NCBI RefSeq assembly: GCF_027107535.1
Contig: NZ_CP114283.1
Location: forward strand, 4,650,001 to 4,714,000
Length of the DNA: 64,000 bases
Direction of reading: 5' to 3'
Source: Streptomyces aurantiacus
GTDB lineage: Bacteria > Actinomycetota > Actinomycetes > Streptomycetales > Streptomycetaceae
In this document: positions 1 to 64,000 of the stretch, in pieces
Position numbering within the stretch: position 1 is the stretch's first letter
Layout: the number at the start of each line of letters is the position of its first letter
Notes under the pieces: generated by a model
What the model saw: only the letters and a program-made list of their open reading frames with translations
Told to the model about the DNA's origin: nothing
Database searches by the model: none
Position numbers and translations under genes: made by a program

Positions 1-57
1 CGGGGCGCCGCACTGGCCCGCGGTGAGCGGTTCCACTGGGACGGGACCCCGGCATGA
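1..57 (+). CDS. 3' end of an upstream gene, possibly a glycosyltransferase
   Basis: Frame 1 is open from the first base and ends with TGA at 55-57, giving the C-terminal residues RGAALARGERFHWDGTPA. The stop overlaps the ATG of the next gene (ATGA), so the two are probably translationally coupled. A tail with an aromatic-Trp-Asp pattern near the end is common in GT4-type glycosyltransferases, but 18 residues are too few to assign a family. The coupling and the codon pattern support a real gene end; the function is a guess. Confidence 0.45.
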   Translation, partial: RGAALARGERFHWDGTPA

Positions 58-1538
58 GCGGCCCTCCCGTCCGCTCGGTGGCCGTGGTGGGCGCAGGCCC
101 CGCCGGAGCCTTCTGCGCACTGGAGCTGGCCCGGCTGCTGCCCGATACGGCCATCGACCTCTACGACCGCAACGACCGGGGACCGGGGGCCGGCATCGTG
201 CTGAGCGACGAGTTCGCCGGGCGCCTGCGGGCCGACCACCCCGACACACTGAAACTGCCGGAGTCCGCCTACGCCGCATGGGACAAGACGGTCACGGTGA
301 TCGACGGCGAACGCATCGAGTCCGGCGCCTTCGGCATGTCGGGGATCTCCCGGCAGGTCTTCCACGCGCAGGTCCGCGAACTGGCCGCGCGCACCGCCCA
401 GGTCCGGCTGATCGAAGGCACCGTCACGGACCTGCCGCAGCAGGCGGACCTGGTGGTGCTGGCCGACGGTGCGGGCAGCGAACTGCGCCGCCGGCGGGCC
501 GGCCGGTTCGCCACCTCCGTCTCCGCGGGCCGCACCCGCTACCTGTGGATGAGCACCCCCTCCGTCCTCGAACCGTGTTTCCTCCTCAAGGACCTGGGAC
601 CGGGCCCCCTGGTGGTGCACGCCTATCCGCATGCGGCCGACGAGAGCACCTTCATCATCGAGGCCGACCCGGACACCCTGTCCGCCCTGGGCCTGCTCGA
701 CCTGCCGGCCGCCGAGGCGGAACTGAAGCTCGCCGCACTGTTCTCCAGCGAGCTGCGCGGCGCACCCCTCAAAGCCCGCACCGCCCGCTGGCAGCCGTTT
801 CGTACCGTCGTCAACCGCCACTGGGCCGACGGGCGGACGGTGCTGGCCGGGGACGCCGCCCACACGGTTCACTTCTCCACCGGCTCGGGCACCGCCCTGG
901 CCATCGACGACGCCCTGTGTCTCGCCCGATGTATCGCCGCACACGACGATCCGCTCCAGGCGGTGGCCGCGTACGAGAGCATCCGCCGGCCGGTCGCCGA
1001 GCAGGCACAGACGGAAGCGGCGGAGAGCACCGCCTGGTTCGAGCAGCTGTGCCGCGGCGGGCGGCTGGAAGGACACCAGACGGTGTTCGCGCTGCGCAGC
1101 CGCCGGGCGCTGAACACCTACAGCCGGCTGCGGGAGAGGGACCCGGAGTTCGTCGCACGCACCGTGGCGCGGCTGGCCGGCCATCCCACCGACGCGGAAC
1201 CCCTCGACGTGCCGCTGACCGTGGGCCGGGTGCGCCTGGACCACCGGCAGGTCAAGGTCGAGCGCAGCGACGGCCGGTGTGTGCTGCACGGCGCGGACGG
1301 CACCCGGGCGGTGGGACTGCTCGTCGACCGGGCCCCCGACCGGGCGCTGCCGGGGATCGACTTCCTCGCGGTGCGGGCCCGGCCGGAGGGCGGCCGGGTG
1401 ACCAGGTGCGCGGCCGCCGCGCGGATCCGCAGCGCGACGGCGCTCCCGGTCGCGCTGCTGGTCGACGAGGAACTGCCCCGCGACGAGGCCAACACCCTGA
1501 TCGCCTCCGCGCGTACGGACCTGGTGGCCGTGCCATGA
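54..1538 (+). CDS. FAD-dependent aromatic-type monooxygenase
   Basis: A 494-residue flavoprotein of the PHBH-type (group A) monooxygenases. These use NAD(P)H and O2 to hydroxylate aromatic or activated substrates. The N terminus has the dinucleotide-binding motif VVGAGPAG, and the FAD-ribose motif GDAAHTVHF with the following helix lies near residue 270. The overall pattern recalls CoA-ester hydroxylases such as salicylyl-CoA or anthraniloyl-CoA monooxygenases; that is an impression from sequence, not a search. The C-terminal ~110 residues form a divergent tail. The ATG overlaps the stop of the preceding gene. Its likely role is tailoring of the cluster product; the substrate is unknown. Confidence 0.85.
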   Translation: MSGPPVRSVAVVGAGPAGAFCALELARLLPDTAIDLYDRNDRGPGAGIVLSDEFAGRLRADHPDTLKLPESAYAAWDKTVTVIDGERIESGAFGMSGISRQVFHAQVRELAARTAQVRLIEGTVTDLPQQADLVVLADGAGSELRRRRAGRFATSVSAGRTRYLWMSTPSVLEPCFLLKDLGPGPLVVHAYPHAADESTFIIEADPDTLSALGLLDLPAAEAELKLAALFSSELRGAPLKARTARWQPFRTVVNRHWADGRTVLAGDAAHTVHFSTGSGTALAIDDALCLARCIAAHDDPLQAVAAYESIRRPVAEQAQTEAAESTAWFEQLCRGGRLEGHQTVFALRSRRALNTYSRLRERDPEFVARTVARLAGHPTDAEPLDVPLTVGRVRLDHRQVKVERSDGRCVLHGADGTRAVGLLVDRAPDRALPGIDFLAVRARPEGGRVTRCAAAARIRSATALPVALLVDEELPRDEANTLIASARTDLVAVP

Positions 1539-1558
1539 GCCGCGGCCGCCCGGCCGGC

Positions 1559-2011
1559 TCAGAAGTAGGCGCGCATCAGCTCACTGGACCAGGCCGGACC
1601 CCGCACCTCACCGCGCGGGGCGAACTCGGGCAGATACGGCTTGACGTCGAGCACCGGCGTACCGTCGACGGCATCGAGGCCGTGCACGGTGAGCGTCAGC
1701 CCCTCGACGGCCGCCAGAGTGCACACGGACACCCCGAGATGGTTGGGCCGGTTGGGGGCGCGCTGCGCCAGGATGCCGCGCAGCGGCCAGTCGGTGTTGC
1801 CCCGGGGATGCTGGGCCCCCGTGCAGGTCCGTGTCGCCAGATGGAACGCGAAGATCACCTCGATGTGGGAGTAGTCCTCGAGACCACAGGTCGCCGACGC
1901 CTCGAACACGGCCGCATCCAGTTCGATCCGCGAGACCACCGCCCCCCACGCGTCCTCGTGCACCTGCCGGCGCCCGCCGCGTACCACCCCGATCGGGCTG
2001 ATCGGATTCAT
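1559..2011 (-). CDS. TrmO/TsaA-like SAM-dependent methyltransferase (UPF0066)
   Basis: A 150-residue protein beginning MNPISPIGVV, the usual first beta strand of the TrmO family (in E. coli, N6-methylation of t6A37 in tRNA). Family signatures visible are RPNHLGVS in the middle and DGTPVLDVKPY near the C-terminal third. I start at ATG 2011 because the extra upstream residues do not look like family sequence. It is convergent with the flavin monooxygenase (20-bp gap) and divergent from the MFS gene. A TrmO paralogue inside a metabolite cluster could methylate tRNA as housekeeping or act in resistance or tailoring; the sequence alone does not decide. Confidence 0.8.
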   Translation of the reverse strand: MNPISPIGVVRGGRRQVHEDAWGAVVSRIELDAAVFEASATCGLEDYSHIEVIFAFHLATRTCTGAQHPRGNTDWPLRGILAQRAPNRPNHLGVSVCTLAAVEGLTLTVHGLDAVDGTPVLDVKPYLPEFAPRGEVRGPAWSSELMRAYF

Positions 2012-2117
2012 TGCCTGCCCGCTTCCCGTCCAGTGGGTTGAGGTCGTCCTCAGCCCACGCAGCATGTCCGCCCGCCCGCCGTAGCGTCAACCGCCCCCAC
2101 CGAGTGAGGTGCCCACC

Positions 2118-3377
2118 ATGGCCCGTGCGTTGTCCCGCCTGCTTCCCGAACCTGGTGCCGGCCGGCTGCTGGTCCTGTGCACCGCCGTGGCCAGCCTCGG
2201 CAACGGCCTCTATGTCACCGGCGGCGCCGTGTACTTCGTTCATGTCGTGGGGCTGTCACCGGGACAGGTGGGCCTGGGCATGTCGCTCGCCGGAGTCCTG
2301 GCCCTGGCGCTGGGGGTACCGACCGGGCACCTCGCCGACCGGTTCGGGCCGCGGGGCACCACCGCGGTGTTCGCCCTGGGGAAGGCGGCGGCGCTGTTCG
2401 CTGCGGCCTTCGTGGATTCCTTCGCGGCCTACCTGGCGATGGCCGTGGCCCTGGGCCTGGCCGAACAGAGCGGCCACATCGCCCGGGGCGCCCTGGTGTC
2501 GGCGGTGATGGGCAGGGAGGGCCGGGTCCGGCTCTCGGCGTACATGCGCAGTGTGTTCAACGGCGGCTTCTCGCTGGCCTCGCTGGCGGCCGGCCTGGTC
2601 ATCGCCGCCGATGCGAAGACCGCCTACCTCTGCCTGTTCTGGGGCAATGCCCTGGCCATGATGCTGGTGGCCGCGCTGTACATGCGGCTGCCCAAGGTCC
2701 CGGGCACGGTGCGCGAACCCCGGGGCGAGCGGCCGCGCGGCGCGGTGCGCGACGTCCCCTATCTGGTGGTCGCCCAGGTCTCGGGGATCGTCAGGATCGG
2801 GCCGATCGCCCTGGCGGTGGGACTGCCGCTCTGGCTGGTGGTGCACACCGACGCCCCGCGTGCGCTGGCGGCATGGATCATGCTGGTCAACACGCTGATG
2901 GTGGTGTTCCTGCAGGTGCGGATGGCACGCGACGCGGACACCGTGCGGGGGGCGGCACGGCTTCAGCGGGTCACCGCTGTGGTGTTGGCCGTCGCCTGTG
3001 CGGTCACCGCCCTGACCGGGTGGATGCCCGCCTGGGCGGCCGCCGCCGTCCTCCTGGCCGTCGCGGTGCTCTTCACCCTGGGCGAGATCTGGGGGGAGGC
3101 CGCCCGATGGGGGCTGCGCTACGAGCTGGCGCCCGCGAACGCGCAGGGACAGTACGGGGGCGCCTTCGCGACCGGTGACGCCCTCGCGCTGATCGCCGGG
3201 CCGGCCCTGGTCACCGTGGTGCCCGACCGGCTCGGCGGCCTCGGCTGGCTGCTGATCGGCGCCCTGTTCCTCGGCGTTCTGGCCGCCGGCGGTCCCGCCG
3301 TCCGCTGGGCGGAACGGACCCGGCTGCCGCAGCGGGAGACAGCCGGCGTTCCCGCCGGGGCGGTGAAGGCCCCATGA
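2118..3377 (+). CDS. MFS transporter
   Basis: A 419-residue membrane protein with about 12 hydrophobic segments and the MFS motif-A-like loop GHLADRFGPRGT after TM2. It is most like proton-driven drug/metabolite exporters. A GTG lies three codons upstream, but ATG 2118 has the purine-rich stretch GAGTGAGG at a suitable distance and starts MARALSRLL, so I prefer it. It is divergently arranged from the TrmO-like gene, and about 105 bp between them must carry both promoters. Its probable role is export of the cluster product or self-protection. Confidence 0.85.
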   Translation: MARALSRLLPEPGAGRLLVLCTAVASLGNGLYVTGGAVYFVHVVGLSPGQVGLGMSLAGVLALALGVPTGHLADRFGPRGTTAVFALGKAAALFAAAFVDSFAAYLAMAVALGLAEQSGHIARGALVSAVMGREGRVRLSAYMRSVFNGGFSLASLAAGLVIAADAKTAYLCLFWGNALAMMLVAALYMRLPKVPGTVREPRGERPRGAVRDVPYLVVAQVSGIVRIGPIALAVGLPLWLVVHTDAPRALAAWIMLVNTLMVVFLQVRMARDADTVRGAARLQRVTAVVLAVACAVTALTGWMPAWAAAAVLLAVAVLFTLGEIWGEAARWGLRYELAPANAQGQYGGAFATGDALALIAGPALVTVVPDRLGGLGWLLIGALFLGVLAAGGPAVRWAERTRLPQRETAGVPAGAVKAP

Positions 3378-3463
3378 TTTCCTCATGCTTTCGGTATGAG
3401 TCCTTCGCTGCCGAAAACGCTGCACGCGCAGTCATACTGGAGGCGCACGCGTTCCGCGGGGGA

Positions 3464-3492
3464 GGAGCCGGCCTTTAGGCCGGGGCGGCTCC
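3464..3492 (+). promoter_or_regulatory. Leader hairpin upstream of the SagB-like gene
   Basis: Inverted repeat GGAGCCGGCC / GGCCGG-ggc-GGCTCC with a TTTA loop, 9 bases upstream of the GAGGAGG ribosome-binding site (3501-3507) of the GTG start at 3518. It could be a terminator after the MFS gene or a structured 5' leader; no T tract follows. Confidence 0.4.
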
Positions 3493-3517
3493 AACAGCCC
3501 GAGGAGGTCTACTGCTC

Positions 3518-4150
3518 GTGATTCCCCCCCCAGAAGACTCCCCCCTGCGCCTGCACCACCTGTGGTCCCTGCGCGAGGACACGGCGGTCGGGTGGGACGA
3601 GGAGGGCCAGGCACTGGTGCTCAGCGGTCCGCAGGGCACCGAGCGGATCGAGGCTCCCACGAGCGTGGTGGCCGAGGCGCTGCACCGGATGGAACTGGGT
3701 CCCATCCGGCTCGCGAACCTGCTGCAGCAGCCGAAGGACGAACCGGCCGCCGGACAGGACAGCTACACACTGGTGCTGTCGGTGCTGCGGGAGATCTCCC
3801 ACCTGGTGATCCGCACCCTGTCCCTGGAAGACCTCAAGGGGCCGGTGCTGTCGGTGGTCCCGGCGGGCCGCAGCGCCCGCTTCGCCCTGGTCCGGGTGCC
3901 GTCGCAGCGCAGGGTGCAGCTGCGGCCCAACGTGACGATCACGGTGCAGGAGAACGCCTTCCTGCTGGAGGGCCGCGCCCTGGACCACCGGGTGCAGATC
4001 CACCGCCCCGAGGCGATGTGGGTGGTGTCTTTACTGGCCTGGCCCACAACACCGGACGCGGTGGTCGAAGTGGCCCCGCTGCCCGCCGAGTTGACCCTGG
4101 CGATCCTCGGTCACCTGGCGGGAGCCGGCATGACGGTGGCCGCGAGCTGA
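3518..4150 (+). CDS. Stand-alone SagB-type dehydrogenase N-terminal domain protein
   Basis: A 210-residue protein that resembles the front half of SagB-type dehydrogenases from TOMM biosynthesis. It has an opening LHHLWSLREDTAVGWDE, then a strand pattern ending LVLSGPQG, a helix with SVVAEALHRM, the SHLVIRTLSLED region, SVVPAGRSARFALVR, and a C-terminal winged-helix-like part with GAGMTVA. SagB enzymes normally continue with an FMN nitroreductase domain that oxidises azolines to azoles. Here the stop at 4148-4150 is followed within 6 bases by the end of a convergent gene, so that domain is absent. It may be a peptide-recognition (RRE-like) partner rather than an enzyme. Start GTG 3518 has a GAGGAGG site. 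Family assignment is by pattern and is moderately sure. Confidence 0.65.
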   Translation: MIPPPEDSPLRLHHLWSLREDTAVGWDEEGQALVLSGPQGTERIEAPTSVVAEALHRMELGPIRLANLLQQPKDEPAAGQDSYTLVLSVLREISHLVIRTLSLEDLKGPVLSVVPAGRSARFALVRVPSQRRVQLRPNVTITVQENAFLLEGRALDHRVQIHRPEAMWVVSLLAWPTTPDAVVEVAPLPAELTLAILGHLAGAGMTVAAS

Positions 4151-4155
4151 CCGCC

Positions 4156-4764
4156 TCACAGCAGCCAGCCCGACTCGCGGGCGATGCGGATGGCATCGAC
4201 CCGGTTCCGTGCGTTCAGCTTGGTCACGACCGTGGTGAGGTAGTTGCGCACGGTGCCCGGTGACAGGTGGAGCTGCGCGGCCATCTCCTGTGGTTCCAGG
4301 CCCTGCGCGGCCATCTTCAGCACCTCCGCCTCACGGATGGTCAGCGGGCTCTCGCTGCCGCCCCAGGCGGCCAGGGCCAGTTGGGGGTCGATCACCCGCT
4401 GGCCGGTGACGACCCGGCGGACGGCCTGGGCGAGATCGCTGGGCGGTGCGTCCTTGAGGAGGAAACCCGAGACGTGCGCGGACATCGCCCGGCGCAGCGT
4501 GCCGGGGCGGCCGAGGCTGGTGAGGATCAGGGTCCGGCACTCGGGGAGCCGCTCATGCAGGAGTTCGGCCGCGCTGAGTCCGTCCAGGCCGGGCAGGTCG
4601 ATGTCGATGATGGCCACGTCCGGCCGGTGCTCGCGTGCCTGGCTCAGGATCTGGTCGCCGCGCTCGATCTCGGCGACCACGTCCAGGTCGTCCTCCAGAT
4701 TGAGCAGAGCAACCAGTGCGCCGCGGACCATGTGCATGTCTTCGGCAAGGAGGATCCGAATCAT
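4156..4764 (-). CDS. NarL/LuxR-family response regulator
   Basis: A 202-residue two-domain regulator. The receiver domain starts MIRILLAED (acidic pair), has the phosphoacceptor Asp in VAIIDIDLPGLDGL (about residue 53) and the conserved Lys in GFLLKDAPP. The C-terminal LuxR-type HTH reads LTIREAEVLKMAAQGL to LNARNRVDAI. The ATG at 4764 is chosen because it opens the first receiver strand. It lies 150 bp downstream of the sensor kinase on the same strand, so they should form one two-component system, similar in type to DesK/DesR or LiaS/LiaR. It is convergent with the SagB-like gene. The target is unknown; control of the TOMM or exporter genes is plausible. Confidence 0.92.
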   Translation of the reverse strand: MIRILLAEDMHMVRGALVALLNLEDDLDVVAEIERGDQILSQAREHRPDVAIIDIDLPGLDGLSAAELLHERLPECRTLILTSLGRPGTLRRAMSAHVSGFLLKDAPPSDLAQAVRRVVTGQRVIDPQLALAAWGGSESPLTIREAEVLKMAAQGLEPQEMAAQLHLSPGTVRNYLTTVVTKLNARNRVDAIRIARESGWLL

Positions 4765-4913
4765 CGTCGCCGTCCACCGCTCTCTCCCGTACAAGAATCT
4801 TGTTGAATCCTGCCCAGCACTCTGCCCGTTGGAAGGTCGTCAACGGGAGAGCTGGTGCCAAGGTTGTTCACGCTACGTTGTCTGTCCGCCCGGCGGCTGC
4901 TGTTTGTCCGTGG

Positions 4914-6119
4914 TCACTCGTGTGTGCGGGGTGCCGGACCGTGCTCCTTGACCGGTGCCTCGGCCGAGAGCCGGAAGAGCCCCGTGTCGGACGCGTCGGG
5001 AAGACGTTGTGTGATCAGCCGGCCGCCGATGTCCTCCAGTCGTCGTTCCAGGTTGCCCAGCCCGCTGCCGTTGCTCGGCGAGCGCAGATGAGAGCCGAGT
5101 ATCAGGCCGTCGTTGACGATCGACAGACACACGGCATCGCCCTCGATCCGGGCGGAGATCCAGCAGCACGAGGCCTTGGAGTGCCGCAGCAGGTTGGTGA
5201 CGCCCTCGCGCAGCACCGTGGCCAGCACGGTGGACGTCAGCACCCCCAGGTGCTCGATGGCGTCCTGGGTGTCGACGGTGACCGAGACGTCGGCGGCGGC
5301 CAGCACCGATTCGGCGGAGGCGAGTTCGGAACTGAGGGACATCTCCCGGTACCCGCTGGCGACCCGGCGCACATCGGCCAGCGCCTGGCGGGAGATGACA
5401 AGCACCTCGTCGACCTCTTCGCAGGCCCGGTGCGGATTGGTCGGGATGAGGCGGCGGATCAGCTCGTTCTTCAGGGACACGGCGGAGAGGCTGTACCCGA
5501 GCAGGTCGTGCAGGTCCCTGGAGAAACGTAACTGCTCGTTGCTGACCGCCAGCCGCGCCAGGTCGGTGCGGGCCCGGTGCAACTGGTCGACCAGGCTGGT
5601 CAGACGGCTCAGGCCGTACACGACGAGCCCCGTGAGCGCGGTCGTCTGGGCCAGGTACACCGCGTCGATGACACCCCGGTCGTCCAGCACGGCGGGGATG
5701 ACCATGCTGAGCGCCGTCAGCCCGTACAGGGTCCAGCCTGCCGCGGCCGGCAGGAGAAGCAGCAGGGAGCCGGCGAAGAAGCCGGCCATGGCGCCCCAGA
5801 ACACTCCGAACCAGATCAGCGGCAGGAAGGAGAGGACACCTTGGGCGGCCAGAGTGAGGAGCTTGGTGCGCATCGGTGCGGTGGAGATGCCGGGTGCCGA
5901 GTGCACGAGTTGCAGTCCGAACACCAGCGTCAGACAGACCAGGGCGCGGGTCAGATCGTATGCGTCGAGCGACACGGACAGAATGTTGAGGAAAGTGATG
6001 CCCAGATAACAGATGAGCGCGGCCAGCAGAATGCCCCGGGCTGTTCTGGTGGCCACGCTCCCGTAGTCCTGCGATTGGCTGGCACGTGATGGGGATCTGT
6101 TCGGACTGGTGAAGTCCAT
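4914..6119 (-). CDS. NarL-family membrane sensor histidine kinase
   Basis: About 401 residues. The N-terminal ~150 residues contain several hydrophobic membrane segments (e.g. GILLAALICYLGITFLNIL). A dimerisation/phosphoacceptor helix of HisKA_3 type follows, with His in FSRDLHDLLGYSLSAVSLK. The C-terminal ATPase domain has an N-box-like region LREGVTNLLRH and a G box GSGLGNLERRLEDIGG. The start at ATG 6119 (MDFTSPNRS) has GAGAG just upstream; a longer frame continues upstream but is not convincing. It forms a pair with the adjacent response regulator. The signal it senses cannot be read from the sequence. Confidence 0.88.
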   Translation of the reverse strand: MDFTSPNRSPSRASQSQDYGSVATRTARGILLAALICYLGITFLNILSVSLDAYDLTRALVCLTLVFGLQLVHSAPGISTAPMRTKLLTLAAQGVLSFLPLIWFGVFWGAMAGFFAGSLLLLLPAAAGWTLYGLTALSMVIPAVLDDRGVIDAVYLAQTTALTGLVVYGLSRLTSLVDQLHRARTDLARLAVSNEQLRFSRDLHDLLGYSLSAVSLKNELIRRLIPTNPHRACEEVDEVLVISRQALADVRRVASGYREMSLSSELASAESVLAAADVSVTVDTQDAIEHLGVLTSTVLATVLREGVTNLLRHSKASCCWISARIEGDAVCLSIVNDGLILGSHLRSPSNGSGLGNLERRLEDIGGRLITQRLPDASDTGLFRLSAEAPVKEHGPAPRTHE

Positions 6120-6523
6120 CTCTCGTCGCCCAGCTCCCCTCGGGTCTCGATGCCAGTTCGAACAAGTGGCCCTCATTCTATGCAGGTTGGCTGGTGTTGG
6201 GTGGTCATCCACGGAACCGGGCACATCGCTGCGGCATCGCCTTGACGGTGGCGTCGATGCTGGTCTGGAGGGGGTCGGACCGTGCTGCGGGACAGCTTGT
6301 GCGGCCCGTCGTCAGGCGGTCGACGGGGCGGCTGTGGAAGGTGCCGGAGCAAGCCGCCTGGCTGGATCTGCCCGGGCGCCCCGGCCCCTGCGGAGCGGCA
6401 TCCTCGTGCCGGATGTGTGTGGTGCCGGCGGTCGCCGCACCGGTGGTGGGTTTCACCGCCGGTGTGCTTCGGGCAGAGCGGCCGGCCTGCCCTGCCCGAA
6501 GCGGTGCGTGCCGCGCAGGGGGG
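6120..6523. other. Intergenic gap between sensor kinase and cyclodehydratase
   Basis: About 400 bases downstream of the cyclodehydratase gene and upstream of the kinase, both on the minus strand. Open frames here have no recognisable protein content. It should hold the kinase promoter; I see no clear terminator or operator. Confidence 0.5.
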
Positions 6524-8815
6524 TCAGACGAACAGCGGGACGGGGTTGAGCTGCTCGTAGGGGGTGGGGTGGGAGAGGCGGCCGAGTGTGACAGGTATGT
6601 CGAACAGCCTGCCGGGCGCGTACCGGGCCCAGAAGTGCCGCAGTCCCGGCACTATCACCTTGACCACCGGCATGCCCACGTCCGGGCGGGTCTGGTCGAG
6701 GGCCAGGAGCTCCAGGCCCTTGGCGGCGACGAGGCCGGTGATGGCCTTGACGTCGTCGAGGAGATCGTTGCGCACGACGTAGTTCCAGTGGCCGGGAGTC
6801 CGTGGCCGGGCGGCCGGGTCCGGCGCCAGATACGGCTGGTTGGCGAGGGTCGCCTGCCGCCACCAGCGGACCGGGAGAGCGTCCGTGATGCCGTATCCGC
6901 CGCCGGGGCGGTCCCGGCTCACGGCCGGCAGCAGCTGCCCCGTCTCGGTGAGCGCACGGCGCAGCGCGACGGCCGGGTCGAAGTGGGCGCCGAAGCCGAA
7001 GACGATGTCCTCGGTGGGGCCCCCGGTACGCCGGGACAGTGCCACGACCGCGGGAATGCCGAGGTCCGATGTGAGGTCGAGCGCCCACAGGTCCCGGCCC
7101 AGTTTCCGGTATCCCTCGCGCAGCCGTCCTATGTACGGCTCGTGGAAGGAGTCCAGGTCGATGGCGGGCTGCCGGGTGCGGTTGTACCACCACAGGGCGA
7201 CGGCGTCCCGTTCCACCAGTTCGAGGAACCCCTGCAGCAGGGCGTCCTCAGGGCTGCTGCCCGCCGCGTTGCCGTTGGAGTCGGCGTAGGGCCCGGGCGA
7301 ACCGGCAGTGGTGGAGAAGTAGAGCATCGAGGTGGGCAGCAGCCGCTGGCGCTGCTCGGTCAGGGACCACACGGGGGTCCACTCCACCGGCCGCCTCTCG
7401 TCGAAGGGTTCGGGCACATGGTGGAAGGGCGAGCCCGAGCGGTTCCAGCGGTCCCGTTCGCGGAACTGCGCATCCGCGTACAGCTGGCAGGAGTTGGGGT
7501 GCAGCGCCTGATCGCCGAGGGCGTGCAGGGTGTCCACCACGACCGGTTCGTCGCCGTGCCGGGTGCCGCAGTAGCGCTCCACCGCCTCGCACAGGGCGCT
7601 GGTGCGGGCGTCGGTGTCGGTCAGGCCCTTGCCGCCGCTCTGCGAGCGCAGTCCGGCCGGACCGCGGTCCCGCATCGCCAGGTTGTGCCCCGACACGTAG
7701 GTGGTGGCGAACTCCGGTGCTCCGGGGGAGGGTTCGAGGATCGGCACGATGCCGGTGATCGGGCTCACCAGGTGCGCGTGGCGCTTGAGCAGCTGGTCGG
7801 GGCTCAGGGCCCGGTGGTCGCCGCCGTGCCCGGCCTTGGTCCGCGACCTCGGGACGAACGGTGCGAGGACGCGCCGGCTGGTCAGGCCGGGTTCGCCGCA
7901 GGAGGAGCACTGGGGGATCCGGGACACGGGGTGCACGCGGGTGCGGAGGTTGAGGGTGTCGACCGTGCGGACGGAGCCCTGGTCGGCGTAGCGCAGCCCG
8001 GCCAGCCACTTGGCGGCCTCCAGGACCGCGCTCTGGGTGGCCATGACGCGTCCGGCCGAAAGCGAAGCGATCGGCCGCACGAGCGGCCGGTCCAGGCCCA
8101 GGGCCTGCTGGAGCGGCCCCTCGTACCCGCGGTGCTGCTCCAGCCGGTAGGCCAGGCACGACCAGCACGGTCCCTCGTCCGGCCGGAAGAACGGGCCGAT
8201 CCAGGGTTCGTAGCCGCACAGCCGGGTGAGCAGCCACGGCCTGCCCGCCGCCCGGTGTTCGGCGTCCACCCGCTCCAGCTCGGGGGAGAGGTAGTCGTCG
8301 CACAGGACCAGCGTGAGGTCCGTGTCCGAGTCGGTCACCCGCAGACCGGACTCCACACTGGCCGCGAGCACGGGTGTGGCGTCGACGCCGGTGAGCGGCA
8401 GGATCCGCAGCCGGGAGCCGGTCAGGCCCGCCGCGGCCCGGGCGCCGTCCAGGCCGGCCAGGTCCCAGTACGCCTCGGCGATGGGGTCGGTGCTCGCCGC
8501 CGCCAGGGCGGGATTGCGAAAGCGCAGCAGCCCGGCTTCGCTGAGCAGGCGCAGCCCGTCCTCGGCCTCCTCGGTGGTGAGGGCGGGCGAGGCGGCGTGC
8601 AGGATCTCGGCGAGTGACTGGGTGCCGTCGAGCAGCGGCACCAGCACATCGGCGAGCAGGCCGTGCAGGGTGGTCACGCCCTGGCGGGAGACCAGATAGG
8701 TCGCCTCGCCCGGGACGGTCGCCGGGCGCAGGTGGTGCCTGAAGCCCACGAGGGCCGAGCCGTCCTGCAAAGAGGCCGGCGCGGGTCCCCCGGGGACAAA
8801 CGACTCAGAGGTCAT
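6524..8815 (-). CDS. Fused E1-like/YcaO azoline cyclodehydratase (TOMM)
   Basis: A 763-residue single-chain cyclodehydratase that would convert Cys/Ser/Thr of a precursor peptide into thiazolines/oxazolines using ATP. Residues ~1-110 look like a RiPP recognition element. Residues ~130-330 form the E1/ThiF-like part, with a zinc tetrad at C217/C220 (PCWSC) and C303/C306 (PQCSSC). From ~340 comes the YcaO domain with SGGKGLTDTDARTSALCEAVERYCG-type ATP-site residues (about 393-416) and the second acidic motif in LLQGFLELVERDA. The C terminus ends PVPLFV, a proline-rich tail as in ATP-dependent YcaO cyclodehydratases. The ATG overlaps the stop of the upstream small peptide gene (ATGA), which makes that peptide its likely substrate. 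Confidence 0.9.
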   Translation of the reverse strand: MTSESFVPGGPAPASLQDGSALVGFRHHLRPATVPGEATYLVSRQGVTTLHGLLADVLVPLLDGTQSLAEILHAASPALTTEEAEDGLRLLSEAGLLRFRNPALAAASTDPIAEAYWDLAGLDGARAAAGLTGSRLRILPLTGVDATPVLAASVESGLRVTDSDTDLTLVLCDDYLSPELERVDAEHRAAGRPWLLTRLCGYEPWIGPFFRPDEGPCWSCLAYRLEQHRGYEGPLQQALGLDRPLVRPIASLSAGRVMATQSAVLEAAKWLAGLRYADQGSVRTVDTLNLRTRVHPVSRIPQCSSCGEPGLTSRRVLAPFVPRSRTKAGHGGDHRALSPDQLLKRHAHLVSPITGIVPILEPSPGAPEFATTYVSGHNLAMRDRGPAGLRSQSGGKGLTDTDARTSALCEAVERYCGTRHGDEPVVVDTLHALGDQALHPNSCQLYADAQFRERDRWNRSGSPFHHVPEPFDERRPVEWTPVWSLTEQRQRLLPTSMLYFSTTAGSPGPYADSNGNAAGSSPEDALLQGFLELVERDAVALWWYNRTRQPAIDLDSFHEPYIGRLREGYRKLGRDLWALDLTSDLGIPAVVALSRRTGGPTEDIVFGFGAHFDPAVALRRALTETGQLLPAVSRDRPGGGYGITDALPVRWWRQATLANQPYLAPDPAARPRTPGHWNYVVRNDLLDDVKAITGLVAAKGLELLALDQTRPDVGMPVVKVIVPGLRHFWARYAPGRLFDIPVTLGRLSHPTPYEQLNPVPLFV

Positions 8816-9072
8816 ATCCAGGCCCCCGCGACTGCATCACCCTCGACGGCCAGGGGGGCCGTGGCGGGGACGAGGTTCGCGGGGGGCGGGCCTGCGCAGA
8901 GGGTGAACGCGGCGGCGTTCGGCGGCGCGGGGGAGGGACCCGTGCAGAGGCAGAACAGCACGGTGGAACTGACCTTGTGGTCAAGGTGCTCGACCACGAG
9001 GAGGGGACGTGCGGGAGCTGCCTCGGTGATGTGCACCGAGCGGGCGACGCGGGTGGCACTGGCGTGGCTCAT
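8812..9072 (-). CDS. Candidate TOMM precursor peptide
   Basis: An 86-residue peptide directly upstream of, and overlapping by ATGA with, the cyclodehydratase. Residues 1-34 would be the leader. From about residue 35 the sequence is rich in cyclisable residues: SST (35-37), C41, C43, T44, S47, T57, C59. Two similar units occur, FCLCTGPSPAPPN (40-52) and FTLCAGPPPAN (56-66), each with F-x-L-C-x-G-P-x-P-A. A neutral 20-residue tail ending AGAWI follows. Position, size and Cys/Ser/Thr clustering support a precursor; no homologue is known to me. ATG 9072 has GAGGA about 10 bases upstream. Confidence 0.65.
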   Translation of the reverse strand: MSHASATRVARSVHITEAAPARPLLVVEHLDHKVSSTVLFCLCTGPSPAPPNAAAFTLCAGPPPANLVPATAPLAVEGDAVAGAWI

Positions 9073-9181
9073 CGGAGAAGGTCCTCACTGATGTGGTCGG
9101 CTGGTGCTCCAATGGCCGGAATTCTTCGCGAGGGGGGGATGTCACGGACAGTGTCCGCTTCATCGGCGGCAGGTGAAGTTC

Positions 9182-10192
9182 TCACTCAACCGGAGGCGGA
9201 GGCCCCACCTCCGCAGCCGCCGCCGCCCTGAGCGGTTCCCACCACCGGCGGTGGTCGCGGTACCACTGGACGGTTTCCGCCAGCCCCTCCGCGAAGCTCC
9301 TGCGAGGTGTGTACCCCAACTCCTCCCGGATTTTCGTGCAGTCGACGGCATAACGCCGGTCGTGGCCCTTGCGGTCCTCGACCCGGACGACGCTGTCCCA
9401 GGTCGCGCCGCACGCCGCGAGCAGCATGGCGGTGAGCTCCTCGTTGGACAGCTCGGTGCCGCCTCCGATGTTGTAGATCTCCCCCGCCCGGCCCTTGGTG
9501 CGGACCAGTTCGATGCCCTGCACGTGGTCGTCGATGTGCAGCCAGTCGCGGACGTTGCGGCCGTCGCCGTACAGCGGGACCGTCCCGCCGTCGAGGAGGT
9601 TCGTCACGAACAGCGGGATGAGCTTCTCGGGGAAGTGGTGGTGGCCGTAGTTGTTCGAACAGCGGGTGACCCGGACGTCCAGGCCGTGGGTGCGGTGGTA
9701 CGACAGCGCGATCAGGTCGCTCGAGGCCTTCGACGACGAGTACGGCGAGTTGGGCTGCAGCGGGTGGCTCTCGGGCCAGGAGCCCTCGTCGATCGAGCCG
9801 TACACCTCGTCGGTGGAGATGTGCACGAAAACCCTGATGCCGGCCCGGTGCGCCGCGTCGACGAGTGTGTGCGTACCGACCACGTTCGTGCACACGAACT
9901 CGGCGCCGCCGTCGATCGAGCGGTCGACATGCGACTCGGCGGCGAAGTGCACCACCTGGTCGTGCTCGGCCATCAGTTTGCCGACCAGACCGGGGTCGCA
10001 GATGTCGCCCTGCACGAAGGAGAAACGCGGGTGCGCCCGGACCTCGTCGAGGTTGGCCAGGTTGCCCGCGTACGTCAGCTTGTCCAGCACGGTGATCGAG
10101 ACATCGCCGGGTCCGCCGGGGCCGAGCACCGTACGGACGTAGTGCGAGCCGATGAACCCGGCGCCGCCGGTCACCAGAACACGGGTGGTCAT
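9182..10192 (-). CDS. rmlB: dTDP-glucose 4,6-dehydratase
   Basis: A 336-residue extended-SDR enzyme that converts dTDP-D-glucose to dTDP-4-keto-6-deoxy-D-glucose, the committed step to deoxysugars. NAD-binding motif GGAGFIGSH is at residues 9-17. Catalytic STDEVYGSI (Thr/Asp/Glu) and YSSSK (Tyr-x3-Lys) are present, with RCSNNYG after them. Length is normal for RmlB. It follows rmlA on the same strand, with a 29-codon ORF between them whose stop overlaps this ATG. Together with the sugar genes to its right (16-21 kb) it supplies the NDP-sugar pathway. Confidence 0.97.
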   Translation of the reverse strand: MTTRVLVTGGAGFIGSHYVRTVLGPGGPGDVSITVLDKLTYAGNLANLDEVRAHPRFSFVQGDICDPGLVGKLMAEHDQVVHFAAESHVDRSIDGGAEFVCTNVVGTHTLVDAAHRAGIRVFVHISTDEVYGSIDEGSWPESHPLQPNSPYSSSKASSDLIALSYHRTHGLDVRVTRCSNNYGHHHFPEKLIPLFVTNLLDGGTVPLYGDGRNVRDWLHIDDHVQGIELVRTKGRAGEIYNIGGGTELSNEELTAMLLAACGATWDSVVRVEDRKGHDRRYAVDCTKIREELGYTPRRSFAEGLAETVQWYRDHRRWWEPLRAAAAAEVGPPPPVE

Positions 10193-10278
10193 GACATGGT
10201 CCCGGCGCCGGGGTACCGGTTCATCGGCCCGGTGACAGCCGTGGCACCGTCCGGGGCGGCAGTTCGGATCACAAGCAT
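10189..10278 (-). CDS. 29-codon ORF coupled to rmlB
   Basis: A short ORF starting ATG 10278, with GAGGAG about 9 bases upstream, encoding MLVIRTAAPDGATAV... to ...GAGTMS. Its TGA overlaps the rmlB ATG (ATGA). It begins 17 bases after the rmlA stop. No domain is recognisable. It may serve mainly to load ribosomes onto rmlB, or may be a real micropeptide. Confidence 0.4.
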   Translation of the reverse strand: MLVIRTAAPDGATAVTGPMNRYPGAGTMS

Positions 10279-10295
10279 GGAACGGGTCTCCTCAC

Positions 10296-11192
10296 TCAGG
10301 CGACGCGGGCGGTCAGTGCCGGGCGGTGGCGGGCTGCGACCTCGGTGACGTAGGCGCCGTAGTCGGTGCCCGCCATCTCCTCGCCCAGACGCAGGCACTG
10401 TTCGGCGGTGATGAGGCCGCGGTTGAGGGCCACCTCCTCGACGCAGGCGATCCACTCGCCCTGCCGCTGCTCGACCAGCTGGACGTACTGCGCCGCCTGC
10501 AGCAGCGAGTCGTGGGTGCCCATGTCCAGCCAGGCGAAGCCGCGGCCGAGCTCGGTGAGCCGGGCCCGGCCCTGCGCCAGGTAGGCCAGGTTGACGTCGG
10601 TGATCTCCAGCTCGCCCCGCGCCGAGGGGGAGAGGTTCTTGGCGATCCCGACCACGTCGGAGTCGTAGAGGTACAGCCCGGTCACCGCGAGGTTGGAGCG
10701 CGGGGTGCGGGGCTTCTCCTCCAGCGACAGCAGCCGGCCGTCGGCGTCGATCTCCCCGATCCCGTACCGGTGCGGATCGCGCACCCGGTAGCCGAACAGC
10801 GCGGCGCCGTCGAGCCGGCGCACCGCGTCGTCCAGGAGCACCGAGAACCGCGGCCCGTGGAAGATGTTGTCGCCCAGCACCAGCGCGACCTGGTCGTCCT
10901 CGATGAAGTCGGCGCCGATGACCAGGGCCTCGGCGATGCCGCGCGGCTCGTCCTGCTCGGCGTACTCGATGTGCAGGCCGAGCCGGGAGCCGTCGCCCAA
11001 CAGGGTGCGGAAGCTGTCCGAGTGGTCCTTGGACGAGATCAGCAGGATGTCCCGGACCCCGGCCAGCATCAGCACGGACAGCGGGTAGTAGATCATGGGT
11101 TTGTCGTAGACCGGCAGGATCTGCTTGGACAGCGCGCCGGTCAGCGGCCGCAGCCGGGTACCGCTGCCGCCGGCGAGGATGATGCCCTTCAT
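10296..11192 (-). CDS. rmlA: Glucose-1-phosphate thymidylyltransferase
   Basis: A 298-residue nucleotidyltransferase making dTDP-glucose from dTTP and glucose-1-phosphate, the first step of deoxysugar formation. The N terminus has MKGIILAGGSGTRLRPLT-type phosphate-binding residues. The LGDNIFHG motif is near residue 110 and SLEEKPRTPRS near 160; all are typical of RmlA. Length matches the short (allosteric) RmlA group. ATG 11192 follows GGAAGGAG; a 45-codon ORF ends one base before it. It is cotranscribed with rmlB. Confidence 0.97.
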   Translation of the reverse strand: MKGIILAGGSGTRLRPLTGALSKQILPVYDKPMIYYPLSVLMLAGVRDILLISSKDHSDSFRTLLGDGSRLGLHIEYAEQDEPRGIAEALVIGADFIEDDQVALVLGDNIFHGPRFSVLLDDAVRRLDGAALFGYRVRDPHRYGIGEIDADGRLLSLEEKPRTPRSNLAVTGLYLYDSDVVGIAKNLSPSARGELEITDVNLAYLAQGRARLTELGRGFAWLDMGTHDSLLQAAQYVQLVEQRQGEWIACVEEVALNRGLITAEQCLRLGEEMAGTDYGAYVTEVAARHRPALTARVA

Positions 11193-11193
11193 C

Positions 11194-11331
11194 TCAACGC
11201 TCCTTCCGCTGCCGCTCGAACCGGATGCCCGTCCCGCCGCGACATGCGGCGAACTCCCTCTCGACGGCGTCGGACCGGTCCTCGCGCTCGCTGTGACGAT
11301 CGGGCGAGTAGTCCCGTATGTAGGTGGTCAT
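11194..11331 (-). CDS. 45-codon ORF immediately upstream of rmlA
   Basis: Starts ATG 11331 with AAGGAAGG just upstream, and encodes MTTYIRDYSPDRHSEREDR... to ...RFERQRKER. It ends with TGA at 11194-11196, one base before the rmlA ATG. It is strongly charged and rich in Arg/Asp/Glu, with no family recognised. A good ribosome-binding site and tight coupling suggest it is translated. Confidence 0.5.
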   Translation of the reverse strand: MTTYIRDYSPDRHSEREDRSDAVEREFAACRGGTGIRFERQRKER

Positions 11332-11384
11332 GCGCCTTCCTTCGTGTGTCGTCGCCTCGCTCCTGCGGGCGCGGGGGCGGGGGG

Positions 11385-11648
11385 TCAGCGGTCCTGCGGT
11401 ACGTGGCTGAGGGCGGCCACCGCCACGCCGCGCATCACCCCGCTCGCCGCACGGCTCGGCCCTGGCACCGCAGCGTGCGGAGCACCCCCGCCGCCTCCTG
11501 GACGGCGCAGACCGGCGCGTCCCGGCCGGTGGGGCCGGCGGCGGCCGCCTCGGTTTGAGCGCGCCACGCCGTCCGGCAGGGCCGAGCCCACCAAGCCGGT
11601 GGCGCCGCGCGCGGCCCCAAGCGGCCGGCCGGTCGGTTCCGTTGTCAT
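11385..11648 (-). pseudogene. Possible small frameshifted gene
   Basis: ATG 11648 follows GGGAGG and opens an 87-codon frame (MTTEPTGRPLGAARGATGLVG...). High GC at third codon positions holds for about 33 codons. After about 11545 the strongest codon bias moves to another frame, which ends at TGA 11435 with ...VCAVQEAAGVLRTLR. This looks like one short gene broken by a frameshift near 11540-11550. The product is not recognised. The rest of the 11332-11956 gap shows nothing else except the promoter side of the exporter gene. Confidence 0.3.
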
Positions 11649-11956
11649 GGCGGTGCCTCCCACAGCGGGTGGATGCGGTACGCCGGGACGCGGGGGCACC
11701 AGGGGCGCAGCAGGCCTTTGGGGCCTGCCCGCGTCCGGCTCGCCAGATGGTGCTGCGGTCCGATCGGGCGCGGGCGGAGAAGCGGTGGAGGCGGCCGGGG
11801 CCCGCACGGCGTGGACGGCGGCTCGACCGGTGCTTGAGCCCGGCGGCCTAGCGTCGGCGCGATGTCTTGCGCCGTCCGCTTCGGATCGGCGCTTCGTCAC
11901 CGACCGCGCGACGCAAACCGTTGCCCCCCATGGTGAAGTCGGAAGGAAATCCCTGA

Positions 11957-13441
11957 ATGAGTACTGACAAAGTCGCCGCCGGCGGCGGGGCGGCCGGGGC
12001 AGCGAAGTCCCCGGGCATGGCCACGCTGATCACGGGCTTGACCGCCTTCATGGCGGGCCTCGACAACCTGGTGGTCGTCACCGCGCTCCCCACGATCAGG
12101 GAGAAGCTCGGGGGCAGCCTGGAACAGCTGGAATGGACGGTGAACGCCTACACACTGACGTTCGCCGTGCTGATGATGTTCGGTGCCGCCCTCGGTGACC
12201 GCTTCGGGCGCCGCCGGATGTTCATCGCCGGCCTGCTGCTGTTCACCGCGGCCTCGGCCGCGGCCGCCATGGCACCGGGCATCGGCGAACTGATCGCCGC
12301 CCGCGCCGTACAGGGCGCCGGTGCCGCCATCGTCATGCCGCTCTCCCTCACCCTGCTCACCCAGGCCGTGCCCGCCGCGAAGCGGGGCGCCGCCCTGGGC
12401 ATCTACGGTGCGCTCAACGGACTCGCCGTGGCGGGCGGCCCCCTGGTGGGCGGCGTCGTGGTGGAACACGTGTCCTGGCAGTGGATCTTCTGGATCAACG
12501 TGCCGGTGGGCCTGCTGCTCGCCCCCATCGCCTATCGCGGCCTGGCCGAGAGCCGCGGACCCAACAACCGCCTGGACCTGCCGGGCACCTTCCTGGTCAG
12601 CCTCGGCATCCTCGGCCTCGTCTTCGGCCTGGTCCGGGCCAACGGCCACGGCGGCTGGGGCGACCCGCAGGTCGTGGGCTCCCTGGTGGCCGGCGCCGTG
12701 CTGGTCGCCGCGTTCGTCCAGTGGGAGCGGCGCACCAGCGCGCCGATGCTGCCCATGGGCATGTTCCGCAACCGGGCCTTCAGCGCCGTCAACGCCGGCG
12801 GCCTGCTGATGTCCGTCGGTATGTTCGGCGTGGTCTTCCTCATCACGCAGTTCATGCAGACCATCCAGCACCTCTCGCCGACGGAGGCCGGCGTGCGGAT
12901 GCTGGCGTGGACGGCGATGCCGCTCCTGGTCGCGCCCTTCGCCGGCATCCTGTCGGACCGGATCGGCGGCCGGCCCGTGGTGGCCTTCGGCCTGGCGCTG
13001 CTCGCCGCCGGGTTCGCCTACTGGGCACTGGTGATGAGCCCGGACGTCTCCTACGTACAGCAGCTGCCCGGCTACCTCCTGGGCGGCGTGGGCATCGCCT
13101 GCTTCTTCGCCCCGCTCCTCAACCTGACGATGAGCTCCGTCGAGGTCTCCGAGCAGGGCATCGCCTCCGGCGCGACCTCGGCCACCCGGGAACTGGGCGC
13201 CGCGCTCGGCGTGGCCGCCCTGGCCAGCGTCTTCACCCACAACGGCGGCTACGCATCGGGCCAGGACTTCATCGACGGCTTCGTGCCCGCCCTGTGGGTC
13301 GGCGCGGCGGCCGTGGCACTCGCCGCGATCGTGATGCTCTTCGCCACCCGGCCCGCCGCAGCAGAGCAGCACAGCGCCGCACCGGAGCACGCCGAACCGG
13401 CCCCACAGGCCGCCGAACCGGCCCCGACGGCCACCCGCTGA
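11957..13441 (+). CDS. DHA2-family (14-TM) MFS drug exporter
   Basis: A 494-residue transporter of the EmrB/QacA type. After a Gly/Ala-rich start there is the family motif in TM1 (FMAGLDNLVVVTALPTI), motif A GDRFGRRRM after TM2, and motif C-like ALNGLAVAGGPLVGG in TM5. About 14 hydrophobic segments are visible, and the soluble tail is rich in Ala/Pro/Glu. ATG 11957 has GAAGGAA nine bases upstream. It precedes a glycosyltransferase, separated by a strong hairpin. Likely role: proton-driven efflux of the finished compound and self-resistance. Confidence 0.93.
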   Translation: MSTDKVAAGGGAAGAAKSPGMATLITGLTAFMAGLDNLVVVTALPTIREKLGGSLEQLEWTVNAYTLTFAVLMMFGAALGDRFGRRRMFIAGLLLFTAASAAAAMAPGIGELIAARAVQGAGAAIVMPLSLTLLTQAVPAAKRGAALGIYGALNGLAVAGGPLVGGVVVEHVSWQWIFWINVPVGLLLAPIAYRGLAESRGPNNRLDLPGTFLVSLGILGLVFGLVRANGHGGWGDPQVVGSLVAGAVLVAAFVQWERRTSAPMLPMGMFRNRAFSAVNAGGLLMSVGMFGVVFLITQFMQTIQHLSPTEAGVRMLAWTAMPLLVAPFAGILSDRIGGRPVVAFGLALLAAGFAYWALVMSPDVSYVQQLPGYLLGGVGIACFFAPLLNLTMSSVEVSEQGIASGATSATRELGAALGVAALASVFTHNGGYASGQDFIDGFVPALWVGAAAVALAAIVMLFATRPAAAEQHSAAPEHAEPAPQAAEPAPTATR

Positions 13442-13457
13442 CCCCTTCGCAGGCCGG

Positions 13458-13496
13458 CCCGCGGCCCCACCCGACCCTCTCGCGTGGGGCCGCGGG
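13458..13496. terminator. Hairpin terminator after the DHA2 exporter
   Basis: Perfect 13-bp inverted repeat (CCCGCGGCCCCAC and its complement) with a 13-base loop, 16 bases after the exporter stop. There is no T run, as usual in Streptomyces. Confidence 0.7.
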
Positions 13497-13552
13497 ACTT
13501 TCCCCCTCACGTCATCCGTCATTACGTCACCGGCAGAAAGGCCGCGCCCGAC

Positions 13553-14722
13553 ATGAAGGTTCTCTTCGCAAGCCTCGGAAACTACGGACACATATTCCCC
13601 CTCGTTCCGCTCGCCCAGGCAGCACTCGAGGCCGGCCACGAGGTCTGGTTCGCCACCAGCGAGCAGTTCCACCCGATCCTCGAGAAGGAGCAGCTGCGGC
13701 CGGTCACCAGCGGGCTCACCGTCCCCGAGGCGTTCATCGAGGCGGCCGGCGGCCAGGCCTTCCTGGAGGCCAACGGCGGTGCCGTACAGGCCAGTGACAT
13801 CCCGCCCGAGGTGCTGGCGGACCTGGCGGTGAAGGCGTTCGGCTCGGTGCTGCCGCGCACTGTGTTCGCGGATCTCACCCCTGTCCTGGAGTCCGTCGGG
13901 CCGGATCTGGTCGTCTACGAGTCGTTCAATCCGGGCGCCGGCTTCGCGGCCGCGGCGGCGGGCGTGCCCGCCGTCTGCCACGGCATCGGCCGGGTCACGT
14001 CCAACGCGCTGATCGGGAAGGAACTGTTCGCCACGGCGAGCGACCTGGGAGTGGCCGGCAAGATCGGCCATGGCCCGACCCTGGGCAACCCGTACATCGA
14101 AATCTGCCCTCCGGCCGTGCAGGACCAGGAGTTCCTGGCCTCGGGTGTCCAGGTGATACCGCAGCGGCCCGCCTCCTTCAGCAAGCCGGGCGAGCTGCCC
14201 GCGAGCGTCACCCAGGGGGAGGGCCCGCTGGTCTATCTGAGCTTCGGCACCGTGGTCGGCTCCGCGCAGCGGCTGCGCACCGCGATCGAGGGCCTGCTGC
14301 CGCTGGACGTACGGATCCTCGTCGCGACGAGCGATCTGGTGGACCCGGCCGAGCTGGGTGAACTGCCGGACCGGGTCACCGCGCTGTCCTGGGTGCCGCA
14401 GCCCGAGGCACTGCGGCACGCCACCGCCATCGTCCACCACGGCGGCCACGGCACCACGCTGGCCTCGCTGGCCGCGGGACTGCCCCAGCTGATCCTGCCG
14501 GCGGAGAGCGACGGCTTCGCCAACGCGCCCGCGGTGAGCGAGACGGGAGCGGGCCGCCAGCTGCTCGGCGAGGAGGTGTCCGCCAAGGCGGTGGAGGCCG
14601 AGATGCGCATCCTGCTGACCGACGCCGCACACCAGGAGGCGGCCCGCAGGGTGGCCCGCGACATCGCCGCCCTGCCCGGGCCGGCCGACACGGTCGCGCG
14701 GTTCCCCGAGTTCATCGCCTGA
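13553..14722 (+). CDS. GT1-family natural-product glycosyltransferase
   Basis: A 389-residue GT-B enzyme of the macrolide/aromatic-polyketide glycosyltransferase type that moves a deoxysugar from NDP-sugar to an aglycone. The N terminus MKVLFASLGNYGHIFPLVPLA is the acceptor-domain opening. The C-terminal donor domain has LVYLSFGTV, then LSWVPQPEAL and the nucleotide-binding HHGGHGTTLASLAAGLPQL. ATG 13553 is preferred over an upstream GTG because it opens the first beta strand; AGAAAGG lies upstream. The donor is probably the 2,6-dideoxyhexose made by the surrounding genes. It ends before a large bidirectional hairpin. Confidence 0.93.
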   Translation: MKVLFASLGNYGHIFPLVPLAQAALEAGHEVWFATSEQFHPILEKEQLRPVTSGLTVPEAFIEAAGGQAFLEANGGAVQASDIPPEVLADLAVKAFGSVLPRTVFADLTPVLESVGPDLVVYESFNPGAGFAAAAAGVPAVCHGIGRVTSNALIGKELFATASDLGVAGKIGHGPTLGNPYIEICPPAVQDQEFLASGVQVIPQRPASFSKPGELPASVTQGEGPLVYLSFGTVVGSAQRLRTAIEGLLPLDVRILVATSDLVDPAELGELPDRVTALSWVPQPEALRHATAIVHHGGHGTTLASLAAGLPQLILPAESDGFANAPAVSETGAGRQLLGEEVSAKAVEAEMRILLTDAAHQEAARRVARDIAALPGPADTVARFPEFIA

Positions 14723-14732
14723 CCGCCCCCCC

Positions 14733-14784
14733 CACACGCACGGTGCCCCGCGCTCCTCGGCGAGCGCGGGGCACCGTGCGTGTG
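14733..14784. terminator. Very strong bidirectional terminator
   Basis: Perfect 23-bp stem (14733-14755 with 14762-14784) and a 6-base loop, flanked by a second complementary pair (14721-14731 with 14794-14804). It sits between the convergent glycosyltransferase and SnoaL-like genes and should stop transcription both ways. Confidence 0.85.
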
Positions 14785-14867
14785 TGTGCGTGTGGGGGGC
14801 GGTCAGGCTGTGCGGCCGCGGGTGTGCGCCTTCGCCCGAAGGTGCGGCGGACGGCGGCCCGGCTCGC

Positions 14868-15287
14868 TCAGGACTGCGCGAGCGCCGCCGGGTCGGCCCC
14901 CAGCTGCCGGAAGAGGTCGTCCATGTTCAGCTGGTCCCAGTGCTCGGCGAGCAGCCCGTCCTCCACCCTCCAGATGTCGATGGACTGGAAGTTCACCGGC
15001 CGGCCGGTCGCCGGTATCCCGAGGAACGTGCCCTGGTGGGTCGCGGTGTACTCCAGGCGGGCGGCCACCCGGTCCCCCTCGGCGATGACGTCGTGCAGCA
15101 CGGCCTTCAGGTCGGGGAAGGCGGTGAACACCTGGACCCAGAAAGCCTGGTTGGCCTCGATGCCGTCGGCCACCCCGGGGTTGTGGTCGATGTGTCCGGA
15201 CGCCGTGTGCTCCGGCATGGTGCCGATGTCATGGCTGTTGATCATGTCCACGAAGCTCCGGACGAGAGCGTGGTGATTCCTCGACAT
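14868..15287 (-). CDS. SnoaL-like polyketide cyclase family protein
   Basis: A 139-residue NTF2-fold protein. It begins MSRNHHALVRSFVDMINSHD, with the conserved helix, then HIDHNPG, FPDLKAVLHDVIAEGDRVAARL and TGRPVNFQSIDIWRVEDGLLAEHWDQ, the typical SnoaL/ester-cyclase core including the His-Asp elements. In aromatic polyketide pathways SnoaL closes the last ring by aldol chemistry. Related proteins also act as hydrolases or isomerases, so the exact role is open. I start at ATG 15287 since upstream residues are not family-like. It is divergent from a second NTF2-fold gene at 15480. Confidence 0.85.
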   Translation of the reverse strand: MSRNHHALVRSFVDMINSHDIGTMPEHTASGHIDHNPGVADGIEANQAFWVQVFTAFPDLKAVLHDVIAEGDRVAARLEYTATHQGTFLGIPATGRPVNFQSIDIWRVEDGLLAEHWDQLNMDDLFRQLGADPAALAQS

Positions 15288-15479
15288 ACCGGCCTCTCTA
15301 AGCGGGGTGGGAGAACAACGATGAAGTCGAAGCATCGCCACCCGCGGTCGAATCCCCCTGGAGCAGGTGCCCGGGCACGGCGCGCACCCGTGCGCTCCAG
15401 CGCAGCGCGAGGGACAGGCGAGGGGAGCGGCCTAGCGTCACCTTCCGAACCGAACCAGCCACTGTCTCAAGGAGCCGCC

Positions 15480-15950
15480 ATGGCCACCGAGGAGCGCGAG
15501 TTCACTCTGCCCGGCGCTCACCTGCCCCAGCCCGACGAGGAGTTGCGCAAGCGGCGCGAGGCGGTCGTCATCGAGCACACCGTCGCCGAGGGCGCCGGGG
15601 ACATCGACGCGGTGATCGCGACCTTCCCGCGGGGCGGCGTGTACCGGGTCATACCGTTCGAGGAGTCCCCGCTGACCGGTGAAGAGGCCATCAAGGAGGG
15701 CTACTTCGCCGCACTGCAGAAGACGTTCCCGGTCGCCGACCACAGCCTCTTCCACGCCCACCACACGCCGACGGCCGTGATCGTGGAGGCGCAGTTCCGT
15801 GCCAGGCAGGAGGCCGACTGGCGGGGCATCCCCAACCGCGGCAAGACCGTCGACGCCCCCGTGGCGATCTTCTTCCACTTCGACGGCGACGTGCTGATCG
15901 ACAAGACGCTCTACTTCGACATGGCCACCTTCGCCCGTCAGCTCGCCTGA
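15480..15950 (+). CDS. NTF2-fold (SnoaL-related) protein
   Basis: A 156-residue protein with the pattern of the SnoaL-like superfamily: helical start RREAVVIEHTVAEGAGDIDAV, strand region GVYRVIPF, then GEEAIKEGYFAALQKTFP, HTPTAVIVEAQFRARQ and the closing strand AIFFHFDGDVLIDKTLYFD. ATG 15480 follows AAGGAGCCGCC. It lies 56 bp before the 2,3-dehydratase, so it is probably in the sugar operon. A cyclase, isomerase or dehydratase role in the cluster is plausible but not shown. Confidence 0.75.
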   Translation: MATEEREFTLPGAHLPQPDEELRKRREAVVIEHTVAEGAGDIDAVIATFPRGGVYRVIPFEESPLTGEEAIKEGYFAALQKTFPVADHSLFHAHHTPTAVIVEAQFRARQEADWRGIPNRGKTVDAPVAIFFHFDGDVLIDKTLYFDMATFARQLA

Positions 15951-16006
15951 CCCCCGCCAAGCCGGCCCGCCCGTCAGGGCCCGTGCAGTTGAAAGGACGT
16001 AGCAGG

Positions 16007-17395
16007 ATGCAGCCCGAGGTGAACGGCGCCGACGACTTCCTGGCGTCGGCGATGGTGTCGAAGTCCCCGCTGACCCCCGACCCGAGCGCCTTCCTCGAGG
16101 AACGGGAGGCGTCCGCCTCCTACGAGGTCGAACGGGTACCGCTGGCCGCTCTCCCGAACTGGCACCACGAGGACCGGCTCAGCCGCGCGGACGGCAAGTT
16201 CTTCACGGTGGAAGGGCTCTCGGTACGGACGGACTTCGGACCGGTGCCGCAATGGTCCCAGCCGATCATCGTCCAGCCGGAGGTCGGCATCCTGGGGATC
16301 ATCGTCAAGCGGTTCGACGGAGTCCTCCATTTCCTCATGCAGGCGAAGATGGAGCCGGGGAACACCGCCTTCGTCCAGTACGCGGCGACCGTCCAGGCCA
16401 CGCAGAGCAACTACCAGCGCGTCCACGGCGGCAGAGCCACCCCGTATCTGGAGTACTTCCTGGAGGGCACCCGCCGACGTGTCCTGTTCGACCAGCTCCT
16501 GTCCGAGCACGGCTACTGGTATCTGTACAAGAGAAACCGGAACATGATCGTCGAGGTGCCGGAGGACGAGGACGTACCGGTCGAGGAGGACTTCACCTGG
16601 CTCACCCTGGGCCAGGTGCGCCACCAGCTCATGCTGGGCAACCGCGTCAACATGAATGCCCGTACCGTGCTGTCCGGCATAGCCTACGGCGCTGCCGGGG
16701 GCGACCGGCTGTCCTATGCGCAGCAGCCGGACACCTTCCACGCCGAACTCCTGACGTCGCATCAAGCGCCGTGTTCGGCGGCCGACCTCTCCGGTGCGCT
16801 GACGTGGCTCTTCGACCAGAAGGCGAAGTTCAGCCTGGACGTCAGGCGGACCAGCCTGCGGGACATGGACGAATGGATCTGTGACGACGACAGCATCCGC
16901 CACCGCGACGGACGCATCTTCGACATCATCGGCATGTCGGTCCGGGCCACCAGCCGGGAGGTCGGCACCTGGTGGCAGCCCATGCTCGAGCCCCGTCCCG
17001 GAAACGCCGTGGCCCTGATCTGCCAGCGGCGGGCCGGGGTACTGCAGTTCCTGCTCCAGGCCACGGTCCAGCCCGGCCTGACGGACCGTCTCGAGCTCGG
17101 CCCCACCGTGCAGTTCTCCCCGGGCTACCACCGCGGCCCGCAGGACTTCCCGCCGCTGACGCAGTACCTCGACGCCCCCGCGTCCTGGACCCGGCTGGAC
17201 GCCATCCAGTCGGAGGACGGCGGCCGCTTCTCCCAGGCGGACACGCGCCACCTGGTCGTCGAACTCCCCGAGGACCACACCATCGACGCCCCGGACAACT
17301 ACCGGTGGATGACCCTCGGCCAGCTCAACCACCTGACCCGGTTCGGATACCACGTCAACGTCGAGGCCCGGAGCCTGGCCGCATGTCTTCTCTGA
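16007..17395 (+). CDS. NDP-hexose 2,3-dehydratase
   Basis: A 462-residue protein of the family that removes the C2 hydroxyl from dTDP-4-keto-6-deoxyglucose, the defining step of 2,6-dideoxysugars. It shows the family's two-fold internal repeat: WSQPIIVQPEVGILGIIVK / WWQPMLEPRPGNAVALICQ, followed by FLMQAKMEPG / FLLQATVQPG, and closing FTWLTLGQVRHQL / YRWMTLGQLNHL. ATG 16007 has AGGACG upstream and is preferred to a GTG at 15983. Substrate comes from RmlA/RmlB; the product 3,4-diketo sugar needs a 3-ketoreductase, probably the aldo/keto reductase at 18.8 kb. Confidence 0.95.
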   Translation: MQPEVNGADDFLASAMVSKSPLTPDPSAFLEEREASASYEVERVPLAALPNWHHEDRLSRADGKFFTVEGLSVRTDFGPVPQWSQPIIVQPEVGILGIIVKRFDGVLHFLMQAKMEPGNTAFVQYAATVQATQSNYQRVHGGRATPYLEYFLEGTRRRVLFDQLLSEHGYWYLYKRNRNMIVEVPEDEDVPVEEDFTWLTLGQVRHQLMLGNRVNMNARTVLSGIAYGAAGGDRLSYAQQPDTFHAELLTSHQAPCSAADLSGALTWLFDQKAKFSLDVRRTSLRDMDEWICDDDSIRHRDGRIFDIIGMSVRATSREVGTWWQPMLEPRPGNAVALICQRRAGVLQFLLQATVQPGLTDRLELGPTVQFSPGYHRGPQDFPPLTQYLDAPASWTRLDAIQSEDGGRFSQADTRHLVVELPEDHTIDAPDNYRWMTLGQLNHLTRFGYHVNVEARSLAACLL

Positions 17396-17711
17396 CCACC
17401 GGCGGGTGAGGCACCGAGCAACGCGCGGCCAACCCGGCCGGATTCCCACACCACCCGCAGCCCGGGAGGAGACCGGCCCCTTGCGGAACCAGCCGGCCGA
17501 ACCGGCGCCGGCTGCACCCGGCGCGAGGCCCCGGACACCGCAGCGGCCCTTCACAGCCGCCGTGCACGCGGCCGCCGCGCTGGACGAAACAGCAGCGGAA
17601 CCGCCGCCTCAGCCGGCCAGCCACGACGAACGGCGCACCGAGCACCGGCCGACCGAACCGGCACCCCACAACCACGGTGTACGGACCACACGAACTCATG
17701 GAGGTACGGGC

Positions 17712-17786
17712 GTGAAAGCAATCACCCTGGCCGGTGGCCTGCTCCCCGAACTGAACCCCGCCCGGATGCTGGAGGCAGCGCTGTGA
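17712..17786 (+). CDS. 24-codon ORF coupled to the 4-ketoreductase
   Basis: GTG 17712 lies 8 bases after GGAGG and encodes VKAITLAGGLLPELNPARM... Its TGA overlaps the GTG of the next gene. The first nine residues look like the start of an RmlA-type nucleotidyltransferase (MKGIILAGG in this window's rmlA), so it may be the stub of a lost second rmlA or an accidental likeness. The preceding stretch (17400-17700) is Pro/Ala-rich in its open frame and does not look coding. Confidence 0.4.
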   Translation: MKAITLAGGLLPELNPARMLEAAL

Positions 17787-18787
17787 CCGTGAACCCCCCG
17801 CTGATCGTGGTGCTGGGCGCCGCAGGCTTCGTCGGATCCGCCGTGTTCCGCGAACTGGCACGGCACCCGGTCCGGATACGGGCCGTCTCCCGCCGGAAGT
17901 GCCCGGTCCCCGAGGACGCCCGCGCCGAGATCGAGGTGCTCCGCGCGGATCTGACCGAGCCCGGCCAGATGGCCGTCGCCGTCGCCGGCGCCGACGTGGT
18001 CATCCACGCACTGGCGTACATCGCCGGGGCATCCACCTGGCGCATAGCCGACGGCGACCCGGGCGCCGAACGCGTCCACGTGGGCCTGATGCAGGACCTG
18101 CTGGACGCCCTCGGCGACCGAGCCGGTTCCCAGGCACCCCCGGCCGTCCTGTTCACCGGATCGGTCACGGCGGCCGGCTCGTCGGACAAGGAAGTCCTGG
18201 ACGGCACCGAACCCGACCGGCCGAAGGGGTATTACGAACGGCTGAAACTCCAGGCGGAGCAACTGCTGCTGGCGGCCGACACCGCGGGAACGGTGCGTGG
18301 CGCCTGCCTGCGCCTGACCACCCTGTACGGCTACAGCGCCGGGTCCACCGCCCGGGACAAGGGCATCGTCTCCACGATGACGCGCCGCGCGGTGGCCGGC
18401 GAGCCCCTGACCATGTGGCACGACGGAACGGTCCGCCGGGACCTGCTCCACGTCGACGATGTCGCCCGCGCCTTCTGGGCCGCCACCGGCTGCATGGAGG
18501 CGCTCGCGGGAAAGCGCTGGCTGATCGGCACGGGCCAGGGGGCCCCGCTCGGGGACGTGTTCACCACGGTCTCCGCGCTGGTCGCCCAGCAGACGGGCAA
18601 GGAACCGGTGCCGGTGGTCTCCGTGGAGCCGCCGCAGTACGCCGAGGTCAGCGACTTCCGGAGCGTGACCGTCGACTCCTCCGCCTTCCGGGCCGCCACC
18701 GGCTGGACACCGCAGGTGTCCCTCGAGGAGGGCCTGCGCCTGACGACGGAGTTCTGCTCCAGCGGCCGGGAGGCCGAGGTGTCCTGA
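17783..18787 (+). CDS. NDP-hexose 4-ketoreductase (extended SDR)
   Basis: A 334-residue NAD(P)-dependent epimerase/dehydratase-fold protein. The nucleotide-binding motif VLGAAGFVGSAVF starts at residue 8, there is a TGSVTAAG catalytic strand, and YYERLK gives the Tyr-x3-Lys pair. Members in deoxysugar clusters reduce the C4 keto group late in the pathway and set C4 stereochemistry. GTG 17783 overlaps the stop of a 24-codon ORF. It sits between the 2,3-dehydratase and the aldo/keto reductase, consistent with that role. The stereochemical outcome cannot be read. Confidence 0.85.
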   Translation: MTVNPPLIVVLGAAGFVGSAVFRELARHPVRIRAVSRRKCPVPEDARAEIEVLRADLTEPGQMAVAVAGADVVIHALAYIAGASTWRIADGDPGAERVHVGLMQDLLDALGDRAGSQAPPAVLFTGSVTAAGSSDKEVLDGTEPDRPKGYYERLKLQAEQLLLAADTAGTVRGACLRLTTLYGYSAGSTARDKGIVSTMTRRAVAGEPLTMWHDGTVRRDLLHVDDVARAFWAATGCMEALAGKRWLIGTGQGAPLGDVFTTVSALVAQQTGKEPVPVVSVEPPQYAEVSDFRSVTVDSSAFRAATGWTPQVSLEEGLRLTTEFCSSGREAEVS

Positions 18788-18834
18788 GCCTGTCGTCGCG
18801 TTGAGCATTCATCCCTGAAGGAGGAGAAGGACGC

Positions 18835-19821
18835 GTGATCTACACACAGCTGGGCCGTACCGGTCTGCGGGTCAGCAGGCTGGCCCTCGGCACCGTCAAC
18901 TTCGGGGGCCGGGTGGAGGAGCCGGAGGCGCACCGCCTCATGGACCATGCCCTGGAGCGGGGCATCAATCTGGTCGACACCGCCAACATCTACGGCTGGC
19001 GCGTCCACAAGGGCCACACCGAAGAGGTCATCGGCCGATGGCTCGGCAAGAGCCCCGCCCGCCGCGACGAGGTCGTCCTGACCACCAAGGTCGGCGACCC
19101 GATGAGCGAGGGCGTCAACGACCGCGGCCTGTCGGCCCGCAACATCGTCGCCTCCTGCGAGGCATCGCTGAGGCGGCTGGGCACGGACTGGATCGACGTG
19201 TACCAGATGCACCACCTCGACCGGTCCGTGGGCTGGGACGAGGTCTGGCAGGCCATGGACCTCCTGGTCGCCCAGGGCAAGGTGCGCTACGTCGGTTCGT
19301 CCAACTTCGCCGGCTGGGACATCGCGGCCGCGCAGGCGGCCGCGCAGCGCAGGAACAGCCTGGGCCTGGTCACGGAGCAGTGCGTCTACAACCTGGTCAC
19401 CCGCTATACGGAGCTCGAGGTGATTCCCGCGGCCCAGGCGTACGGTCTGGGGCTCTTCGTCTGGTCACCGCTGCACGGCGGCCTGCTCGGCGGCGTGCTC
19501 CGCAAGATGCAGACCAACTCCGCCGTCAAGTCCGCCCAAGGCCGTGCGCTGGAGGCCCTGGACGCCCAGCGCGACACCATCGAGGCCTACGAGAAACTCT
19601 GCGCCGAGCACGGCCTGGACCCGGCGGTGGTCGGCATGGCCTGGACGCTGTCCCGCCCCGGTGTGACGGGTGTGGTGATCGGGCCCCGGACGGAGCAGCA
19701 CATCGAGGGCGCACTCGAAGCTCTGGCATGTGAACTGCCGCAGTCCGTGCTGAGCGAACTCGACGTACTCTTCCCGCCGGTCGGCCGAGGCGGCCCCGCC
19801 CCCGACTGCTGGTTGACCTGA
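18835..19821 (+). CDS. Aldo/keto reductase, probable NDP-hexose 3-ketoreductase
   Basis: A 328-residue AKR. The catalytic tetrad is visible: Asp and Tyr in LVDTANIYGWR, Lys in LTTKVGDP, His in VYQMHHLD. The cofactor region has GVVIGPRTEQH. AKRs of this type (EryBII/TylCII group) act right after the 2,3-dehydratase as C3-reducing enzymes in 2,6-dideoxysugar pathways. GTG 18835 has a strong GGAGGAGAAGG. Neighbouring sugar genes support the assignment; a role in aglycone reduction cannot be excluded. Confidence 0.88.
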   Translation: MIYTQLGRTGLRVSRLALGTVNFGGRVEEPEAHRLMDHALERGINLVDTANIYGWRVHKGHTEEVIGRWLGKSPARRDEVVLTTKVGDPMSEGVNDRGLSARNIVASCEASLRRLGTDWIDVYQMHHLDRSVGWDEVWQAMDLLVAQGKVRYVGSSNFAGWDIAAAQAAAQRRNSLGLVTEQCVYNLVTRYTELEVIPAAQAYGLGLFVWSPLHGGLLGGVLRKMQTNSAVKSAQGRALEALDAQRDTIEAYEKLCAEHGLDPAVVGMAWTLSRPGVTGVVIGPRTEQHIEGALEALACELPQSVLSELDVLFPPVGRGGPAPDCWLT

Positions 19822-20391
19822 CCCGAAGCACCGGACGCAGAAAAGGGGTGCGGGCCGCCCGCCGGGCACGGGCACCAGCTGAACATGGACGACCTCGTGC
19901 GGCCGCCGGGCCGGGCCCCGTGGGCCACCGCGCGGTGGGCGGCCTCTGCGTCCGCGGTGAGCAGCGGGAAGCGCCGTCCGGCCCCGTGGGCGATCTCGCC
20001 GTCCGTACGCCGCCGTCCGCCAACGGCGGGGACCGCTCGGCCAGTTCGCCTCGCCCGCACCCCGGCGAGGCGAGTGAGCACCCCCCCGGGCACCTTGCTC
20101 AGTGCGTGCAGTGCGTGCAGTGCGTGCAGTGCGTCTGCCGGAAGCCTGCCGCCCACCCCCGAGGGCGGCTCCCTGCGAAGTCTCCGTGCCCGGGTACACC
20201 GCCGGTCACCTCCACGACTCACCTCCACGACCACGACCACGACCACGTTCCGCTTCCGCTTGCGCCTGCGGAGGAGCCGGGCTCCTCCGCAGGAGCGCGC
20301 GGGCGCGCGCGAGGTATCGCGGCCACGGCCCCCCTGCCCCCTCATCGCCTCCTCCAGCAGGTCTTGAGCAGCGGAGGCTACCTTTGCGGGC
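19822..20391. other. Gap with short tandem repeats
   Basis: About 570 bases with no convincing gene. It holds four copies of the 9-mer CAGTGCGTG (20100-20135, last copy one mismatch) and a hexameric ACGACC run near 20225-20250. The low-complexity, purine/pyrimidine-skewed stretch before 20391 contains the promoter of the RmlC-like gene. Confidence 0.5.
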
Positions 20392-21015
20392 ATGGAACCC
20401 AGCAGCCTGGAAGTCAGCGAACTCGCTCTGCCGGGCGCGTTCCTGCTTTCGCCCCGGCCCGTTGGGGACGAGGTCGTGGTCCGCTACGAGACGTTCCGTC
20501 AGGACGACGTCGAGAACGTGATCGGACGGCCCTTCGCGATCCGGTACAGCGGCCTGTCCGTCGCGCAACGGCTGGTCCTGCGCGGCATCCACGGCACGGC
20601 CGGCGAGGACGGCCGTGCCCGGCTGTTCGACTGCGTGCGGGGCTCCACCGTGCACGTCGTGGTGGACCTGCGTGTCGGGTCCCCGCAGTACGGCCGGCAC
20701 GAGATGGTCTGGCTGGACCACCGCAACGCCTCCAGGGTGTTCGTCTCCGAGGGCCTCGGCCACGCCTGGCTCGCGCTCGAGGACGACACGGTGGTGGCCT
20801 GTCACAGCTCCCGGCCCCACACGCCCGGCGTCGGCTACACGGTCAGCGCGCTCGACCCCGCGCTGGCCCTGCCGTGGGGGCTCACCGAGGCCCCGGTGAT
20901 GTCCGACGGGGACCTGGCCGCGCCCACCGCGGCGGAGGCGCTGGCGAAAGGACTCCTGCCGGCGTACGAGGACTGCCTCGCGCTGTACGGCCACCTCGCG
21001 CTCACCGGCGACTGA
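20392..21015 (+). CDS. RmlC-like NDP-hexose 3,5- or 5-epimerase family protein
   Basis: A 207-residue cupin of the dTDP-4-keto-6-deoxysugar epimerase family. Family pieces are seen in order: LPGAFLLSPRPVGDEVV, the catalytic-His strand LRGIHGTAG, RLFDCVRGSTVHVVVDLRVGSPQYGRHE, GLGHAWLALED and SALDPALALPWG. If active at C5 it would turn the pathway to an L-sugar. The position that is the catalytic Tyr in RmlC (in the LYK segment) appears to be Cys here (VVACHSS), so it may be altered in activity. Length is normal for the family. ATG 20392 has GGAGG rather far upstream (about 16 bases). Confidence 0.85.
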   Translation: MEPSSLEVSELALPGAFLLSPRPVGDEVVVRYETFRQDDVENVIGRPFAIRYSGLSVAQRLVLRGIHGTAGEDGRARLFDCVRGSTVHVVVDLRVGSPQYGRHEMVWLDHRNASRVFVSEGLGHAWLALEDDTVVACHSSRPHTPGVGYTVSALDPALALPWGLTEAPVMSDGDLAAPTAAEALAKGLLPAYEDCLALYGHLALTGD

Positions 21016-21057
21016 ACCACCACGGGTCCGGCTCTCCTCCCCTTCCGGCCGGACCAC

Positions 21058-21091
21058 AGGCCCCGCGTGAGCGTGACGGCGCGCGGGGCCT
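21058..21091. terminator. Hairpin terminator after the RmlC-like gene
   Basis: Perfect 10-bp stem AGGCCCCGCG with its complement, 14-base loop, about 40 bases after the stop. Confidence 0.65.
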
Positions 21092-21237
21092 CGGTCGTGT
21101 CCGGGACAGCGCGTTTTATGAATCGGTCACGCCCTGAGCAGGACAAAGACACCCGCAGGAGCGGGAGCGACGCACTGTCCGCGTGAGGCGGCCGCGTGGG
21201 AGGTTCGAGGTCCGATGAAGAGACAAAGGGGGGCCGC

Positions 21238-22050
21238 ATGCGAGTCTTCGTTCTGGGGTCGTTGGACGCCGAGCTGAAGGGCGTTCCGATCCTGCCCACA
21301 GCGGCGAAGCCGCGGCAGATCCTGGCACTGCTTGCCATCTACGCGAACCAGGTGCTGCCGGTTTCCGCACTGATGGAGGAGATCTGGGGTGACGCCCCGC
21401 CGCGCAGCGCGCTCACCACGCTGCAGACCTACATCCTCCAGCTCCGGCGCTGCATGGAGAAGGCGCTGGACGGAGAGCCCGGCGGCTCCAAGGAACTGCT
21501 GCTGACCCGGCACGGGGGCTATCTCCTGCACACCGAGCCGGGCAGCATCGACGCGCACGAGCACGACCGGCTGTCCGCCCTCGGCCAGCGCGCCTTCGAC
21601 CGCGGTGAGCACCAGCAGGCCGCGGACCTGTTCAGGGAGGCCCTCGGCCTGTGGCGGGGCCCGGCCCTGGTCGACGTACGCACCGGGCCGCTGCTCGCGA
21701 TCGAGGCGATGCGGCTGGAGGAGAGCCGTCTTGGTCTGCTGGAGCGGCGCATCGACGTCGAGCTCCGGCTCGGCCGTCACGCCGAACTGCTCACCGAGCT
21801 CACCACGCTCACCGCCCGGCACCCGCTGCACGAGGGCCTGCACGCCCAGTCCATGGTGGCCTTCTACCGGGCAGGGCGCCCCTCCGCGTCGCTCGATGTC
21901 TTCCAGAATCTGCGGACCCGTCTCGTGGAGGAGCTGGGCATCGAGCCGTCACAGCGGCTGCAGTATCTGCAGCGGGCGGTGCTCGGAAGCGATCCGGCAC
22001 TGGACGCCGACGCCGGGACGGGGCGGGTGCTGGACCGCTTCGCCAGGTGA
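21238..22050 (+). CDS. SARP-family activator (short form)
   Basis: A 270-residue Streptomyces antibiotic regulatory protein. Residues 1-95 form the OmpR-like winged helix (MRVFVLGSLDAEL, TAAKPRQILALLA, ALTTLQTYILQLRR). The rest is the BTAD helical domain with HEHDRLSALGQRAF, GLWRGPALVDV, LEESRLGLLERRIDVELRLG and GRPSASLDVFQNLRTRLVEELGI. SARPs bind direct repeats near -35 boxes of cluster promoters. The ATG at 21238 is chosen because it opens the first strand; an upstream in-frame start has no family sequence. It is followed 18 bases later by the short glycosyltransferase gene. Confidence 0.93.
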   Translation: MRVFVLGSLDAELKGVPILPTAAKPRQILALLAIYANQVLPVSALMEEIWGDAPPRSALTTLQTYILQLRRCMEKALDGEPGGSKELLLTRHGGYLLHTEPGSIDAHEHDRLSALGQRAFDRGEHQQAADLFREALGLWRGPALVDVRTGPLLAIEAMRLEESRLGLLERRIDVELRLGRHAELLTELTTLTARHPLHEGLHAQSMVAFYRAGRPSASLDVFQNLRTRLVEELGIEPSQRLQYLQRAVLGSDPALDADAGTGRVLDRFAR

Positions 22051-22068
22051 CTGTCCAGGGAGGCAGCT

Positions 22069-22977
22069 GTGCGTGTGCTCTTCTCGGCGGGCCTCGGCAT
22101 GTCGGCGGCACTGCGCCTGGTGCTGCTCGCGAGGGAACTGCAGGCGGCCGGGCACGAGGTCCGTTTCTCCTGTCCGGCCCGGGCCCGCCACCGTGTGGTC
22201 CGGGCCGGCCTCGTCCCGGTGCTGGCCGCTCCGAGGCAGTTCAGCCGGGCCTGGCGGCCCGACCTGGTGATCCATGATCCGCTGTGCCCCGACTCCGCTG
22301 CCATGGCGGCCGAGTCCGGGGTGCCGACCGTCGGCTATCTTCCCTATGCGCACCCGCCGTTGTCGCCGCTGCCGGCCGTCTGGATCGACCCCTGCCCGCC
22401 GCTGCTGCGGGAACGGCCGGAGCCCGGCGCCTGGCCCGTGCGCTGCGACGCCTACGAACTGCCCGGACAGCCGGAGCCCTGGCTCACCGAGCTGTCGCTG
22501 ATTCCGCGCGTCTGTATCACCGGGGTGCCGACCGGGAACCGGCCCGAGGACCGGCGCCGCGCACAGCTCTTCCGCCGTGTCGCCGAGGGTGTCGAAAGCC
22601 TGGGCCTGCAACTCCTCGTACTGACAGGCGACGACCACCCCTGGAGCGTGGTGCTGCAGGGCAGCGTCGTCGTCGTGCACGGCGGGGACGAAGGGATCGT
22701 GTACGCGGCCGCCCGGTTCGGAGTCTCCCAGCTGGTGCTGCCGGCGGGGGAGGCGGAGCAGCGGGCGGGCAAGCGCCTGGAGCAGGCGGGCATCGGCCGC
22801 TGCCTGACCGGCGACGAACTGGCGGGCACCCCCAGCATGCTGCGGCTGCGTTTCCACATCGCCGAGCTGGTCAACGGGGGCCGTGTGCTGCCCGCGGCCG
22901 CGCAACTGGGCCAGGCCATCGCCCGTATGCCACCGCCCGCCGAACTCGTCCCGGGTATCGAGGCCCTGGTGCGCTGA
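22069..22977 (+). CDS. Shortened GT1-like glycosyltransferase
   Basis: A 302-residue protein related to natural-product glycosyltransferases (usually 380-420 residues). The N terminus VRVLFSAGLGMSAALRLVLLA and the donor-domain segments WIDPCPPLLRE, RVCITGVPTG and VVVVHGGDEGIVYAAARFGVSQLVLP can be aligned. However, about 100 residues of the acceptor-binding region between GVPTVGYLP and WIDPCPP are missing, and the usual HHGGxGT motif is reduced to VHGGDEG. It may be a non-catalytic partner, a degraded enzyme or one with a small acceptor. GTG 22069 has GGGAGG upstream. It is probably in one operon with the SARP. Confidence 0.75.
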   Translation: MRVLFSAGLGMSAALRLVLLARELQAAGHEVRFSCPARARHRVVRAGLVPVLAAPRQFSRAWRPDLVIHDPLCPDSAAMAAESGVPTVGYLPYAHPPLSPLPAVWIDPCPPLLRERPEPGAWPVRCDAYELPGQPEPWLTELSLIPRVCITGVPTGNRPEDRRRAQLFRRVAEGVESLGLQLLVLTGDDHPWSVVLQGSVVVVHGGDEGIVYAAARFGVSQLVLPAGEAEQRAGKRLEQAGIGRCLTGDELAGTPSMLRLRFHIAELVNGGRVLPAAAQLGQAIARMPPPAELVPGIEALVR

Positions 22978-23164
22978 CGCGGAGGAATGCGGGGGAGCAG
23001 GGGGACTGGTGCCGGCCGTGTGACCGTCCGGCCGGCGCCCGGGGCAACGTGTGGGGTGACGGCGGCCGGCTCCGCGGCCCCGTGCACCGGCCGGCGCCGC
23101 TTCATCAGCGCCGCCGCCAGGACCGTCGCTGCAGGAGGCCGCGTCCGAGGCTGTTCTTCGACAG

Positions 23165-23201
23165 CGGCGGCGCGCCGCTCCTCGGGAGTGGCGCGCCGCC
23201 G
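23165..23201. terminator. Bidirectional hairpin terminator
   Basis: Perfect 12-bp stem CGGCGGCGCGCC with its complement, 13-base loop, between two convergent genes (ends 22977 and 23252). A second stem of 8 bp lies at 23011-23036. The rest of the 274-bp gap shows nothing else. Confidence 0.75.
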
Positions 23202-23251
23202 TGGTCGTGGTGCCCGGCCGGCTCTGTGCCGGCCCGGTGTCTGACAGGTGC

Positions 23252-24451
23252 TCAGGCGTCCGCCTTCGCACGTGCCGTGCGCCGCGAGCGGCTGAACCGG
23301 CGTACGAGCGGGACCTCGACCAGCCGGTGGAGCAGCCAGGACAGCACCACCGTGCCGACGGCCGCGCCGACCAGCAGGGAGATGCCCACCGTGTTGGAGT
23401 ACATCTCCGTGCCGAGTTGCTTGCGCAGCCAGGCCAGCACGATGTAGTGCAGCAGGTAGAAGGCGAAGGAGATCTCGCCCAGCCAGATCATCGTGCGGTT
23501 GCGGAACAGGGTGAAGCGGCCCTCGATGTCCGCGGTCGCCGCGGCCGCGATCAGCAGCACGATCGGGATGATCATGGTGGCGCGCTGCCCGTAGAGGGCG
23601 GGCACGTGGTAGGTGAGCCAGTACCCGCCGGCCAGCAGCACGAACGACGGGATCATGCCGATGTTGCGCCAGCGCCCGTGCTTGACCGCGAGGGCGACCA
23701 GGATGCCGAGGGCGAAGTCGACCATGCGGACCGGGGGCAGCACATAGTTGAACCAGTACGCGGTGGCGGGGAGGTCCTGGCCGCTGGGCACCAGCGGGGT
23801 CTTGGGGAACGCCGCGTACGCCAGCGCCGGGGTGGCCCACACCGCGGCGATCGCCCCGGTGATCCAGTACTTCAGGTGGCGGGGGTCGATGCGCCGCAGG
23901 ACGGCCAGCAGCAGCGGGAAGCTCAGGTAGAAGACCGCCTCCACGCCCAGCGACCAACTCGGCGGGTCCACACTGAAGTTGGTGTAGTACTCGGGCGTCC
24001 ACACCTGGACCATGAAGAGGTTGGTGATGGCGATCCGGGTGGAGGTGAAGTCACTGGCGAACAGCACCATCGCAAGGACCCAGGCGATGACGTAGTTCGG
24101 GTAGACCTTGACGAACCTGCGCCGCCAGAACCCCGTCGTGGTGTCCTTGTCCCGCGCCGACCAGGTCAGGACGAAGCCGCTGAGCACGAAGAAGAACGAC
24201 ACCCCGAGCCCGCCGGCCGGGTCGAACCAGCGGAACAGCTGGAACTCGGTACGGTCGTCGGCCAGCAGCCGCAGCGACGGTATCGGGATGGAGGCGTGGT
24301 AGACGAACACGGACAGTGCGGCGAGGAACCGCAGGCCGGTCAGGGACGGCAGCCGGGAGATCGGGGCACGCTTCGGCTCGGCGGCCTGAGCGGCACCCGG
24401 ACTGCTTTTTCCGGCCGGCGGGGAGCCGGACAGTACTTGGTCAGTGGCCAT
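23252..24451 (-). CDS. OafA/YrhL-type membrane O-acyltransferase
   Basis: A 399-residue acyltransferase-3 family protein with about 10-11 membrane helices. Family features: RLPSLTGLRFLAALSVFVYHA (the conserved Arg and His near residues 40-55), FFFVLSGFVLTWSARD, FWRRRFVKVYPNYVIAW, and PPSWSLGVEAVFYLSFPLLL. Such enzymes acetylate or acylate sugars of polysaccharides, macrolides or nucleosides. In this setting it could acylate the deoxysugar. It is convergent with the glycosyltransferase gene. Confidence 0.9.
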   Translation of the reverse strand: MATDQVLSGSPPAGKSSPGAAQAAEPKRAPISRLPSLTGLRFLAALSVFVYHASIPIPSLRLLADDRTEFQLFRWFDPAGGLGVSFFFVLSGFVLTWSARDKDTTTGFWRRRFVKVYPNYVIAWVLAMVLFASDFTSTRIAITNLFMVQVWTPEYYTNFSVDPPSWSLGVEAVFYLSFPLLLAVLRRIDPRHLKYWITGAIAAVWATPALAYAAFPKTPLVPSGQDLPATAYWFNYVLPPVRMVDFALGILVALAVKHGRWRNIGMIPSFVLLAGGYWLTYHVPALYGQRATMIIPIVLLIAAAATADIEGRFTLFRNRTMIWLGEISFAFYLLHYIVLAWLRKQLGTEMYSNTVGISLLVGAAVGTVVLSWLLHRLVEVPLVRRFSRSRRTARAKADA

Positions 24452-24979
24452 GGGACTTCCATTCTCGGGTGAGGTCCGGCATCGATCTGGTCCTTCAGGG
24501 GGGCGAGGCCGGCGCTGTCGAGCGGACGGGGTGACTCGGCGGGACGTTCACGCCTGTCGTCGGGTGCTGCTCCTCGAACGGGAGCAGCAGCCTCTTTGTA
24601 CAGTCACCCGGTCGTGGCTCACTCGAGGGTTGTTGACGGGCTGAACCGGTCCGGCCGGCGCCGGGCCGCACCCGTACGGCCCCGGCCGTGTGACCGCCGG
24701 GGAAGGGGGCCCCGGCACGGGAGAGCGGCACGAGGCCGGCGGAAGCGGAGCGGGAAAGCGAAGCGGGAAAAGGAGCGGGAAAAAGGGGACGGGCCCGTGC
24801 CGCCGGGGGAATTCACGGCGCGGGCCCGTCGGTCTGGACGCCCCTGCGGGCGGGTTCCCCGGCCGGCGTGCGGCGCCCGTGCGGTGAGCGGGATCCCGCT
24901 GGGCGGCCGGGGGAGGACCCCAGTCTGCCGACCGGGCCTGGAAAGCGGCTCGAACGCGGGTCGGCAGACGGTGCACCGG
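24452..24979. other. Gap of about 530 bases
   Basis: No gene seen. It contains a purine-rich stretch at about 24738-24790 with repeated GCGGGAAA units and the promoter side of the acyltransferase gene. Confidence 0.5.
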
Positions 24980-25858
24980 TCAGCGGGATCCGTCCGGCCG
25001 GTCCGGGGTGAGCCGCGGCGGCGCCGTCCAGGCGTGACCGGCCGACTCGTAGGGGGTGGTCCCGGCCCAGGGGTCCTCGCCGTGGATGTCGAGGATCTGC
25101 TCGCGCAGCCACTGGTCGAAGGGGTGCTGCGACTCCGTCCAGCGCTTCCTGGTCCGCTCCGGGTCCGCGGTCTCGAAGTGCACGATCACGTGGTCCTGGT
25201 CGGGCCGCGGGTCGATGCGCAGCACCTCGCTGGTGATGCCCAGCCGTCGCCGGGACGCCTCGTACTCGCGCCGGCGCGGCCCCTGCAGCTCGGCGGTGAG
25301 CCGGTGCCAGGCCAGCGGCTTGCCGGGCCTGAGCGGCACGGTCCGGGTCACGGACCGGGTCCCTTCCACGGTGGGCCGGCGGCCCTTGCGCGGCGCCAGC
25401 ATGCGCATGCCGAGCGCGGCGAACATGTTGGACGACACGCCGTGCTCGAAGCGTTCGGCGATCCTGCCCTCCTCGTCGAAGCGCCAGATGACGATGCCGA
25501 CGGACAGGAACGAACGGCCGGTGGGCGCGATGCCGAGCAGTTCGCCCCGGTGGGTGCCGCGCCAGGTGTTGTGGATGACGACCAGGTCTTCGTGGGCGCT
25601 GATGTCCTCGATGGTGACGTGGAAGTCGGGGAACGCCTCACGCAGCCCGGCGATGGTGTACTTCACGCCCTCGGCGCCCTCGGGCGCGCCGGGCAGGCCC
25701 GCGTGGTCGACGATGTCCGGGCGGTAGAGCTCGTCCACGACCGAGGCGTCGCCCTGGTTGACGAACTCGGTGAAGACGCGCCGGATGGTCGCCTTGTTTC
25801 GTTCCTCGGCGCTTTCCCACAGTGTTCGCGCCAGGTTGGTGGTGGCCGCAGTGGTCAC
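24980..25858 (-). CDS. Two-domain SnoaL-like cyclase protein
   Basis: A 292-residue protein. Residues ~15-150 are a SnoaL/ester-cyclase domain (KATIRRVFTEFVNQGD, RPDIVDHAGLPGAPEG, FPDFHVTIEDISAHEDLVVI, GRSFLSVGIVIWRFDEEGRI). Residues ~165-265 form a second domain (PLRPGKPLAWHRLTAEL, RRLGITSEVLRIDP, HVIVHFETADPERTRKRW) that looks like a ferredoxin-like alpha+beta fold (dabb/DUF type); this is a structural guess. Two cyclase-type folds in one chain may act on a reactive polyketide. It is the last gene of the minus-strand ketide operon, 39 bp after the monooxygenase. Confidence 0.75.
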   Translation of the reverse strand: MTTAATTNLARTLWESAEERNKATIRRVFTEFVNQGDASVVDELYRPDIVDHAGLPGAPEGAEGVKYTIAGLREAFPDFHVTIEDISAHEDLVVIHNTWRGTHRGELLGIAPTGRSFLSVGIVIWRFDEEGRIAERFEHGVSSNMFAALGMRMLAPRKGRRPTVEGTRSVTRTVPLRPGKPLAWHRLTAELQGPRRREYEASRRRLGITSEVLRIDPRPDQDHVIVHFETADPERTRKRWTESQHPFDQWLREQILDIHGEDPWAGTTPYESAGHAWTAPPRLTPDRPDGSR

Positions 25859-25897
25859 AACAGCAGTCCTCTCGTCGTGGGCGGGTACGGGCGCATT

Positions 25898-27103
25898 TCA
25901 GGCTGCGGTGGCGGCGGCGGAGTTCCACCGCGTGCCGTAGGCGACGTGGTCACGTTCGGTGGACTGGAAGGTCTTGTTCCAGGTGAGTCCCATCACCCGG
26001 TCGCGCAGCCAGACGGCGGCCGGGTTGTGCAGGGAGCCGAGCACACCGATGCGGTGGGCCAGCAGCTGCATGGGGCGGGTGCGCTCCTGGCGCTCGGCCT
26101 CGTAGGCGCGCAGGGCCTGGTGGACGGTGACACCGGGCGAGACGAGGTGTCCGGCCAGGACGAGGCCGTCCTCGATGGCCTGGCAGGCGCCCTGCCCGAT
26201 GTTGAAGCTCATGGCGTGCGCGGCGTCGCCCAGGAGGGTGACCCGGCCCCGTCCCCAGACGGCGTCGGGTTTGCGGTCCCAGACGTCGCCGCGCAGGATG
26301 CTCTCCGGCACGGTGGCGTCCAGGATCTGCCGCACCGGGCCGCTCCAGCCGGCGTGCCGGGCGCGCAGCATGTCCAGGGTCTGCTCGGGCGTGCCCTCGT
26401 CGCGGCCGCCGGCGGGGCCGTCGGCGACGCTCATCCAGTGCATGACGCCGGGGGCGATGTCGTAGTACGTGAAGCGGGTCCCCGGCCCGAACAGGGCCTT
26501 GAAGGTGCCGGGCGGGAACTGGCCGGGGCTCATCTCGGCGTGGCCGCGCCAGGCGATGTAGCCGGTGTAGTCGGGAGGCTGGGGGCCGAGCAGCTGGGCG
26601 CGGACGGCGGAGCGGACGCCGTCGGCGCCGATCAGCAGGTCGCCGTCCTCGGAGGTGCCGTCGGCGAAGTGGAGGCTCACCCCGTCGAGGTGTTCGGTGT
26701 AGCCGGTGACCTCGGCGTCGGTGACGACGGGCGCGCGCACGGCGTCACGCAGGATGCCGTGCAGGTCCGAGCGGCCGATGGCGACCGTGGGCTGCCCGTA
26801 GCGCTCGACGAACTGGCCCACCGGCCACATGCCGATGGGCCGGCCGGTCGAGGTCGCGAAGTGGCACTCGGACTGGGCGGGGGCGATCGCGGCGACCTGG
26901 TCGGCGACGCCCAGATGGGCCAGGGCGAGCATGCCGTTGGTCCAGATGTGCAGTCCGGCGCCGCCGTCGCGCAGGGCGGGCGCGCGTTCGAAGACGACGG
27001 CGTCGATGCCCTGCTGCTGCAGGGCCAGGGCGGTGGCGATGCCGCCGATCCCGCCGCCGGCGATGAGAACGCGGCGTATGGGGCGAGGCGTTGGGGCGGA
27101 CAT
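25898..27103 (-). CDS. FAD-dependent monooxygenase (UbiH/salicylate-hydroxylase type)
   Basis: A 401-residue group A flavin monooxygenase. VLIAGGGIGGIATALALQQ binds the FAD ADP moiety, the DG motif lies in LLIGADGVRSAVR, and GDAAHAMSFNIGQGACQAIED binds FAD ribose. It probably hydroxylates or epoxidises the ketide product. It lies between the aldo/keto reductase (55-bp gap) and the SnoaL protein on the same strand. ATG 27103 has GGGAGAAAGAC upstream. The substrate is unknown. Confidence 0.9.
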   Translation of the reverse strand: MSAPTPRPIRRVLIAGGGIGGIATALALQQQGIDAVVFERAPALRDGGAGLHIWTNGMLALAHLGVADQVAAIAPAQSECHFATSTGRPIGMWPVGQFVERYGQPTVAIGRSDLHGILRDAVRAPVVTDAEVTGYTEHLDGVSLHFADGTSEDGDLLIGADGVRSAVRAQLLGPQPPDYTGYIAWRGHAEMSPGQFPPGTFKALFGPGTRFTYYDIAPGVMHWMSVADGPAGGRDEGTPEQTLDMLRARHAGWSGPVRQILDATVPESILRGDVWDRKPDAVWGRGRVTLLGDAAHAMSFNIGQGACQAIEDGLVLAGHLVSPGVTVHQALRAYEAERQERTRPMQLLAHRIGVLGSLHNPAAVWLRDRVMGLTWNKTFQSTERDHVAYGTRWNSAAATAA

Positions 27104-27158
27104 GTCTTTCTCCCGGGGGATCGGAACGGATGACGCAGAAGGAGGCGAGGGAGGCGGG

Positions 27159-28160
27159 TCAGCGGGTCAGCGAGGCCATCTCCGCGTCGGGATAGCGGTT
27201 TCCGGCGGTGATGCCGTACGGGGCGATGGTGTCGATCGCCGCCAGGACGTCGGGGGACAGCTCGAGGCCGGCCGCGGAGACGTTCTCCTCGAGGTAGGTG
27301 CGCCGCTTGGTGCCGGGGATGGCGACGACGTCCTCGCCGCGGGAGAGCACCCAGGCGAGCGCGAGCCGCACGACGGTGGTGTCGGCCGCGGCGGCGAGAT
27401 TGCTGAGCTGGTCGACGACGGGCAGGTTCCGGCGGATGTTCTCGTCCTTGAAACGCGGGGCGATGCGCCGGAAGTCGAGGCCCTCGGGAATGTCGGAGGT
27501 GTCGCGGATCGTGCCGGTCAAAAACCCGCGGCCGAGCGGGCTGTAGGCCACGAATCCGATACCCAGCTCCCGCACGGTCTCCAGCACGCCGTTGACCTCG
27601 ACGTCCCGGGTGAACAGCGAGTACTCGGTCTGTACGGCGGTCAGCGGATGCACCGCGTGAGCACGCCGGATGGTCGCCGGCCCGGCTTCGGAGATCCCCA
27701 GGTGCTTCACGAGCCCGGCCTCGACGAGTTCGGCGAGCGCGCCGAAGCTCTCCTCCACGGGGACGTCGGGGTCGACCCGGTGCAGGTAGTAGAGGTCGAG
27801 GTGGTCGGTGCCCAGACGGCGCAGGGTGCCCTCGATCGACCGGCGGATGTAGTCGGGGCGGCCGTTGACCCGCCACGTCAGCCGGCCGTCGGGGCCGATC
27901 TCGTTGCCCACCTTGGAGGCGAGGACCACCTGGTCGCGGCGCCCGGCGACGGCACGGCCGATCAGCTCCTCGTTGGTGTGCGGGCCGTACATGTCGGCGG
28001 TGTCCAGCAAAGTGACACCGAGCTCCAGTGCCCGGTCGATGGTGGCCAGCGCCTCGGTCTCGTCCGCATCGCCGTAGCCGAACGTCATGCCCATGCAGCC
28101 CAGGCCCTGGGCCGGGACGTCCAGTCCGGGCGTCCCCAGCGTGCGGTGCTTGATTGCCAC
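27159..28160 (-). CDS. Aldo/keto reductase
   Basis: A 333-residue AKR of the general-stress/YajO-like type. Catalytic residues: Asp and Tyr in [11 protein letters not shown], Lys in VLASKVGN, His in LYYLHRVD; the cofactor loop is [17 protein letters not shown] 28160 has GGAGGC at good distance and opens VAIKHRTLG, the normal start of the family; a longer frame upstream is not needed. As the only clear keto-reducing enzyme inside the ketide operon it may reduce the polyketide, although the family is promiscuous. Confidence 0.88.
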
Positions 28161-28253
28161 GTGATGCCTCCAGAAGCTGCGCCTCGTCCACGAGGCGACT
28201 CGAGATGAGATGAACAAAGAACACGCGAGATGACGTGGTGGAGCAGGGGGTGT

Positions 28254-29348
28254 TCAGGCCGGCGGCGGTGCCTGCCAGGTCAGCGACAGGCCGGTGTAGA
28301 CGTACCGGCTGGCCTCGATGCCGAGCAGCACGATCCGGTCGCCGGGCCGGATGCGCCCCGAGGTCCAGCCCGCGTCCAGCGACAGCGGCACCGCGGCCGA
28401 ACCGGTGGCTCCCACCTCGGCCAGGTTCTCCACGATCCGCCCCTCGAGCGCCTGGATGTCCTCGGCGGACAGCCCGGCGGCCCCGAACTCGTCGGCGAAG
28501 TAGTCGGCGTTGCCCTCCGGCAGCACGATCGCGTCGAACTCCCCGAGCGCCCGGCCGTCCTTGCGGGCCATCTCCTGGATCGCCCGGACGAACACCTGCG
28601 GCCCGAACGTGGTCGTGCCGGCCACGTCGATCTTCATCTGGATCAGCTGGCGCCGGCGCAGCTGCTCCGCCTGCGGCACGTCCGTACCGCCCCCGATGAT
28701 CTCCATGCCGGGCTTGCGCAGGCCCCCCACGCACGCGTTGACGAAGGCGAAGTTGTCCGCTGACGCCTCTGCGGGCTCGGCCCGCATCACCACGGCCCCC
28801 GCCCCGTCACCGAACGTGTACAGCGTCAGCCGGTCCCGCATCCGCACGCGCTCCGGGTCCTTGCCCAGGAAGTGCGGTGCCAGCACCGGCGATCCGGCCT
28901 CGCTGCCCACCACGAGGGCGGTGCGCGCCGTCCCGTCGGACAGCTGCCGCCGGGCCAGGTCCAGCGCCTGCACCCAGCCCGCGCAGGCCCCGCGGATCTC
29001 GATCGCGGCCACGCTCTCCAGCCCCAAATAGTGCTGCAGGGTGGTGGCGACATTGGGCAGGGTGTACTCCGGCGTCGCCGTGCACACCACGATCAGGTCG
29101 AGCTCGCCGGGCTCCACCCCGGCCCGTTCCAGGGCCTGGCGGGAGGCACGCTCGGCCATCCGGCTGTTGTTGATGCGGTGCTCGCCCGTGACCGGGTCGA
29201 TCATCCAGTACCGGGTCTTGACCTGGATGCCCTCGAGGATGTCGTCCGGCACCGGCCCGACGAACTTCTCCAGCGTGGCGTTGTCCAGCGGCTCGCCGGG
29301 CACATAGGCGCCGGTGGACAGGATCTTCACGTCGTACGCGGTGGTCAT
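28254..29348 (-). CDS. KSIII-like protein with incomplete active site
   Basis: A 364-residue thiolase-fold protein of the FabH/KSIII family. The nucleophile Cys122 is present (EIRGACAGWVQAL) and the fold motifs are clear (VVCTATPEYTLPN, LYTFGDGAGAVVM). The usual second and third catalytic residues are not: the PHQAN-type His segment reads VLPEGNADYF, and the GNTSAASIPL Asn segment reads GATGSAAVPL. Such proteins often act as acyltransferases or prime a type II PKS with an unusual starter. The ATG overlaps the stop of the fused KS-CLF gene (ATGA), so the two are probably made together. Confidence 0.85.
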   Translation of the reverse strand: MTTAYDVKILSTGAYVPGEPLDNATLEKFVGPVPDDILEGIQVKTRYWMIDPVTGEHRINNSRMAERASRQALERAGVEPGELDLIVVCTATPEYTLPNVATTLQHYLGLESVAAIEIRGACAGWVQALDLARRQLSDGTARTALVVGSEAGSPVLAPHFLGKDPERVRMRDRLTLYTFGDGAGAVVMRAEPAEASADNFAFVNACVGGLRKPGMEIIGGGTDVPQAEQLRRRQLIQMKIDVAGTTTFGPQVFVRAIQEMARKDGRALGEFDAIVLPEGNADYFADEFGAAGLSAEDIQALEGRIVENLAEVGATGSAAVPLSLDAGWTSGRIRPGDRIVLLGIEASRYVYTGLSLTWQAPPPA

Positions 29349-31711
29349 CGGCCGGACTCCGTTACGGGCAGGGGGGCGGGGGACAGGACGAGCGAGGTGT
29401 GGGTGCCGCCGAGGGACGAGCTGTTGATCAGGACCGGGCGGCGGGTCCCGGCCTGCCGCCAGGCGCCGACGGCCAGGACCGCCGACAGGTGGGCACCCGC
29501 GCCGATCGGCTCGCCGAGCACCCGCTTGGGAGTCTCGAACCGCACCCGGTCCAGATCGAACACCCGCTCCGCGGCGGCCTGTTCGGGACGGTCGGCGGCA
29601 GCCAGACCCGCCGCGTTCGCCCAGAGGGCAGAGATGTCGTGCGGCCGGAGCCCGGTACGGTCCAGGGCCGCGCGCATCGCCCGCTCCACGCCGTCACCGG
29701 ACGGGTCCCAGCGGCCGATGCCGCAGGCGTCCGACGCGCTCGCATGCCCCAGGACCACGGCGTGGATGGGGGCGCCGCGCCGCTGCGCACTGGAGCGGCG
29801 CTCAAGGACCAGCGCGATACCGGCCTCGGCGAGCGTGTACCGGCGCCCGGCCGCCGAACCGAACAGCGGGATGCTGCGGTACGCCTCCAGCACGGCCGGC
29901 GAGAACGCCTCCACCGCCGGCACCAGCAGCCGCTCGGCACGCCCGGCACGCAGCATGTCGTACGCGACACCCAGCGCGGCAGCACCCGCCGCGTGCCCCG
30001 AAGTCAGCGTCGACGTCGGCCCCTTGGTGCCCAGAGCCATCGCGACATGGCCGGCCGCGCCGTTGAACACGGTGTTCGGGAACACGCCCGGGTTCGCGGC
30101 CCGTGCGCCCTCCGACAGCACCGGGACGGTGAAGCGTTCGCTGCTCTCCATCGGCCCGATCCCGGTGCCGAGCACCACCCCGGTCGCGGCCACCGCAGCC
30201 TCGTCGCCGTCCGCCCCCGCGGCGGCCAGGGCGGCCCGGCAGGAGGCGACGGCGAGCTGGGAGACCTTGTCCATCCGCCGGCGCTCCCGTGCGGTGCCGG
30301 CGGCCGAGCGGTCGAACTCCGCCCGGGCCAGGCGCAGTCCGTCTTCTGCCACCCCCTGCCGGCGCCCGCCCGCATAGGCGTCCCAGAGCGCCTCGGCCCC
30401 CTCGCCGGCCGAGGTGATCACGCCGAACCCGGTCACCACGATCTCGTCCGGGCCGATCCCCGACGCCGGCGCTCCGGGCCCGCCGGGGCGGGCGAAGGCG
30501 AGGGTGGCGTTGGCACCGGCGAACCCGAAGTTGTTGGACAGCGCGGTGTCGAGGACCATCGGGCGGCCCGTCCCCGCCACCGGGTCGAGACCGCACTGCG
30601 GATCAAGACCGGCACAGGTCGCGGTCGGCGGCGCCACCTGGTCGCGCAGGGCCAGCACCGTGACGATGCCCTCCACCGCACCGGCCGCGCCGAGCAGATG
30701 GCCGATCATCGACTTGGTGCTGGACAGGGCGGTCCTCTCGGCCGCCGCGCCGAGCGCGGCACGCACCGCGTTGCTCTCCGCGGAGTCGTTCTTCGGAGTG
30801 CCGGTGCCGTGCCCGTTGACGTACCGGATGTCGTCGGGGACCAGTCCCGAGGAGGCAAGGGCCGCACGGATCGCCCGGGCCGCTCCCTCACCCTCGGGGT
30901 GCGGCGCCGTCGGGTGGTAGCCGTCGGCGGACAGGCCGTAGCCGAGCAGCTCGGCGATGACCGGCGCACCGGTGCGCTCGGCCGTCTGCCGCGACAGCAG
31001 CAGGAGCATCCCGCTGCCCTCGCCCAGGGACAGACCGCACCGGTCCTTGGAGTAGGGGGCGGCCGGTTCCGGGGAGAGCGACCACAGGCTGCTGAACCCG
31101 GCGAACGCCGACTCGGTGAAGGCATCACTGCCGCCGACGAGCATCGCGTCGGCCGCCCCCGACCGGATCACCTCCAGGGCGTGGGCGAGCGCATGCGCGC
31201 TGGAGGCACAGGCGGTGTTGACGCTCAGTGCCGGGCCCTTGAGGCCGAAGGCCGCCGACAGCACCTCCGCGCCGGCGTGCGGCGGCACGTAGGTGTAGCG
31301 GTGCCAGTCGGGCGCGTGGCCCTCCTGCACCTGGCGCAGGGCCAGTTCGGCACTGCGCCAGCCGGCGTGGCAGGTGGCGTACGCGACGCCCCAGCGCTCG
31401 GCCGGGATGTCCGCGCCGACCCGGAGCCCGGAGGAGGCCATGGCCTCCTCGGCGGCGGTCAGCGCGAAGTCGAGGGACAGATCACGGGTGTCGGAGCCCG
31501 GCGCGTAGTCGTAACCCGGCTTGCAGGGTTCGGTGACCTCGCCGCCCACGCTCGTCTGGTACTGGTCCATGGGCAGGCGGCGCACGGGCGCGATCGCCAC
31601 CTGTCCCGCGCGCACCCCCTCCCACAGGGCCTCGGCCGAACCGCCGTGCGGGGTGATCGCACCCACTGCGGCGATCACGACGCCGACGGCCGGATCAGGA
31701 ACGTCAGTCAT
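29345..31711 (-). CDS. Fused ketosynthase - chain-length-factor-like protein
   Basis: A 788-residue protein with two thiolase-fold units. Unit 1 (about 1-405) is an active-looking KS: nucleophile C168 in SVNTACASSAHA, His in NGHGTGTPKND, and KSMIGHLLGAAG. Unit 2 (about 418-780) begins IVVTGFGVITSAGEG and lacks the Cys: its nucleophile segment is LTSGHAAGAAAL, with His where CLFs carry Gln, and the His motif is also lost (LWANAAGLAAAD). KS and CLF are normally separate proteins, so the fusion is unusual. ATG 31711 opens MTDVPDPAVG. It should use the nearby ACP. Confidence 0.88.
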   Translation of the reverse strand: MTDVPDPAVGVVIAAVGAITPHGGSAEALWEGVRAGQVAIAPVRRLPMDQYQTSVGGEVTEPCKPGYDYAPGSDTRDLSLDFALTAAEEAMASSGLRVGADIPAERWGVAYATCHAGWRSAELALRQVQEGHAPDWHRYTYVPPHAGAEVLSAAFGLKGPALSVNTACASSAHALAHALEVIRSGAADAMLVGGSDAFTESAFAGFSSLWSLSPEPAAPYSKDRCGLSLGEGSGMLLLLSRQTAERTGAPVIAELLGYGLSADGYHPTAPHPEGEGAARAIRAALASSGLVPDDIRYVNGHGTGTPKNDSAESNAVRAALGAAAERTALSSTKSMIGHLLGAAGAVEGIVTVLALRDQVAPPTATCAGLDPQCGLDPVAGTGRPMVLDTALSNNFGFAGANATLAFARPGGPGAPASGIGPDEIVVTGFGVITSAGEGAEALWDAYAGGRRQGVAEDGLRLARAEFDRSAAGTARERRRMDKVSQLAVASCRAALAAAGADGDEAAVAATGVVLGTGIGPMESSERFTVPVLSEGARAANPGVFPNTVFNGAAGHVAMALGTKGPTSTLTSGHAAGAAALGVAYDMLRAGRAERLLVPAVEAFSPAVLEAYRSIPLFGSAAGRRYTLAEAGIALVLERRSSAQRRGAPIHAVVLGHASASDACGIGRWDPSGDGVERAMRAALDRTGLRPHDISALWANAAGLAAADRPEQAAAERVFDLDRVRFETPKRVLGEPIGAGAHLSAVLAVGAWRQAGTRRPVLINSSSLGGTHTSLVLSPAPLPVTESGR

Positions 31712-31749
31712 GCCTCTGCTTCCTTCTGTGGACGGGGCTGCTCGGCCGC

Positions 31750-33084
31750 TCACACGGGCCTGGCCAGGGTCAGCGCCACGGCCTGCCCCTCGATGCCCCG
31801 GGCCAGCGCCATCGCATGCGAGGGCCTGGACTCCCGGGCACTGCCGCGGACATGGTCCAGGGCGCACACCGGGTCGGGGTTGTCGAGGTTGAGCGTCGCG
31901 GGCACCACACCGTGGTGCAGGGCCAGCGCGGCCACGGCGGCGTTCAGCGCACCGCCGCCGCCCACCAGGTGGCCGGTCTGCGGCTTGGGCGTGCTGACCG
32001 GCACCGACCGGGCGGCCGTACCCAGCGCGGTACGCAGGGCGACGGCCTCACCGGCGTCCCCCAGACGGGTCCCGGAGCCGTCCGAGGCGATGTAGCCGAG
32101 GTCGCCGGCGGCCAGCCGGGCGTCCTCGAGCGAGCGCCGCACCGCCCGGGCCAGACCGCGGCCCTCGGGGTCCGCCGCCGGCGGCGTCCGGGCGTCGTGG
32201 CCGGCGCCGTAGCCGGTCACCTCGGCATAGATGCGGGCGCCGCGCCGCAGTGCCGCCTGCTTCTCCTCCAGCACCAGCAGCGCGGCCCCTTCGCCGGGCA
32301 GCCCGCCGCTGCGGTCCCGGTCGTAGGGCCGGTAGGCCCCCTGTCCCCGGTCGTTACGGGTGCTCAGGATGCCCAGCCGGTCCAGCAGCGTCATCGACCA
32401 CCAGCTGGTGGCGTCGTCGTAGCCGCCCGCGATCGCCACGTCCGCGTCCCCGCGGCGCACCGCACGCATGGCCCGGCCGATCGCGGTGGCACCCGCGTCC
32501 GCGTAGCCCGCGAAGAAGGTGCTGGAACCCCGGATGCCGTAGGTCTGCGAGATGTTGAACACCGCGCCGGCCGGCAGCCCTTCGACGAAGAACAAGGGCG
32601 GCATGATGACGTCGCCGCGCCGGGCGAGGTGTTCCATGTCGGCGGTGCCGTCCGGGCGGCGGATGACCTTCAGCTCGTCGATGAGCTGCTCCATGCGGCC
32701 CAGCGACTTGTTGCCGCCGAGATACAGGCCGGCCCGGTGGCCGAGTTCGTCGCCGCCGGCCTGGTTGTGCGGCAGGCCCGCGTCGTCGAGGGCGAGCCGG
32801 GCGGCGGCCAGCGCGAGGCGGTCCCCGCGGTTGACGGTGCGCAGCTGGCGCCTGGTGGCGAACCGGGTGGCGTCGAAGTCGGCGATCTCGCCGCCGAGCC
32901 GGGTCTGCAGCGGCTGCGGGTCGTAGGCCCGGATCGGGCCGATCCCGCACTCGCCGGCCACCAGCGCCTTCCAGTTGGCCTCGGGGCCTTCGCCCAGCGC
33001 GGTCAGCAGGCCGATGCCACTGACGACGACCTGGCGTCCGGTGCCGCTCATCGGCGCTCCTGCGTGTCGCTGTCGGGTCGTCAT
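31750..33084 (-). CDS. CLF-like ketosynthase partner (KS-beta)
   Basis: About 433-444 residues. KS fold motifs VVVSGIGLLTALGEGPEANW, GGYDDATSW, LPGEGAALLVLEEK and PQTGHLVGGGGALNAA are present. The nucleophile is missing (STFFAGYADAGATAIG, Tyr at the Cys/Gln position) and the HGTGT motif is degraded to SDGSGTRLGD. This is what is expected of a chain-length factor pairing with the KS encoded just before it. Two starts are possible: ATG 33084, overlapping the KS stop (ATGA), and ATG 33051, with GGAG six bases upstream. The overlap supports 1:1 synthesis. Confidence 0.88.
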   Translation of the reverse strand: MTTRQRHAGAPMSGTGRQVVVSGIGLLTALGEGPEANWKALVAGECGIGPIRAYDPQPLQTRLGGEIADFDATRFATRRQLRTVNRGDRLALAAARLALDDAGLPHNQAGGDELGHRAGLYLGGNKSLGRMEQLIDELKVIRRPDGTADMEHLARRGDVIMPPLFFVEGLPAGAVFNISQTYGIRGSSTFFAGYADAGATAIGRAMRAVRRGDADVAIAGGYDDATSWWSMTLLDRLGILSTRNDRGQGAYRPYDRDRSGGLPGEGAALLVLEEKQAALRRGARIYAEVTGYGAGHDARTPPAADPEGRGLARAVRRSLEDARLAAGDLGYIASDGSGTRLGDAGEAVALRTALGTAARSVPVSTPKPQTGHLVGGGGALNAAVAALALHHGVVPATLNLDNPDPVCALDHVRGSARESRPSHAMALARGIEGQAVALTLARPV

Positions 33085-34352
33085 CGCTTCTCCTCGTAGC
33101 GGCCCACGACCAGCCCGACGTTGGTGCCGCCGAAGGCGAAGGCGTTGACGAGGGCGTGCCGTACCTCCTGCCTGCGTGCCGTGTTCGGCACGAAGTCGAG
33201 GCCGAGCCGGCGGTCGGGCGTCTCCTGGTTGATGGTCGGCGGCACGACGCCGTGGTTGATCGCACCGATCGCGGTGAACAGGCTCAACGCCGCGGACGCC
33301 GCGGTGAGATGACCGGTCATCGACTTCGGCGAGCTGATCAGCAGCCGGTCCGCGGCGTCACCGAACACCTTCTTGATCGCGGTGGTCTCCGACAGGTCGT
33401 TGCCCGGGGTGCTGGTGCCGTGCGCCACGACGTAGTCGATGTCGGCCGGCTCGAGGCCGGCATCCGCGATCGACGCCTCGATGGACTCGATGGCACCGCT
33501 GCCGTCCGGCGGCGAGTCGGTCATCCGCCAGGCGTTCAGGCTGGTGCCGTACCCCAGGAGTTCGGCGAGAATGTGCGCCCCGCGGTCCCGGGCCGCCTCC
33601 AGCTCCTCCAGGACGAGGACGACACCGCCCTCCCCGAGGACGAACCCGGAGCGCTTGTCGTCGAAGGGCCGGCTGGCTTGCTGCGGAGCGTCGTTGTAGT
33701 CCTTCGTCAGCGCCCCCAGCAGGCCGAAGCACAGCACATCGAGCCACGTCGTCAGCGAGTCGTAGCCGCCCGCGAGCATCAGCGTGGCATCGCCCTCCTG
33801 CAGGCTGCGGAAGGCCTCCCCGACAGCGTGCCCGGAGGCCGAGCAGGCGGTGGACACACCCAGCATCGGGCCGGTCGCATCCAGCATCCGGGCCATCGCT
33901 GCGGAGGCGATGTTCTGGCTGTAGGCCAGAGCGTCGGAGGGCGCGTAGACGGAGAACGCGTCGTCCCGGCCGGTCCGCTCGCGCAGCGCCCCGACATCCA
34001 CCAGCCACTGCAGGTCCGGCCGGTCCACACACGCGCCCATGGCCACACCCATGTCCGCGCCGTCGTACGTCTTCTTGTCCACCCCCGCGTCGCGCAGCGC
34101 CTCCCACGCCGCGCCCACACCGAAGGTGCCCGGCCGCAGCAGATGGCGCAGGCCGACCGAGCCGGGGACCGCGTCGTCGAGCCTAAAGCCCTTGACCTCA
34201 CCGGCGATCGTCACGTCGAAACCGGTGGTGTCGATCGTCGTCAGCCGGCCGACTCCGCTGCGCCCTGCGGCCAGTGCCTGCCACGTGCTCGGCGCGTCGT
34301 TGCCCAGCGGCGTGACGGCGCCCACCCCGGTGACGACCACCCTGCGGCTCAT
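33081..34352 (-). CDS. Beta-ketoacyl-ACP synthase II-type ketosynthase (KS-alpha)
   Basis: A 423-residue FabF-type condensing enzyme with a complete active site: Cys170 in GVSTACSASGHA, His in VVAHGTSTPGND, the second His in KSMTGHLTAASAA, and the C-terminal NAFAFGGTNVGL. It performs decarboxylative Claisen condensation between malonyl-ACP and the growing chain. It is coupled to the CLF-like gene by ATGA overlap and preceded by ACP and PPTase genes. Compared with typical aromatic KS-alpha proteins it looks closer to FabF-like enzymes. What sets chain length and reduction state is unknown. Confidence 0.93.
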   Translation of the reverse strand: MSRRVVVTGVGAVTPLGNDAPSTWQALAAGRSGVGRLTTIDTTGFDVTIAGEVKGFRLDDAVPGSVGLRHLLRPGTFGVGAAWEALRDAGVDKKTYDGADMGVAMGACVDRPDLQWLVDVGALRERTGRDDAFSVYAPSDALAYSQNIASAAMARMLDATGPMLGVSTACSASGHAVGEAFRSLQEGDATLMLAGGYDSLTTWLDVLCFGLLGALTKDYNDAPQQASRPFDDKRSGFVLGEGGVVLVLEELEAARDRGAHILAELLGYGTSLNAWRMTDSPPDGSGAIESIEASIADAGLEPADIDYVVAHGTSTPGNDLSETTAIKKVFGDAADRLLISSPKSMTGHLTAASAALSLFTAIGAINHGVVPPTINQETPDRRLGLDFVPNTARRQEVRHALVNAFAFGGTNVGLVVGRYEEKR

Positions 34353-34377
34353 CGCGGCGCCTCCGTCTCGTCAGGCC

Positions 34378-34812
34378 TCATGCCGTTCGTCTCCTTCGGT
34401 CGTTGTGTGTGGCGGCGGCTGGTGCGGTGTGCGGCGCCGCGGACTGGCACACCATGACGGCGTGTGCGACGGCAAGACCTCCGCTGTGGCTCAGGGAGAG
34501 GTCGATGTAGTACATGCCGAGGGACTGGGCAACCGCTTCGACCTCGCCGTACAGCCGCACGTGGGGCCGTCCGGCGCGGTCGTTGACGACCTCGACGTCC
34601 GTCCACTCCATGCGCGGGCCCATGCCGGTCCCGAGGCTTTTCAGCACGGCCTCCTTGGCGGCCCACCGGCCGGCGAGGTGCTCACCGACCCGCTTGCGCC
34701 GGTAGCAGTAGGCCAGCTCGCGAGCGGTGAACACCCGCTCCCGCAGCTCTGGTTGGGAGATCATCAGCTCCTCTACGCGAGAGACCTCGGCCAGATCCAT
34801 GCCGGTCCGCAC
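34378..34812 (-). CDS. AcpS-type 4'-phosphopantetheinyl transferase
   Basis: A 144-residue holo-ACP synthase. GTG 34812 opens VRTGMDLAEVSRVEEL, matching the family start (Mg-binding Asp). The second signature reads AGRWAAKEAVLKSLGTGMG. The SLSHSGGLAVAHAVM strand is near the C terminus. It transfers phosphopantetheine from CoA to the ACP gene 46 bp upstream, and lies 25 bp before the KS gene. A cluster-specific AcpS suggests the unusual ACP is not served by housekeeping enzymes. The C-terminal ~20 residues are a Thr/Ala/Arg tail. Confidence 0.93.
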   Translation of the reverse strand: MRTGMDLAEVSRVEELMISQPELRERVFTARELAYCYRRKRVGEHLAGRWAAKEAVLKSLGTGMGPRMEWTDVEVVNDRAGRPHVRLYGEVEAVAQSLGMYYIDLSLSHSGGLAVAHAVMVCQSAAPHTAPAAATHNDRRRRTA

Positions 34813-34858
34813 CCGCAGCGGCGGCGCGGGGCCGTCCGGTGACCGCCCCGCGCCCCGC

Positions 34859-35272
34859 TCACGCCGCGGCCGCGGCGAGGGCGGCACGCTCGGTCACCAG
34901 ATCCGTCAGGTTCTGCACGGTGAACAGGGACAGCACCTCGTCCGCCGTGAGCTTGCCGGCCAGTGCCTGCACGTCGATCTGCGGCAGCGACTTCTTCAGC
35001 TGGGCCAGCCCGACCTCGTTGATGATGTCGTCAGCGTCGGCGAACTCCTCGTCGGGTATCCCGCCCTGGAGCAGCTCGGCGATGTCCGACACCTTGATCT
35101 TCACGTCCGCCGCCTTCTCGATGCGGAACAGGACGTCCAGCAGGTCGATGGACTCGGCGTCCAGATCGCCCAGCAGCGTGGCCTCGGGCACGGCCTCCTC
35201 GACATCTATGCCGAGCGCGTCGGCGACCGCTTCCTGGACGATGGTGCCGAAGCCTTTACCGTCGTACGACAT
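34859..35272 (-). CDS. Long-form acyl carrier protein
   Basis: A 137-residue ACP with the pantetheine Ser in LLGDLDAESIDLLDVLFRIE (Ser near residue 42). Normal ACPs are 75-90 residues. Here an extra segment after helix 3 (GGIPDEEFADADDIINEVGL, then LPQIDVQALAGKLTADEVLSLFTVQNL) enlarges the domain, a form seen in some discrete-ACP FAS/PKS systems. ATG 35272 has AAGGAC at close distance. It is the only ACP in the ketide operon and so should serve both KS/CLF sets and the KSIII-like protein. Confidence 0.93.
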   Translation of the reverse strand: MSYDGKGFGTIVQEAVADALGIDVEEAVPEATLLGDLDAESIDLLDVLFRIEKAADVKIKVSDIAELLQGGIPDEEFADADDIINEVGLAQLKKSLPQIDVQALAGKLTADEVLSLFTVQNLTDLVTERAALAAAAA

Positions 35273-35343
35273 GTGTCCTTTACCCTTCGTGGAATTGCTG
35301 GAGATGGACAGAGCGGGTGGTGCGGTCGGCGGTTGCTGCGGTG

Positions 35344-36348
35344 TCACGACGCCACCGGCTCCTGCCGCCTCTCCGGGGTCACTTCGGCGTGCAGCGCCGT
35401 GAGCCGGCGCGGGTCTCCGGTGGAGCGGGTGCGGGCCTGACCGAGGGTGCGGCGGGCGAGCCCGCTCAGCACCCGGCCGGGGCCGATCTCGGTGTACGCG
35501 TCCACCGGGCGCCGGGCGGCCGTGTGCAGCACCTCGACCCAGCGGACGGGTCCGGTGAGCTGACGCCGCAGCAGTTGCCTGGCCTCCTCGCCCGAGCGGA
35601 CATGAGCGCCGGAGACCGAACTGATCACCGGCAGCACGGGGTCGGCGAACGCGTGGGCGGCGAGCGCCTCGGTGAACTCCTCCACCACCGGCGCCATCAG
35701 CGAGCAGTGGAAGGGCGCCCCCACGTCCAGCGGCACCACCTGGTCGGCGCCGGCGGCCAGCGCCGCCTTGCCGGCCACCTCGACGGCGTACGCGTGCCCC
35801 GAGATGACCGTCTGCAGCGGCTCGTTGTAGTTCGCGACCTGCACCAGACCCAGCCCCAGGCCCTCGGCGCTGCCGCAGGCGGCCAGCACCTGGGCCGCGG
35901 GCAGGCCCAGTACGGCCGCCATCGCGCCGGGCACCTCGCGGGCCACCTCGCCCATCAGCGCCCCGCGCAGCCGCACCAGTTGCAGGGCCGACTCCAGGGA
36001 CAGCACCCCGGCGGCCACCAGCGCCGGGTACTCACCCAGGCTGTGGCCCGCGGCCGCCGCCGGCCGGTAGCCGGCGGACCGCAGCACTTCCCACACGGCG
36101 AGGCTGGTGGCGGCGATCGCGGGCTGGGTGATCTCGGTACGGCCGAGCTCCTGGGCACTGCCGCTCACACAGATCCGCGACAGCGGCAGACCCAGGATCT
36201 CGTCGGCCCGGTCGAACAGCCGCCGGGCCAGGGGATAGGTGTCGAGGAGGTGCCGGGCCATGCCGGGCCGCTGCGACCCCTGCCCGGGGAACATGGCCAG
36301 GCAGCCGGTCGTCGCAGCGACGCTGCCGGGTCCGGTCCAACCGGTCAT
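35344..36348 (-). CDS. fabD: Malonyl-CoA:ACP acyltransferase
   Basis: A 334-residue FabD-family enzyme loading malonyl units on the ACP. FPGQGSQRPGM is near the start, the nucleophile Ser is in AGHSLGEYPALVAAG, a conserved Arg in RLRGALMG, and the catalytic His in VGAPFHCSLM. The ATG at 36348 overlaps the stop of the carboxylase epsilon gene, linking malonyl-CoA formation and use in one operon. It is convergent with nothing and runs into the ACP gene 71 bp downstream. Confidence 0.93.
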   Translation of the reverse strand: MTGWTGPGSVAATTGCLAMFPGQGSQRPGMARHLLDTYPLARRLFDRADEILGLPLSRICVSGSAQELGRTEITQPAIAATSLAVWEVLRSAGYRPAAAAGHSLGEYPALVAAGVLSLESALQLVRLRGALMGEVAREVPGAMAAVLGLPAAQVLAACGSAEGLGLGLVQVANYNEPLQTVISGHAYAVEVAGKAALAAGADQVVPLDVGAPFHCSLMAPVVEEFTEALAAHAFADPVLPVISSVSGAHVRSGEEARQLLRRQLTGPVRWVEVLHTAARRPVDAYTEIGPGRVLSGLARRTLGQARTRSTGDPRRLTALHAEVTPERRQEPVAS

Positions 36349-36584
36349 CGGGTACTCCTTTCGTGGGTCGGTGCGGGGGTGCGCTGCCAGCCGGCCGCGT
36401 CCGGTGCGTCGGGCTGCGGGGGGTGCCAGTCGGCCGGCCGGCCCCAGCGGCCCCTGGCGGGCGGCGGATCCGGCTCGCCGGCGTTGCCGCGCAACGCGGC
36501 GAACACGGCCACCAGCCCCGCCAGTTCCTCCGGCGTGGGGTTGCCCCGCAGCACCCTCAGCGAGACGGCCTCCGGCGCGCTCAC
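36345..36584 (-). CDS. Acyl-CoA carboxylase epsilon subunit
   Basis: A 79-residue protein, VSAPEAVSLRVLRGNPTPEELAGLVAVFAALRG-type start followed by a Pro/Trp-rich tail (RGRWGRPADWHPP). This is the actinobacterial AccE/PccE pattern: short helix LRVxRGxPTPEELAAL plus W-rich tail. Epsilon binds and activates the beta subunit of acetyl/propionyl-CoA carboxylase. GTG 36584 overlaps the stop of the beta gene (GTGA), and its stop overlaps the fabD start, so all three are coupled. Confidence 0.9.
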   Translation of the reverse strand: MSAPEAVSLRVLRGNPTPEELAGLVAVFAALRGNAGEPDPPPARGRWGRPADWHPPQPDAPDAAGWQRTPAPTHERSTR

Positions 36585-38218
36585 AGCGGCTCGTTGCCGT
36601 GCTTGCGGACGGGCTGCCGGGACCGCTTGGTGCGCAGCATGTCCAGGGACTTGATCAGCACCCGCCGGGTGTCCGCCGGGTCGATGACGTCGTCGACGTG
36701 TCCGCGCTGCGCGGCGACGAAGGGGTTCATCAGCTGCTCGGTGTATTCGGCGACCAGCTCCCGGCGCAGCTTCTCCGGCTCCGCCGCCGTGCTCAGCTGC
36801 CGGCGGAAGATGATGTTGGCCGCGCCGTCGGCGCCCATCACGGCCGTCTGGTTGGACGGCCAGGCGAACGACAGGTCGGAGCCGATCGACTTGGAGTCCA
36901 TGACGATGTACGCGCCGCCGAACGCCTTGCGCAGGATCACCTGCACCCGCGGCACGGTCGCCTCGCAGTACGCGTACAGGAGCTTCGCGCCGCGCCGGAT
37001 GATCGCGTTGTGCTCCTGGTCGGTGCCGGGCATGAACCCCGGCACGTCGACCAGCGTCACGAGCGGGATGTTGAACGCGTCGCAGGTGCGCACGAACCGG
37101 GCGGCCTTCTCCGAGGAGTCGATGTCCAGCACCCCCGCCATGGCGGCGGGCTGATTGCCCACCACACCGACCGTGTGGCCGTCCAGGCGGGCCAGGGCAC
37201 ACACGATGTTCGGCGCCCAGCTCTCCTGGATCTCCAGGTAGTTGCCGTCGTCGACGATGTGACCGATGACCGTTCTGATGTCGTACGGCGTCCGGTCGTC
37301 GACCGGCACCACCCGCAGCAGTTCCTCACAGCGCCGGTTCGGATCGTCCAGGGGCCGGGTGTACGGCGCCGTCTCGGCGTTGTTCGACGGCAGATAGGAG
37401 AGCAGTTCCCGGATGCCCTCGAAGCAGGACTCCTCGTCCGGGGCCACGAAACTCGCCACACCGGTGCGGGTGCCGTGGGTGTACGCGCCGCCGAGCTCCT
37501 CGTGCGTGACCTTCTCACCGGTCACCGCGTGCACCACGTCGGGCCCGGTGATGAACATGTTGGCCATGCCCTCGACCATGAACGTGAAGTCGGTCAGCGC
37601 CGGCGAGTAGACGGCGCCGCCCGCGCAGGAGCCGAGCACGACACTGATCTGCGGCACCACACCCGAGGCCCGGACGTTACGGGCGAAGAGCTTGCCGAAG
37701 CCGGCCAGGGCATCGATGCCCTCCTGGATCCGTGCACCGCCGCCGTCGTTGAGGCCGATGACCGGGGCACCGACGGAGTCGGCGAAGTCGAGCAGCTGGT
37801 GGATCTTCGCGGCGAACGTCGCGCCCAGCGCGCCGCCGCGGATCCGGGCGTCGTGAGCGAACACGAAGACCGTACGGCCGTCGACCTCGCCCCAGCCCGT
37901 GATCACCCCGTCGCCCTCGGGATGCGAGTCCTCCATGCCGAAGCCCACCGCCCGGTGCTCGGCGAACAGCCCCAGCTCGGTGAACGTGCCCGGGTCGATC
38001 AGCGCCTCGATGCGCTGGCGGGCCAGCAGCTTGCCCTTGGAGAGATGGCGGGCATCGGCTTCCGGGTCGTGCCCGAAGTGGGCCTGCGCCCTGCGGATGG
38101 TGAGATCGTCGGCCAGTTCGGTCATCGTGGATGCGCGCACCGGTGTCGGTGGCCGCGGTTCCGTGTCGGTCCTGCCGAAGTCCGGCAGTACGGCCTGGGG
38201 AGTGTCCGGAGGCGTCAT
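36581..38218 (-). CDS. Acyl-CoA carboxylase beta subunit (carboxyltransferase)
   Basis: A 545-residue biotin-dependent carboxyltransferase (AccD/PccB type), transferring CO2 from biotin to acetyl- or propionyl-CoA. N-lobe motifs include RIEALIDPGTFTELG and the acyl-binding GGGARIQEGIDALAGFG. C-lobe motifs include VDVPGFMPGTDQEH and the biotin oxyanion region KAFGGAYIVMDSKSIGSD. The residue that discriminates acetyl from propionyl cannot be settled without alignment. ATG 38218 has GAAGGAG about 10 bases upstream. No alpha (biotin carboxylase) gene is in the window, so a housekeeping one must partner. Confidence 0.95.
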   Translation of the reverse strand: MTPPDTPQAVLPDFGRTDTEPRPPTPVRASTMTELADDLTIRRAQAHFGHDPEADARHLSKGKLLARQRIEALIDPGTFTELGLFAEHRAVGFGMEDSHPEGDGVITGWGEVDGRTVFVFAHDARIRGGALGATFAAKIHQLLDFADSVGAPVIGLNDGGGARIQEGIDALAGFGKLFARNVRASGVVPQISVVLGSCAGGAVYSPALTDFTFMVEGMANMFITGPDVVHAVTGEKVTHEELGGAYTHGTRTGVASFVAPDEESCFEGIRELLSYLPSNNAETAPYTRPLDDPNRRCEELLRVVPVDDRTPYDIRTVIGHIVDDGNYLEIQESWAPNIVCALARLDGHTVGVVGNQPAAMAGVLDIDSSEKAARFVRTCDAFNIPLVTLVDVPGFMPGTDQEHNAIIRRGAKLLYAYCEATVPRVQVILRKAFGGAYIVMDSKSIGSDLSFAWPSNQTAVMGADGAANIIFRRQLSTAAEPEKLRRELVAEYTEQLMNPFVAAQRGHVDDVIDPADTRRVLIKSLDMLRTKRSRQPVRKHGNEPL

Positions 38219-38338
38219 TGCGGTCCCACTCCTTCCTGCCCTGTCGCGTAGGTGGCTTCGGAAATGACTCTCCGCCACCGGGATGGGCGCGGGACTGGAG
38301 TGCGTCTTGACCGCGGGTGTATCCCCAGGTGGGCTGCG

Positions 38339-40219
38339 CTAGATGGACAGACGGACGGCTTCCTCCAGGGCGCCCGCCCGGCCCGAGTCCAGCTCCTGGG
38401 CGAAACTGCGCTGCAGGCCGTCCAGCCGGTAGCGGGTGGGCAGGTCCGCCGCCGCGGGCTCGGCCACACTCAGGAAGTGGGCCTCCACCAGCTGCTCACA
38501 GGCGTCCTCGACGGTGGCGAAGTCCTTGCCGAGCACCGGGCAGGCCAGATGGGCGTCGAACTCGGGCACCGGCAGATGGGCCAGACAGCGAAGCGCCTCA
38601 CGGGCATCCTCGGGCAGCGCGTTGTACGACGCCGTGAAACTGGCCCGCACACTCAGCGAACTGTGCGCCAGCTCGTCCAGCCGCCGGCCCTCGTCACTGA
38701 GCCGCTCCGCATAGCGGCCCAGCGACCAGTGGGGACGGGTGTTGAGCCGTGCGGCCGCGGCACGCAGGGCAAGAGGCAGACCCCCGCAGTACCGTGCGAT
38801 CGCGGCCGCCGCGACCGGCTCCCGGTTGACCCGCTCGGGGCCCAGCAACCGCGCCAGCAGCCGCACACTGTGACCGTGCGGCAGATCCGGCAGCTGCAGC
38901 ACACGGGCGCCGAGCGGCGCACTGAGCCGGACCCTGCTGGTGATCAGCACCGCGGTGTCCGCACTGCCCGGCAGCAGCGGCTGCACCTGCTCGTCATCGA
39001 CCGCGTCGTCCAGGGTGAGCAGCAGATGGCGCCCGGCCAGCGCCAGCCGGTACACCTCGGCACGCTCATCCGGGTCGGCCGGAAGCCGGTCGGGATCCGT
39101 ACCCAGCACCCGCAGCAGCCGGCCCAGCACCGCGTGCGGGTCCGCCGGCCGGGCACCGTTGCCCCGCAGCGCCGCGTACAACTGCCCGTCGGGAAAAGCG
39201 GACTGCAGCCGGTGCCCCAGGCGCACGGCCAGTGCCGTCTTGCCGACACCGCCGCCGCCCACCAGCACGGCCGCCGGCGGCTGCGAGCCGGTGGGCTGGG
39301 TCAGGGTCCGCTGGATCACCTCGAGTTCCCGTTCACGCCCCGTGAAGTCGGGCAGGTCGAGCGGGAGCATCTGCGGAGTGGGCTGGGGGCGGGCCACAAC
39401 CTGGAACGAGCCGACGCCGTGCGTGACGGCGCCCTGCGGGTCGCCGCCGCGCTCGGGCAGCGGCACGGGATCGGCCGCCTCCCCCCGCAGGATCGTCTCG
39501 TACAGCCGCTGCAGCCGCCGCGACGGATCCGTGCCGAGCTCCTTGGCGATCAGCCGGCGCATCGACTGGTAGTACTCCAGGGCATCGACGCTGCGCCCCT
39601 CCAGGTAGAGCGCGAGCATCAGACGCTCGCACAGCTGCTCGGAGAGCGGATCGGTCAGCAGCGCCGCGCGCAGCTCCGAGAGGACGGCGCCGGGACGCTC
39701 CAGACGGATCTCGGCGTCCGCCCACTGACTGAGCGCCTCGTGGTGCAGCTGCCGCAGCGTCTCCCTCAGCCGGGCCGCCCAGTCGCTCTGCATACCGCCG
39801 AGTGCGTCACCCCGCCACATGTGCAGCGCCTGCTGCAGCAGCATGCTGCGCTCCTGGTCGCCGAGGCCCTCGTGCTGGGCGCTCTTGAGCAGCCGGCGAA
39901 ACCGCACCAGGTCCACCGTGCCGGGATCGGCCGAAACCTGATAGCCGGCCGGGGTCCGGACCAGACCGACCGGCTCGGGCAGCCCGGCCGAAGCGAAGGC
40001 CAGCGCCCGGCGCAACCGGGTGATGTAGGTGTGCACGACGTTGCGGACCCCCGCGGGCGGCCGGTCGCCCCACACCCGGTCGACAAGGGACTCCAGCGGC
40101 ACCGGCCGTTCCGGATCGACCAGCAGGATGCCGAGGATGCTGCGTTGCCGTGCGGGGCCGAGATCGGCCAGAGCGCTGCCCGTCCAGAGTTCTATCGATC
40201 CCAGTATCCGGAGCTCCAT
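38339..40219 (-). CDS. Large SARP regulator with NB-ARC ATPase domain
   Basis: A 626-residue AfsR-like regulator. Residues ~1-95 are the OmpR-like DNA-binding domain (MELRILGSIELWTG), ~100-245 the BTAD domain (MLLQQALHMWRGDALGG, LEYYQSMRRLIAKELGTDP). An NB-ARC/STAND ATPase follows, with P-loop VGGGGVGKTALAV near 322 and Walker B LLLTLDDAVDD. It lacks the C-terminal TPR array of full AfsR (about 990 residues). It lies directly upstream of the carboxylase-KS operon on the same strand (120-bp gap), so it is the likely activator of that operon. Confidence 0.92.
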   Translation of the reverse strand: MELRILGSIELWTGSALADLGPARQRSILGILLVDPERPVPLESLVDRVWGDRPPAGVRNVVHTYITRLRRALAFASAGLPEPVGLVRTPAGYQVSADPGTVDLVRFRRLLKSAQHEGLGDQERSMLLQQALHMWRGDALGGMQSDWAARLRETLRQLHHEALSQWADAEIRLERPGAVLSELRAALLTDPLSEQLCERLMLALYLEGRSVDALEYYQSMRRLIAKELGTDPSRRLQRLYETILRGEAADPVPLPERGGDPQGAVTHGVGSFQVVARPQPTPQMLPLDLPDFTGRERELEVIQRTLTQPTGSQPPAAVLVGGGGVGKTALAVRLGHRLQSAFPDGQLYAALRGNGARPADPHAVLGRLLRVLGTDPDRLPADPDERAEVYRLALAGRHLLLTLDDAVDDEQVQPLLPGSADTAVLITSRVRLSAPLGARVLQLPDLPHGHSVRLLARLLGPERVNREPVAAAAIARYCGGLPLALRAAAARLNTRPHWSLGRYAERLSDEGRRLDELAHSSLSVRASFTASYNALPEDAREALRCLAHLPVPEFDAHLACPVLGKDFATVEDACEQLVEAHFLSVAEPAAADLPTRYRLDGLQRSFAQELDSGRAGALEEAVRLSI

Positions 40220-40400
40220 CGAAGATCACCCGTATCCCTTCAGTGTCCGGAAACTAACTCCGCCCGGTGCAGCGCCCCTTGATTTCCGCTCTGCCGCACC
40301 GGCCCCGGCCGGCGGACAACGCGCGTCACCCGCCCCGCGAGCGACTCCACGGTGGCGGGTGACGGATGCTGCGTATCGGGCTTCGGGCGGGGCGGCGGAC

Positions 40401-40934
40401 TCAGAGGGCCGCCGGCTCCTTGCGCTGCGGGGTGTAGTCGGCGTGGTCGACGGCGCGTTCCCAGACCGCCTCGAACGCCTCCTTGCACCGGCGGATCAGC
40501 TTGGGGTCCTCGGAGAACTCGTGCGGGCCCCAGGAGCCGTCGCCGTGGAAGTTCGTCCAGCGCAGCAGCGTGTCGTCGAACACCCAGAAGTCGTTGCCCG
40601 GCAGCAGCAGTTCCGAGGCCCGCTGCCGCGGCAGCCAGCGCACCTTCTCGCCGGCGGGCACGTTGACGATCGTGGTGGTCTCCCACTCGTACTGGATGAA
40701 GTCGGTCACCGGCTCGGACACGATCCGCGCGCGCCGCCAGTCGATGCCGCGCTTGACCGCTTCCTGCACCAGCTCGACCCAGTCGGTGTGCCGGTCGTAC
40801 TCGATCGGGAGGCCCTTTTGCCAGTCGACGAAGACCGGGCCCTTGGGGGTGTAGATGTCACGCATCTCCAGGTGCACGGCGGAGTGCTTGGACTGCGCGA
40901 TCAGTTCGGCGAAGGCCGGGAAGTTGCTCGACAT
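40401..40934 (-). CDS. DUF6879 family protein
   Basis: A 177-residue protein, MSSNFPAFAELIAQSKHSAVHLEMRD-type start, with DWRRARIVSEPVTDFIQYEW, RWLPRQRASELLLPGNDFWVFDD and WGPHEFSEDPKLIRRCKEAFEAVW, as in the DUF6879 family that is widespread in Streptomyces and often sits beside XRE regulators. No biochemical function is known. It lies between the SARP and the divergent XRE gene. ATG 40934 has GGAG upstream; an earlier in-frame start has none. Confidence 0.8.
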   Translation of the reverse strand: MSSNFPAFAELIAQSKHSAVHLEMRDIYTPKGPVFVDWQKGLPIEYDRHTDWVELVQEAVKRGIDWRRARIVSEPVTDFIQYEWETTTIVNVPAGEKVRWLPRQRASELLLPGNDFWVFDDTLLRWTNFHGDGSWGPHEFSEDPKLIRRCKEAFEAVWERAVDHADYTPQRKEPAAL

Positions 40935-41101
40935 GCGAATCTCCAATCCGAGAACAGATCAGGCCCCGGCTGAGTCGTCGAACGACTGTGTGGAGCCGAT
41001 TCCAGGCCTTGCCCCCCAGTTGAGCGCTCCGGCCTAGAACCGGGCTCGAGGACCGCTCCGGCAGCAGCCGCACGGCCCTGCGCGCTCACCGGACCAGAGG
41101 T

Positions 41102-41130
41102 ATGCGTTTGACGCATTTTCAATGCGTCAA
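41102..41130. promoter_or_regulatory. Overlapping inverted repeats, probable XRE operator
   Basis: TTGACGCATT-TTC-AATGCGTCAA (41108-41130) is a perfect 10-bp inverted repeat; ATGCGT-TTG-ACGCAT (41102-41116) overlaps it. A -10-like TAGAAT follows at 41137-41142, and the ATG at 41150 lies where transcription would start. It is probably the autoregulatory operator of the XRE gene, with a leaderless transcript. Confidence 0.65.
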
Positions 41131-41149
41131 GCGTGATAGAATGAGCTTT

Positions 41150-41458
41150 ATGAGTATGGCTCTTGAAGGGCTGGTGCGGTCAGCTGTTGCCACGCTGCTG
41201 CACGCGACGGGCGAGTCGCAGACCGACCTCGCGGCCGCGCTGGGTGTGAGTCAGGCGCAGGTGAGCCGGCGTCAGTCCGGGACCGCCGCGTGGAGCCTGT
41301 CCGACTGTGACGCGGTCGCCGCGCACTACGGCATCTCCGTGCACGATCTGGTGGCCGGTCCGACCCGGGCCGCCGAAGCCCTCCCCGAGGAACGCCGTCG
41401 CGTGCCCGGCCGCCCGATCACCGGTGTCCGCTCCGCGGGCGCGGACGGGGGAGCGTGA
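41150..41458 (+). CDS. Small XRE-type HTH regulator
   Basis: A 102-residue protein with a lambda-repressor-like HTH (TLLHATGESQTDLAAALGVSQAQVSRRQSG, residues ~12-42) and a helical dimerisation part. Starts at 41141, 41150 and 41156 are possible; 41150 fits a leaderless message from TAGAAT. Its stop overlaps the start of the Tap-like gene (TGATG), so both are cotranscribed. It probably represses its own promoter through the repeats just upstream. Base use around the promoter is more AT-rich than neighbours, as in plasmid control genes. Confidence 0.8.
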   Translation: MSMALEGLVRSAVATLLHATGESQTDLAAALGVSQAQVSRRQSGTAAWSLSDCDAVAAHYGISVHDLVAGPTRAAEALPEERRRVPGRPITGVRSAGADGGA

Positions 41459-43005
41459 TGACGGACTTCGGGGCGATCGACGCGCTGCTCGCCGCGGCCA
41501 AGAAGGAAGTCCCGCTGCCGCCCGCAGCCGAGCGGCGCTCACTGCGTGAAGGGCTGCATCTCTCGCGGGCCCAGCTCGCGCAGGCTCTGGGGGTCGGCCC
41601 GTCCACGGTCGGGGGCTGGGAGTCCGGACGGGACCCCGCTGGTGAAGTACGGGAGAAGTACGCGTACTTCCTCGAGGGAGCCCGCGCGAAGCTGGCCGCC
41701 GACGCGGCCGCCGGCAGTGAGCTCGGGGACGGCGAGCCGGCGGACGCCGGGCAGAGCGCCGGCCCCCACGCCGTCGACGGTGACGACGACGTCCTGGCCG
41801 ACCCGCAGCCGTGTGTGCTGTGCGGGCAGCCCGCCCGGCACCAGGTGGAGGGATTCCCGCAGCACCTGGACCCTGCCGAGTGCGGCACGGCCGGCCCCGC
41901 GCAGCCGCCGGAGCCCGCACCCCTGGCCGGGCCACAGCAACCGCCGCCCGCCGAGAAGCCGCTCCCTGCCGTGAAGCCGGGCAGGGTGTCCGGTGTGAAG
42001 GTGGTGCCGGTGGGCCGCCGGGCGCAGGCGGCCTCCGAGACTCCGGACCTGATCGGCGCCGCGGTCGCGGCCGCGCTCGCCGACCACGCCGGCGACGTCG
42101 AAGCCGCGACAGCCGCGTTGGTGAAGCGGGCGATCCCGGACGCGATGGCTTTGCTGGACCACACCCGCAAGGGCGGCCGCTACGACGTCGTCGCCCACCC
42201 GTGGCTGCCCGACATCCTGCGCAAGCAAAGTGCCCGCGGCGCCGACCACGTCTGGGAGGCCCGCCCGAAATGGACGCGCCCCGAACTGCCCACCGGCCGG
42301 CACGAGGTGACCGCCCTCGACATCAACGGCGCCTACCTGTCCGCCCTGAAGACCCACCTGCCGCTCGGCCAGCTCGAACACACCACCGGCAACCACCACG
42401 ACCGCCGCCGCGCCGGCCTGCACCTGATCACCCCGCCCGTGTGGGAGCACGAGGCGGTGCTGCCGAACCCGGTCGGCAACCGCGACGAGCCGGGCCCCCT
42501 GTGGGTCACCGAGCCCACCCTGCGCCTCCTGCTGCGCCTGTCCGGCCCGAAGCACGGCCTGTGCGACCCGCCCGAGATCCACGAGTCCTGGACGTCCGGG
42601 GCGACCGAGGGCCTGCTGGAGAAGTTCCGCATCGCACTGAAGGACGCCCGGGACCGGGCCATCGCCGAGGACGACACGGTCACCCTGGAGTACGTGAAGG
42701 CGATGTACTCCAAGTTCGTGTCCACGCTGGGGGAGTCGAACTACAACCGGGAGCTCTACCGCACCGACTGGATGCACCTCATCCGCTCCCAGGCCTTCGC
42801 GAACCTGTGGTGGAAGGCCCACCGTGCCTACGACGAGGGCCTGATGGTGGTCCGCGCGATGGGCACCGACGAACTCCACGTCACCGGCGACTGGCACGCG
42901 GTGTTCCCCGAAGGCCGCGGCGTCACCGAAGTGAAGGTCAAAGACACCTACACCGTCAGCGCCGGCCCCAGCGCAACCGCTGAGCCCTCTGACGGCGCTT
43001 CCTGA
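41458..43005 (+). CDS. Tap-like protein with DNA-polymerase-like motifs
   Basis: A 515-residue protein. Residues ~28-65 are an HTH (LREGLHLSRAQLAQALGVG). A CVLCGQPA zinc-like element and a Pro-rich linker follow. The C-terminal half has ALDINGAYLSALKTHLPLG, like motif A (DxxxLYPS) of family B polymerases; KAMYSKFVSTLGESNYNREL, like motif B; and AMGTDELHV, like motif C. HTH plus this tail recalls telomere-associated protein Tap of linear Streptomyces replicons (usually over 700 residues). I infer a role in replicon or telomere replication; the family call is not certain. It is coupled to the XRE gene. Confidence 0.6.
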   Translation: MTDFGAIDALLAAAKKEVPLPPAAERRSLREGLHLSRAQLAQALGVGPSTVGGWESGRDPAGEVREKYAYFLEGARAKLAADAAAGSELGDGEPADAGQSAGPHAVDGDDDVLADPQPCVLCGQPARHQVEGFPQHLDPAECGTAGPAQPPEPAPLAGPQQPPPAEKPLPAVKPGRVSGVKVVPVGRRAQAASETPDLIGAAVAAALADHAGDVEAATAALVKRAIPDAMALLDHTRKGGRYDVVAHPWLPDILRKQSARGADHVWEARPKWTRPELPTGRHEVTALDINGAYLSALKTHLPLGQLEHTTGNHHDRRRAGLHLITPPVWEHEAVLPNPVGNRDEPGPLWVTEPTLRLLLRLSGPKHGLCDPPEIHESWTSGATEGLLEKFRIALKDARDRAIAEDDTVTLEYVKAMYSKFVSTLGESNYNRELYRTDWMHLIRSQAFANLWWKAHRAYDEGLMVVRAMGTDELHVTGDWHAVFPEGRGVTEVKVKDTYTVSAGPSATAEPSDGAS

Positions 43006-43012
43006 CGCCGTC
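42991..43012 (+). terminator. Small hairpin spanning the stop of the Tap-like gene
   Basis: GACGGCG and CGCCGTC with an 8-base loop. It overlaps the stop codon and may end the XRE/Tap transcript. Confidence 0.4.
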
Positions 43013-43102
43013 CACCTGTCCCGGGTGTCACATACCCACGCCAGGACATGGGATCGGCCCGCACAAGCCCTACAGCGATCACACCGAGAACTGGAAGAGA
43101 CG

Positions 43103-43201
43103 ATGCCCGAGCGGAGCATCGACTTCGGCAAGTACGGCGCCCACGGCCTCAAAGGCCACGAAGCCGCCGCCCGCCAGCTGGACGCCCTCGCCGGCTACCG
43201 T
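43103..43201 (+). pseudogene. Truncated gene start, unknown family
   Basis: ATG 43103, after AGAGACG, opens MPERSIDFGKYGAHGLKGHE... with good codon bias for about 33 codons (to ...LDALAGYR). It then runs into the 3' end of the oppositely oriented SDR gene at 43201, where the coding pattern stops. This looks like the 5' end of a gene, originally downstream of the Tap-like gene, cut off by a rearrangement. Function is not recognised. Confidence 0.5.
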
Positions 43202-44121
43202 CACCGGTGCTGTGCGGTGCGCAGCTCGTCGGTGTACCGGGCGAGGGCCTCCTCGGCCGTGGGGGCGGGGCCGAACAGCTGCTCCTGGCGGCGGGGGTCG
43301 GCGACGTAGCGTCCGGTCTCGAACCAGCGGAACATCGCGGCCAGGTCCTTGATCAGGGGCATGAAGCGGACGGTGACGGCTCCTGCGGCGCGGGCGACGG
43401 CGGACGGGACGGCCCACACCTTGATCTTCTTTCCGGCGCGGCTGCCCATCACCTCGGCCACCTCCCGCATGCTGACCGGACGGTCCCAGCCGATGTCGAT
43501 CCGTTCGCCGGGCTCGGCCTCGGCGTCGACCGCGGCTGCCAGGTACGCCGCGAGATCGGAGGTGTGGACGAAGGTCAGCGGGACGGTGGCCTGGCCGATC
43601 CACACCATGCGGCCCTTGCCGACCGGGTCGCCCGCCATGCTCGCGACCTGGTCGAGGAACGCCCCCGGGCGCAGGGCGACGAACGGGACGCCGAGCTGTT
43701 CGAGCTTGTCCTCGGCGAGCTTCTTGTGCCAGAAGTGCGGGACATCGGGCGTCTGGTCGCTGGTGAGGATGCTGGTCAGGACGAACCGCCGGATGCCGGT
43801 GCGGTGGGCGGCCTCGGCGAGGTTGGCGTTGCCGATGGTGTCGATGTCGTTGGCGTTCTTGCCGCCGCGGGTGTAGCCGGCGGCGGTGGTGACGACGGCG
43901 TCGGCGCCGTTCATGGCGGCGACGAGCGAGTCGACGTCGAGCATGTCGCCGCGGGCGATCTGAACGCCCCGGCTTTCGAGCCGGCCGGCGTCGCTGGCCG
44001 GCCTCACCAGGGCGCGGACGGTCTTGCCGCGTTTGAGGAGTTCGTCGACGACCTTGCTCCCCAGGGAGCCGGTCGCCCCGACGACGAGGACCGGGAGGGT
44101 GGTTGAGCCGGTGGCAGGCAT
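43201..44121 (-). CDS. NmrA/SDR-like NAD(P)-binding protein
   Basis: About 306 residues of the atypical SDR (NmrA-like) group: VLVVGATGSLGSKVVDELL at the N terminus binds NAD(P), then RGDMLDVDSLVAAMNGADAVV, RRFVLTSILTSD and GVPFVALRPGAFLDQV. Such proteins reduce quinones or enones or act as redox sensors. A GTG at 44133 is an alternative start; neither has an ideal ribosome-binding site. It ends exactly where a truncated foreign gene begins. It heads a set of redox genes (MarR, OYE, quinone reductase) on the same strand. Confidence 0.8.
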   Translation of the reverse strand: MPATGSTTLPVLVVGATGSLGSKVVDELLKRGKTVRALVRPASDAGRLESRGVQIARGDMLDVDSLVAAMNGADAVVTTAAGYTRGGKNANDIDTIGNANLAEAAHRTGIRRFVLTSILTSDQTPDVPHFWHKKLAEDKLEQLGVPFVALRPGAFLDQVASMAGDPVGKGRMVWIGQATVPLTFVHTSDLAAYLAAAVDAEAEPGERIDIGWDRPVSMREVAEVMGSRAGKKIKVWAVPSAVARAAGAVTVRFMPLIKDLAAMFRWFETGRYVADPRRQEQLFGPAPTAEEALARYTDELRTAQHR

Positions 44122-44412
44122 GGGGGTTGTCACTTTCCGTCAGGTCATCAGCGAGGGGCTTGGTGAGCGGGGCGGGGGCGGCTCAGACACAGGCGTCTAC
44201 GTGCCGGGCGGGCCCATGGAGGCGGGCCGTGGGGGCGGATCCGCAGTGCGCCTCGCCGCCGGAACGTGCCGCGTCCGAAGGCAACCGGGACGGGATGGGC
44301 GCCACGCCGGCCTGGAGGCGGTCGCCGCATGCGCGACGGCGTGCACCCCCGTGCGCGTGCCCCTTTTCCATCTGTGGTGCGGCGTACGCGGGCAGGGGTG
44401 CACACCGGCAAG

Positions 44413-44892
44413 TCACCCGGACTCTTCTTCCGGCAGCGCGCGGCCGCTGATCGCCTCGGTGATGGCGTACGCGGTCTCCACGAAGGACTGCGCCTGCTGG
44501 TCCGACAGATTCCGAGCGGAGGTCTCCTCCAGGGCCTGCCACAGGGCCGCGATGGGCTCGCGCATGGCACGCCCCTTGTCGGTGAGGTGGACCACCATGA
44601 CGCGCCGGTCATGTGCGGCGGGCTCGCGGACGACCAGGCCGGCGTCCTGCATGCGGCGTAGCGCCTTGGAGATGGTGGAGTGGTCCACGCCGAGGCATTC
44701 GAGCAGCTCGGACTGGGACTGGCCGTCCCGGTCGAGAAGGTGCATCAGCAGCAGTTCCTGTCCGGGATGCAGGTCCATCTCGCGCAGCAGGGTGGCGGCG
44801 TAGGCGCGGTGGGTGCGGGCGAGCTGGAAGATCGCGTAGCTCATCGGTCCGCCGCCGGCGGTCGTGGGGATGCGGGGTTCGGGGGTGGGCAT
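44413..44892 (-). CDS. MarR-family regulator
   Basis: A 159-residue winged-helix regulator: ARTHRAYAATLLREMDLHPGQ, QSELLECLGVDHSTISKALRRM (recognition helix), VREPAAHDRRVMVVHLTDKG (wing). It is 11 bp after the Old Yellow Enzyme gene on the same strand, so probably in one operon with it. MarR proteins commonly sense phenolic or electrophilic compounds and repress adjacent redox genes. The 44134-44412 gap beyond it shows no gene. Confidence 0.9.
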   Translation of the reverse strand: MPTPEPRIPTTAGGGPMSYAIFQLARTHRAYAATLLREMDLHPGQELLLMHLLDRDGQSQSELLECLGVDHSTISKALRRMQDAGLVVREPAAHDRRVMVVHLTDKGRAMREPIAALWQALEETSARNLSDQQAQSFVETAYAITEAISGRALPEEESG

Positions 44893-44903
44893 GGTTCGGT
44901 TCC

Positions 44904-45965
44904 TCAGCGTGTGTGGGTGGGGTAGTCGGTGTAGCCGGCCGCTCCGCCGCCGTAGAAGGTGGCCGGGTCGGGGGTGTTCAGGGGTGCGCCGGCGCGGAGC
45001 CGCTCGACCAGGTCGGGGTTGGCGAGCGCGAGGGCGCCGACGGAGACGAGGTCGGCCGTGCCGTTGGCGACGTCCTTGGCGCGGGCGGGCAGGTCGGTGC
45101 CGCCCCGGTTGAGGATCAGCGTGGCCGGCCACTGCGCGCGCAGGGTGTCGAGGAGGGCCTCGTCGCCGGCGTGCATCACGTGGAGGTAGGCCAGGTCCAG
45201 GGGGCGCAGGGCGTCCAGGAGCGCCGGATACAGCTCGGCCGTGTCGGACTCTGCGATGTCGTTGTAGGGGTTCGCGGGGGAGATACGGATACCGGTGCGC
45301 TCGGCGCCGATCTCGTCGGCCACCGCGGCGGCGACCTCGACGGCGAAACGGATGCGGCCCTCGATCGAGCCGCCGTAGCCATCGGTGCGCTGATTGGTGT
45401 TGTCGGACAGGAACTGGTGCACCAGGTAGCCGTTGGCGCCGTGGATCTCCACGCCGTCGGCGCCTGCCGCGACGGCAGCCGCTGCGGCGCGCCGGAAGTC
45501 GTCGACGGTCGCCGCGACCTCCTGCGCCGACAGCGCACGGGGGGTCGGCATCTCCTGGGGCCCGGACGCGGTGAACATCACGCCCTGCGGCCGGATCGCG
45601 GAGGGGGCGACCGGCGGGCGGCCGTGGGGGGTGTTGTCGGGGTGGGCGATGCGTCCGGTGTGCATCAGCTGGATGACGATCCGGCCGTCGGCCGCGTGCA
45701 CGGCGTCGGTGACCTTGCGCCACCCGGCGATCTGCTCGTCGTTGTGGATGCCGGGGGTCAGGAGGTAGCCCTGGCCGTCGGCGGAGGGCTGGGTTCCCTC
45801 GGTGATGACGAGCGCGTGCGAGGCCCGCTGGGCGTAGTACTCGGCGTTCAGCTCGGTCGGTATGCCTTCAGGCGTGGAGCGGTCACGGGTCATGGGGGCC
45901 ATGACCAGGCGGTGCGGCAGAGAGATGTTGCCAAGAGTGGTCGGCGTCCACAGGGAATCCAGCAT
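44904..45965 (-). CDS. Old Yellow Enzyme family alkene reductase
   Basis: A 353-residue FMN-dependent ene-reductase (NemA/XenB/OPR type). It starts LWTPTTLGNISLPHRLVMAPMTRDRS. FMN and substrate residues lie in VITEGTQPS, VIQLMHTGR, the HGANGYL region (residues ~170-180, active-site pair His-Asn), and FYGGGAAGYTDYP at the end. It reduces activated C=C bonds of enones, nitro-olefins or maleimides with NAD(P)H. Adjacent MarR and quinone oxidoreductase genes suggest an electrophile-response operon; use in tailoring the metabolite is possible. Confidence 0.93.
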   Translation of the reverse strand: MLDSLWTPTTLGNISLPHRLVMAPMTRDRSTPEGIPTELNAEYYAQRASHALVITEGTQPSADGQGYLLTPGIHNDEQIAGWRKVTDAVHAADGRIVIQLMHTGRIAHPDNTPHGRPPVAPSAIRPQGVMFTASGPQEMPTPRALSAQEVAATVDDFRRAAAAAVAAGADGVEIHGANGYLVHQFLSDNTNQRTDGYGGSIEGRIRFAVEVAAAVADEIGAERTGIRISPANPYNDIAESDTAELYPALLDALRPLDLAYLHVMHAGDEALLDTLRAQWPATLILNRGGTDLPARAKDVANGTADLVSVGALALANPDLVERLRAGAPLNTPDPATFYGGGAAGYTDYPTHTR

Positions 45966-46047
45966 GAGGGGTCCTTCGACAGGGCGGTGACCGGCCGGTC
46001 ACCGTAAAGGCAGGGGGTGGTCGTGGGGAGGCGGTGGGAGGGCGTGC

Positions 46048-46956
46048 TCAGCCGACGCTCAGGACGAGCTTGCCCCGCACGTGCCCGGCGTCGCTGACCT
46101 GCTGGGCCTTGGCCGCCTGGTCGAGCGGGTAGGCGGTGACGGTGGTGAGGAGCTTGCCGGCCGCGGCGTCCTGGGCCAGGGCGGCCAAGCGGGCGGTGGA
46201 GCGTTCCTGGGAGCCCTGGGAGAAGGTGATGCCCAGCTGCCGTGCACCGAAGTCGGCGATGGTGACGATGCGCCCGGTGCCGCCCCGCAGGGTGATGGAG
46301 TCCTCCAGGGCGCCCTTCCCGGCCAGGTCGAACACCGCGTCCACGCCGTCGGGGGCCAGCGCCCGCACCCGCTCGACCAGGCCCTCGCCGTACACGGTCG
46401 CGGTGGCGCCGAGCGAGGTGAGGTAGTCCTGGTTGGAGGGGCCCGCGGTGGCGATCACGCGTGCTCCGCGGGCCGTGGCGAGCTGCACCGCCAGGGTGCC
46501 CACCGCTCCGGACGCGCCGTGCATCAGCACGGTCTCCCCGGCGGCCACCCCCAGCAGGTTCAGGACCCGCTCGGCCGTCTCGCCGGCCACCGGCAGCGCG
46601 ACCGCGTGCTGCCAGTCGAGGCCGGCGGGCTTGGGGGCCACGGTGGTGGCCAGCGCGTACTGGGCGTACGAGCCGGTGTCCGACCAGCCCAGCACCTCGT
46701 CACCCACCTGCACATTCCGCACGCCCTCACCCAGGGCGTCCACCACGCCGGCGAGTTCGCCACCGGGGACGGCGGGGAAGACGGTCGGGCGGACGGCCTC
46801 CAGCATCCCGGCGCGGATCTTGCCGTCCAGCGCGTTCAGCCCGGCGGCCTTCACACGGATCCGGACCTGGCCGGGGCCGGGCTGCGGGACCTCGACGTCC
46901 GCCTCGTGCAGCACGTCCGTGCCGCCAAAGTGGTCGAAAACGATTGCTTTCATCAT
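46048..46956 (-). CDS. Zinc-independent quinone oxidoreductase (MDR family)
   Basis: A 302-residue medium-chain reductase: MKAIVFDHFGGTDVLHEADVE start, AGLNALDGKIRAG, PGGELAGVVDALGEGV, and the NADPH site LMHGASGAVGTLAVQLA. Zinc ligands of alcohol dehydrogenases are absent, as in QOR. ATG 46956 or the next codon can be used; GGAGGG lies about 10 bases upstream. Twin palindromes and an AT-rich promoter are immediately upstream. It probably reduces quinones or enals. Confidence 0.9.
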   Translation of the reverse strand: MMKAIVFDHFGGTDVLHEADVEVPQPGPGQVRIRVKAAGLNALDGKIRAGMLEAVRPTVFPAVPGGELAGVVDALGEGVRNVQVGDEVLGWSDTGSYAQYALATTVAPKPAGLDWQHAVALPVAGETAERVLNLLGVAAGETVLMHGASGAVGTLAVQLATARGARVIATAGPSNQDYLTSLGATATVYGEGLVERVRALAPDGVDAVFDLAGKGALEDSITLRGGTGRIVTIADFGARQLGITFSQGSQERSTARLAALAQDAAAGKLLTTVTAYPLDQAAKAQQVSDAGHVRGKLVLSVG

Positions 46957-46985
46957 GGCTTCAAATCCCTCCGGCCGCCAAAAAG

Positions 46986-47031
46986 GTGGCTGGCCACATA
47001 ATTAAGGTAGCAGTAATCGTGTGGCTAGCCA
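46986..47031 (-). promoter_or_regulatory. Twin palindromic operators over the oxidoreductase promoter
   Basis: GTGGCTGGCCAC (46986-46997) and TGGCTAGCCA (47022-47031) are near-identical palindromes about 35 bp apart. Between and over them on the minus strand, TTGGCT and TACCTT 17 bp apart can serve as -35 and -10. This is a likely binding site pair for the MarR or another regulator. Confidence 0.6.
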
Positions 47032-47356
47032 AGTAATGTCGGACGTGAGGGTGCGGGCAGCCGCCCCGGCTCCCTGGAGAGGCCCCTCAGGCCCGGCTCA
47101 CGGCGACCCCGCGTCTCTTCGCCCGCGCCCGGTCGCGCCGGCCTGATGCCCGTGCCCCGGCAGTGACGGCTGGGGGGTCTGCTCCTGTCGCCGTTCGAAG
47201 GCGGTAAACCCACCGTCGAACGCACGAAAATCTATGTTGGTCAGAGTAGACATTGAGCGGCTGCATGGTTATGGTTTCTCTCGTAGCCGAGATCGAGCAA
47301 GCCCGGCAGAGACGAACTGCCGGTCAGTAGTACGTAGTTCGCAGGACGGTGCGGCG

Positions 47357-47614
47357 GTGGAGTTCCGAAGCCAGAGCGGTTGCAGGACGGCGACGGGACT
47401 GACAGCCGGACCGGGCGGCCCGCAGTGATCAGGGGCCGCCGTGAGCAGGACCGCGGGAGCACTACCCGCAAGTGCAGTTCGCAGGATCCAGCAGTGCAGT
47501 AGCAGAGCAGCACCTCGGTGAAGGCGTCGGCTGCGGACGCGCGCACCGGGAAGTTCGGCAGTGGGGTTCTAAGCCAGAGCAGACGCAGGACGGGCGACGG
47601 GGCTGGCTGCCGAA
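47357..47614 (+). repeat. Two diverged ~54-nt repeats in a long non-coding leader
   Basis: Copy 1 at 47357-47410 and copy 2 at 47561-47614 share GTGGxGTTC, AAGCCAGAGC, GCAGGACGG and CGACGGG in order. Around them the gap 47032-47990 is rich in CAG, GTTCGCAG and GTACGCAG elements (especially 47640-47715). No gene is seen in the gap. It may encode a structured RNA or a long 5' leader of the MerR gene. Confidence 0.45.
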
Positions 47615-47933
47615 GCGCGGCGCTGTCACAGGCCGCCAGCAGTTCGCATCACCAGCAGTAACAGCATCACCGGCAGTATCAGCAGTACGCAGTATCAGCA
47701 GTTCGCAGTCCCCGTTGGAAATGGTTGTTCAAGAGGGAAGAACGGAGGAGCTTCGCGCCATCAGGATCGCCCGGGCGGACGATTTGAGCCCGGGTACCGC
47801 AGGACATCGATAGTGAGGTGGTCTCCGGTCCAGCAACCGCGATCCCCGCACCCCCGACCGCATCTCAGTCGGGTCAGCGGAAACAGAAGGCCGGCGCAGC
47901 ACTGAGGCCGGCAGATGGTGAAGCAGTTCCTTC

Positions 47934-47965
47934 GGGGCCTTGGTGCCGTACGGCACCAAGGCCCC
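47934..47965. promoter_or_regulatory. 32-bp perfect palindrome upstream of the MerR-like gene
   Basis: Arms GGGGCCTTGGTGCC and its complement around GTAC, 25 bp before the ATG at 47991. Perfect symmetry suggests an operator for a dimeric regulator; it could also fold as a hairpin in RNA. Confidence 0.7.
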
Positions 47966-47990
47966 TCAGCCTGTTGTACAGAGAGGTGAG

Positions 47991-48314
47991 ATGACAGCAG
48001 ACGATTCATTCGGCCGTCTCGACGACGACGACTACCCCGCCTACACGATGGGCCGGGCCGCCGAAATACTCGGCACCACCCCCGGCTTCCTGCGCGCCAT
48101 CGGAGAAGCCCGCCTCATCACCCCACTGCGCTCCGAGGGCGGCCACCGCCGCTACTCCCGCTACCAGCTGCGTATCGCGGCCCGAGCCCGGGAACTCGTC
48201 GACCACGGCACTCCCGTCGAGGCCGCCTGCCGCATCGTCATCCTCGAAGACCAGCTCGAGGAAGCCCAGCGCATCAACGCCGAAAACCACCGCACAGCGC
48301 GCGTACCGCAGTAG
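47991..48314 (+). CDS. Small MerR-family HTH protein
   Basis: A 107-residue protein with an N-terminal acidic tail (DDDDYPAY) and a MerR-type winged helix: TMGRAAEILGTTPGFLRAIGE, then LITPLRSEGGHRRYSRYQLRIAARARELV, and a short C-terminal coiled-coil helix. No effector domain. ATG 47991 follows AGAGGTGAG. The long leader with repeats and a 32-bp palindrome point to tight, probably autogenous control. Targets are not known. Confidence 0.85.
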   Translation: MTADDSFGRLDDDDYPAYTMGRAAEILGTTPGFLRAIGEARLITPLRSEGGHRRYSRYQLRIAARARELVDHGTPVEAACRIVILEDQLEEAQRINAENHRTARVPQ

Positions 48315-48442
48315 CCGGCGCGGCCTGAGCTGCCTGCCCTGCCGGACTCGCGCTGAGGCGGCGGGATACCGGTATCCCGCGGGGTGCGGCGGTATCGAAT
48401 CAGCGTGGCGGCGGTGGCCGCCACCGCCACCCGTGGTGCGGC

Positions 48443-48658
48443 TCATCCGCAGAAGACGGCTTCTGCGCCGGTGACGGTGTCACAGATCCGCAGTACCTGG
48501 TCCGTCCCGGTCTCCTGAAGGATCCGCTGCAGACATCGGGGCGCATCCGCCGGCACCGGCACAGTTCCGCCTGCCGCCAGGCTCCGTACGGTCAGTTCAT
48601 TTCGCCGCTGGGTCCGTCCGGGAGCTGCGTGAACGGCGCACCCTGTGAGGGCGGCTGC
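48443..48658 (-). pseudogene. Possible STAS-domain fragment
   Basis: The frame immediately after the membrane protein's stop codon stays open for about 70 codons and ends at 48443. It includes NELTVRSLAAGG and CLQRILQETGTDQVLRICDTV, which resembles the C-terminal helix of STAS anti-sigma antagonists. No start codon with a ribosome-binding site is seen. I read it as a remnant; the likeness is weak. Confidence 0.3.
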
Positions 48659-48964
48659 TCAGTGGGAGTCGTCGTAGGGGTCGCGGCTGCCGGACTTGGC
48701 CAGGCCTCGGCTGATCATGTAGCCGACCGTGAGGATCACGATGTACAGCCACGCTTTGTCGGCGCGGAAGTAGTCGGCGTGGCCTTCGTCGTCGCCCACG
48801 ACCATGGAAGCGACCAGTACCGCGACGACCGCAGCGATGTAGGTGAAGAATTCGGTGGTCTTGAAGGCGGCCTTCGTCTCGGTGGACAGCCGGCGCGGCC
48901 GGTGAGCGGCCGCATCGGTGCTCGTGTGAGGACTCGTGTTGCCGACCGGGTTCACAGCGCTCAT
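48659..48964 (-). CDS. Small membrane protein, unknown function
   Basis: A 101-residue protein: polar N terminus (MSAVNPVGNTSPHTSTD), then RRLSTETKAAFKTTEFFTY and two hydrophobic segments, IAAVVAVLVASMVVG and WLYIVILTVGYMI, ending SGSRDPYDDSH. It resembles a common Streptomyces family of small two-TM proteins of unknown role. ATG 48964 is the first start that gives the family-like N terminus; CAAAGGTGC precedes it. The 430 bp upstream (48965-49394) show no other gene. Confidence 0.7.
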   Translation of the reverse strand: MSAVNPVGNTSPHTSTDAAAHRPRRLSTETKAAFKTTEFFTYIAAVVAVLVASMVVGDDEGHADYFRADKAWLYIVILTVGYMISRGLAKSGSRDPYDDSH

Positions 48965-49325
48965 GAGCAGGCACCTTTGCATGTGGGGAGCACCGGGGCG
49001 CTCCGTGTCGTGTGAGGAGCGCGTCAAGATCGACGCCGTGTCCCACGAGTGCCCCTGTCCGGCAGGATAAACAGCATGTCGCGCCATGTGCACGACAACC
49101 CTGGTTCCGTCGCGGCCGAACGCGGCGGGGCAGGCCGGCCGGCTGCGGTGTCGCCCGGCCGGGCACGGAGACGCGCTGAGCCGCTGGTGCAGCTCCGGGC
49201 GGTGGCGGTGACAGGGGCCGCCGAATCCGCGCCGCCCCGGATTGCCGGCTGCGACGAAGGGCGGCCGGCCGCGAGCTGAGCGGGACCGGCCGCGCCCGGT
49301 ACGGCAGCAGAGCCCCGGTACGGCA

Positions 49326-49362
49326 GCAGGGACCGGACCGCGCGTCGCGGTCCGGTCCCTGC
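49326..49362. terminator. Strong hairpin terminator
   Basis: Perfect 17-bp stem GCAGGGACCGGACCGCG with its complement and a 3-base loop, 32 bp beyond the end of the DUF6243-type gene on the minus strand. Confidence 0.8.
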
Positions 49363-49394
49363 CCTGTGCGGTGCCGCCCTGCGGCGGCGGTGTG

Positions 49395-49610
49395 TCAGCC
49401 CTGCGCGGTGTCGTCGCCCGCCTGCCCGGCGCCCTCTGCCGCGCCTGCCTTCTCACGCATCTTGCGCACCAGCTCCGCCTTCCGGTCGGCTGCACCCTGG
49501 CGGTCGAGGTTGCGGTGCGGACCGTTGTTCTGCCGTTCGGCGCGGGACAGCTTCTTGCGCTGCCCGCCGCCCATGCCCACAGGGTTGTTGATGTTCTTGC
49601 TTACGGTCAC
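49395..49610 (-). CDS. DUF6243-like small basic protein
   Basis: A 71-residue protein: MTVSKNINNPVGMGGGQRKKLSR-type start, then NGPHRNLDRQGAADRKAELVRKMREKA and an acidic Ala/Gly tail. This is the pattern of the small DUF6243 proteins conserved in Streptomyces. Function unknown; it is strongly charged and probably nucleic-acid associated or disordered. GGGAGAACC precedes the ATG, and a strong terminator follows. Confidence 0.75.
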   Translation of the reverse strand: MTVSKNINNPVGMGGGQRKKLSRAERQNNGPHRNLDRQGAADRKAELVRKMREKAGAAEGAGQAGDDTAQG

Positions 49611-50106
49611 GGGTTCTCCCGGTAATGTGAAGTGATCTACGGACTCATCGGTGGGGGACGGGCGGCCACGTCGAAGGACGTCAGCAGGGGCCCATCACGC
49701 TCTCACCCGTGAATCGGCGTCTGGAAGAACATGACAAAGACGTTACCCGGTTCCGTCGGCCCCGCACACCAGCCTTTTCGGTTCCCCCGCGGCGACCGGG
49801 CCCTCGGCGAGCGCCCGGGGCCGGCCGATTCCTTCCGGGAACCTCAGCACCGCCAACACCCGCCGGCGGTCCCCGCCCGCCCGGGGCAGGACCAGACGGG
49901 CGCTACCGGGCCGCCGCGGGCGCAGTCAGTGTCGCGACCTGGGCGTCGGCCAGCTCTTCGACCATGCCGAGCCGGCCGTAGCCGACCGTGCTCACGACGA
50001 CGCCCAGGCGACCGAAGTGCGCGTGGCGATCGATGCTCTCCGGCAACGGCCGAGGCTGACCGGCCGGCGACTCCAGCTCGCGGTGGTGCGCCGGGCAGGC
50101 GTCGGC
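49611..50106. other. Gap of about 500 bases
   Basis: No gene with clear codon bias or family likeness. It contains the DUF6243 gene promoter side and the 3' flank of the phosphatase gene. Nothing else supported. Confidence 0.5.
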
Positions 50107-51297
50107 TCAGGTGCCGGCGTGGCGGTTGCTGGAGTGGGGGCCGTGCCAGTCCAGGCACAGGACGGTGGCGTCGTCTCTGGGCGGTCCGCCATGGTTGGCG
50201 TCGGTGACGGCGCCGACCAGCGTGCGCACGACCTCGCGGGGGTGCTCGGCGGCGGTAGCACTGAGGATGCCGGGCAGGTCGACGGAGTCTGCTTCGCGTT
50301 CCTGCATGCCGTCGGTGAAGAGCAAGAGACGGTCACCGGGGCGCAGGTCGAGATCCTGCACCGTGTAGGAGCCCTGCCAGGCAACACCGAAGGGCAGGTT
50401 CACGGCCAGGTGGAGTTGTTCGGCCTTGCCGTGGCGCAGGCGCAGGGGCCAGGGGTGGCCGGCGTTGACGAGCTGGGCGCTGGTGCCGTCCAGGGCGATG
50501 CGCAGCAGCTGGCCGGTGGCGAAGGTGCGCCGGCCGTGGTCGAGGAGGGCCTGGTGGGTCTGGCGGGCCTGTTCGGCCAGATCTGTTCCGGCGCGGCGGG
50601 CGCCGCGGGAGGCGTTGACCAGGAGGGTCGCTATGAGGGAGGCGTCGACGTCGTGGCCCATGGCGTCGGTGACGGACAGGTGCAGGGTGTCCTGGTCGAG
50701 GGCGTAGTCGTAGGTGTCGCCGGCGATGTCGGAGGCCGGCACCAGGGCTCCGGCGAGATCGAATTCGGGGGCTTCGCAGGAGGGGGCCGAGGGCAGGAGC
50801 TGGCGCTGGATCTCCGCGGCCAGACTGACCGTGGTGGTGCGGTTGCCCCAGTGGTAGAGGTCGGTGAAGCGGCGGTCGGTGACGATGATGTACGCCAGCG
50901 CGTGCGCCGCCTCCTCCACCTGCTCCAGCACGTCCTCGGTGACCTGGGTGAGGAACAGTTCCAGGACGCCTATGGCGTCGCCGCGGTTGGTGACCGGCGC
51001 GAGCACCCGCAGCCCCTGTGCGCCCTCCGGTGCCTGGACGAGCTTCTGGGTGCGCAGAACCTCGTCATAGACGCTGCTGCCCGCGAGAGGGACCTGATCG
51101 GGATGGTGCTCGTGGTAGGCGGCCGCTTTCTCGCTCACCCGCAGCAGGCGCCGGCCGACGACGTCGACGAACAGGAACGACACGTACCGCGCGCCGAACC
51201 GCTCACGCAGGTTGTCCGCGACGACATCCAGCGAACGCACCGGCGCGGCGTCCTCCGCCGCCGCCAGCACCTCCGCCAGTCCGATCCGATCACGCAT
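50107..51297 (-). CDS. GAF-domain SpoIIE/PP2C-type serine phosphatase
   Basis: A 396-residue protein. Residues ~10-160 form a GAF-like sensor ([37 protein letters not shown]). Residues ~180-390 are a SpoIIE phosphatase: [10 protein letters not shown], the metal Asp in [34 protein letters not shown], and [14 protein letters not shown]. It would dephosphorylate an STAS anti-anti-sigma protein; one is encoded next door. I prefer ATG 51297, which has GGAGAGG nine bases upstream; an in-frame ATG at 51348 lacks one. Confidence 0.9.
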
Positions 51298-51476
51298 CCG
51301 CTTGAGCCTCTCCGAGGGGTGAGTTCTCCCGCCCGCTTTTGTCGGCATGACAGTACGCGTCGGCGAGAGCCGCGATCACACTTTTCGATGGGCTCGAAAT
51401 GCGCTGCCAGAACACCGATTCCAGGGGAACGGCCCTGTGGAGCAGCGCGCCGGGCCCCGGGAGAGCACGAAGAAGT

Positions 51477-51842
51477 TCAGGCGGTCAGGGCCTGCTCGAC
51501 GCTGGGATGGAAGGAGATCACCGTGTCCAGGCCGACGACCCGCAGAATCCGCAGGACGGCTCCCTGCGCGCCGGCGATGCGCAGCCATCCCTGAGCGTCA
51601 CTCGCAGCCTGATGCGCGGCGAGGAAGACGTTGATGCCGCTGGAGTCCATGAACGTCACACCACTGAGGTCCGCCACCATCCGTGGCGATGCCACGCTCT
51701 CAGGAGGCAGCAGCGCCTCGGCGAGTACGTCCTTGACGGTGCGGTCGATCTCGCCGTGCAGAGTGATCACCCGGACGCCGTCGGCGGTGGTGCGGCCGAT
51801 CGCCAACTGACCGGACTGGCCTGCTCCGTGGGTCTCTGTCAC
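51477..51842 (-). CDS. STAS-domain anti-sigma factor antagonist
   Basis: A 121-residue SpoIIAA/BldG-like protein: GVRVITLHGEIDRTVKDVL, RMVADLSGVTFMDSSGINVFLAAH (phosphorylatable Ser in MDSSG, near residue 60) and RILRVVGLDTVISFHPSVEQAL. GTG 51842 has GAGGAAAC. It is substrate of a HATPase kinase and of the SpoIIE phosphatase just downstream; the divergent HATPase gene at 52012 is the likely kinase. No sigma factor gene is in the window. Confidence 0.92.
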   Translation of the reverse strand: MTETHGAGQSGQLAIGRTTADGVRVITLHGEIDRTVKDVLAEALLPPESVASPRMVADLSGVTFMDSSGINVFLAAHQAASDAQGWLRIAGAQGAVLRILRVVGLDTVISFHPSVEQALTA

Positions 51843-52011
51843 CGTTTCCTCGATTGCGCTCGCTGAAGGGTGTCTCGGGCTCCGACACGATAAGCACCGG
51901 ACTGCCCCGATAGTACGGCGAATAACCGTTCGCACGTAGCCGCTGCTCAGGGGACTTGCGGGGATGGTGCGGGGTACCCGCAGCGTGTGAACGTGGGAAG
52001 AGGCGGAGCCA

Positions 52012-52458
52012 GTGAAAGTTCCCGAAGGCGAAGGTGAAGACAACGGGGCGAGCAGTCGCGGCCCGATGCACGACGCTGTCGCCCTGGACGGGGAAGGGCC
52101 CGTCATAGCCCAGGCGCGCCACCGCGCGGTGGGCTTCCTCACCCGCGTCCAGGCCGAGTACGGCCTGCGGGTGTCCGCACGCGCGAAGGACCTGACCCAG
52201 CTCGTGGTCAGCGAGCTGGTCACCAACGCCCGTCGGTATGCTCCCGGCCCGACGCACATGGAACTGCGCATCTGCGACTCCGCGGTGGAAGTCGTCGTCC
52301 AGGACAGCGATCCCGTCCTGCCGGTGGCCCGGACCGCTGATGCGGGCCGGGTCGGGCAGCACGGCCTGGAGATCGTCACGGCCGTCACTGAAAGTCTGGA
52401 GATCCAGCGGGAGCCGGCCGGCAAACGCATCACCGCCCGCATCGCCCTGCAGGAATGA
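52012..52458 (+). CDS. RsbW-like HATPase anti-sigma factor/kinase
   Basis: A 148-residue ATP-binding protein of the GHKL fold: ARHRAVGFLTRVQAEYGL, the N box DLTQLVVSELVTNARRYA, VVVQDSDPVLPVARTAD, and G box RVGQHGLEIVTAV. Such small proteins bind sigma factors and phosphorylate STAS partners. GTG 52012 has AGAGGCGGAG upstream; an internal ATG is possible. It is divergent from the STAS gene with a 169-bp shared promoter region that is more AT-rich than its surroundings. Confidence 0.9.
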   Translation: MKVPEGEGEDNGASSRGPMHDAVALDGEGPVIAQARHRAVGFLTRVQAEYGLRVSARAKDLTQLVVSELVTNARRYAPGPTHMELRICDSAVEVVVQDSDPVLPVARTADAGRVGQHGLEIVTAVTESLEIQREPAGKRITARIALQE

Positions 52459-52494
52459 TCCCGGCGGGAAACGGCGACGGACGCCGCCCTCAGC

Positions 52495-52677
52495 AGCAGC
52501 CCGCGCTTTGAAGTTGGCTGCGGGTGTCTTGCGGCCGGGAGCCAACGGGTGGACGGGCCAGTTGTGTTCCGCACACCACAACGCGGTGTCCACAGGGGTA
52601 CGAAGCCGGGCGGGGCTGATGTCGGCAACTGCTCGGTCTGCTGGGTCGCTTGTGGAAAACGGCAGGTCAACGGGCAT
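52495..52677 (-). pseudogene. 5' fragment of a bifunctional DNA primase/polymerase gene
   Basis: ATG 52677 opens MPVDLPFSTSDPADRAV... and includes ALWCAEHNWPVHPLAPGRKTP, the start of actinobacterial prim-pol proteins (normally about 300 or more residues). After ...NFKARAAA the frame loses family sequence and runs into the opposite strand of the HATPase gene. It is a plasmid or integrative-element replication gene cut off by a deletion or insertion. Confidence 0.7.
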
Positions 52678-53740
52678 CGCGTGGTCCGTTCAGCGACTGA
52701 AGCGACCCGGATACGGAATGGGTCGCGTCATCCGCGCAGGGGCTGCGGTGGTCCGGATCGCGCCGGGGGAGAGCCGCATTCGCGCCGGTGTGCGGAGCAG
52801 GCGCGTGGCCGGCTCGTGCGGGGAAGCCGGACCGTGCCGGAGATCAGGTGTGCGAGTGAGGTCCCGTGGCGGGCGTGGAGAGGCGGCGCCCCGGCCGGGG
52901 ACCTGCGATGTCGGTGGGGGGCGCGGCGGATCCCTGTCCGCGTCTTCGGGCCGGGACGGGCCGCGCACGGGACCTGACGCCGCTTCAGCGGGCAGCGGCC
53001 GGCTAAGGGCGTAGATCGGAACCTGGTAGCGAGCATGCCGTCCCCCCGGGGCGTGCTGGATCTACTGCGCAATCGGCGCTGAGCTCACAGGACGTGCTTG
53101 GCAGGCAAAAGAGTCCTGTGGCCCGGCTGCGGCGTCTTGGTGTGGTCTGGTTCCTCACCGCGAATAGAAAATAACGCCTACCCGTTTTGTTTGTCGAGCA
53201 TGCATGTCATCTGCCCTGTCAAGGAAACGCCAAGAAGGCTGGGACGACAAGGCATTTGAGGGTGTGGTGCGGCGGCGGTGACGGGTGGGTTCCGCTCGAC
53301 CGCGTGGTGGTGCTGCTGCAGGCATGGCCCTCATCGCGGATCTCTTGGGTGTCTGCCCGTAAGCGGGCGGAGCGGTCTGTTGTCTGCTGCGGGCTGGGCG
53401 GTGGCTTCGTTCTCTCGGCCGGGACCGCGCCGGTGGTGTCTGGCGGACCGGTGTGAGGGGCGGAGGCAGCCGGCCGGGCTCCGCCCGGGCTCTGCGCGAG
53501 GAGTGGGCGCGGGCAGACGGGCCGGCCCGCACTGTTCACGGCCGTGGCGGCCCTGATGCCCGATACCGGGAATCTCCTGGCACTCGCACTCGGCAACGGG
53601 ATGTACTGTCCGCCTCGGCCGGCGACGTGCCACTATCCGGAGCCAGGCTCGAGGCGCGCTGGTGGTCCGCTGGTGTGACGGCACGAGTGGAGAATGTAAT
53701 TCCACTTCCCGTCCCGCGTACCGGCCAGTAACGTCTAGAA
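52678..53740. other. Gap of about 1.06 kb without a recognised gene
   Basis: Several long open frames exist on both strands, as expected at high GC, but none has family sequence, a clear ribosome-binding site or consistent codon bias. An AT-rich island at 53160-53200 may be a promoter or a junction. It lies between plasmid remnants and the GBL island. Confidence 0.45.
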
Positions 53741-53746
53741 ATGAAA

Positions 53747-53762
53747 CCGGTTGGTATGTATC
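53747..53762 (+). promoter_or_regulatory. ARE-like GBL-receptor site upstream of afsA
   Basis: GGTTGGTATGT at 53749-53759 fits 10 of 11 positions of the known ArpA-type half-site GG(T/C)CGGT(A/T)(T/C)G(T/G), within an AACCGGTT dyad. It is 64 bp upstream of the AfsA start. Confidence 0.75.
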
Positions 53763-53822
53763 TTCGGTTGGGCGGAGATGCGCATCGTCCCGTGCACGTT
53801 CAGACGCGATCCTGGGGGATAC

Positions 53823-54821
53823 ATGTCAGCGTTGGACACGTTCCGGTACGAAGCACCGACCGTTCGGTCTTCGCGGGAGGGCGGGGGAACCGCGCCCGCC
53901 CTGACCCGCTACGGCTCTCTCACCTCCACAGTGCCCAAGGAGCTCGTGCACCGGGCGGCCGTCGCGGAGGTCCTTCTCACCGGCTGGGAGCGGCGCGGCG
54001 ACGCCCGTTTTGCGGTCACCGCCCAGTGGCCGCGGGCGCACAGCTTCTTCACTCTGGCCAACGGCACCCATTACGACCCGCTCATGGCCACAGAAACAAT
54101 CCGCCAGGTTGGTTCTCTATTGGCGCATGCAGAGTTCGATGTTCCTCTCGGCCACCAGTTCCTGATGCGCGACCTCCACGTAGCCGTGGAGCCGCAGTAC
54201 CTCGGCCTGGAGGGCGTCCCCGCCTCCCTGGAACTCGAAGTCGATTTCACCGACGTCAAGCAGCGCCGCCAGGGTCACGCGGGTGCCTCCTACGAGGTGG
54301 TCGTCCGTCGTGACGGTCACGTGGTGGCCGTGGGTGGAGCCACCTACACCTGTGTCGGTCCCGAGGTCTACCGGCGGGTCCGGGCGGGCCGGCTGTCCGC
54401 CGAACGCCCCGCGCTCCGGCTCACGGCACCGGTCTCGCCGCAGAGCGTGGGCCGCATGTCGCCCATGGACGTCGTGCTGTCCCCGCTGGGCGAGACGCAC
54501 CGCTGGCAGCTGAGAGTGGACAGCCGCCACCCCATACTGTTCGACCACCCGGTGGACCACGTTCCCGGCATGGTGCTCATCGAGGCCGCCCGGCAGGCCA
54601 CCATCGCCGTACTCAAGCCCATGGCGTCGGCCGGGGCCTTCCTGCTGCCCACCCGGATCGTCAGCGAGTTCCAGCGGTACGCCGAGCTCGACAGCCCCTG
54701 CTTCATCGAGGCGCAGGCCGTGCCCACCGGCTCGGACGAGGGCCTGGTGCTGGTGACCGGCCGGCAGAACGGCGAACCTCTCTTCAGTACCACTGTCGCT
54801 GCCTGCAGCGTCGCCGCCTGA
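53823..54821 (+). CDS. afsA: AfsA-type gamma-butyrolactone synthase
   Basis: A 332-residue protein with two hotdog-fold AfsA repeats. Repeat 1 has VPKELVHRAAVAEVLLTGWER and WPRAHSFF...YDPLMATETIRQVGSLLAH; repeat 2 has HPILFDHPVDHVPGMVLIEAARQA. AfsA condenses a beta-ketoacyl thioester with dihydroxyacetone phosphate, the key step to A-factor-like hormones. ATG 53823 (MSALDTFRY) is chosen. An ARE-like site upstream, an NmrA-type reductase gene convergent with it and a receptor gene next to that make a standard GBL unit. Confidence 0.95.
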   Translation: MSALDTFRYEAPTVRSSREGGGTAPALTRYGSLTSTVPKELVHRAAVAEVLLTGWERRGDARFAVTAQWPRAHSFFTLANGTHYDPLMATETIRQVGSLLAHAEFDVPLGHQFLMRDLHVAVEPQYLGLEGVPASLELEVDFTDVKQRRQGHAGASYEVVVRRDGHVVAVGGATYTCVGPEVYRRVRAGRLSAERPALRLTAPVSPQSVGRMSPMDVVLSPLGETHRWQLRVDSRHPILFDHPVDHVPGMVLIEAARQATIAVLKPMASAGAFLLPTRIVSEFQRYAELDSPCFIEAQAVPTGSDEGLVLVTGRQNGEPLFSTTVAACSVAA

Positions 54822-54839
54822 CCGGTGCAGGGGCACCTC

Positions 54840-55700
54840 TCACGGCGCTGCGGCTTTCGGACCGAAGGACTGTGCGTGATCTCGCGCCCACACGCGGAAC
54901 GGCCTGGGCGCCCGGCCCGTCACCGTCAGCACGGTGTCCAGTACCTGCGCCTTGGCCCCGGCCCGCTGCCGCAGCGCACTGTCCAGCAGGGCTTCCACCA
55001 CCGTCTCGGGATGGCGCCGCAGCAGTGCCTCGCGTGCCTGATGCGGCGTCAGTTCCTCGAACCGCAACGGCCGGCCGAGTGCCTCGGCCAGCTGCCGGGT
55101 CTGTTCCGCGGCGGTGAGCGGATGCGGCCCGGTCAGGGTGTAGGCCCGGCCCGTGTGGCCGTCCTCGGTGAGTGCGCGCACGGCCACCTCGGCGATGTCC
55201 CGGGGGTCGACGCAGGCGTTGGGGCTGTGGCCGTACAGCGCGCGCACCAGATTTTCCCCGCGGACCGAGGGGGCCCACGACAGGGCGTTGGACATGAAGG
55301 AGCGGGGGCGCAGCAGCGTCCAGTCGAGCGCCGAGGAGGTCAGCGCTGATTCGCAGGCCCGCTGCCAGCGGGTGATGGCGTCCTGTGCGCCGGTGTCGGT
55401 GACGGCGGCGGCCGAAAGCTTGACCACGTGCTGCACGCCGGCTTCGCGTGCCGCGTCGAGGAAGGCGGCGTCGTCGTCCCCTGCCACCCTGCTGGTCACC
55501 AGCAGGGCGCGGCGCACACCGGTGAGCGCCCGGCGCAGGCCGGCCGGGTCGCCGTAGTCCCCGCGTACCGTCTCCAGGCCCGCACGCGCGAGGGTCACCC
55601 GGGAAGGATCCCTGGCCAGGGCGCGCACCGTGCAGTGGGCGGGCAACTGCTCGAGCACCAGCCGTCCCACCGTGCCCGTGGTTCCCGTCACCAGGATCAT
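54840..55700 (-). CDS. NmrA-like NAD(P)-dependent reductase of the GBL unit
   Basis: A 286-residue atypical SDR: MILVTGTTGTVGRLVLEQLP binds NAD(P), then TVRALARDPSRV, GVQHVVKLSAAAV and LLRPRSFMSNAL. Homologues beside afsA in GBL clusters (ScbB/BarS1/JadW2 context) are thought to reduce the butenolide or keto group of the autoregulator. It converges on afsA (18-bp gap) and diverges from the receptor gene across a region with an ARE-like palindrome. Confidence 0.85.
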   Translation of the reverse strand: MILVTGTTGTVGRLVLEQLPAHCTVRALARDPSRVTLARAGLETVRGDYGDPAGLRRALTGVRRALLVTSRVAGDDDAAFLDAAREAGVQHVVKLSAAAVTDTGAQDAITRWQRACESALTSSALDWTLLRPRSFMSNALSWAPSVRGENLVRALYGHSPNACVDPRDIAEVAVRALTEDGHTGRAYTLTGPHPLTAAEQTRQLAEALGRPLRFEELTPHQAREALLRRHPETVVEALLDSALRQRAGAKAQVLDTVLTVTGRAPRPFRVWARDHAQSFGPKAAAP

Positions 55701-55796
55701 CTGTCCCCCTTCGGCGCGGACTGCCAGGAGTCCGGCGCCATGGTCGTCGTAGAAAAGTCGTCGATTGACCGGGCTGCGGACCCCGTCCCGGTGTAA

Positions 55797-55822
55797 GATA
55801 CATACTCGACGGTTTTTTTGTG
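55797..55822. promoter_or_regulatory. Palindromic ARE-like site between reductase and receptor genes
   Basis: GATACATACTCGACGG followed by a T7 run. Each arm fits about 8 of 11 positions of the ArpA-type half-site, in opposite directions around CGAC. It lies 43 bp before the receptor start and about 97 bp from the reductase start, so it could control both. Confidence 0.7.
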
Positions 55823-55864
55823 TTGGGTCGCATGGCCCAGTGACTCTGAGAATGGAGGGAAACA

Positions 55865-56539
55865 GTGGTCAAGCAGGACCGGGCGATTCGCACCCGCCAG
55901 ACCATCCTGGCGGCAGCAGCGACGGTGTTCGAGAAGCGTGGATACCAGGCCGCCACCATCACTGAGATCCTCGCCACCGCCAACGTGACGAAGGGGGCCC
56001 TGTACTTCCACTTCCAGTCCAAGGATCACCTGGCACAGGGCGTACTCGCGGAACAGGACCAGCGTCTTGTGGTCCCCACCCGCAACACCAAGGTGCAGGA
56101 GATCGTCGACACAGTCGCCCTGCAGGCCTATCGCCTGCAGACGGACCCGATGGTCAGAGCAGGTGTGCGCCTGTCACTGGACCAGCAGGCGACCGAACTC
56201 GACCGCAGCGGCCCCTTCCTGCGCTGGAGCGAGATCGTCCTCGGTCTCCTGCAGGAGGCCGACGGAGAACTGCTGCCCCATGTGGTCCCCACCGAGACGG
56301 CCGACGTCCTGGTGGGTTCCTTCGCGGGCGTCCAGGCCATGTCGCAGACGATCAGCGGTTACCAGGACCTGAACCACCGGATCTCCGGACTGCTGCGGCA
56401 CGTCCTGCCCAACGTCGTGCTGTCGTCCGTGCTCGCCACCCTGGATCTTTCCCCCGGCCGCGGAGCCCAGGTGTACCGGGAGGCGGGAGGGACCCCGACG
56501 GTGGAGGAGCCCCCCAAGATAGTCGCTGCCGCGAGCTGA
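55865..56539 (+). CDS. TetR-family GBL receptor (ArpA/ScbR-like)
   Basis: A 224-residue repressor. The N-terminal HTH reads QDRAIRTRQTILAAAATVFEKRGYQAATITEILATANVTKGALYFHF, the hallmark of GBL receptors. The ligand domain contains LSLDQQATELDRSGPFLRWSEIV with a Trp at the position expected for ligand contact. GTG 55865 has GGAGGG. It lies next to afsA and its reductase and behind an ARE-like site, so it is the best candidate for the true receptor; the two paralogues to the right may be pseudo-receptors. Confidence 0.93.
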   Translation: MVKQDRAIRTRQTILAAAATVFEKRGYQAATITEILATANVTKGALYFHFQSKDHLAQGVLAEQDQRLVVPTRNTKVQEIVDTVALQAYRLQTDPMVRAGVRLSLDQQATELDRSGPFLRWSEIVLGLLQEADGELLPHVVPTETADVLVGSFAGVQAMSQTISGYQDLNHRISGLLRHVLPNVVLSSVLATLDLSPGRGAQVYREAGGTPTVEEPPKIVAAAS

Positions 56540-56582
56540 TGACGGACGTCGCCCCGGCCGGCCCGCTCCCGCGGCGGGCAGG

Positions 56583-58085
56583 TCACCCCACGGGGCGTAC
56601 GGCACTCTCGTCGCTCAGATACAGGGCCAGGGTCGCTTCCAGGCCCGCGCCGTCGGAAGCCCAGGCGATATAGCCGTCGGGGCGTACGAGCAGTGCGGCG
56701 CACGGGACCACCGCCACCGGCTCGGCTCGTACGGTCCGCACCGACCGGCTCCACGCCTGCGCGGCCTTCTCGTGCTGTTCGCAGGTATCGGTGCCGAAGA
56801 GCAGGAGCAGCATCCGTCCCTCTTGCAGCAGACGGATCACATCGGTCGGTCCCGACTGCGTGGTCAGGGCGATGTTCTGCAGGAACTTCCCCTCCCACGC
56901 CGAGGGAGCGGCCGAACGCGCCGGCAGCACGGTGTCCTGGGCGCTGATCATCGCGCCGAGGTGGGAACCGCCGGGGTCCTTGGCGAGCAGCCCGCTGAAC
57001 AGATTCCGCAGCGAATCGAGCCGGACCTCCGGGTGCATCAGGGACACCTGCGCCCGGACGTTCTCGATGACGCGCTCGGCCGCGGGCCGGCGCTCGGTGT
57101 CGTAGGAGTCCAGCAGGCTCTCGCCGGCCGCGCCACGCACGGTGGCCGCCAGCTTCCAGCCCAGGTTCAGGGCGTCGAGGATCCCGGTGCTCAGGCCCTG
57201 CCCCCCGATGGGGAAATGCAGGTGCGCCGCGTCTCCGGCCAGCAGGACGCGATCCTTGCGGTAGGTGTGAGCCAGCCGCGCGTAGTCGCTGAACCGGCTC
57301 AGCCACCTCGGCGCGCTCATCCCGATCTCCCGGCCCATGATCTGCGACGTCTCCTCGCGCAGTTCGTCCAGGGACAGGGGCTTGCCCCGATCGGCGTGCG
57401 TCCGCGTGAAGTTGACCGTCCGGACGTGCATCCCACCGTCCGCGGCCTCCTTGGCCACGACCCATCCGTGCGCGGTGCGGTGCCACCCGCCGCTGAGGGA
57501 GTCCGGGTCGTCCAGCCGTACGAGACCCATCATGGCGGAGACGGTGGGGGCGTGCGTGTCGCAGCGGATGCCGGCCAGTTCGCGCACCGTGCCCCGCGCG
57601 CCGTCGGCGCCGACCGCGAAGGCCGCGTCGAACTCCGTGCGCCCCTGCGGCCCTTCGGCCACCACCCGTACACCGTCCGGCCGCTGTGCCAGCTCGACCA
57701 TGCGGTGCTCGCGCAGCACCTGCGCACCGTACGCGCGTGCCCGGTCCTCGAAGAGCCGCTCGAGATCGGCTTGAGCCCGCTTCAGGACCGGTTCGGGTTC
57801 GGCCGCGGGCGCGGTGATGTGCAGCCCCGGAAGGCCCGCGAAGTGGAACGGACTGCTGACGGTGCCCGCCGCGGGGGAGAACTCGGGGGCGGGCAGGTAT
57901 CCCCGTCGGGCGAGTGTCTGCGTCGTACGGGCGTGCAGAGTGGTGGCCTTGGGCCGCGTCGACGTACCGGCCTCGCCCTCCAGGACCACCACGGTCACGT
58001 CGCATTGAGCCAGTTCGGCAGCGAGCAGCATGCCGACCGGTCCTCCGCCGACCACGACCACGTCCGTAGGTATCGGACGTACCAT
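56583..58085 (-). CDS. FAD-dependent monooxygenase (PheA/TfdB-like)
   Basis: A 500-residue flavin hydroxylase: VVVVGGGPVGMLLAAELAQCDV, DG motif GADGARGTVRELAG, VLLAGDAAHLHFPIGGQGLSTGILDALNLGWKLA-type ribose site, and a thioredoxin-like C-terminal domain. Relatives hydroxylate polyketide or phenolic rings. ATG 58085 has GAGGAG. Placed between two receptor genes and with ARE-like sites in front, it is probably under GBL control. It could tailor the metabolite or modify the signal itself. Confidence 0.88.
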   Translation of the reverse strand: MVRPIPTDVVVVGGGPVGMLLAAELAQCDVTVVVLEGEAGTSTRPKATTLHARTTQTLARRGYLPAPEFSPAAGTVSSPFHFAGLPGLHITAPAAEPEPVLKRAQADLERLFEDRARAYGAQVLREHRMVELAQRPDGVRVVAEGPQGRTEFDAAFAVGADGARGTVRELAGIRCDTHAPTVSAMMGLVRLDDPDSLSGGWHRTAHGWVVAKEAADGGMHVRTVNFTRTHADRGKPLSLDELREETSQIMGREIGMSAPRWLSRFSDYARLAHTYRKDRVLLAGDAAHLHFPIGGQGLSTGILDALNLGWKLAATVRGAAGESLLDSYDTERRPAAERVIENVRAQVSLMHPEVRLDSLRNLFSGLLAKDPGGSHLGAMISAQDTVLPARSAAPSAWEGKFLQNIALTTQSGPTDVIRLLQEGRMLLLLFGTDTCEQHEKAAQAWSRSVRTVRAEPVAVVPCAALLVRPDGYIAWASDGAGLEATLALYLSDESAVRPVG

Positions 58086-58183
58086 CCGGGACTCCTCGTC
58101 TCCCCTGGCCTGCGCTGTCACGGATTCGCCTCGCAGCGCACACCCGTCCGCCCGGTCAGCGGCACGTCCGACAGTCGTTCGAA

Positions 58184-58194
58184 ACATACCCGAA
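58184..58194 (-). promoter_or_regulatory. ARE-like half-site upstream of the monooxygenase
   Basis: On the minus strand TTCGGGTATGT fits 8 of 11 positions of the ArpA-type half-site; 99 bp before the monooxygenase start. Confidence 0.5.
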
Positions 58195-58292
58195 CACAAC
58201 GGACTTCGTGGGGGAGTTGTGAAGCCTTGACGGCTCTCTCGCAACCGGCGCCCCGTGACGCGGCAAAAGGTGCCGCGAGGACCAGGAGACAC

Positions 58293-58317
58293 AGGAAACC
58301 GTGCGTGCGGTTTGTTA
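58293..58317. promoter_or_regulatory. Palindromic ARE-like site upstream of the second receptor
   Basis: AAACCG-TGCGTG-CGGTTT with a flanking GTTAA. The half-site GTGCGGTTTGT fits 9 of 11 positions. It is 79 bp before the ATG at 58396. Confidence 0.7.
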
Positions 58318-58395
58318 ATCTGTGGGGAGGGACGCGCGGCGGTACCGGCCGCGCCCCTTTGTCCTGCCCCGCACATCCGGAACAGTGGAGCTGAG

Positions 58396-59058
58396 ATGCC
58401 CCAGCAGGACCGCGCGCTGCGCACGCGCGCCGCTCTGATCGCCTCCGCCGCCGAGGTCTTCGACCGGCACGGCTACCCGCTCGCGTCCTTGTCCACGATC
58501 AGTTCACGTGCCGGAGTGAGCAACGGGGCCCTTCACTTCCACTTCCCCAGCAAGGCGTCACTGGCTGACGCCGTCGGGGCGTCGGCCGACCACCGGCTCG
58601 CCGGGATCACCGGGCGCAACGCGGGCCTGCTTCCCGGCGGTTCTCTGCAGCTCCTCATCGATGCCACCCACGAACTGGTCCGGGGTTTCGGTGACGACCC
58701 GGTACTGCGGGTCGGCTTCAGCGTGGCCCGCAGTGTCCAGGCGAGCGGCGCCTCGGCCGCCGGCCCTCGCCGCCACTGGAAGGCGTGGGTGGAGGAGACA
58801 CTTCACCAGGCTGCCGGGGAGGGCACGGTGGCCCCGGGAATTCCCGCACAGGCAGTGGTGGGCACCCTGGTGGCCACCACGCTGGGCCTCGGCGCCCTGG
58901 GGGGACGGAACGGGTCCCGGCATGCGGCCGGCACCGTCACCCGCCTGTGGGAGCTGTTGCTGCCCGGCCTCGTGGCGGGCGGCGTCATGGGAAAGCTCGT
59001 GACGACCGGGACGACCGGGACGACCGGGACGACCGGGACGGCCGCCGGACGCGGCTGA
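58396..59058 (+). CDS. Second TetR/GBL-receptor-like regulator
   Basis: A 220-residue protein: QDRALRTRAALIASAAEVFDRHGYPLASLSTISSRAGVSNGALHFHF HTH, Trp in RRHWKAWVEETL. It resembles pseudo-GBL receptors (ScbR2/SrrB group), which often bind antibiotics or other signals and repress afsA-type genes. ATG 58396 is chosen for the conserved start. The C terminus ends in a low-complexity TTG repeat coded by four copies of ACGACCGGG (59002-59037), so the tail length may vary between strains. Confidence 0.88.
   Translation: MPQQDRALRTRAALIASAAEVFDRHGYPLASLSTISSRAGVSNGALHFHFPSKASLADAVGASADHRLAGITGRNAGLLPGGSLQLLIDATHELVRGFGDDPVLRVGFSVARSVQASGASAAGPRRHWKAWVEETLHQAAGEGTVAPGIPAQAVVGTLVATTLGLGALGGRNGSRHAAGTVTRLWELLLPGLVAGGVMGKLVTTGTTGTTGTTGTAAGRG
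59002..59037 (+). repeat. 9-bp tandem repeat in the 3' end of a receptor gene
   Basis: Four perfect copies of ACGACCGGG, encoding Thr-Thr-Gly units at the C terminus of the second TetR protein. In frame, so copy-number change would lengthen or shorten the tail without a frameshift. Confidence 0.9.
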
Positions 59059-59321
59059 GGCTCCTGCCCGGCGGCGCGGCCTGCGGCGGGGCGGGAAACC
59101 CCGGCTCGCCGGCACCCCCGTCGCGCGCACGGACGCACCGCGTCAGCCGGTGACATGCGGCGTGCCGCCTGAGTGTGCAGCCGGCCGGGCAGGTCCGCCC
59201 GTGCGCCGGCACCCGCCGTACCGACGGCGGCCGACGCGGCACACCGGAGGCGGGCCGGCCCGGCGGCCCGGGGAGCCCCGGTGCATCCGAGCCGCAGACG
59301 GCACGGGGCACCGGGGCAGGC

Positions 59322-59969
59322 TCACCCGATGGGGGAGCGGGCTTCGCCGGAGCGTGCCGCCGAGCCGGCCGGCTCAAGTGCCGCGAGGGCCTCGGGGCGG
59401 GCGATGCACGGCAGGATGAGCCCCCAGAAGGCGGTCAGCGCCTCGGCGGAGAACCAGGCGGGGTCCTCGCGCCCGAGAAGCTCGAAGCCCGTGGTCGCCG
59501 CGACGACGGTGTTGGCGACATCGGGGTGCTCGGCCCCTTCGGCCAGGAGTGCCTCCTCGAAGGCCTCCGCCAGCAGCTGCCGCACACACACACGCCACTC
59601 CTGATGGAGCGTCGGGCTGGTGTGCTGCGGGGCCTCGTAGCTCAGTTTGAAGCCGGCGCGTGCCACGACATCCCGTCGCATCCGGCCGGCCAGGGCGTGC
59701 GAGGTGTCCGTCAGGCGCTGCAGTGCGTTCATGCCCGGGCGCTGGGCGAGCCAGGCCTCCCGGCGCAGACTCACACCGGCCGAGGCCTCGACGGTGGAGG
59801 CCATCGCCGCCTTGTTCTCGAAGTGGAAGTGCAGTGCGCCCGGGCTGACGCCGGCGCTGGCACTGATGTCGGCCAGCTTCGCCTGAACGTATCCGTGCCG
59901 CTCGAACGCCTCAGCCGCGGAGCGGATGAGTGAGTCGCGTGTGCGAACGGCACGTTCCTGTTTGGTCAC
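59322..59969 (-). CDS. Third TetR/GBL-receptor-like regulator
   Basis: A 215-residue protein: MTKQERAVRTRDSLIRSAAEAFERHGYVQAKLADISASAGVSPGALHFHF, Trp in LHQEWRVCVRQLL. Family as above. It faces the second receptor gene (convergent, about 260-bp gap). The divergent upstream region (59970-60030) carries an inverted repeat GAAACC/GGTTTC suited to autoregulation. Whether it binds a GBL, an antibiotic or nothing is unknown. Confidence 0.9.
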   Translation of the reverse strand: MTKQERAVRTRDSLIRSAAEAFERHGYVQAKLADISASAGVSPGALHFHFENKAAMASTVEASAGVSLRREAWLAQRPGMNALQRLTDTSHALAGRMRRDVVARAGFKLSYEAPQHTSPTLHQEWRVCVRQLLAEAFEEALLAEGAEHPDVANTVVAATTGFELLGREDPAWFSAEALTAFWGLILPCIARPEALAALEPAGSAARSGEARSPIG

Positions 59970-60007
59970 TGGTGCTCCTTGAGTAGGAGGGCGGCACCTT
60001 GAGCTTT

Positions 60008-60031
60008 ATGAAACCAGCATAGCGGTTTCTA
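60008..60031 (-). promoter_or_regulatory. Inverted repeat upstream of the third receptor
   Basis: GAAACC (60010-60015) and GGTTTC (60024-60029) with an 8-base spacer, 41 bp before the start codon. Probable autoregulatory operator. Confidence 0.6.
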
Positions 60032-60168
60032 ATGTGCTTCGGCGGTCCGCGTGCGCTCCGCCTGCCCGCGAGGGGGCGGGGCAGGAGGGTGCAACGAACG
60101 GACGAAGCGCGCATATGGGGTGAGGGTCCTGCGGCGCTCGCGGCGCCAAGGAGATGTCGACCAAGGGA

Positions 60169-60196
60169 TTGAAACCGACGCAGCGGTATGATTTCA
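60169..60196. promoter_or_regulatory. ARE-like palindrome in the gap before the StrR-like gene
   Basis: GAAACCGACG followed directly by CAGCGGTATG; arms fit about 8 and 7 of 11 positions of the ArpA-type half-site. It may control a transcript leading to the StrR-like gene 725 bp downstream. Confidence 0.5.
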
Positions 60197-60792
60197 TGAG
60201 GTCGTTCCCGGTCGAAGGGGTCGGCGGTACGTCGGCTCCGGCAGCTCCCAGCGTGCGCAAGCAGCGGCTCGGAGAGGCTTCCTTTCTTGGCAGGCAGGCA
60301 GCCTGAGCAGGTGTTTTACCTGTTCTACCCGACCAGGGCGAGCTCCCGTACTTGCGCCGAAAATCCCCCGCGGTGCAAGTGCGGGAGCGTTCTGTTTGAT
60401 CCCCCGTCGCAGCCGAAAATCTCCAAGACTGCGCTAGGGGTCGATAAAAAACCCGCACACTGGTATTTTTCAATCCAAGGTTGTTGCGACCGTCGAGGGG
60501 AGCCGCGGTGCACCTGCAGCAGTTGCGTGTCAAGTGGCACGCGATGAACGGATCGACGCCGGCAGAGGCGTTCGAGCACCCGCACCGGACCCACAACCCG
60601 CCGTATGGATGCGCCGGCGCCACCGCCCGCACCCACACACCCGGTGAAGAGAACTCCTCGAGCGCACCGCCTTGTTCAGCGCTCCCGTGCCGCACCGGGC
60701 GCACCTCGGTCCATCCGTCCGCCGCCCGGCGCGGCGAACACACCCGGCACCCACAGGGACCCGCACAACCACGGGGGAGGAACCAGCACGCC
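60197..60792. other. Long leader region before the StrR-like gene
   Basis: About 600 bases with no recognised gene. It includes CCCGC/GCGGG small hairpin at 60368-60386 and an AT-rich island at 60435-60480 that may be a promoter. The long transcribed leader would be unusual. Confidence 0.4.
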
Positions 60793-60924
60793 ATGAAGGA
60801 CCTGGACACCCGCACCGCCGCCATCGCGAGCAGGCCCGCCGCCGGGGGACCGGCCCGCCCCTGCCGGTGCGCCGTGCGAACCGCCGCCGGCCGCACGCCG
60901 ACACCGCGGGAGGCATGGCTATGA
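60793..60924 (+). CDS. 43-codon ORF coupled to the StrR-like gene
   Basis: ATG 60793 follows GGGAGGAACC and encodes MKDLDTRTAAIASRPAAGG... to ...RTPTPREAWL. The TGA overlaps the ATG at 60921 (ATGA). No family. The ribosome-binding site of the StrR-like gene (GGGAGG 60908-60913) lies inside it, so translation of this ORF should affect initiation downstream. Confidence 0.45.
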   Translation: MKDLDTRTAAIASRPAAGGPARPCRCAVRTAAGRTPTPREAWL

Positions 60925-61934
60925 GCACGCAGCTCGCTGTCGTCGACAGCGCCCAGAGCCCCGCGACCGCCGTCGAACCCGCCGAGCGTCCGTCCGGCCT
61001 GCGGGCCACCGTCGCCGTCAGTGAGCTCCTGCCCTCGGACTCGCCGCGGGTCAACGGCGAGGACGACGACCACGTGCGGCTGCTCTCCGAGCTGGACGCC
61101 CCGTTGCCGCCGATCCTCGTGCACCGGCCCACGATGCGCGTCATCGACGGCATGCACCGCCTGCGCGGAGCCCAGCTGCGCGGGGACAAGGAAGTCGAGG
61201 TGGAGTTCTTCGACGGAGAGCCGGCGGACGTCTTCGCCCTGGCCGTCAAGCTGAACGTCTCCCACGGCCTTCCCCTCACCCTGGCCGACCGCACAGCCGC
61301 AGCGGCACGGATCGTCACCGACCGGCCGCAGTGGTCGGACCGCCGCATCGCCGCCAACACCGGCCTCGCCGCCGGCACCGTCGCGGCCATCCGGCGCCGT
61401 TCAACCCCCCAAGGCGAACAGTCGAACACCAGAATGGGGCGCGACGGCCGGGTCAGGCCGCTGCACGCCGCCGAAGGGCGACTGCGGGCCAGCCGGATCA
61501 TCGCCGACCACCCCGACGCCTCCCTGCGCGAGATCGCCCAGCGCGCCGGTATCGCCACCGCCACCGCCAAGGACGTACGCGACCGCATCCGGCTGGGACA
61601 GGACCCGGTGGCTCCCCGGCCCCGGACCGTCCCCTCCCAGACCTCGCCGGCCACCACGCCCCGGCCGGCCGGCAGCCGTGCCGCCATCCGGACCTCCGCC
61701 GCGGCCATCAGCCTGATGCTGCCCAACATGAGCAAGGACCCCTCGCTGCGCACGGAGTCCGGCCGGACCCTCCTCCACCTGCTGAGCCTGCATGCCATCG
61801 GTGACGAGGCGAAGTGGAGCCGCCTGGCCCAGAGTGTCCCCGGACACCGCGCCGGAACGCTGGCACAGGCCGCCCGCCGCTGCGCCGAGCACTGGCTGCG
61901 TCTGGCTCACGAACTCGAGATGCGGTGCCCGTGA
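60921..61934 (+). CDS. StrR-like ParB-domain cluster activator
   Basis: A 337-residue protein of the StrR/NovG/Bbr group. The N-terminal ParB/Srx-like domain has ATVAVSELLPSDSPRVNGEDDDH, PPILVHRPTMRVIDGMHRLRGA and FALAVKLNVSHGLPLT. The central HTH has WSDRRIAANTGLAAGTVAAIRRR. The C-terminal part carries a second HTH-like segment (SLREIAQRAGIATATAKDVRDRI). StrR proteins bind GTTCRACTG-N-CRGTC-like sites in aminoglycoside, aminocoumarin and glycopeptide clusters. ATG 60921 is set by GGGAGG seven bases upstream. It may drive the genes that start at 62.3 kb. Confidence 0.92.
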   Translation: MSTQLAVVDSAQSPATAVEPAERPSGLRATVAVSELLPSDSPRVNGEDDDHVRLLSELDAPLPPILVHRPTMRVIDGMHRLRGAQLRGDKEVEVEFFDGEPADVFALAVKLNVSHGLPLTLADRTAAAARIVTDRPQWSDRRIAANTGLAAGTVAAIRRRSTPQGEQSNTRMGRDGRVRPLHAAEGRLRASRIIADHPDASLREIAQRAGIATATAKDVRDRIRLGQDPVAPRPRTVPSQTSPATTPRPAGSRAAIRTSAAAISLMLPNMSKDPSLRTESGRTLLHLLSLHAIGDEAKWSRLAQSVPGHRAGTLAQAARRCAEHWLRLAHELEMRCP

Positions 61935-62133
61935 CACCACCGCTGCCTCTCCTTCCCTCCACAGGCGCAGCCACCCCGGCCCGCCTGCCCCCGGCAACGC
62001 CCCGAATGCAGACCAGCCAGGCGAAGAAAGCCGGAGCACAAGAAAGCGGCCGGCATCACGCACCGCCACAAAATTCCGGCCCGCCCGGCGGACGGACAAG
62101 CATCGTCGGGCTCTGCCGGAAAAGGCTCACCAG

Positions 62134-62310
62134 ATGGTCGATCCGATTACGGAGAAAATCCCGGTGAACTCCGCACAGCACGCTGCCGGCACGAAAATTT
62201 CTGAATTCATGACCGACATTATTGGAGGAGCAGTGCGAACACATTCGCGTTGCACGCCGGACCTGAATTTCCCGGCGCAGAGCCGAACTCACATCGACGG
62301 CGGGGTGTGA
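62134..62310 (+). CDS. 58-codon ORF of unknown function before the thioesterase
   Basis: ATG 62134 opens MVDPITEKIPVNSAQHAAGT..., continuing through KISEFMTDIIGGAVRTHSRC and ending ...THIDGGV. It uses A/T-ending codons (ATT, AAA, TCT, GAA) far more than its neighbours. An internal GTG at 62232 has GGAGGA right before it, giving a 25-codon alternative. The stop is 3 bases before the thioesterase GTG. It could be a small peptide, a RiPP-like precursor or a translational leader; no family recognised. The 61935-62133 gap shows nothing else. Confidence 0.4.
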   Translation: MVDPITEKIPVNSAQHAAGTKISEFMTDIIGGAVRTHSRCTPDLNFPAQSRTHIDGGV

Positions 62311-62313
62311 GCC

Positions 62314-63096
62314 GTGACCGGTATTCCCGAACTCATCGCCGAGACCCCCTACATCTGGCGCGCCAGGCGGGGCGACCACCGCCACCGCCTGATCTGCTTC
62401 CCGCACGCAGGGGCCGGAGCGGGTGCCTACGCCGAGTGGGCGGCACTGCTCCCCCCGGAGATCGAACTCGCCGCCGTGCAGCTTCCCGGGCGCCAGAACC
62501 GCATCGCCGAACCCCCCGTCACGGCGGTGGGACCGCTGGTCAAACTGCTGACCCAGGCCCTGCGCCCCGTCATGGACGGGCCGTTCTCCTTCTTCGGCCA
62601 CTCCGGAGGCGCCGTTCTCGCCTTCGAACTCGCGCGAGCCCTGCAGGCGAAAGGAGGCCCCCAGCCCAGCGGGCTCTTCCTCTCCGCCCAGTCCGCCCCG
62701 GGAACCGCCGGCCGGGTCAAGCAGCTGCGCGACCTCACCGATGACGACCTGGCCGCCGAAGTGGTCCGCCTGGGCGGCATCGAACCCGAGATCGCCGAGG
62801 ACCAGGACGTCATGGACGCCCTCCTGCCCACCCTGCGAGCCGACTTCGACCTGTGGGAGCAGCACCGCATCGGGTCCGGCCCCCGGCTGAAGAGCCCCAT
62901 CACCGTCCTGAGCGGAGCCTCCGACCCCCGCGCGCCACTCGACACGCTCGACGGCTGGCGCGAGCAGACCGACGGCGCCTTCACCACACGGCTCTACCCC
63001 GGAGGCCACTTCTACTTTCTCCACGACCCGGCCGAGCTGATCCACGACATCAGTCAGGCACTGCTGCAGCCCGAGAAGGCAGGGAGCGTTTCATGA
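62314..63096 (+). CDS. Type II thioesterase
   Basis: A 260-residue alpha/beta hydrolase that removes wrong acyl groups from NRPS/PKS carrier proteins. Motifs: RLICFPHAGAGAGAYAEWAALLP, nucleophile Ser in FFGHSGGAVLAFELARAL, Asp in LSGASDPRAPLD and His in YPGGHFYFLHD. GTG 62314 opens MTGIPELIAETPYIWRAR. Its stop overlaps the start of the adenylation gene (ATGA), so it belongs to the NRPS/PKS unit that begins here. Confidence 0.95.
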   Translation: MTGIPELIAETPYIWRARRGDHRHRLICFPHAGAGAGAYAEWAALLPPEIELAAVQLPGRQNRIAEPPVTAVGPLVKLLTQALRPVMDGPFSFFGHSGGAVLAFELARALQAKGGPQPSGLFLSAQSAPGTAGRVKQLRDLTDDDLAAEVVRLGGIEPEIAEDQDVMDALLPTLRADFDLWEQHRIGSGPRLKSPITVLSGASDPRAPLDTLDGWREQTDGAFTTRLYPGGHFYFLHDPAELIHDISQALLQPEKAGSVS

Positions 63097-64000
63097 GCAC
63101 CTCAGGACCCCTGGAGCCGCGCCTCATCGAGGAGATAGCAGCCGCCGTACGGGCGGTGCCCGGCGTCCAGCAGGCCGTTGCCGTGGTCCGGCAGGGCGCA
63201 CGGGCGGTCACTGCGGAACTCGACCCGGCCGCACCCGCCCCCGCCCCGCCCGCCGAGCCGGCCCTCGCCGAGCCCCGCGTCCACCGGCCCGCCTCCCAGC
63301 TGTACGGCGGTGACCTCCACGTCCCCCCGGGCGGCGCCGGCACGCTCCAGGAGGCACTGCGCCAGGCGGCGGCGCAGGCGCCCGACAAGGGCACCGTCTA
63401 CGTCCGCACCGGCCGCGAGCCGCAGTTCCAGAGCTATGCCGAGCTCCTCACGGAAGCCGAGCACGTCCTTGCGGGCCTGCGGGCCGCCGGACTGGAGCCG
63501 GGTGACGCGGCACTGTTCCAGTTCGAGGACCACCGCACCTACATGACCGCGTTCTGGGCCTGCGTACTCGGCGGGTTCGTCCCCACTCCGGTCGCCGTGG
63601 CCACGACCTACACCGCGCACAACGAGACCAACCGCAAGCTGCGCAACGCCTGGGACCTGCTGGACAAGCCCACCGTGCTCACCGACGCCGCCACCGCGCC
63701 CGCCCTGCGGGAGGTGCGCAGTCTCTGGAACGAGTCGACCGTGCGCGTCCTGGAGGTCGAGACACTGGCCCGGCACGCTCCCGACGCGGACTGGTACGCC
63801 TCCGGGCCCGACACCCCCGTGATCAACCTGCTCACCTCCGGCAGCACCGGCGTCCCCAAGTGCGTCCAGCACACCAACGCCTCCGTCGCCGCCCGCAGCT
63901 GGTCGGTCATCCAGGGCCGCGGCTACACCAGCGACGACGTCAGCGTCATCTGGATGCCGCTGGACCACGTGACGATGGTCTTCTACAACATCCGGGACGT
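63093..64000 (+). CDS. AMP-forming adenylation protein, N-terminal part (runs off the window)
   Basis: The first ~302 residues of an ANL-superfamily protein. A ~75-residue Ala/Pro-rich N-terminal segment precedes the adenylation core: LQEALRQAAAQAPDKGTVYVR, YAELLTEAEHVLAGLRAAGL, and the P-loop-like INLLTSGSTGVPKCVQHTN. It ends WMPLDHVTMVFYNIRDV at the window edge. The PLDH segment is typical of initiation adenylation domains of NRPS/PKS hybrids (acyl/AMP-ligase type) rather than amino-acid A domains with an upstream C domain. The start overlaps the thioesterase stop. It probably activates the starter acid. Confidence 0.9.
   Translation, partial: MSTSGPLEPRLIEEIAAAVRAVPGVQQAVAVVRQGARAVTAELDPAAPAPAPPAEPALAEPRVHRPASQLYGGDLHVPPGGAGTLQEALRQAAAQAPDKGTVYVRTGREPQFQSYAELLTEAEHVLAGLRAAGLEPGDAALFQFEDHRTYMTAFWACVLGGFVPTPVAVATTYTAHNETNRKLRNAWDLLDKPTVLTDAATAPALREVRSLWNESTVRVLEVETLARHAPDADWYASGPDTPVINLLTSGSTGVPKCVQHTNASVAARSWSVIQGRGYTSDDVSVIWMPLDHVTMVFYNIRD

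Follow-up and report, generated by a model that had tools for sequence, protein, structure and literature searches.

What might a single operon do with two ketosynthase/chain length factor (KS/CLF) sets, one of which is encoded as a single polypeptide? This question is raised by a stretch of 64,000 nucleotides, hereafter the window, located within a Streptomyces genome of 9.9 Mb in two contigs (C2:4650001-4714000). The initial annotation described an operon with two condensing units, one of them fused, and proposed that each combines an active with a nucleophile-less half. We found all three open reading frames (ORFs) at the positions given in Table 1; their third-position GC is high and they contain ketoacyl-synthase domains of Pfam, and alignments of catalytic residues bear out the composition of both units. 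The answer that we favour, with a probability of about 0.5, is that this locus encodes a type II polyketide synthase (PKS) in which two condensing units of different ancestry may act in succession on one chain bound to an acyl carrier protein (ACP).

The operon lies on the minus strand, where GC-frame and ORF lists together with domain scans gave the order acyl-CoA carboxylase beta subunit, acyltransferase (AT), ACP, AcpS, KS, CLF-like partner, fused KS-CLF, KSIII-like protein, aldo-keto reductase, FAD monooxygenase and SnoaL-like protein. A free-standing KS, a nucleophile-less partner, an AT and an ACP thus stand in one operon, as in dissociated (type II) PKSs, and domain scans found one AT and one ACP in it. 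The ACP, whose serine is present in 59 of 59 aligned rows, had been annotated as the only one; this holds inside the window, but a second ACP is encoded some 11 kb ahead of the first position of the window. Four bases (29345-29348) are shared by the genes of the fused and the KSIII-like proteins, and the genes of the KS and its partner overlap to the same extent, provided that the latter starts at 33084. Comparison of the window with a related genome (G166) gave dN/dS values of 0.17 for the KS, 0.19 for the partner, 0.18 for the KSIII-like gene and, within the fused gene, 0.24 for its KS half and 0.34 for its CLF half, indicating that all five stretches are under constraint.

Table 1. Positions and main characteristics of the genes of the window that are discussed in the text.
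Feature	Position	Strand	Remarks
Linked glycosylation block	9182..22977	mixed	domain scans, conservation
rmlB	9182..10192	-	
rmlA	10296..11192	-	
MFS exporter	11957..13441	+	
Glycosyltransferase	13484..14722	+	
SnoaL-like	14868..15251	-	
SnoaL-like	15480..15950	+	
NDP-hexose 2,3-dehydratase	16007..17395	+	
Epimerase-type SDR	17783..18787	+	
Aldo-keto reductase (glycosylation block)	18835..19821	+	
3,5-epimerase	20392..21015	+	
Small SARP	21238..22050	+	
EryCIII-like gene	22075..22977	+	
Acyltransferase-3 gene	23252..24451		domain scan
SnoaL-like cyclase	24980..25858	-	domain scan
FAD-dependent monooxygenase	25898..27103	-	domain scan
Aldo-keto reductase	27159..28160	-	domain scan, with longer start
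KSIII-like protein	28254..29348	-	Cys kept; FabH His replaced by Pro, FabH Asn by Ala
Fused KS-CLF	29345..31711	-	788 aa, start 31711; 16-residue linker
Separate CLF-like partner	31750..33084	-	444 aa; nucleophile-less; own clade
Separate active ketosynthase (KS)	33081..34352	-	423 aa, Cys-His-Lys-His; own clade
AcpS-type holo-ACP synthase	34378..34812	-	domain scans
Acyl carrier protein of operon	34859..35272	-	Ser present
FabD-like malonyl-ACP acyltransferase (AT)	35344..36348	-	295.2 bits, cut-off 260.9
Acyl-CoA carboxylase beta subunit	36581..38125	-	in 6 of 8 window-type sets
Large SARP-type regulator (BTAD, NB-ARC)	38339..40219	-	in 7 of 8 window-type sets

The fused protein contains two stretches per ketoacyl-synthase domain, that is, two KS-type domain sets, and its Pfam matches are exclusively of the thiolase fold (KS type), which sets it apart from multidomain polyunsaturated fatty acid (PUFA) synthases. 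In an alignment of 83 sequences longer than 700 residues (80 of them distinct, the window included), the two halves are joined by a linker of 13 to 44 residues with a median of 16, and the N-terminal half retains Cys-His-Lys-His in all 83 rows, as in an active KS. At the same positions, the C-terminal half of the window protein has His-Asn-Lys-Glu. The earlier reading of a His in place of the nucleophile was therefore exact, and the window shares it with 53 other rows (54/83); 18 rows have Gly, five Cys, two Asn, and Arg, Ala, Glu and Thr occur once each. The five Cys rows, which may reflect misalignment, all belong to a group of loci that we call family 2, and the catalytic His residues are gone in nearly all rows. 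We expect that the two halves of the fused protein pair up as one condensing unit.

An artefact or frameshift was ruled out as the origin of the fusion, given the open frame throughout the alignment. Seven of the 80 loci have no full-length fused ORF in our gene list (L091, L098, L100, L104, L109, L115 and L127); L091 and L100 lie on short contigs, L098 and L127 both come from a single S. diastatochromogenes assembly with two copies, and all seven were kept unaltered. When compared with solved structures, the fused-protein profile found its best match in PDB 9s5h, with chain B aligned to the KS half (469.8 bits) and chain C matching with 369.9 bits in all over two stretches, the best of which aligned to the CLF half. 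The CLF half of the window alone matched 1j3n with 115.5 bits, and chains B and C of 9s5h with 105.6 and 79.4 bits, respectively. The counterparts of the two halves are separate chains in 9s5h, whereas they form one chain in the window. The match to the prodigiosin PigJ model (NF053555) reached 88.3 bits, far from its cut-off of 900.

The separate KS is highly conserved among 59 aligned rows, with the Cys in 59, the first His in 58, the Lys in 57 and the second His in 56. Its partner had been read as having a Tyr where other CLFs have a Gln, which is one residue off: once the protein is realigned with the KS, Ala occupies the Cys position and Tyr precedes it, and Tyr was dismissed as a replacement of the nucleophile. 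In addition, the first His is replaced by Asp in the window, while the Lys and the second His are kept. Written as the residue before the Cys followed by the Cys, His, Lys and His positions, the partner motifs of the 59 rows are TAHKH (40), YADKH (7), TSHKH (3), GADKH, AAHKH and TAHKE (2 each), and TAHSH, GPDGH and YA-SR (1 each), so both His residues and the Lys are retained in 45. Asp for the first His is confined to nine readable window-type rows from eight genomes and to one further locus, L088. These rows are partly non-independent, since G077 duplicates L052 (one strain) and G123 duplicates L062, the records of each pair having identical ends, and L098 and L127 are copies in one genome. 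At the C-terminus of the partner, an ARGLEGQ-like stretch takes the place of the FGGTN loop and resembles the SRGLMGS of aromatic CLFs. The two nucleophile-less halves are therefore not equivalent, as the separate one mostly keeps catalytic residues and shares the RGL motif of aromatic CLFs, and the fused one has lost its catalytic His residues in nearly all rows.

Among the 59 rows of the KSIII-like protein, the nucleophile is Cys in 44 and Gly in 15, the FabH His is replaced by Pro in all, and the site of the FabH Asn has Ala in 52 and Asn in 7. The universal Pro and the loss of the Cys in a quarter of the rows (15/59) argue against a normal FabH primer or chain joiner, and the match to the StlD/DarB model is weak (97.5 bits, cut-off 450). 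FabF models match all three condensing proteins, but their scores of 483.4, 400.3 and 307.6 fall below the equivalog cut-off of TIGR03150 (493.75), and those against the cispentacin AmcF model NF058662 (269.3, 171.2 and 173.1) fall below its cut-off of 325.

We then turned to phylogeny, the check that had been suggested for the halves. A quick tree of 140 rows included 20 each of the fused N-terminal half, the fused C-terminal half, the separate KS and the CLF-like partner, and seven each of aromatic KS-alpha and KS-beta; a careful tree comprised 90 rows, leaving out 48 rows as well as the two HR198 CLF rows, which are very long. The aromatic and highly reducing (HR) reference rows came from genus genomes and were labelled by motif and neighbours, rather than taken from named clusters. 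In the quick tree, fused N, fused C, KS and CLF-like sequences each occupy one side of a branch (SH-aLRT of 97, 91, 100 and 100), and aromatic KS-alpha and KS-beta are each closed at 100 with no half from the window among them. In the careful tree, the fused N halves are all united in one clade (99/93), as are the fused C halves (98/95), which implies one old fusion. None of the halves of the window thus falls within the aromatic clades, and the fused halves join those of other fused proteins. Deeper relationships are less firm: a grouping of fused C halves with HR CLFs is poorly supported in the careful tree (79/18), and in the quick tree the fused N halves fall together with four KS rows labelled HR by neighbourhood with a support of 94, but the fork stays open. 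A tree uniting the separate partner with aromatic KS-beta was not rejected (p-AU 0.4), whereas one uniting the separate partner with the fused CLF half was rejected at the borderline (p-AU 0.049).

The fused KS-CLF had been called rare, which is accurate for its frequency but not for its spread. Only two of 396 phylum genomes, our own included, encode the fused protein, and three encode the separate KS. Nevertheless, a scan of a species-genome collection gave 238 relatives, and those retained, the best 80, come from Actinomycetota, Bacillota, Chloroflexota and one cyanobacterium (Cyanobacteriota), so the family is widespread but sparse. Among 199 genus genomes, full-length fused relatives of at least 60% identity were found in six (our own, G166, G077, G074, G101 and G123). 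The separate KS was matched at E <= 1e-95 in 12 of 392 genus genomes, namely these six and six more, and in 12 of 12 it is adjoined by the CLF-like gene and a fused coding sequence, the latter in pieces in the S. diastatochromogenes assembly. A small genome from another family (G481) has a 47% match to the separate KS and no fused relative at the threshold; this match may be a housekeeping FabF.

Locus analyses used the best 80 of the 238 relatives, which thresholds of our choice assigned to the window type (seven), to family 2 (21) or to neither (52 'other' loci). The 52 other loci have the fused gene in 52, a ketoreductase (KR) in 47, the CLF-like gene in 47, hotdog A and hotdog B in 46 each, the KS, KSIII-like and ACP genes in 45 each, the AT in 38 and AcpS in 27, with short contigs and divergent copies among the apparent gene misses. 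Most of these loci are therefore, as judged from gene content, likely highly reducing type II PKSs, with a KR and usually two dehydratases. In family 2, the fused gene is accompanied by a KR, an ACP, a FabZ and a GcvT-like protein of its own, and there is no separate pair. The window-type loci all have the KS and the CLF-like gene (7/7), and within the fetched flanks we found a KR or hotdog A in none of the seven and hotdog B in one. Relocation of the KR was ruled out in the window genome, where a genome-wide search gave 39 SDR matches, of which the best-scoring was 42% identical and none exceeded 44%, and no ortholog; cassette KRs are 57-91% identical to the same query in most loci. Loss of the dehydratases from the window's branch was likewise ruled out, as two divergent hotdog genes, with best matches of 29% to hotdog A and 37% to hotdog B, lie in a block upstream. 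The window thus departs from a KS-CLF flanked by KR and dehydratases. The catalytic His of hotdog B is present in 47 of 47 rows.

This upstream block (L151, C2:4630001-4650000) encodes an AMP-binding ligase, a MIO enzyme of 517 residues, the two FabA-like hotdog proteins, the second ACP (a PP-binding carrier protein, ACP2), a type I chorismate mutase, a class II DAHP synthase and a prephenate dehydratase. The MIO enzyme matched AdmH (3unv) with 748 bits, and the next matches, tyrosine aminomutases, with about 342. AdmH supplies beta-phenylalanine to the andrimid pathway and has lyase activity at high temperature, and EncP acts as a lyase in the enterocin pathway (PMC3903478); given this dual behaviour, sequence cannot separate a cinnamate from a beta-phenylalanine product. 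AdmH-like orthologs of 85-92% identity occur in G166, G199, G200, G201, G202 and G203, and the same search gave matches of only 37-38% in G074, G101, G123 and the window-type G077. With a best match of 38% in G077, either part of the branch lacks the aryl starter or this draft is incomplete. In Streptacidiphilus fuscans and Mycobacterium sp. 4858, genes for the AdmH-like enzyme, AMP ligase, ACP2 and hotdog pair directly follow those of the PKS; the stretches read contained no deoxysugar block. The simple GC-rule gene list for the Mycobacterium stretch contains no reductase gene, and it missed the hotdog genes.

How does this locus compare with known systems? Highly reducing type II PKSs, such as those of ishigamide (Iga11-Iga12) and aryl polyenes (ApeO-ApeC), share with it a dissociated KS, a nucleophile-less partner and an ACP, and their KR and FabA-like dehydratase pair are also found in most relatives of the operon. 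Aryl polyene clusters too have two KS systems (PMC8358021), but their second KS is a FabB-like homodimer and their CLF is about half-size, whereas the window has one fused unit and no KR. In PUFA synthases, the KS of PfaA acts first and the KS-CLF didomain of PfaC performs the final elongation (PMC12895367). PfaC likewise unites KS and CLF in a single polypeptide and works in a pathway that also includes a separate KS; Pfa proteins, however, are multidomain and the protein of the window is free-standing. Aromatic type II PKSs of the actinorhodin type have in common KS, CLF and ACP, and the RGL motif of the separate partner, but form clades separate from the halves of the window. Of seven aromatic CLF rows, three have Gln and four Glu at the Cys position, then Asp, Lys and Arg in all seven, as opposed to the Ala and His of the window. 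Scans of neighbouring genes named no aromatase, and SnoaL-like cyclases are present.

One of the relatives (L071) comes from Tengunoibacter, in the Dictyobacteraceae, a family that also includes Dictyobacter. Clusters of three condensing enzymes, as found here, are already in print: KS/CLF/CLF and similar 'triads' were noted as uncharacterised by McBride 2023 (PMC10132072), and Hsu 2025 reported a 'triad-like' type II PKS in Dictyobacter vulcani (PMC12391972). They may belong to the same family as the window set, and the text covered describes them without a fused protein, active-site states or a product. For free-standing fused KS-CLF proteins, the literature, mainly open papers and hence weak evidence of absence, yielded only the PUFA synthase didomains, and the parts of the limocrocin and cispentacin literature covered had no bearing on the fusion.

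On the reading that we favour, the separate KS/CLF-like pair would start the chain or make its first extension(s), and the fused KS-CLF would extend it further and set its length. In the window's branch the AdmH-like enzyme would probably provide the starter, a phenylalanine-derived aryl unit, which the AMP ligase may activate and the second ACP may hold, and the product would be tailored and glycosylated afterwards. Gene order, catalytic residues, clades, co-occurrence, and linked starter and sugar genes, all read directly from the DNA, form the basis of this proposal. A single chain is suggested by the single AT and the degenerate KSIII-like protein, and the order, pair first and fused unit later, by analogy with PUFA synthases (PMC12895367) and with aryl polyene systems that have two KSs (PMC8358021). 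The fused genes without a separate pair in 21 of the 80 loci count against it, as they imply that the fused unit can work alone, and so does the missing KR of the operon, though two dehydratase-like genes remain.

The initial annotation had offered two chains, or one chain extended in two phases, and it is the latter that fits better and that we infer. Two chains, each made by its own unit and joined later, for instance by the KSIII-like protein or an acyltransferase, would make use of two complete condensing units, of both ACPs if the upstream one is included, of the slight StlD/DarB resemblance and of the acyltransferase-3 gene. We nonetheless find this unlikely, given that the operon has a single AT and a single ACP, that the KSIII-like protein is devoid of the FabH His and Asn, and that the acyltransferase-3 gene is listed, among eight window-type sets, only for the window and G166. 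It seems similarly improbable that the fused unit performs all elongation, with the separate pair being a relic or having a structural role only. Family 2, where the fused unit stands without the pair, and the further catalytic residue lost by the partner of the window would agree with this, but the separate KS retains Cys-His-Lys-His, the dN/dS values of both genes are low, and the pair is conserved across phyla. As for a trivial origin, by FabF duplication or mis-assembly, the matches to FabF models are outweighed by scores under the equivalog cut-off, by an open fusion frame in 80 distinct sequences and by the separate clades; the relatives already refute it, and we give it next to no credence.

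A tentative alternative, possible rather than probable, concerns the role of the CLF-like subunit. KSQ domains and KS Cys mutants have decarboxylase activity. Judging from its residues, the ancestral subunit may have been a KSQ-like malonyl-ACP decarboxylase that made an acetyl starter, a role that the window's branch would have dropped upon gaining an aryl starter. The 45 rows that keep both His and the Lys with Ala or Ser for the Cys agree with this, as do three more that fall one residue short (TAHKE, TAHSH) and a KSIII-like protein that cannot prime like FabH. The loss of the first His to Asp in the aryl-starter branch would also fit a former priming role, but not cleanly and in few lineages, as L088 has the Asp and still a KR, and G077 has it with no AdmH-like ortholog at the threshold; moreover, the loop that replaces FGGTN resembles that of aromatic CLFs. 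It is tempting to speculate, although we hold this doubtful, that an ancient three-gene module of KS, half-alive CLF-like subunit and fused KS-CLF splits the making of one chain between a starting and a length-setting unit, and that the lineage of the window turned from highly reducing to KR-less, took up a phenylalanine-derived primer, and let its starter partner lose its last useful catalytic residue.

If our favoured reading of two successive units is correct, their different ancestry would offer a natural dissection of starter choice and chain-length control. The window's branch illustrates one way in which a reducing system could give rise to a KR-less one that uses a new starter. A fused KS-CLF could also ease the expression of partners that must be made together.

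More distant relatives of the fused protein, with 39-42% identity and some of them partial, occur in five of the 199 genus genomes (G001, G051, G080, G147 and G155), and that of G001 exceeds the cut-off of the AmcF model NF058662 (353.8 against 325). Fused relatives are also found on plasmids: 19 records have one place covering at least 80% of the fused query, and the first 16 listed are Streptomyces plasmids with 59.7-85.4% identity.

At a single locus of the Streptomyces genome G035 (L198), two KS-like and two CLF-like ORFs, one of the CLF matches being weak, adjoin two KR-like ORFs, apparently representing two unfused sets at one place. Clusters with a fused KS-CLF also include a second family (L105-L131, and genomes G001, G051 and G155), which has a GcvT-like protein, KR, ACP and FabZ and is hosted by Bacillota, Chloroflexota and actinomycetes; in some Streptomyces an SbnB-type gene is added. 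In G001, the fused protein scores above the threshold of the AmcF equivalog model, and automatic annotation may therefore label it a cispentacin enzyme.

With respect to location, plasmids frequently carry the cassette. A relative with a KR, on the NBC_00335 plasmid (L213), is linked to genes annotated as thermostable hemolysin, AMP-binding protein, TauD/TfdA dioxygenase and cupin. In Streptomyces diastatochromogenes ATCC 21481, a cluster of the window type lies close to each end of a 7.72 Mb contig (L098 and L127), and these two copies are possibly located in terminal repeats.

In several window-type clusters, a YcaO/TOMM-type gene and a small Cys-containing ORF are found close to rmlB. Homologs in genomes G202 and G077 contain repeated copies of an FTFCAQPGP-like unit, in the manner of a RiPP precursor with multiple cores.

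Coordinates and scores of the YcaO/TOMM-type gene, its small neighbor and the G001 fused protein
Feature	Position	Strand	Score
YcaO/TOMM-type protein, SagD family	window, 6524-8749	-	264.1 bits against 219.25
Small Cys-containing ORF, adjoining YcaO/TOMM-type gene	window, 8812-9072	-	
Fused KS-CLF of G001	locus L043, 11382-13850	-	AmcF equivalog, 353.8 vs cut-off 325 (above)
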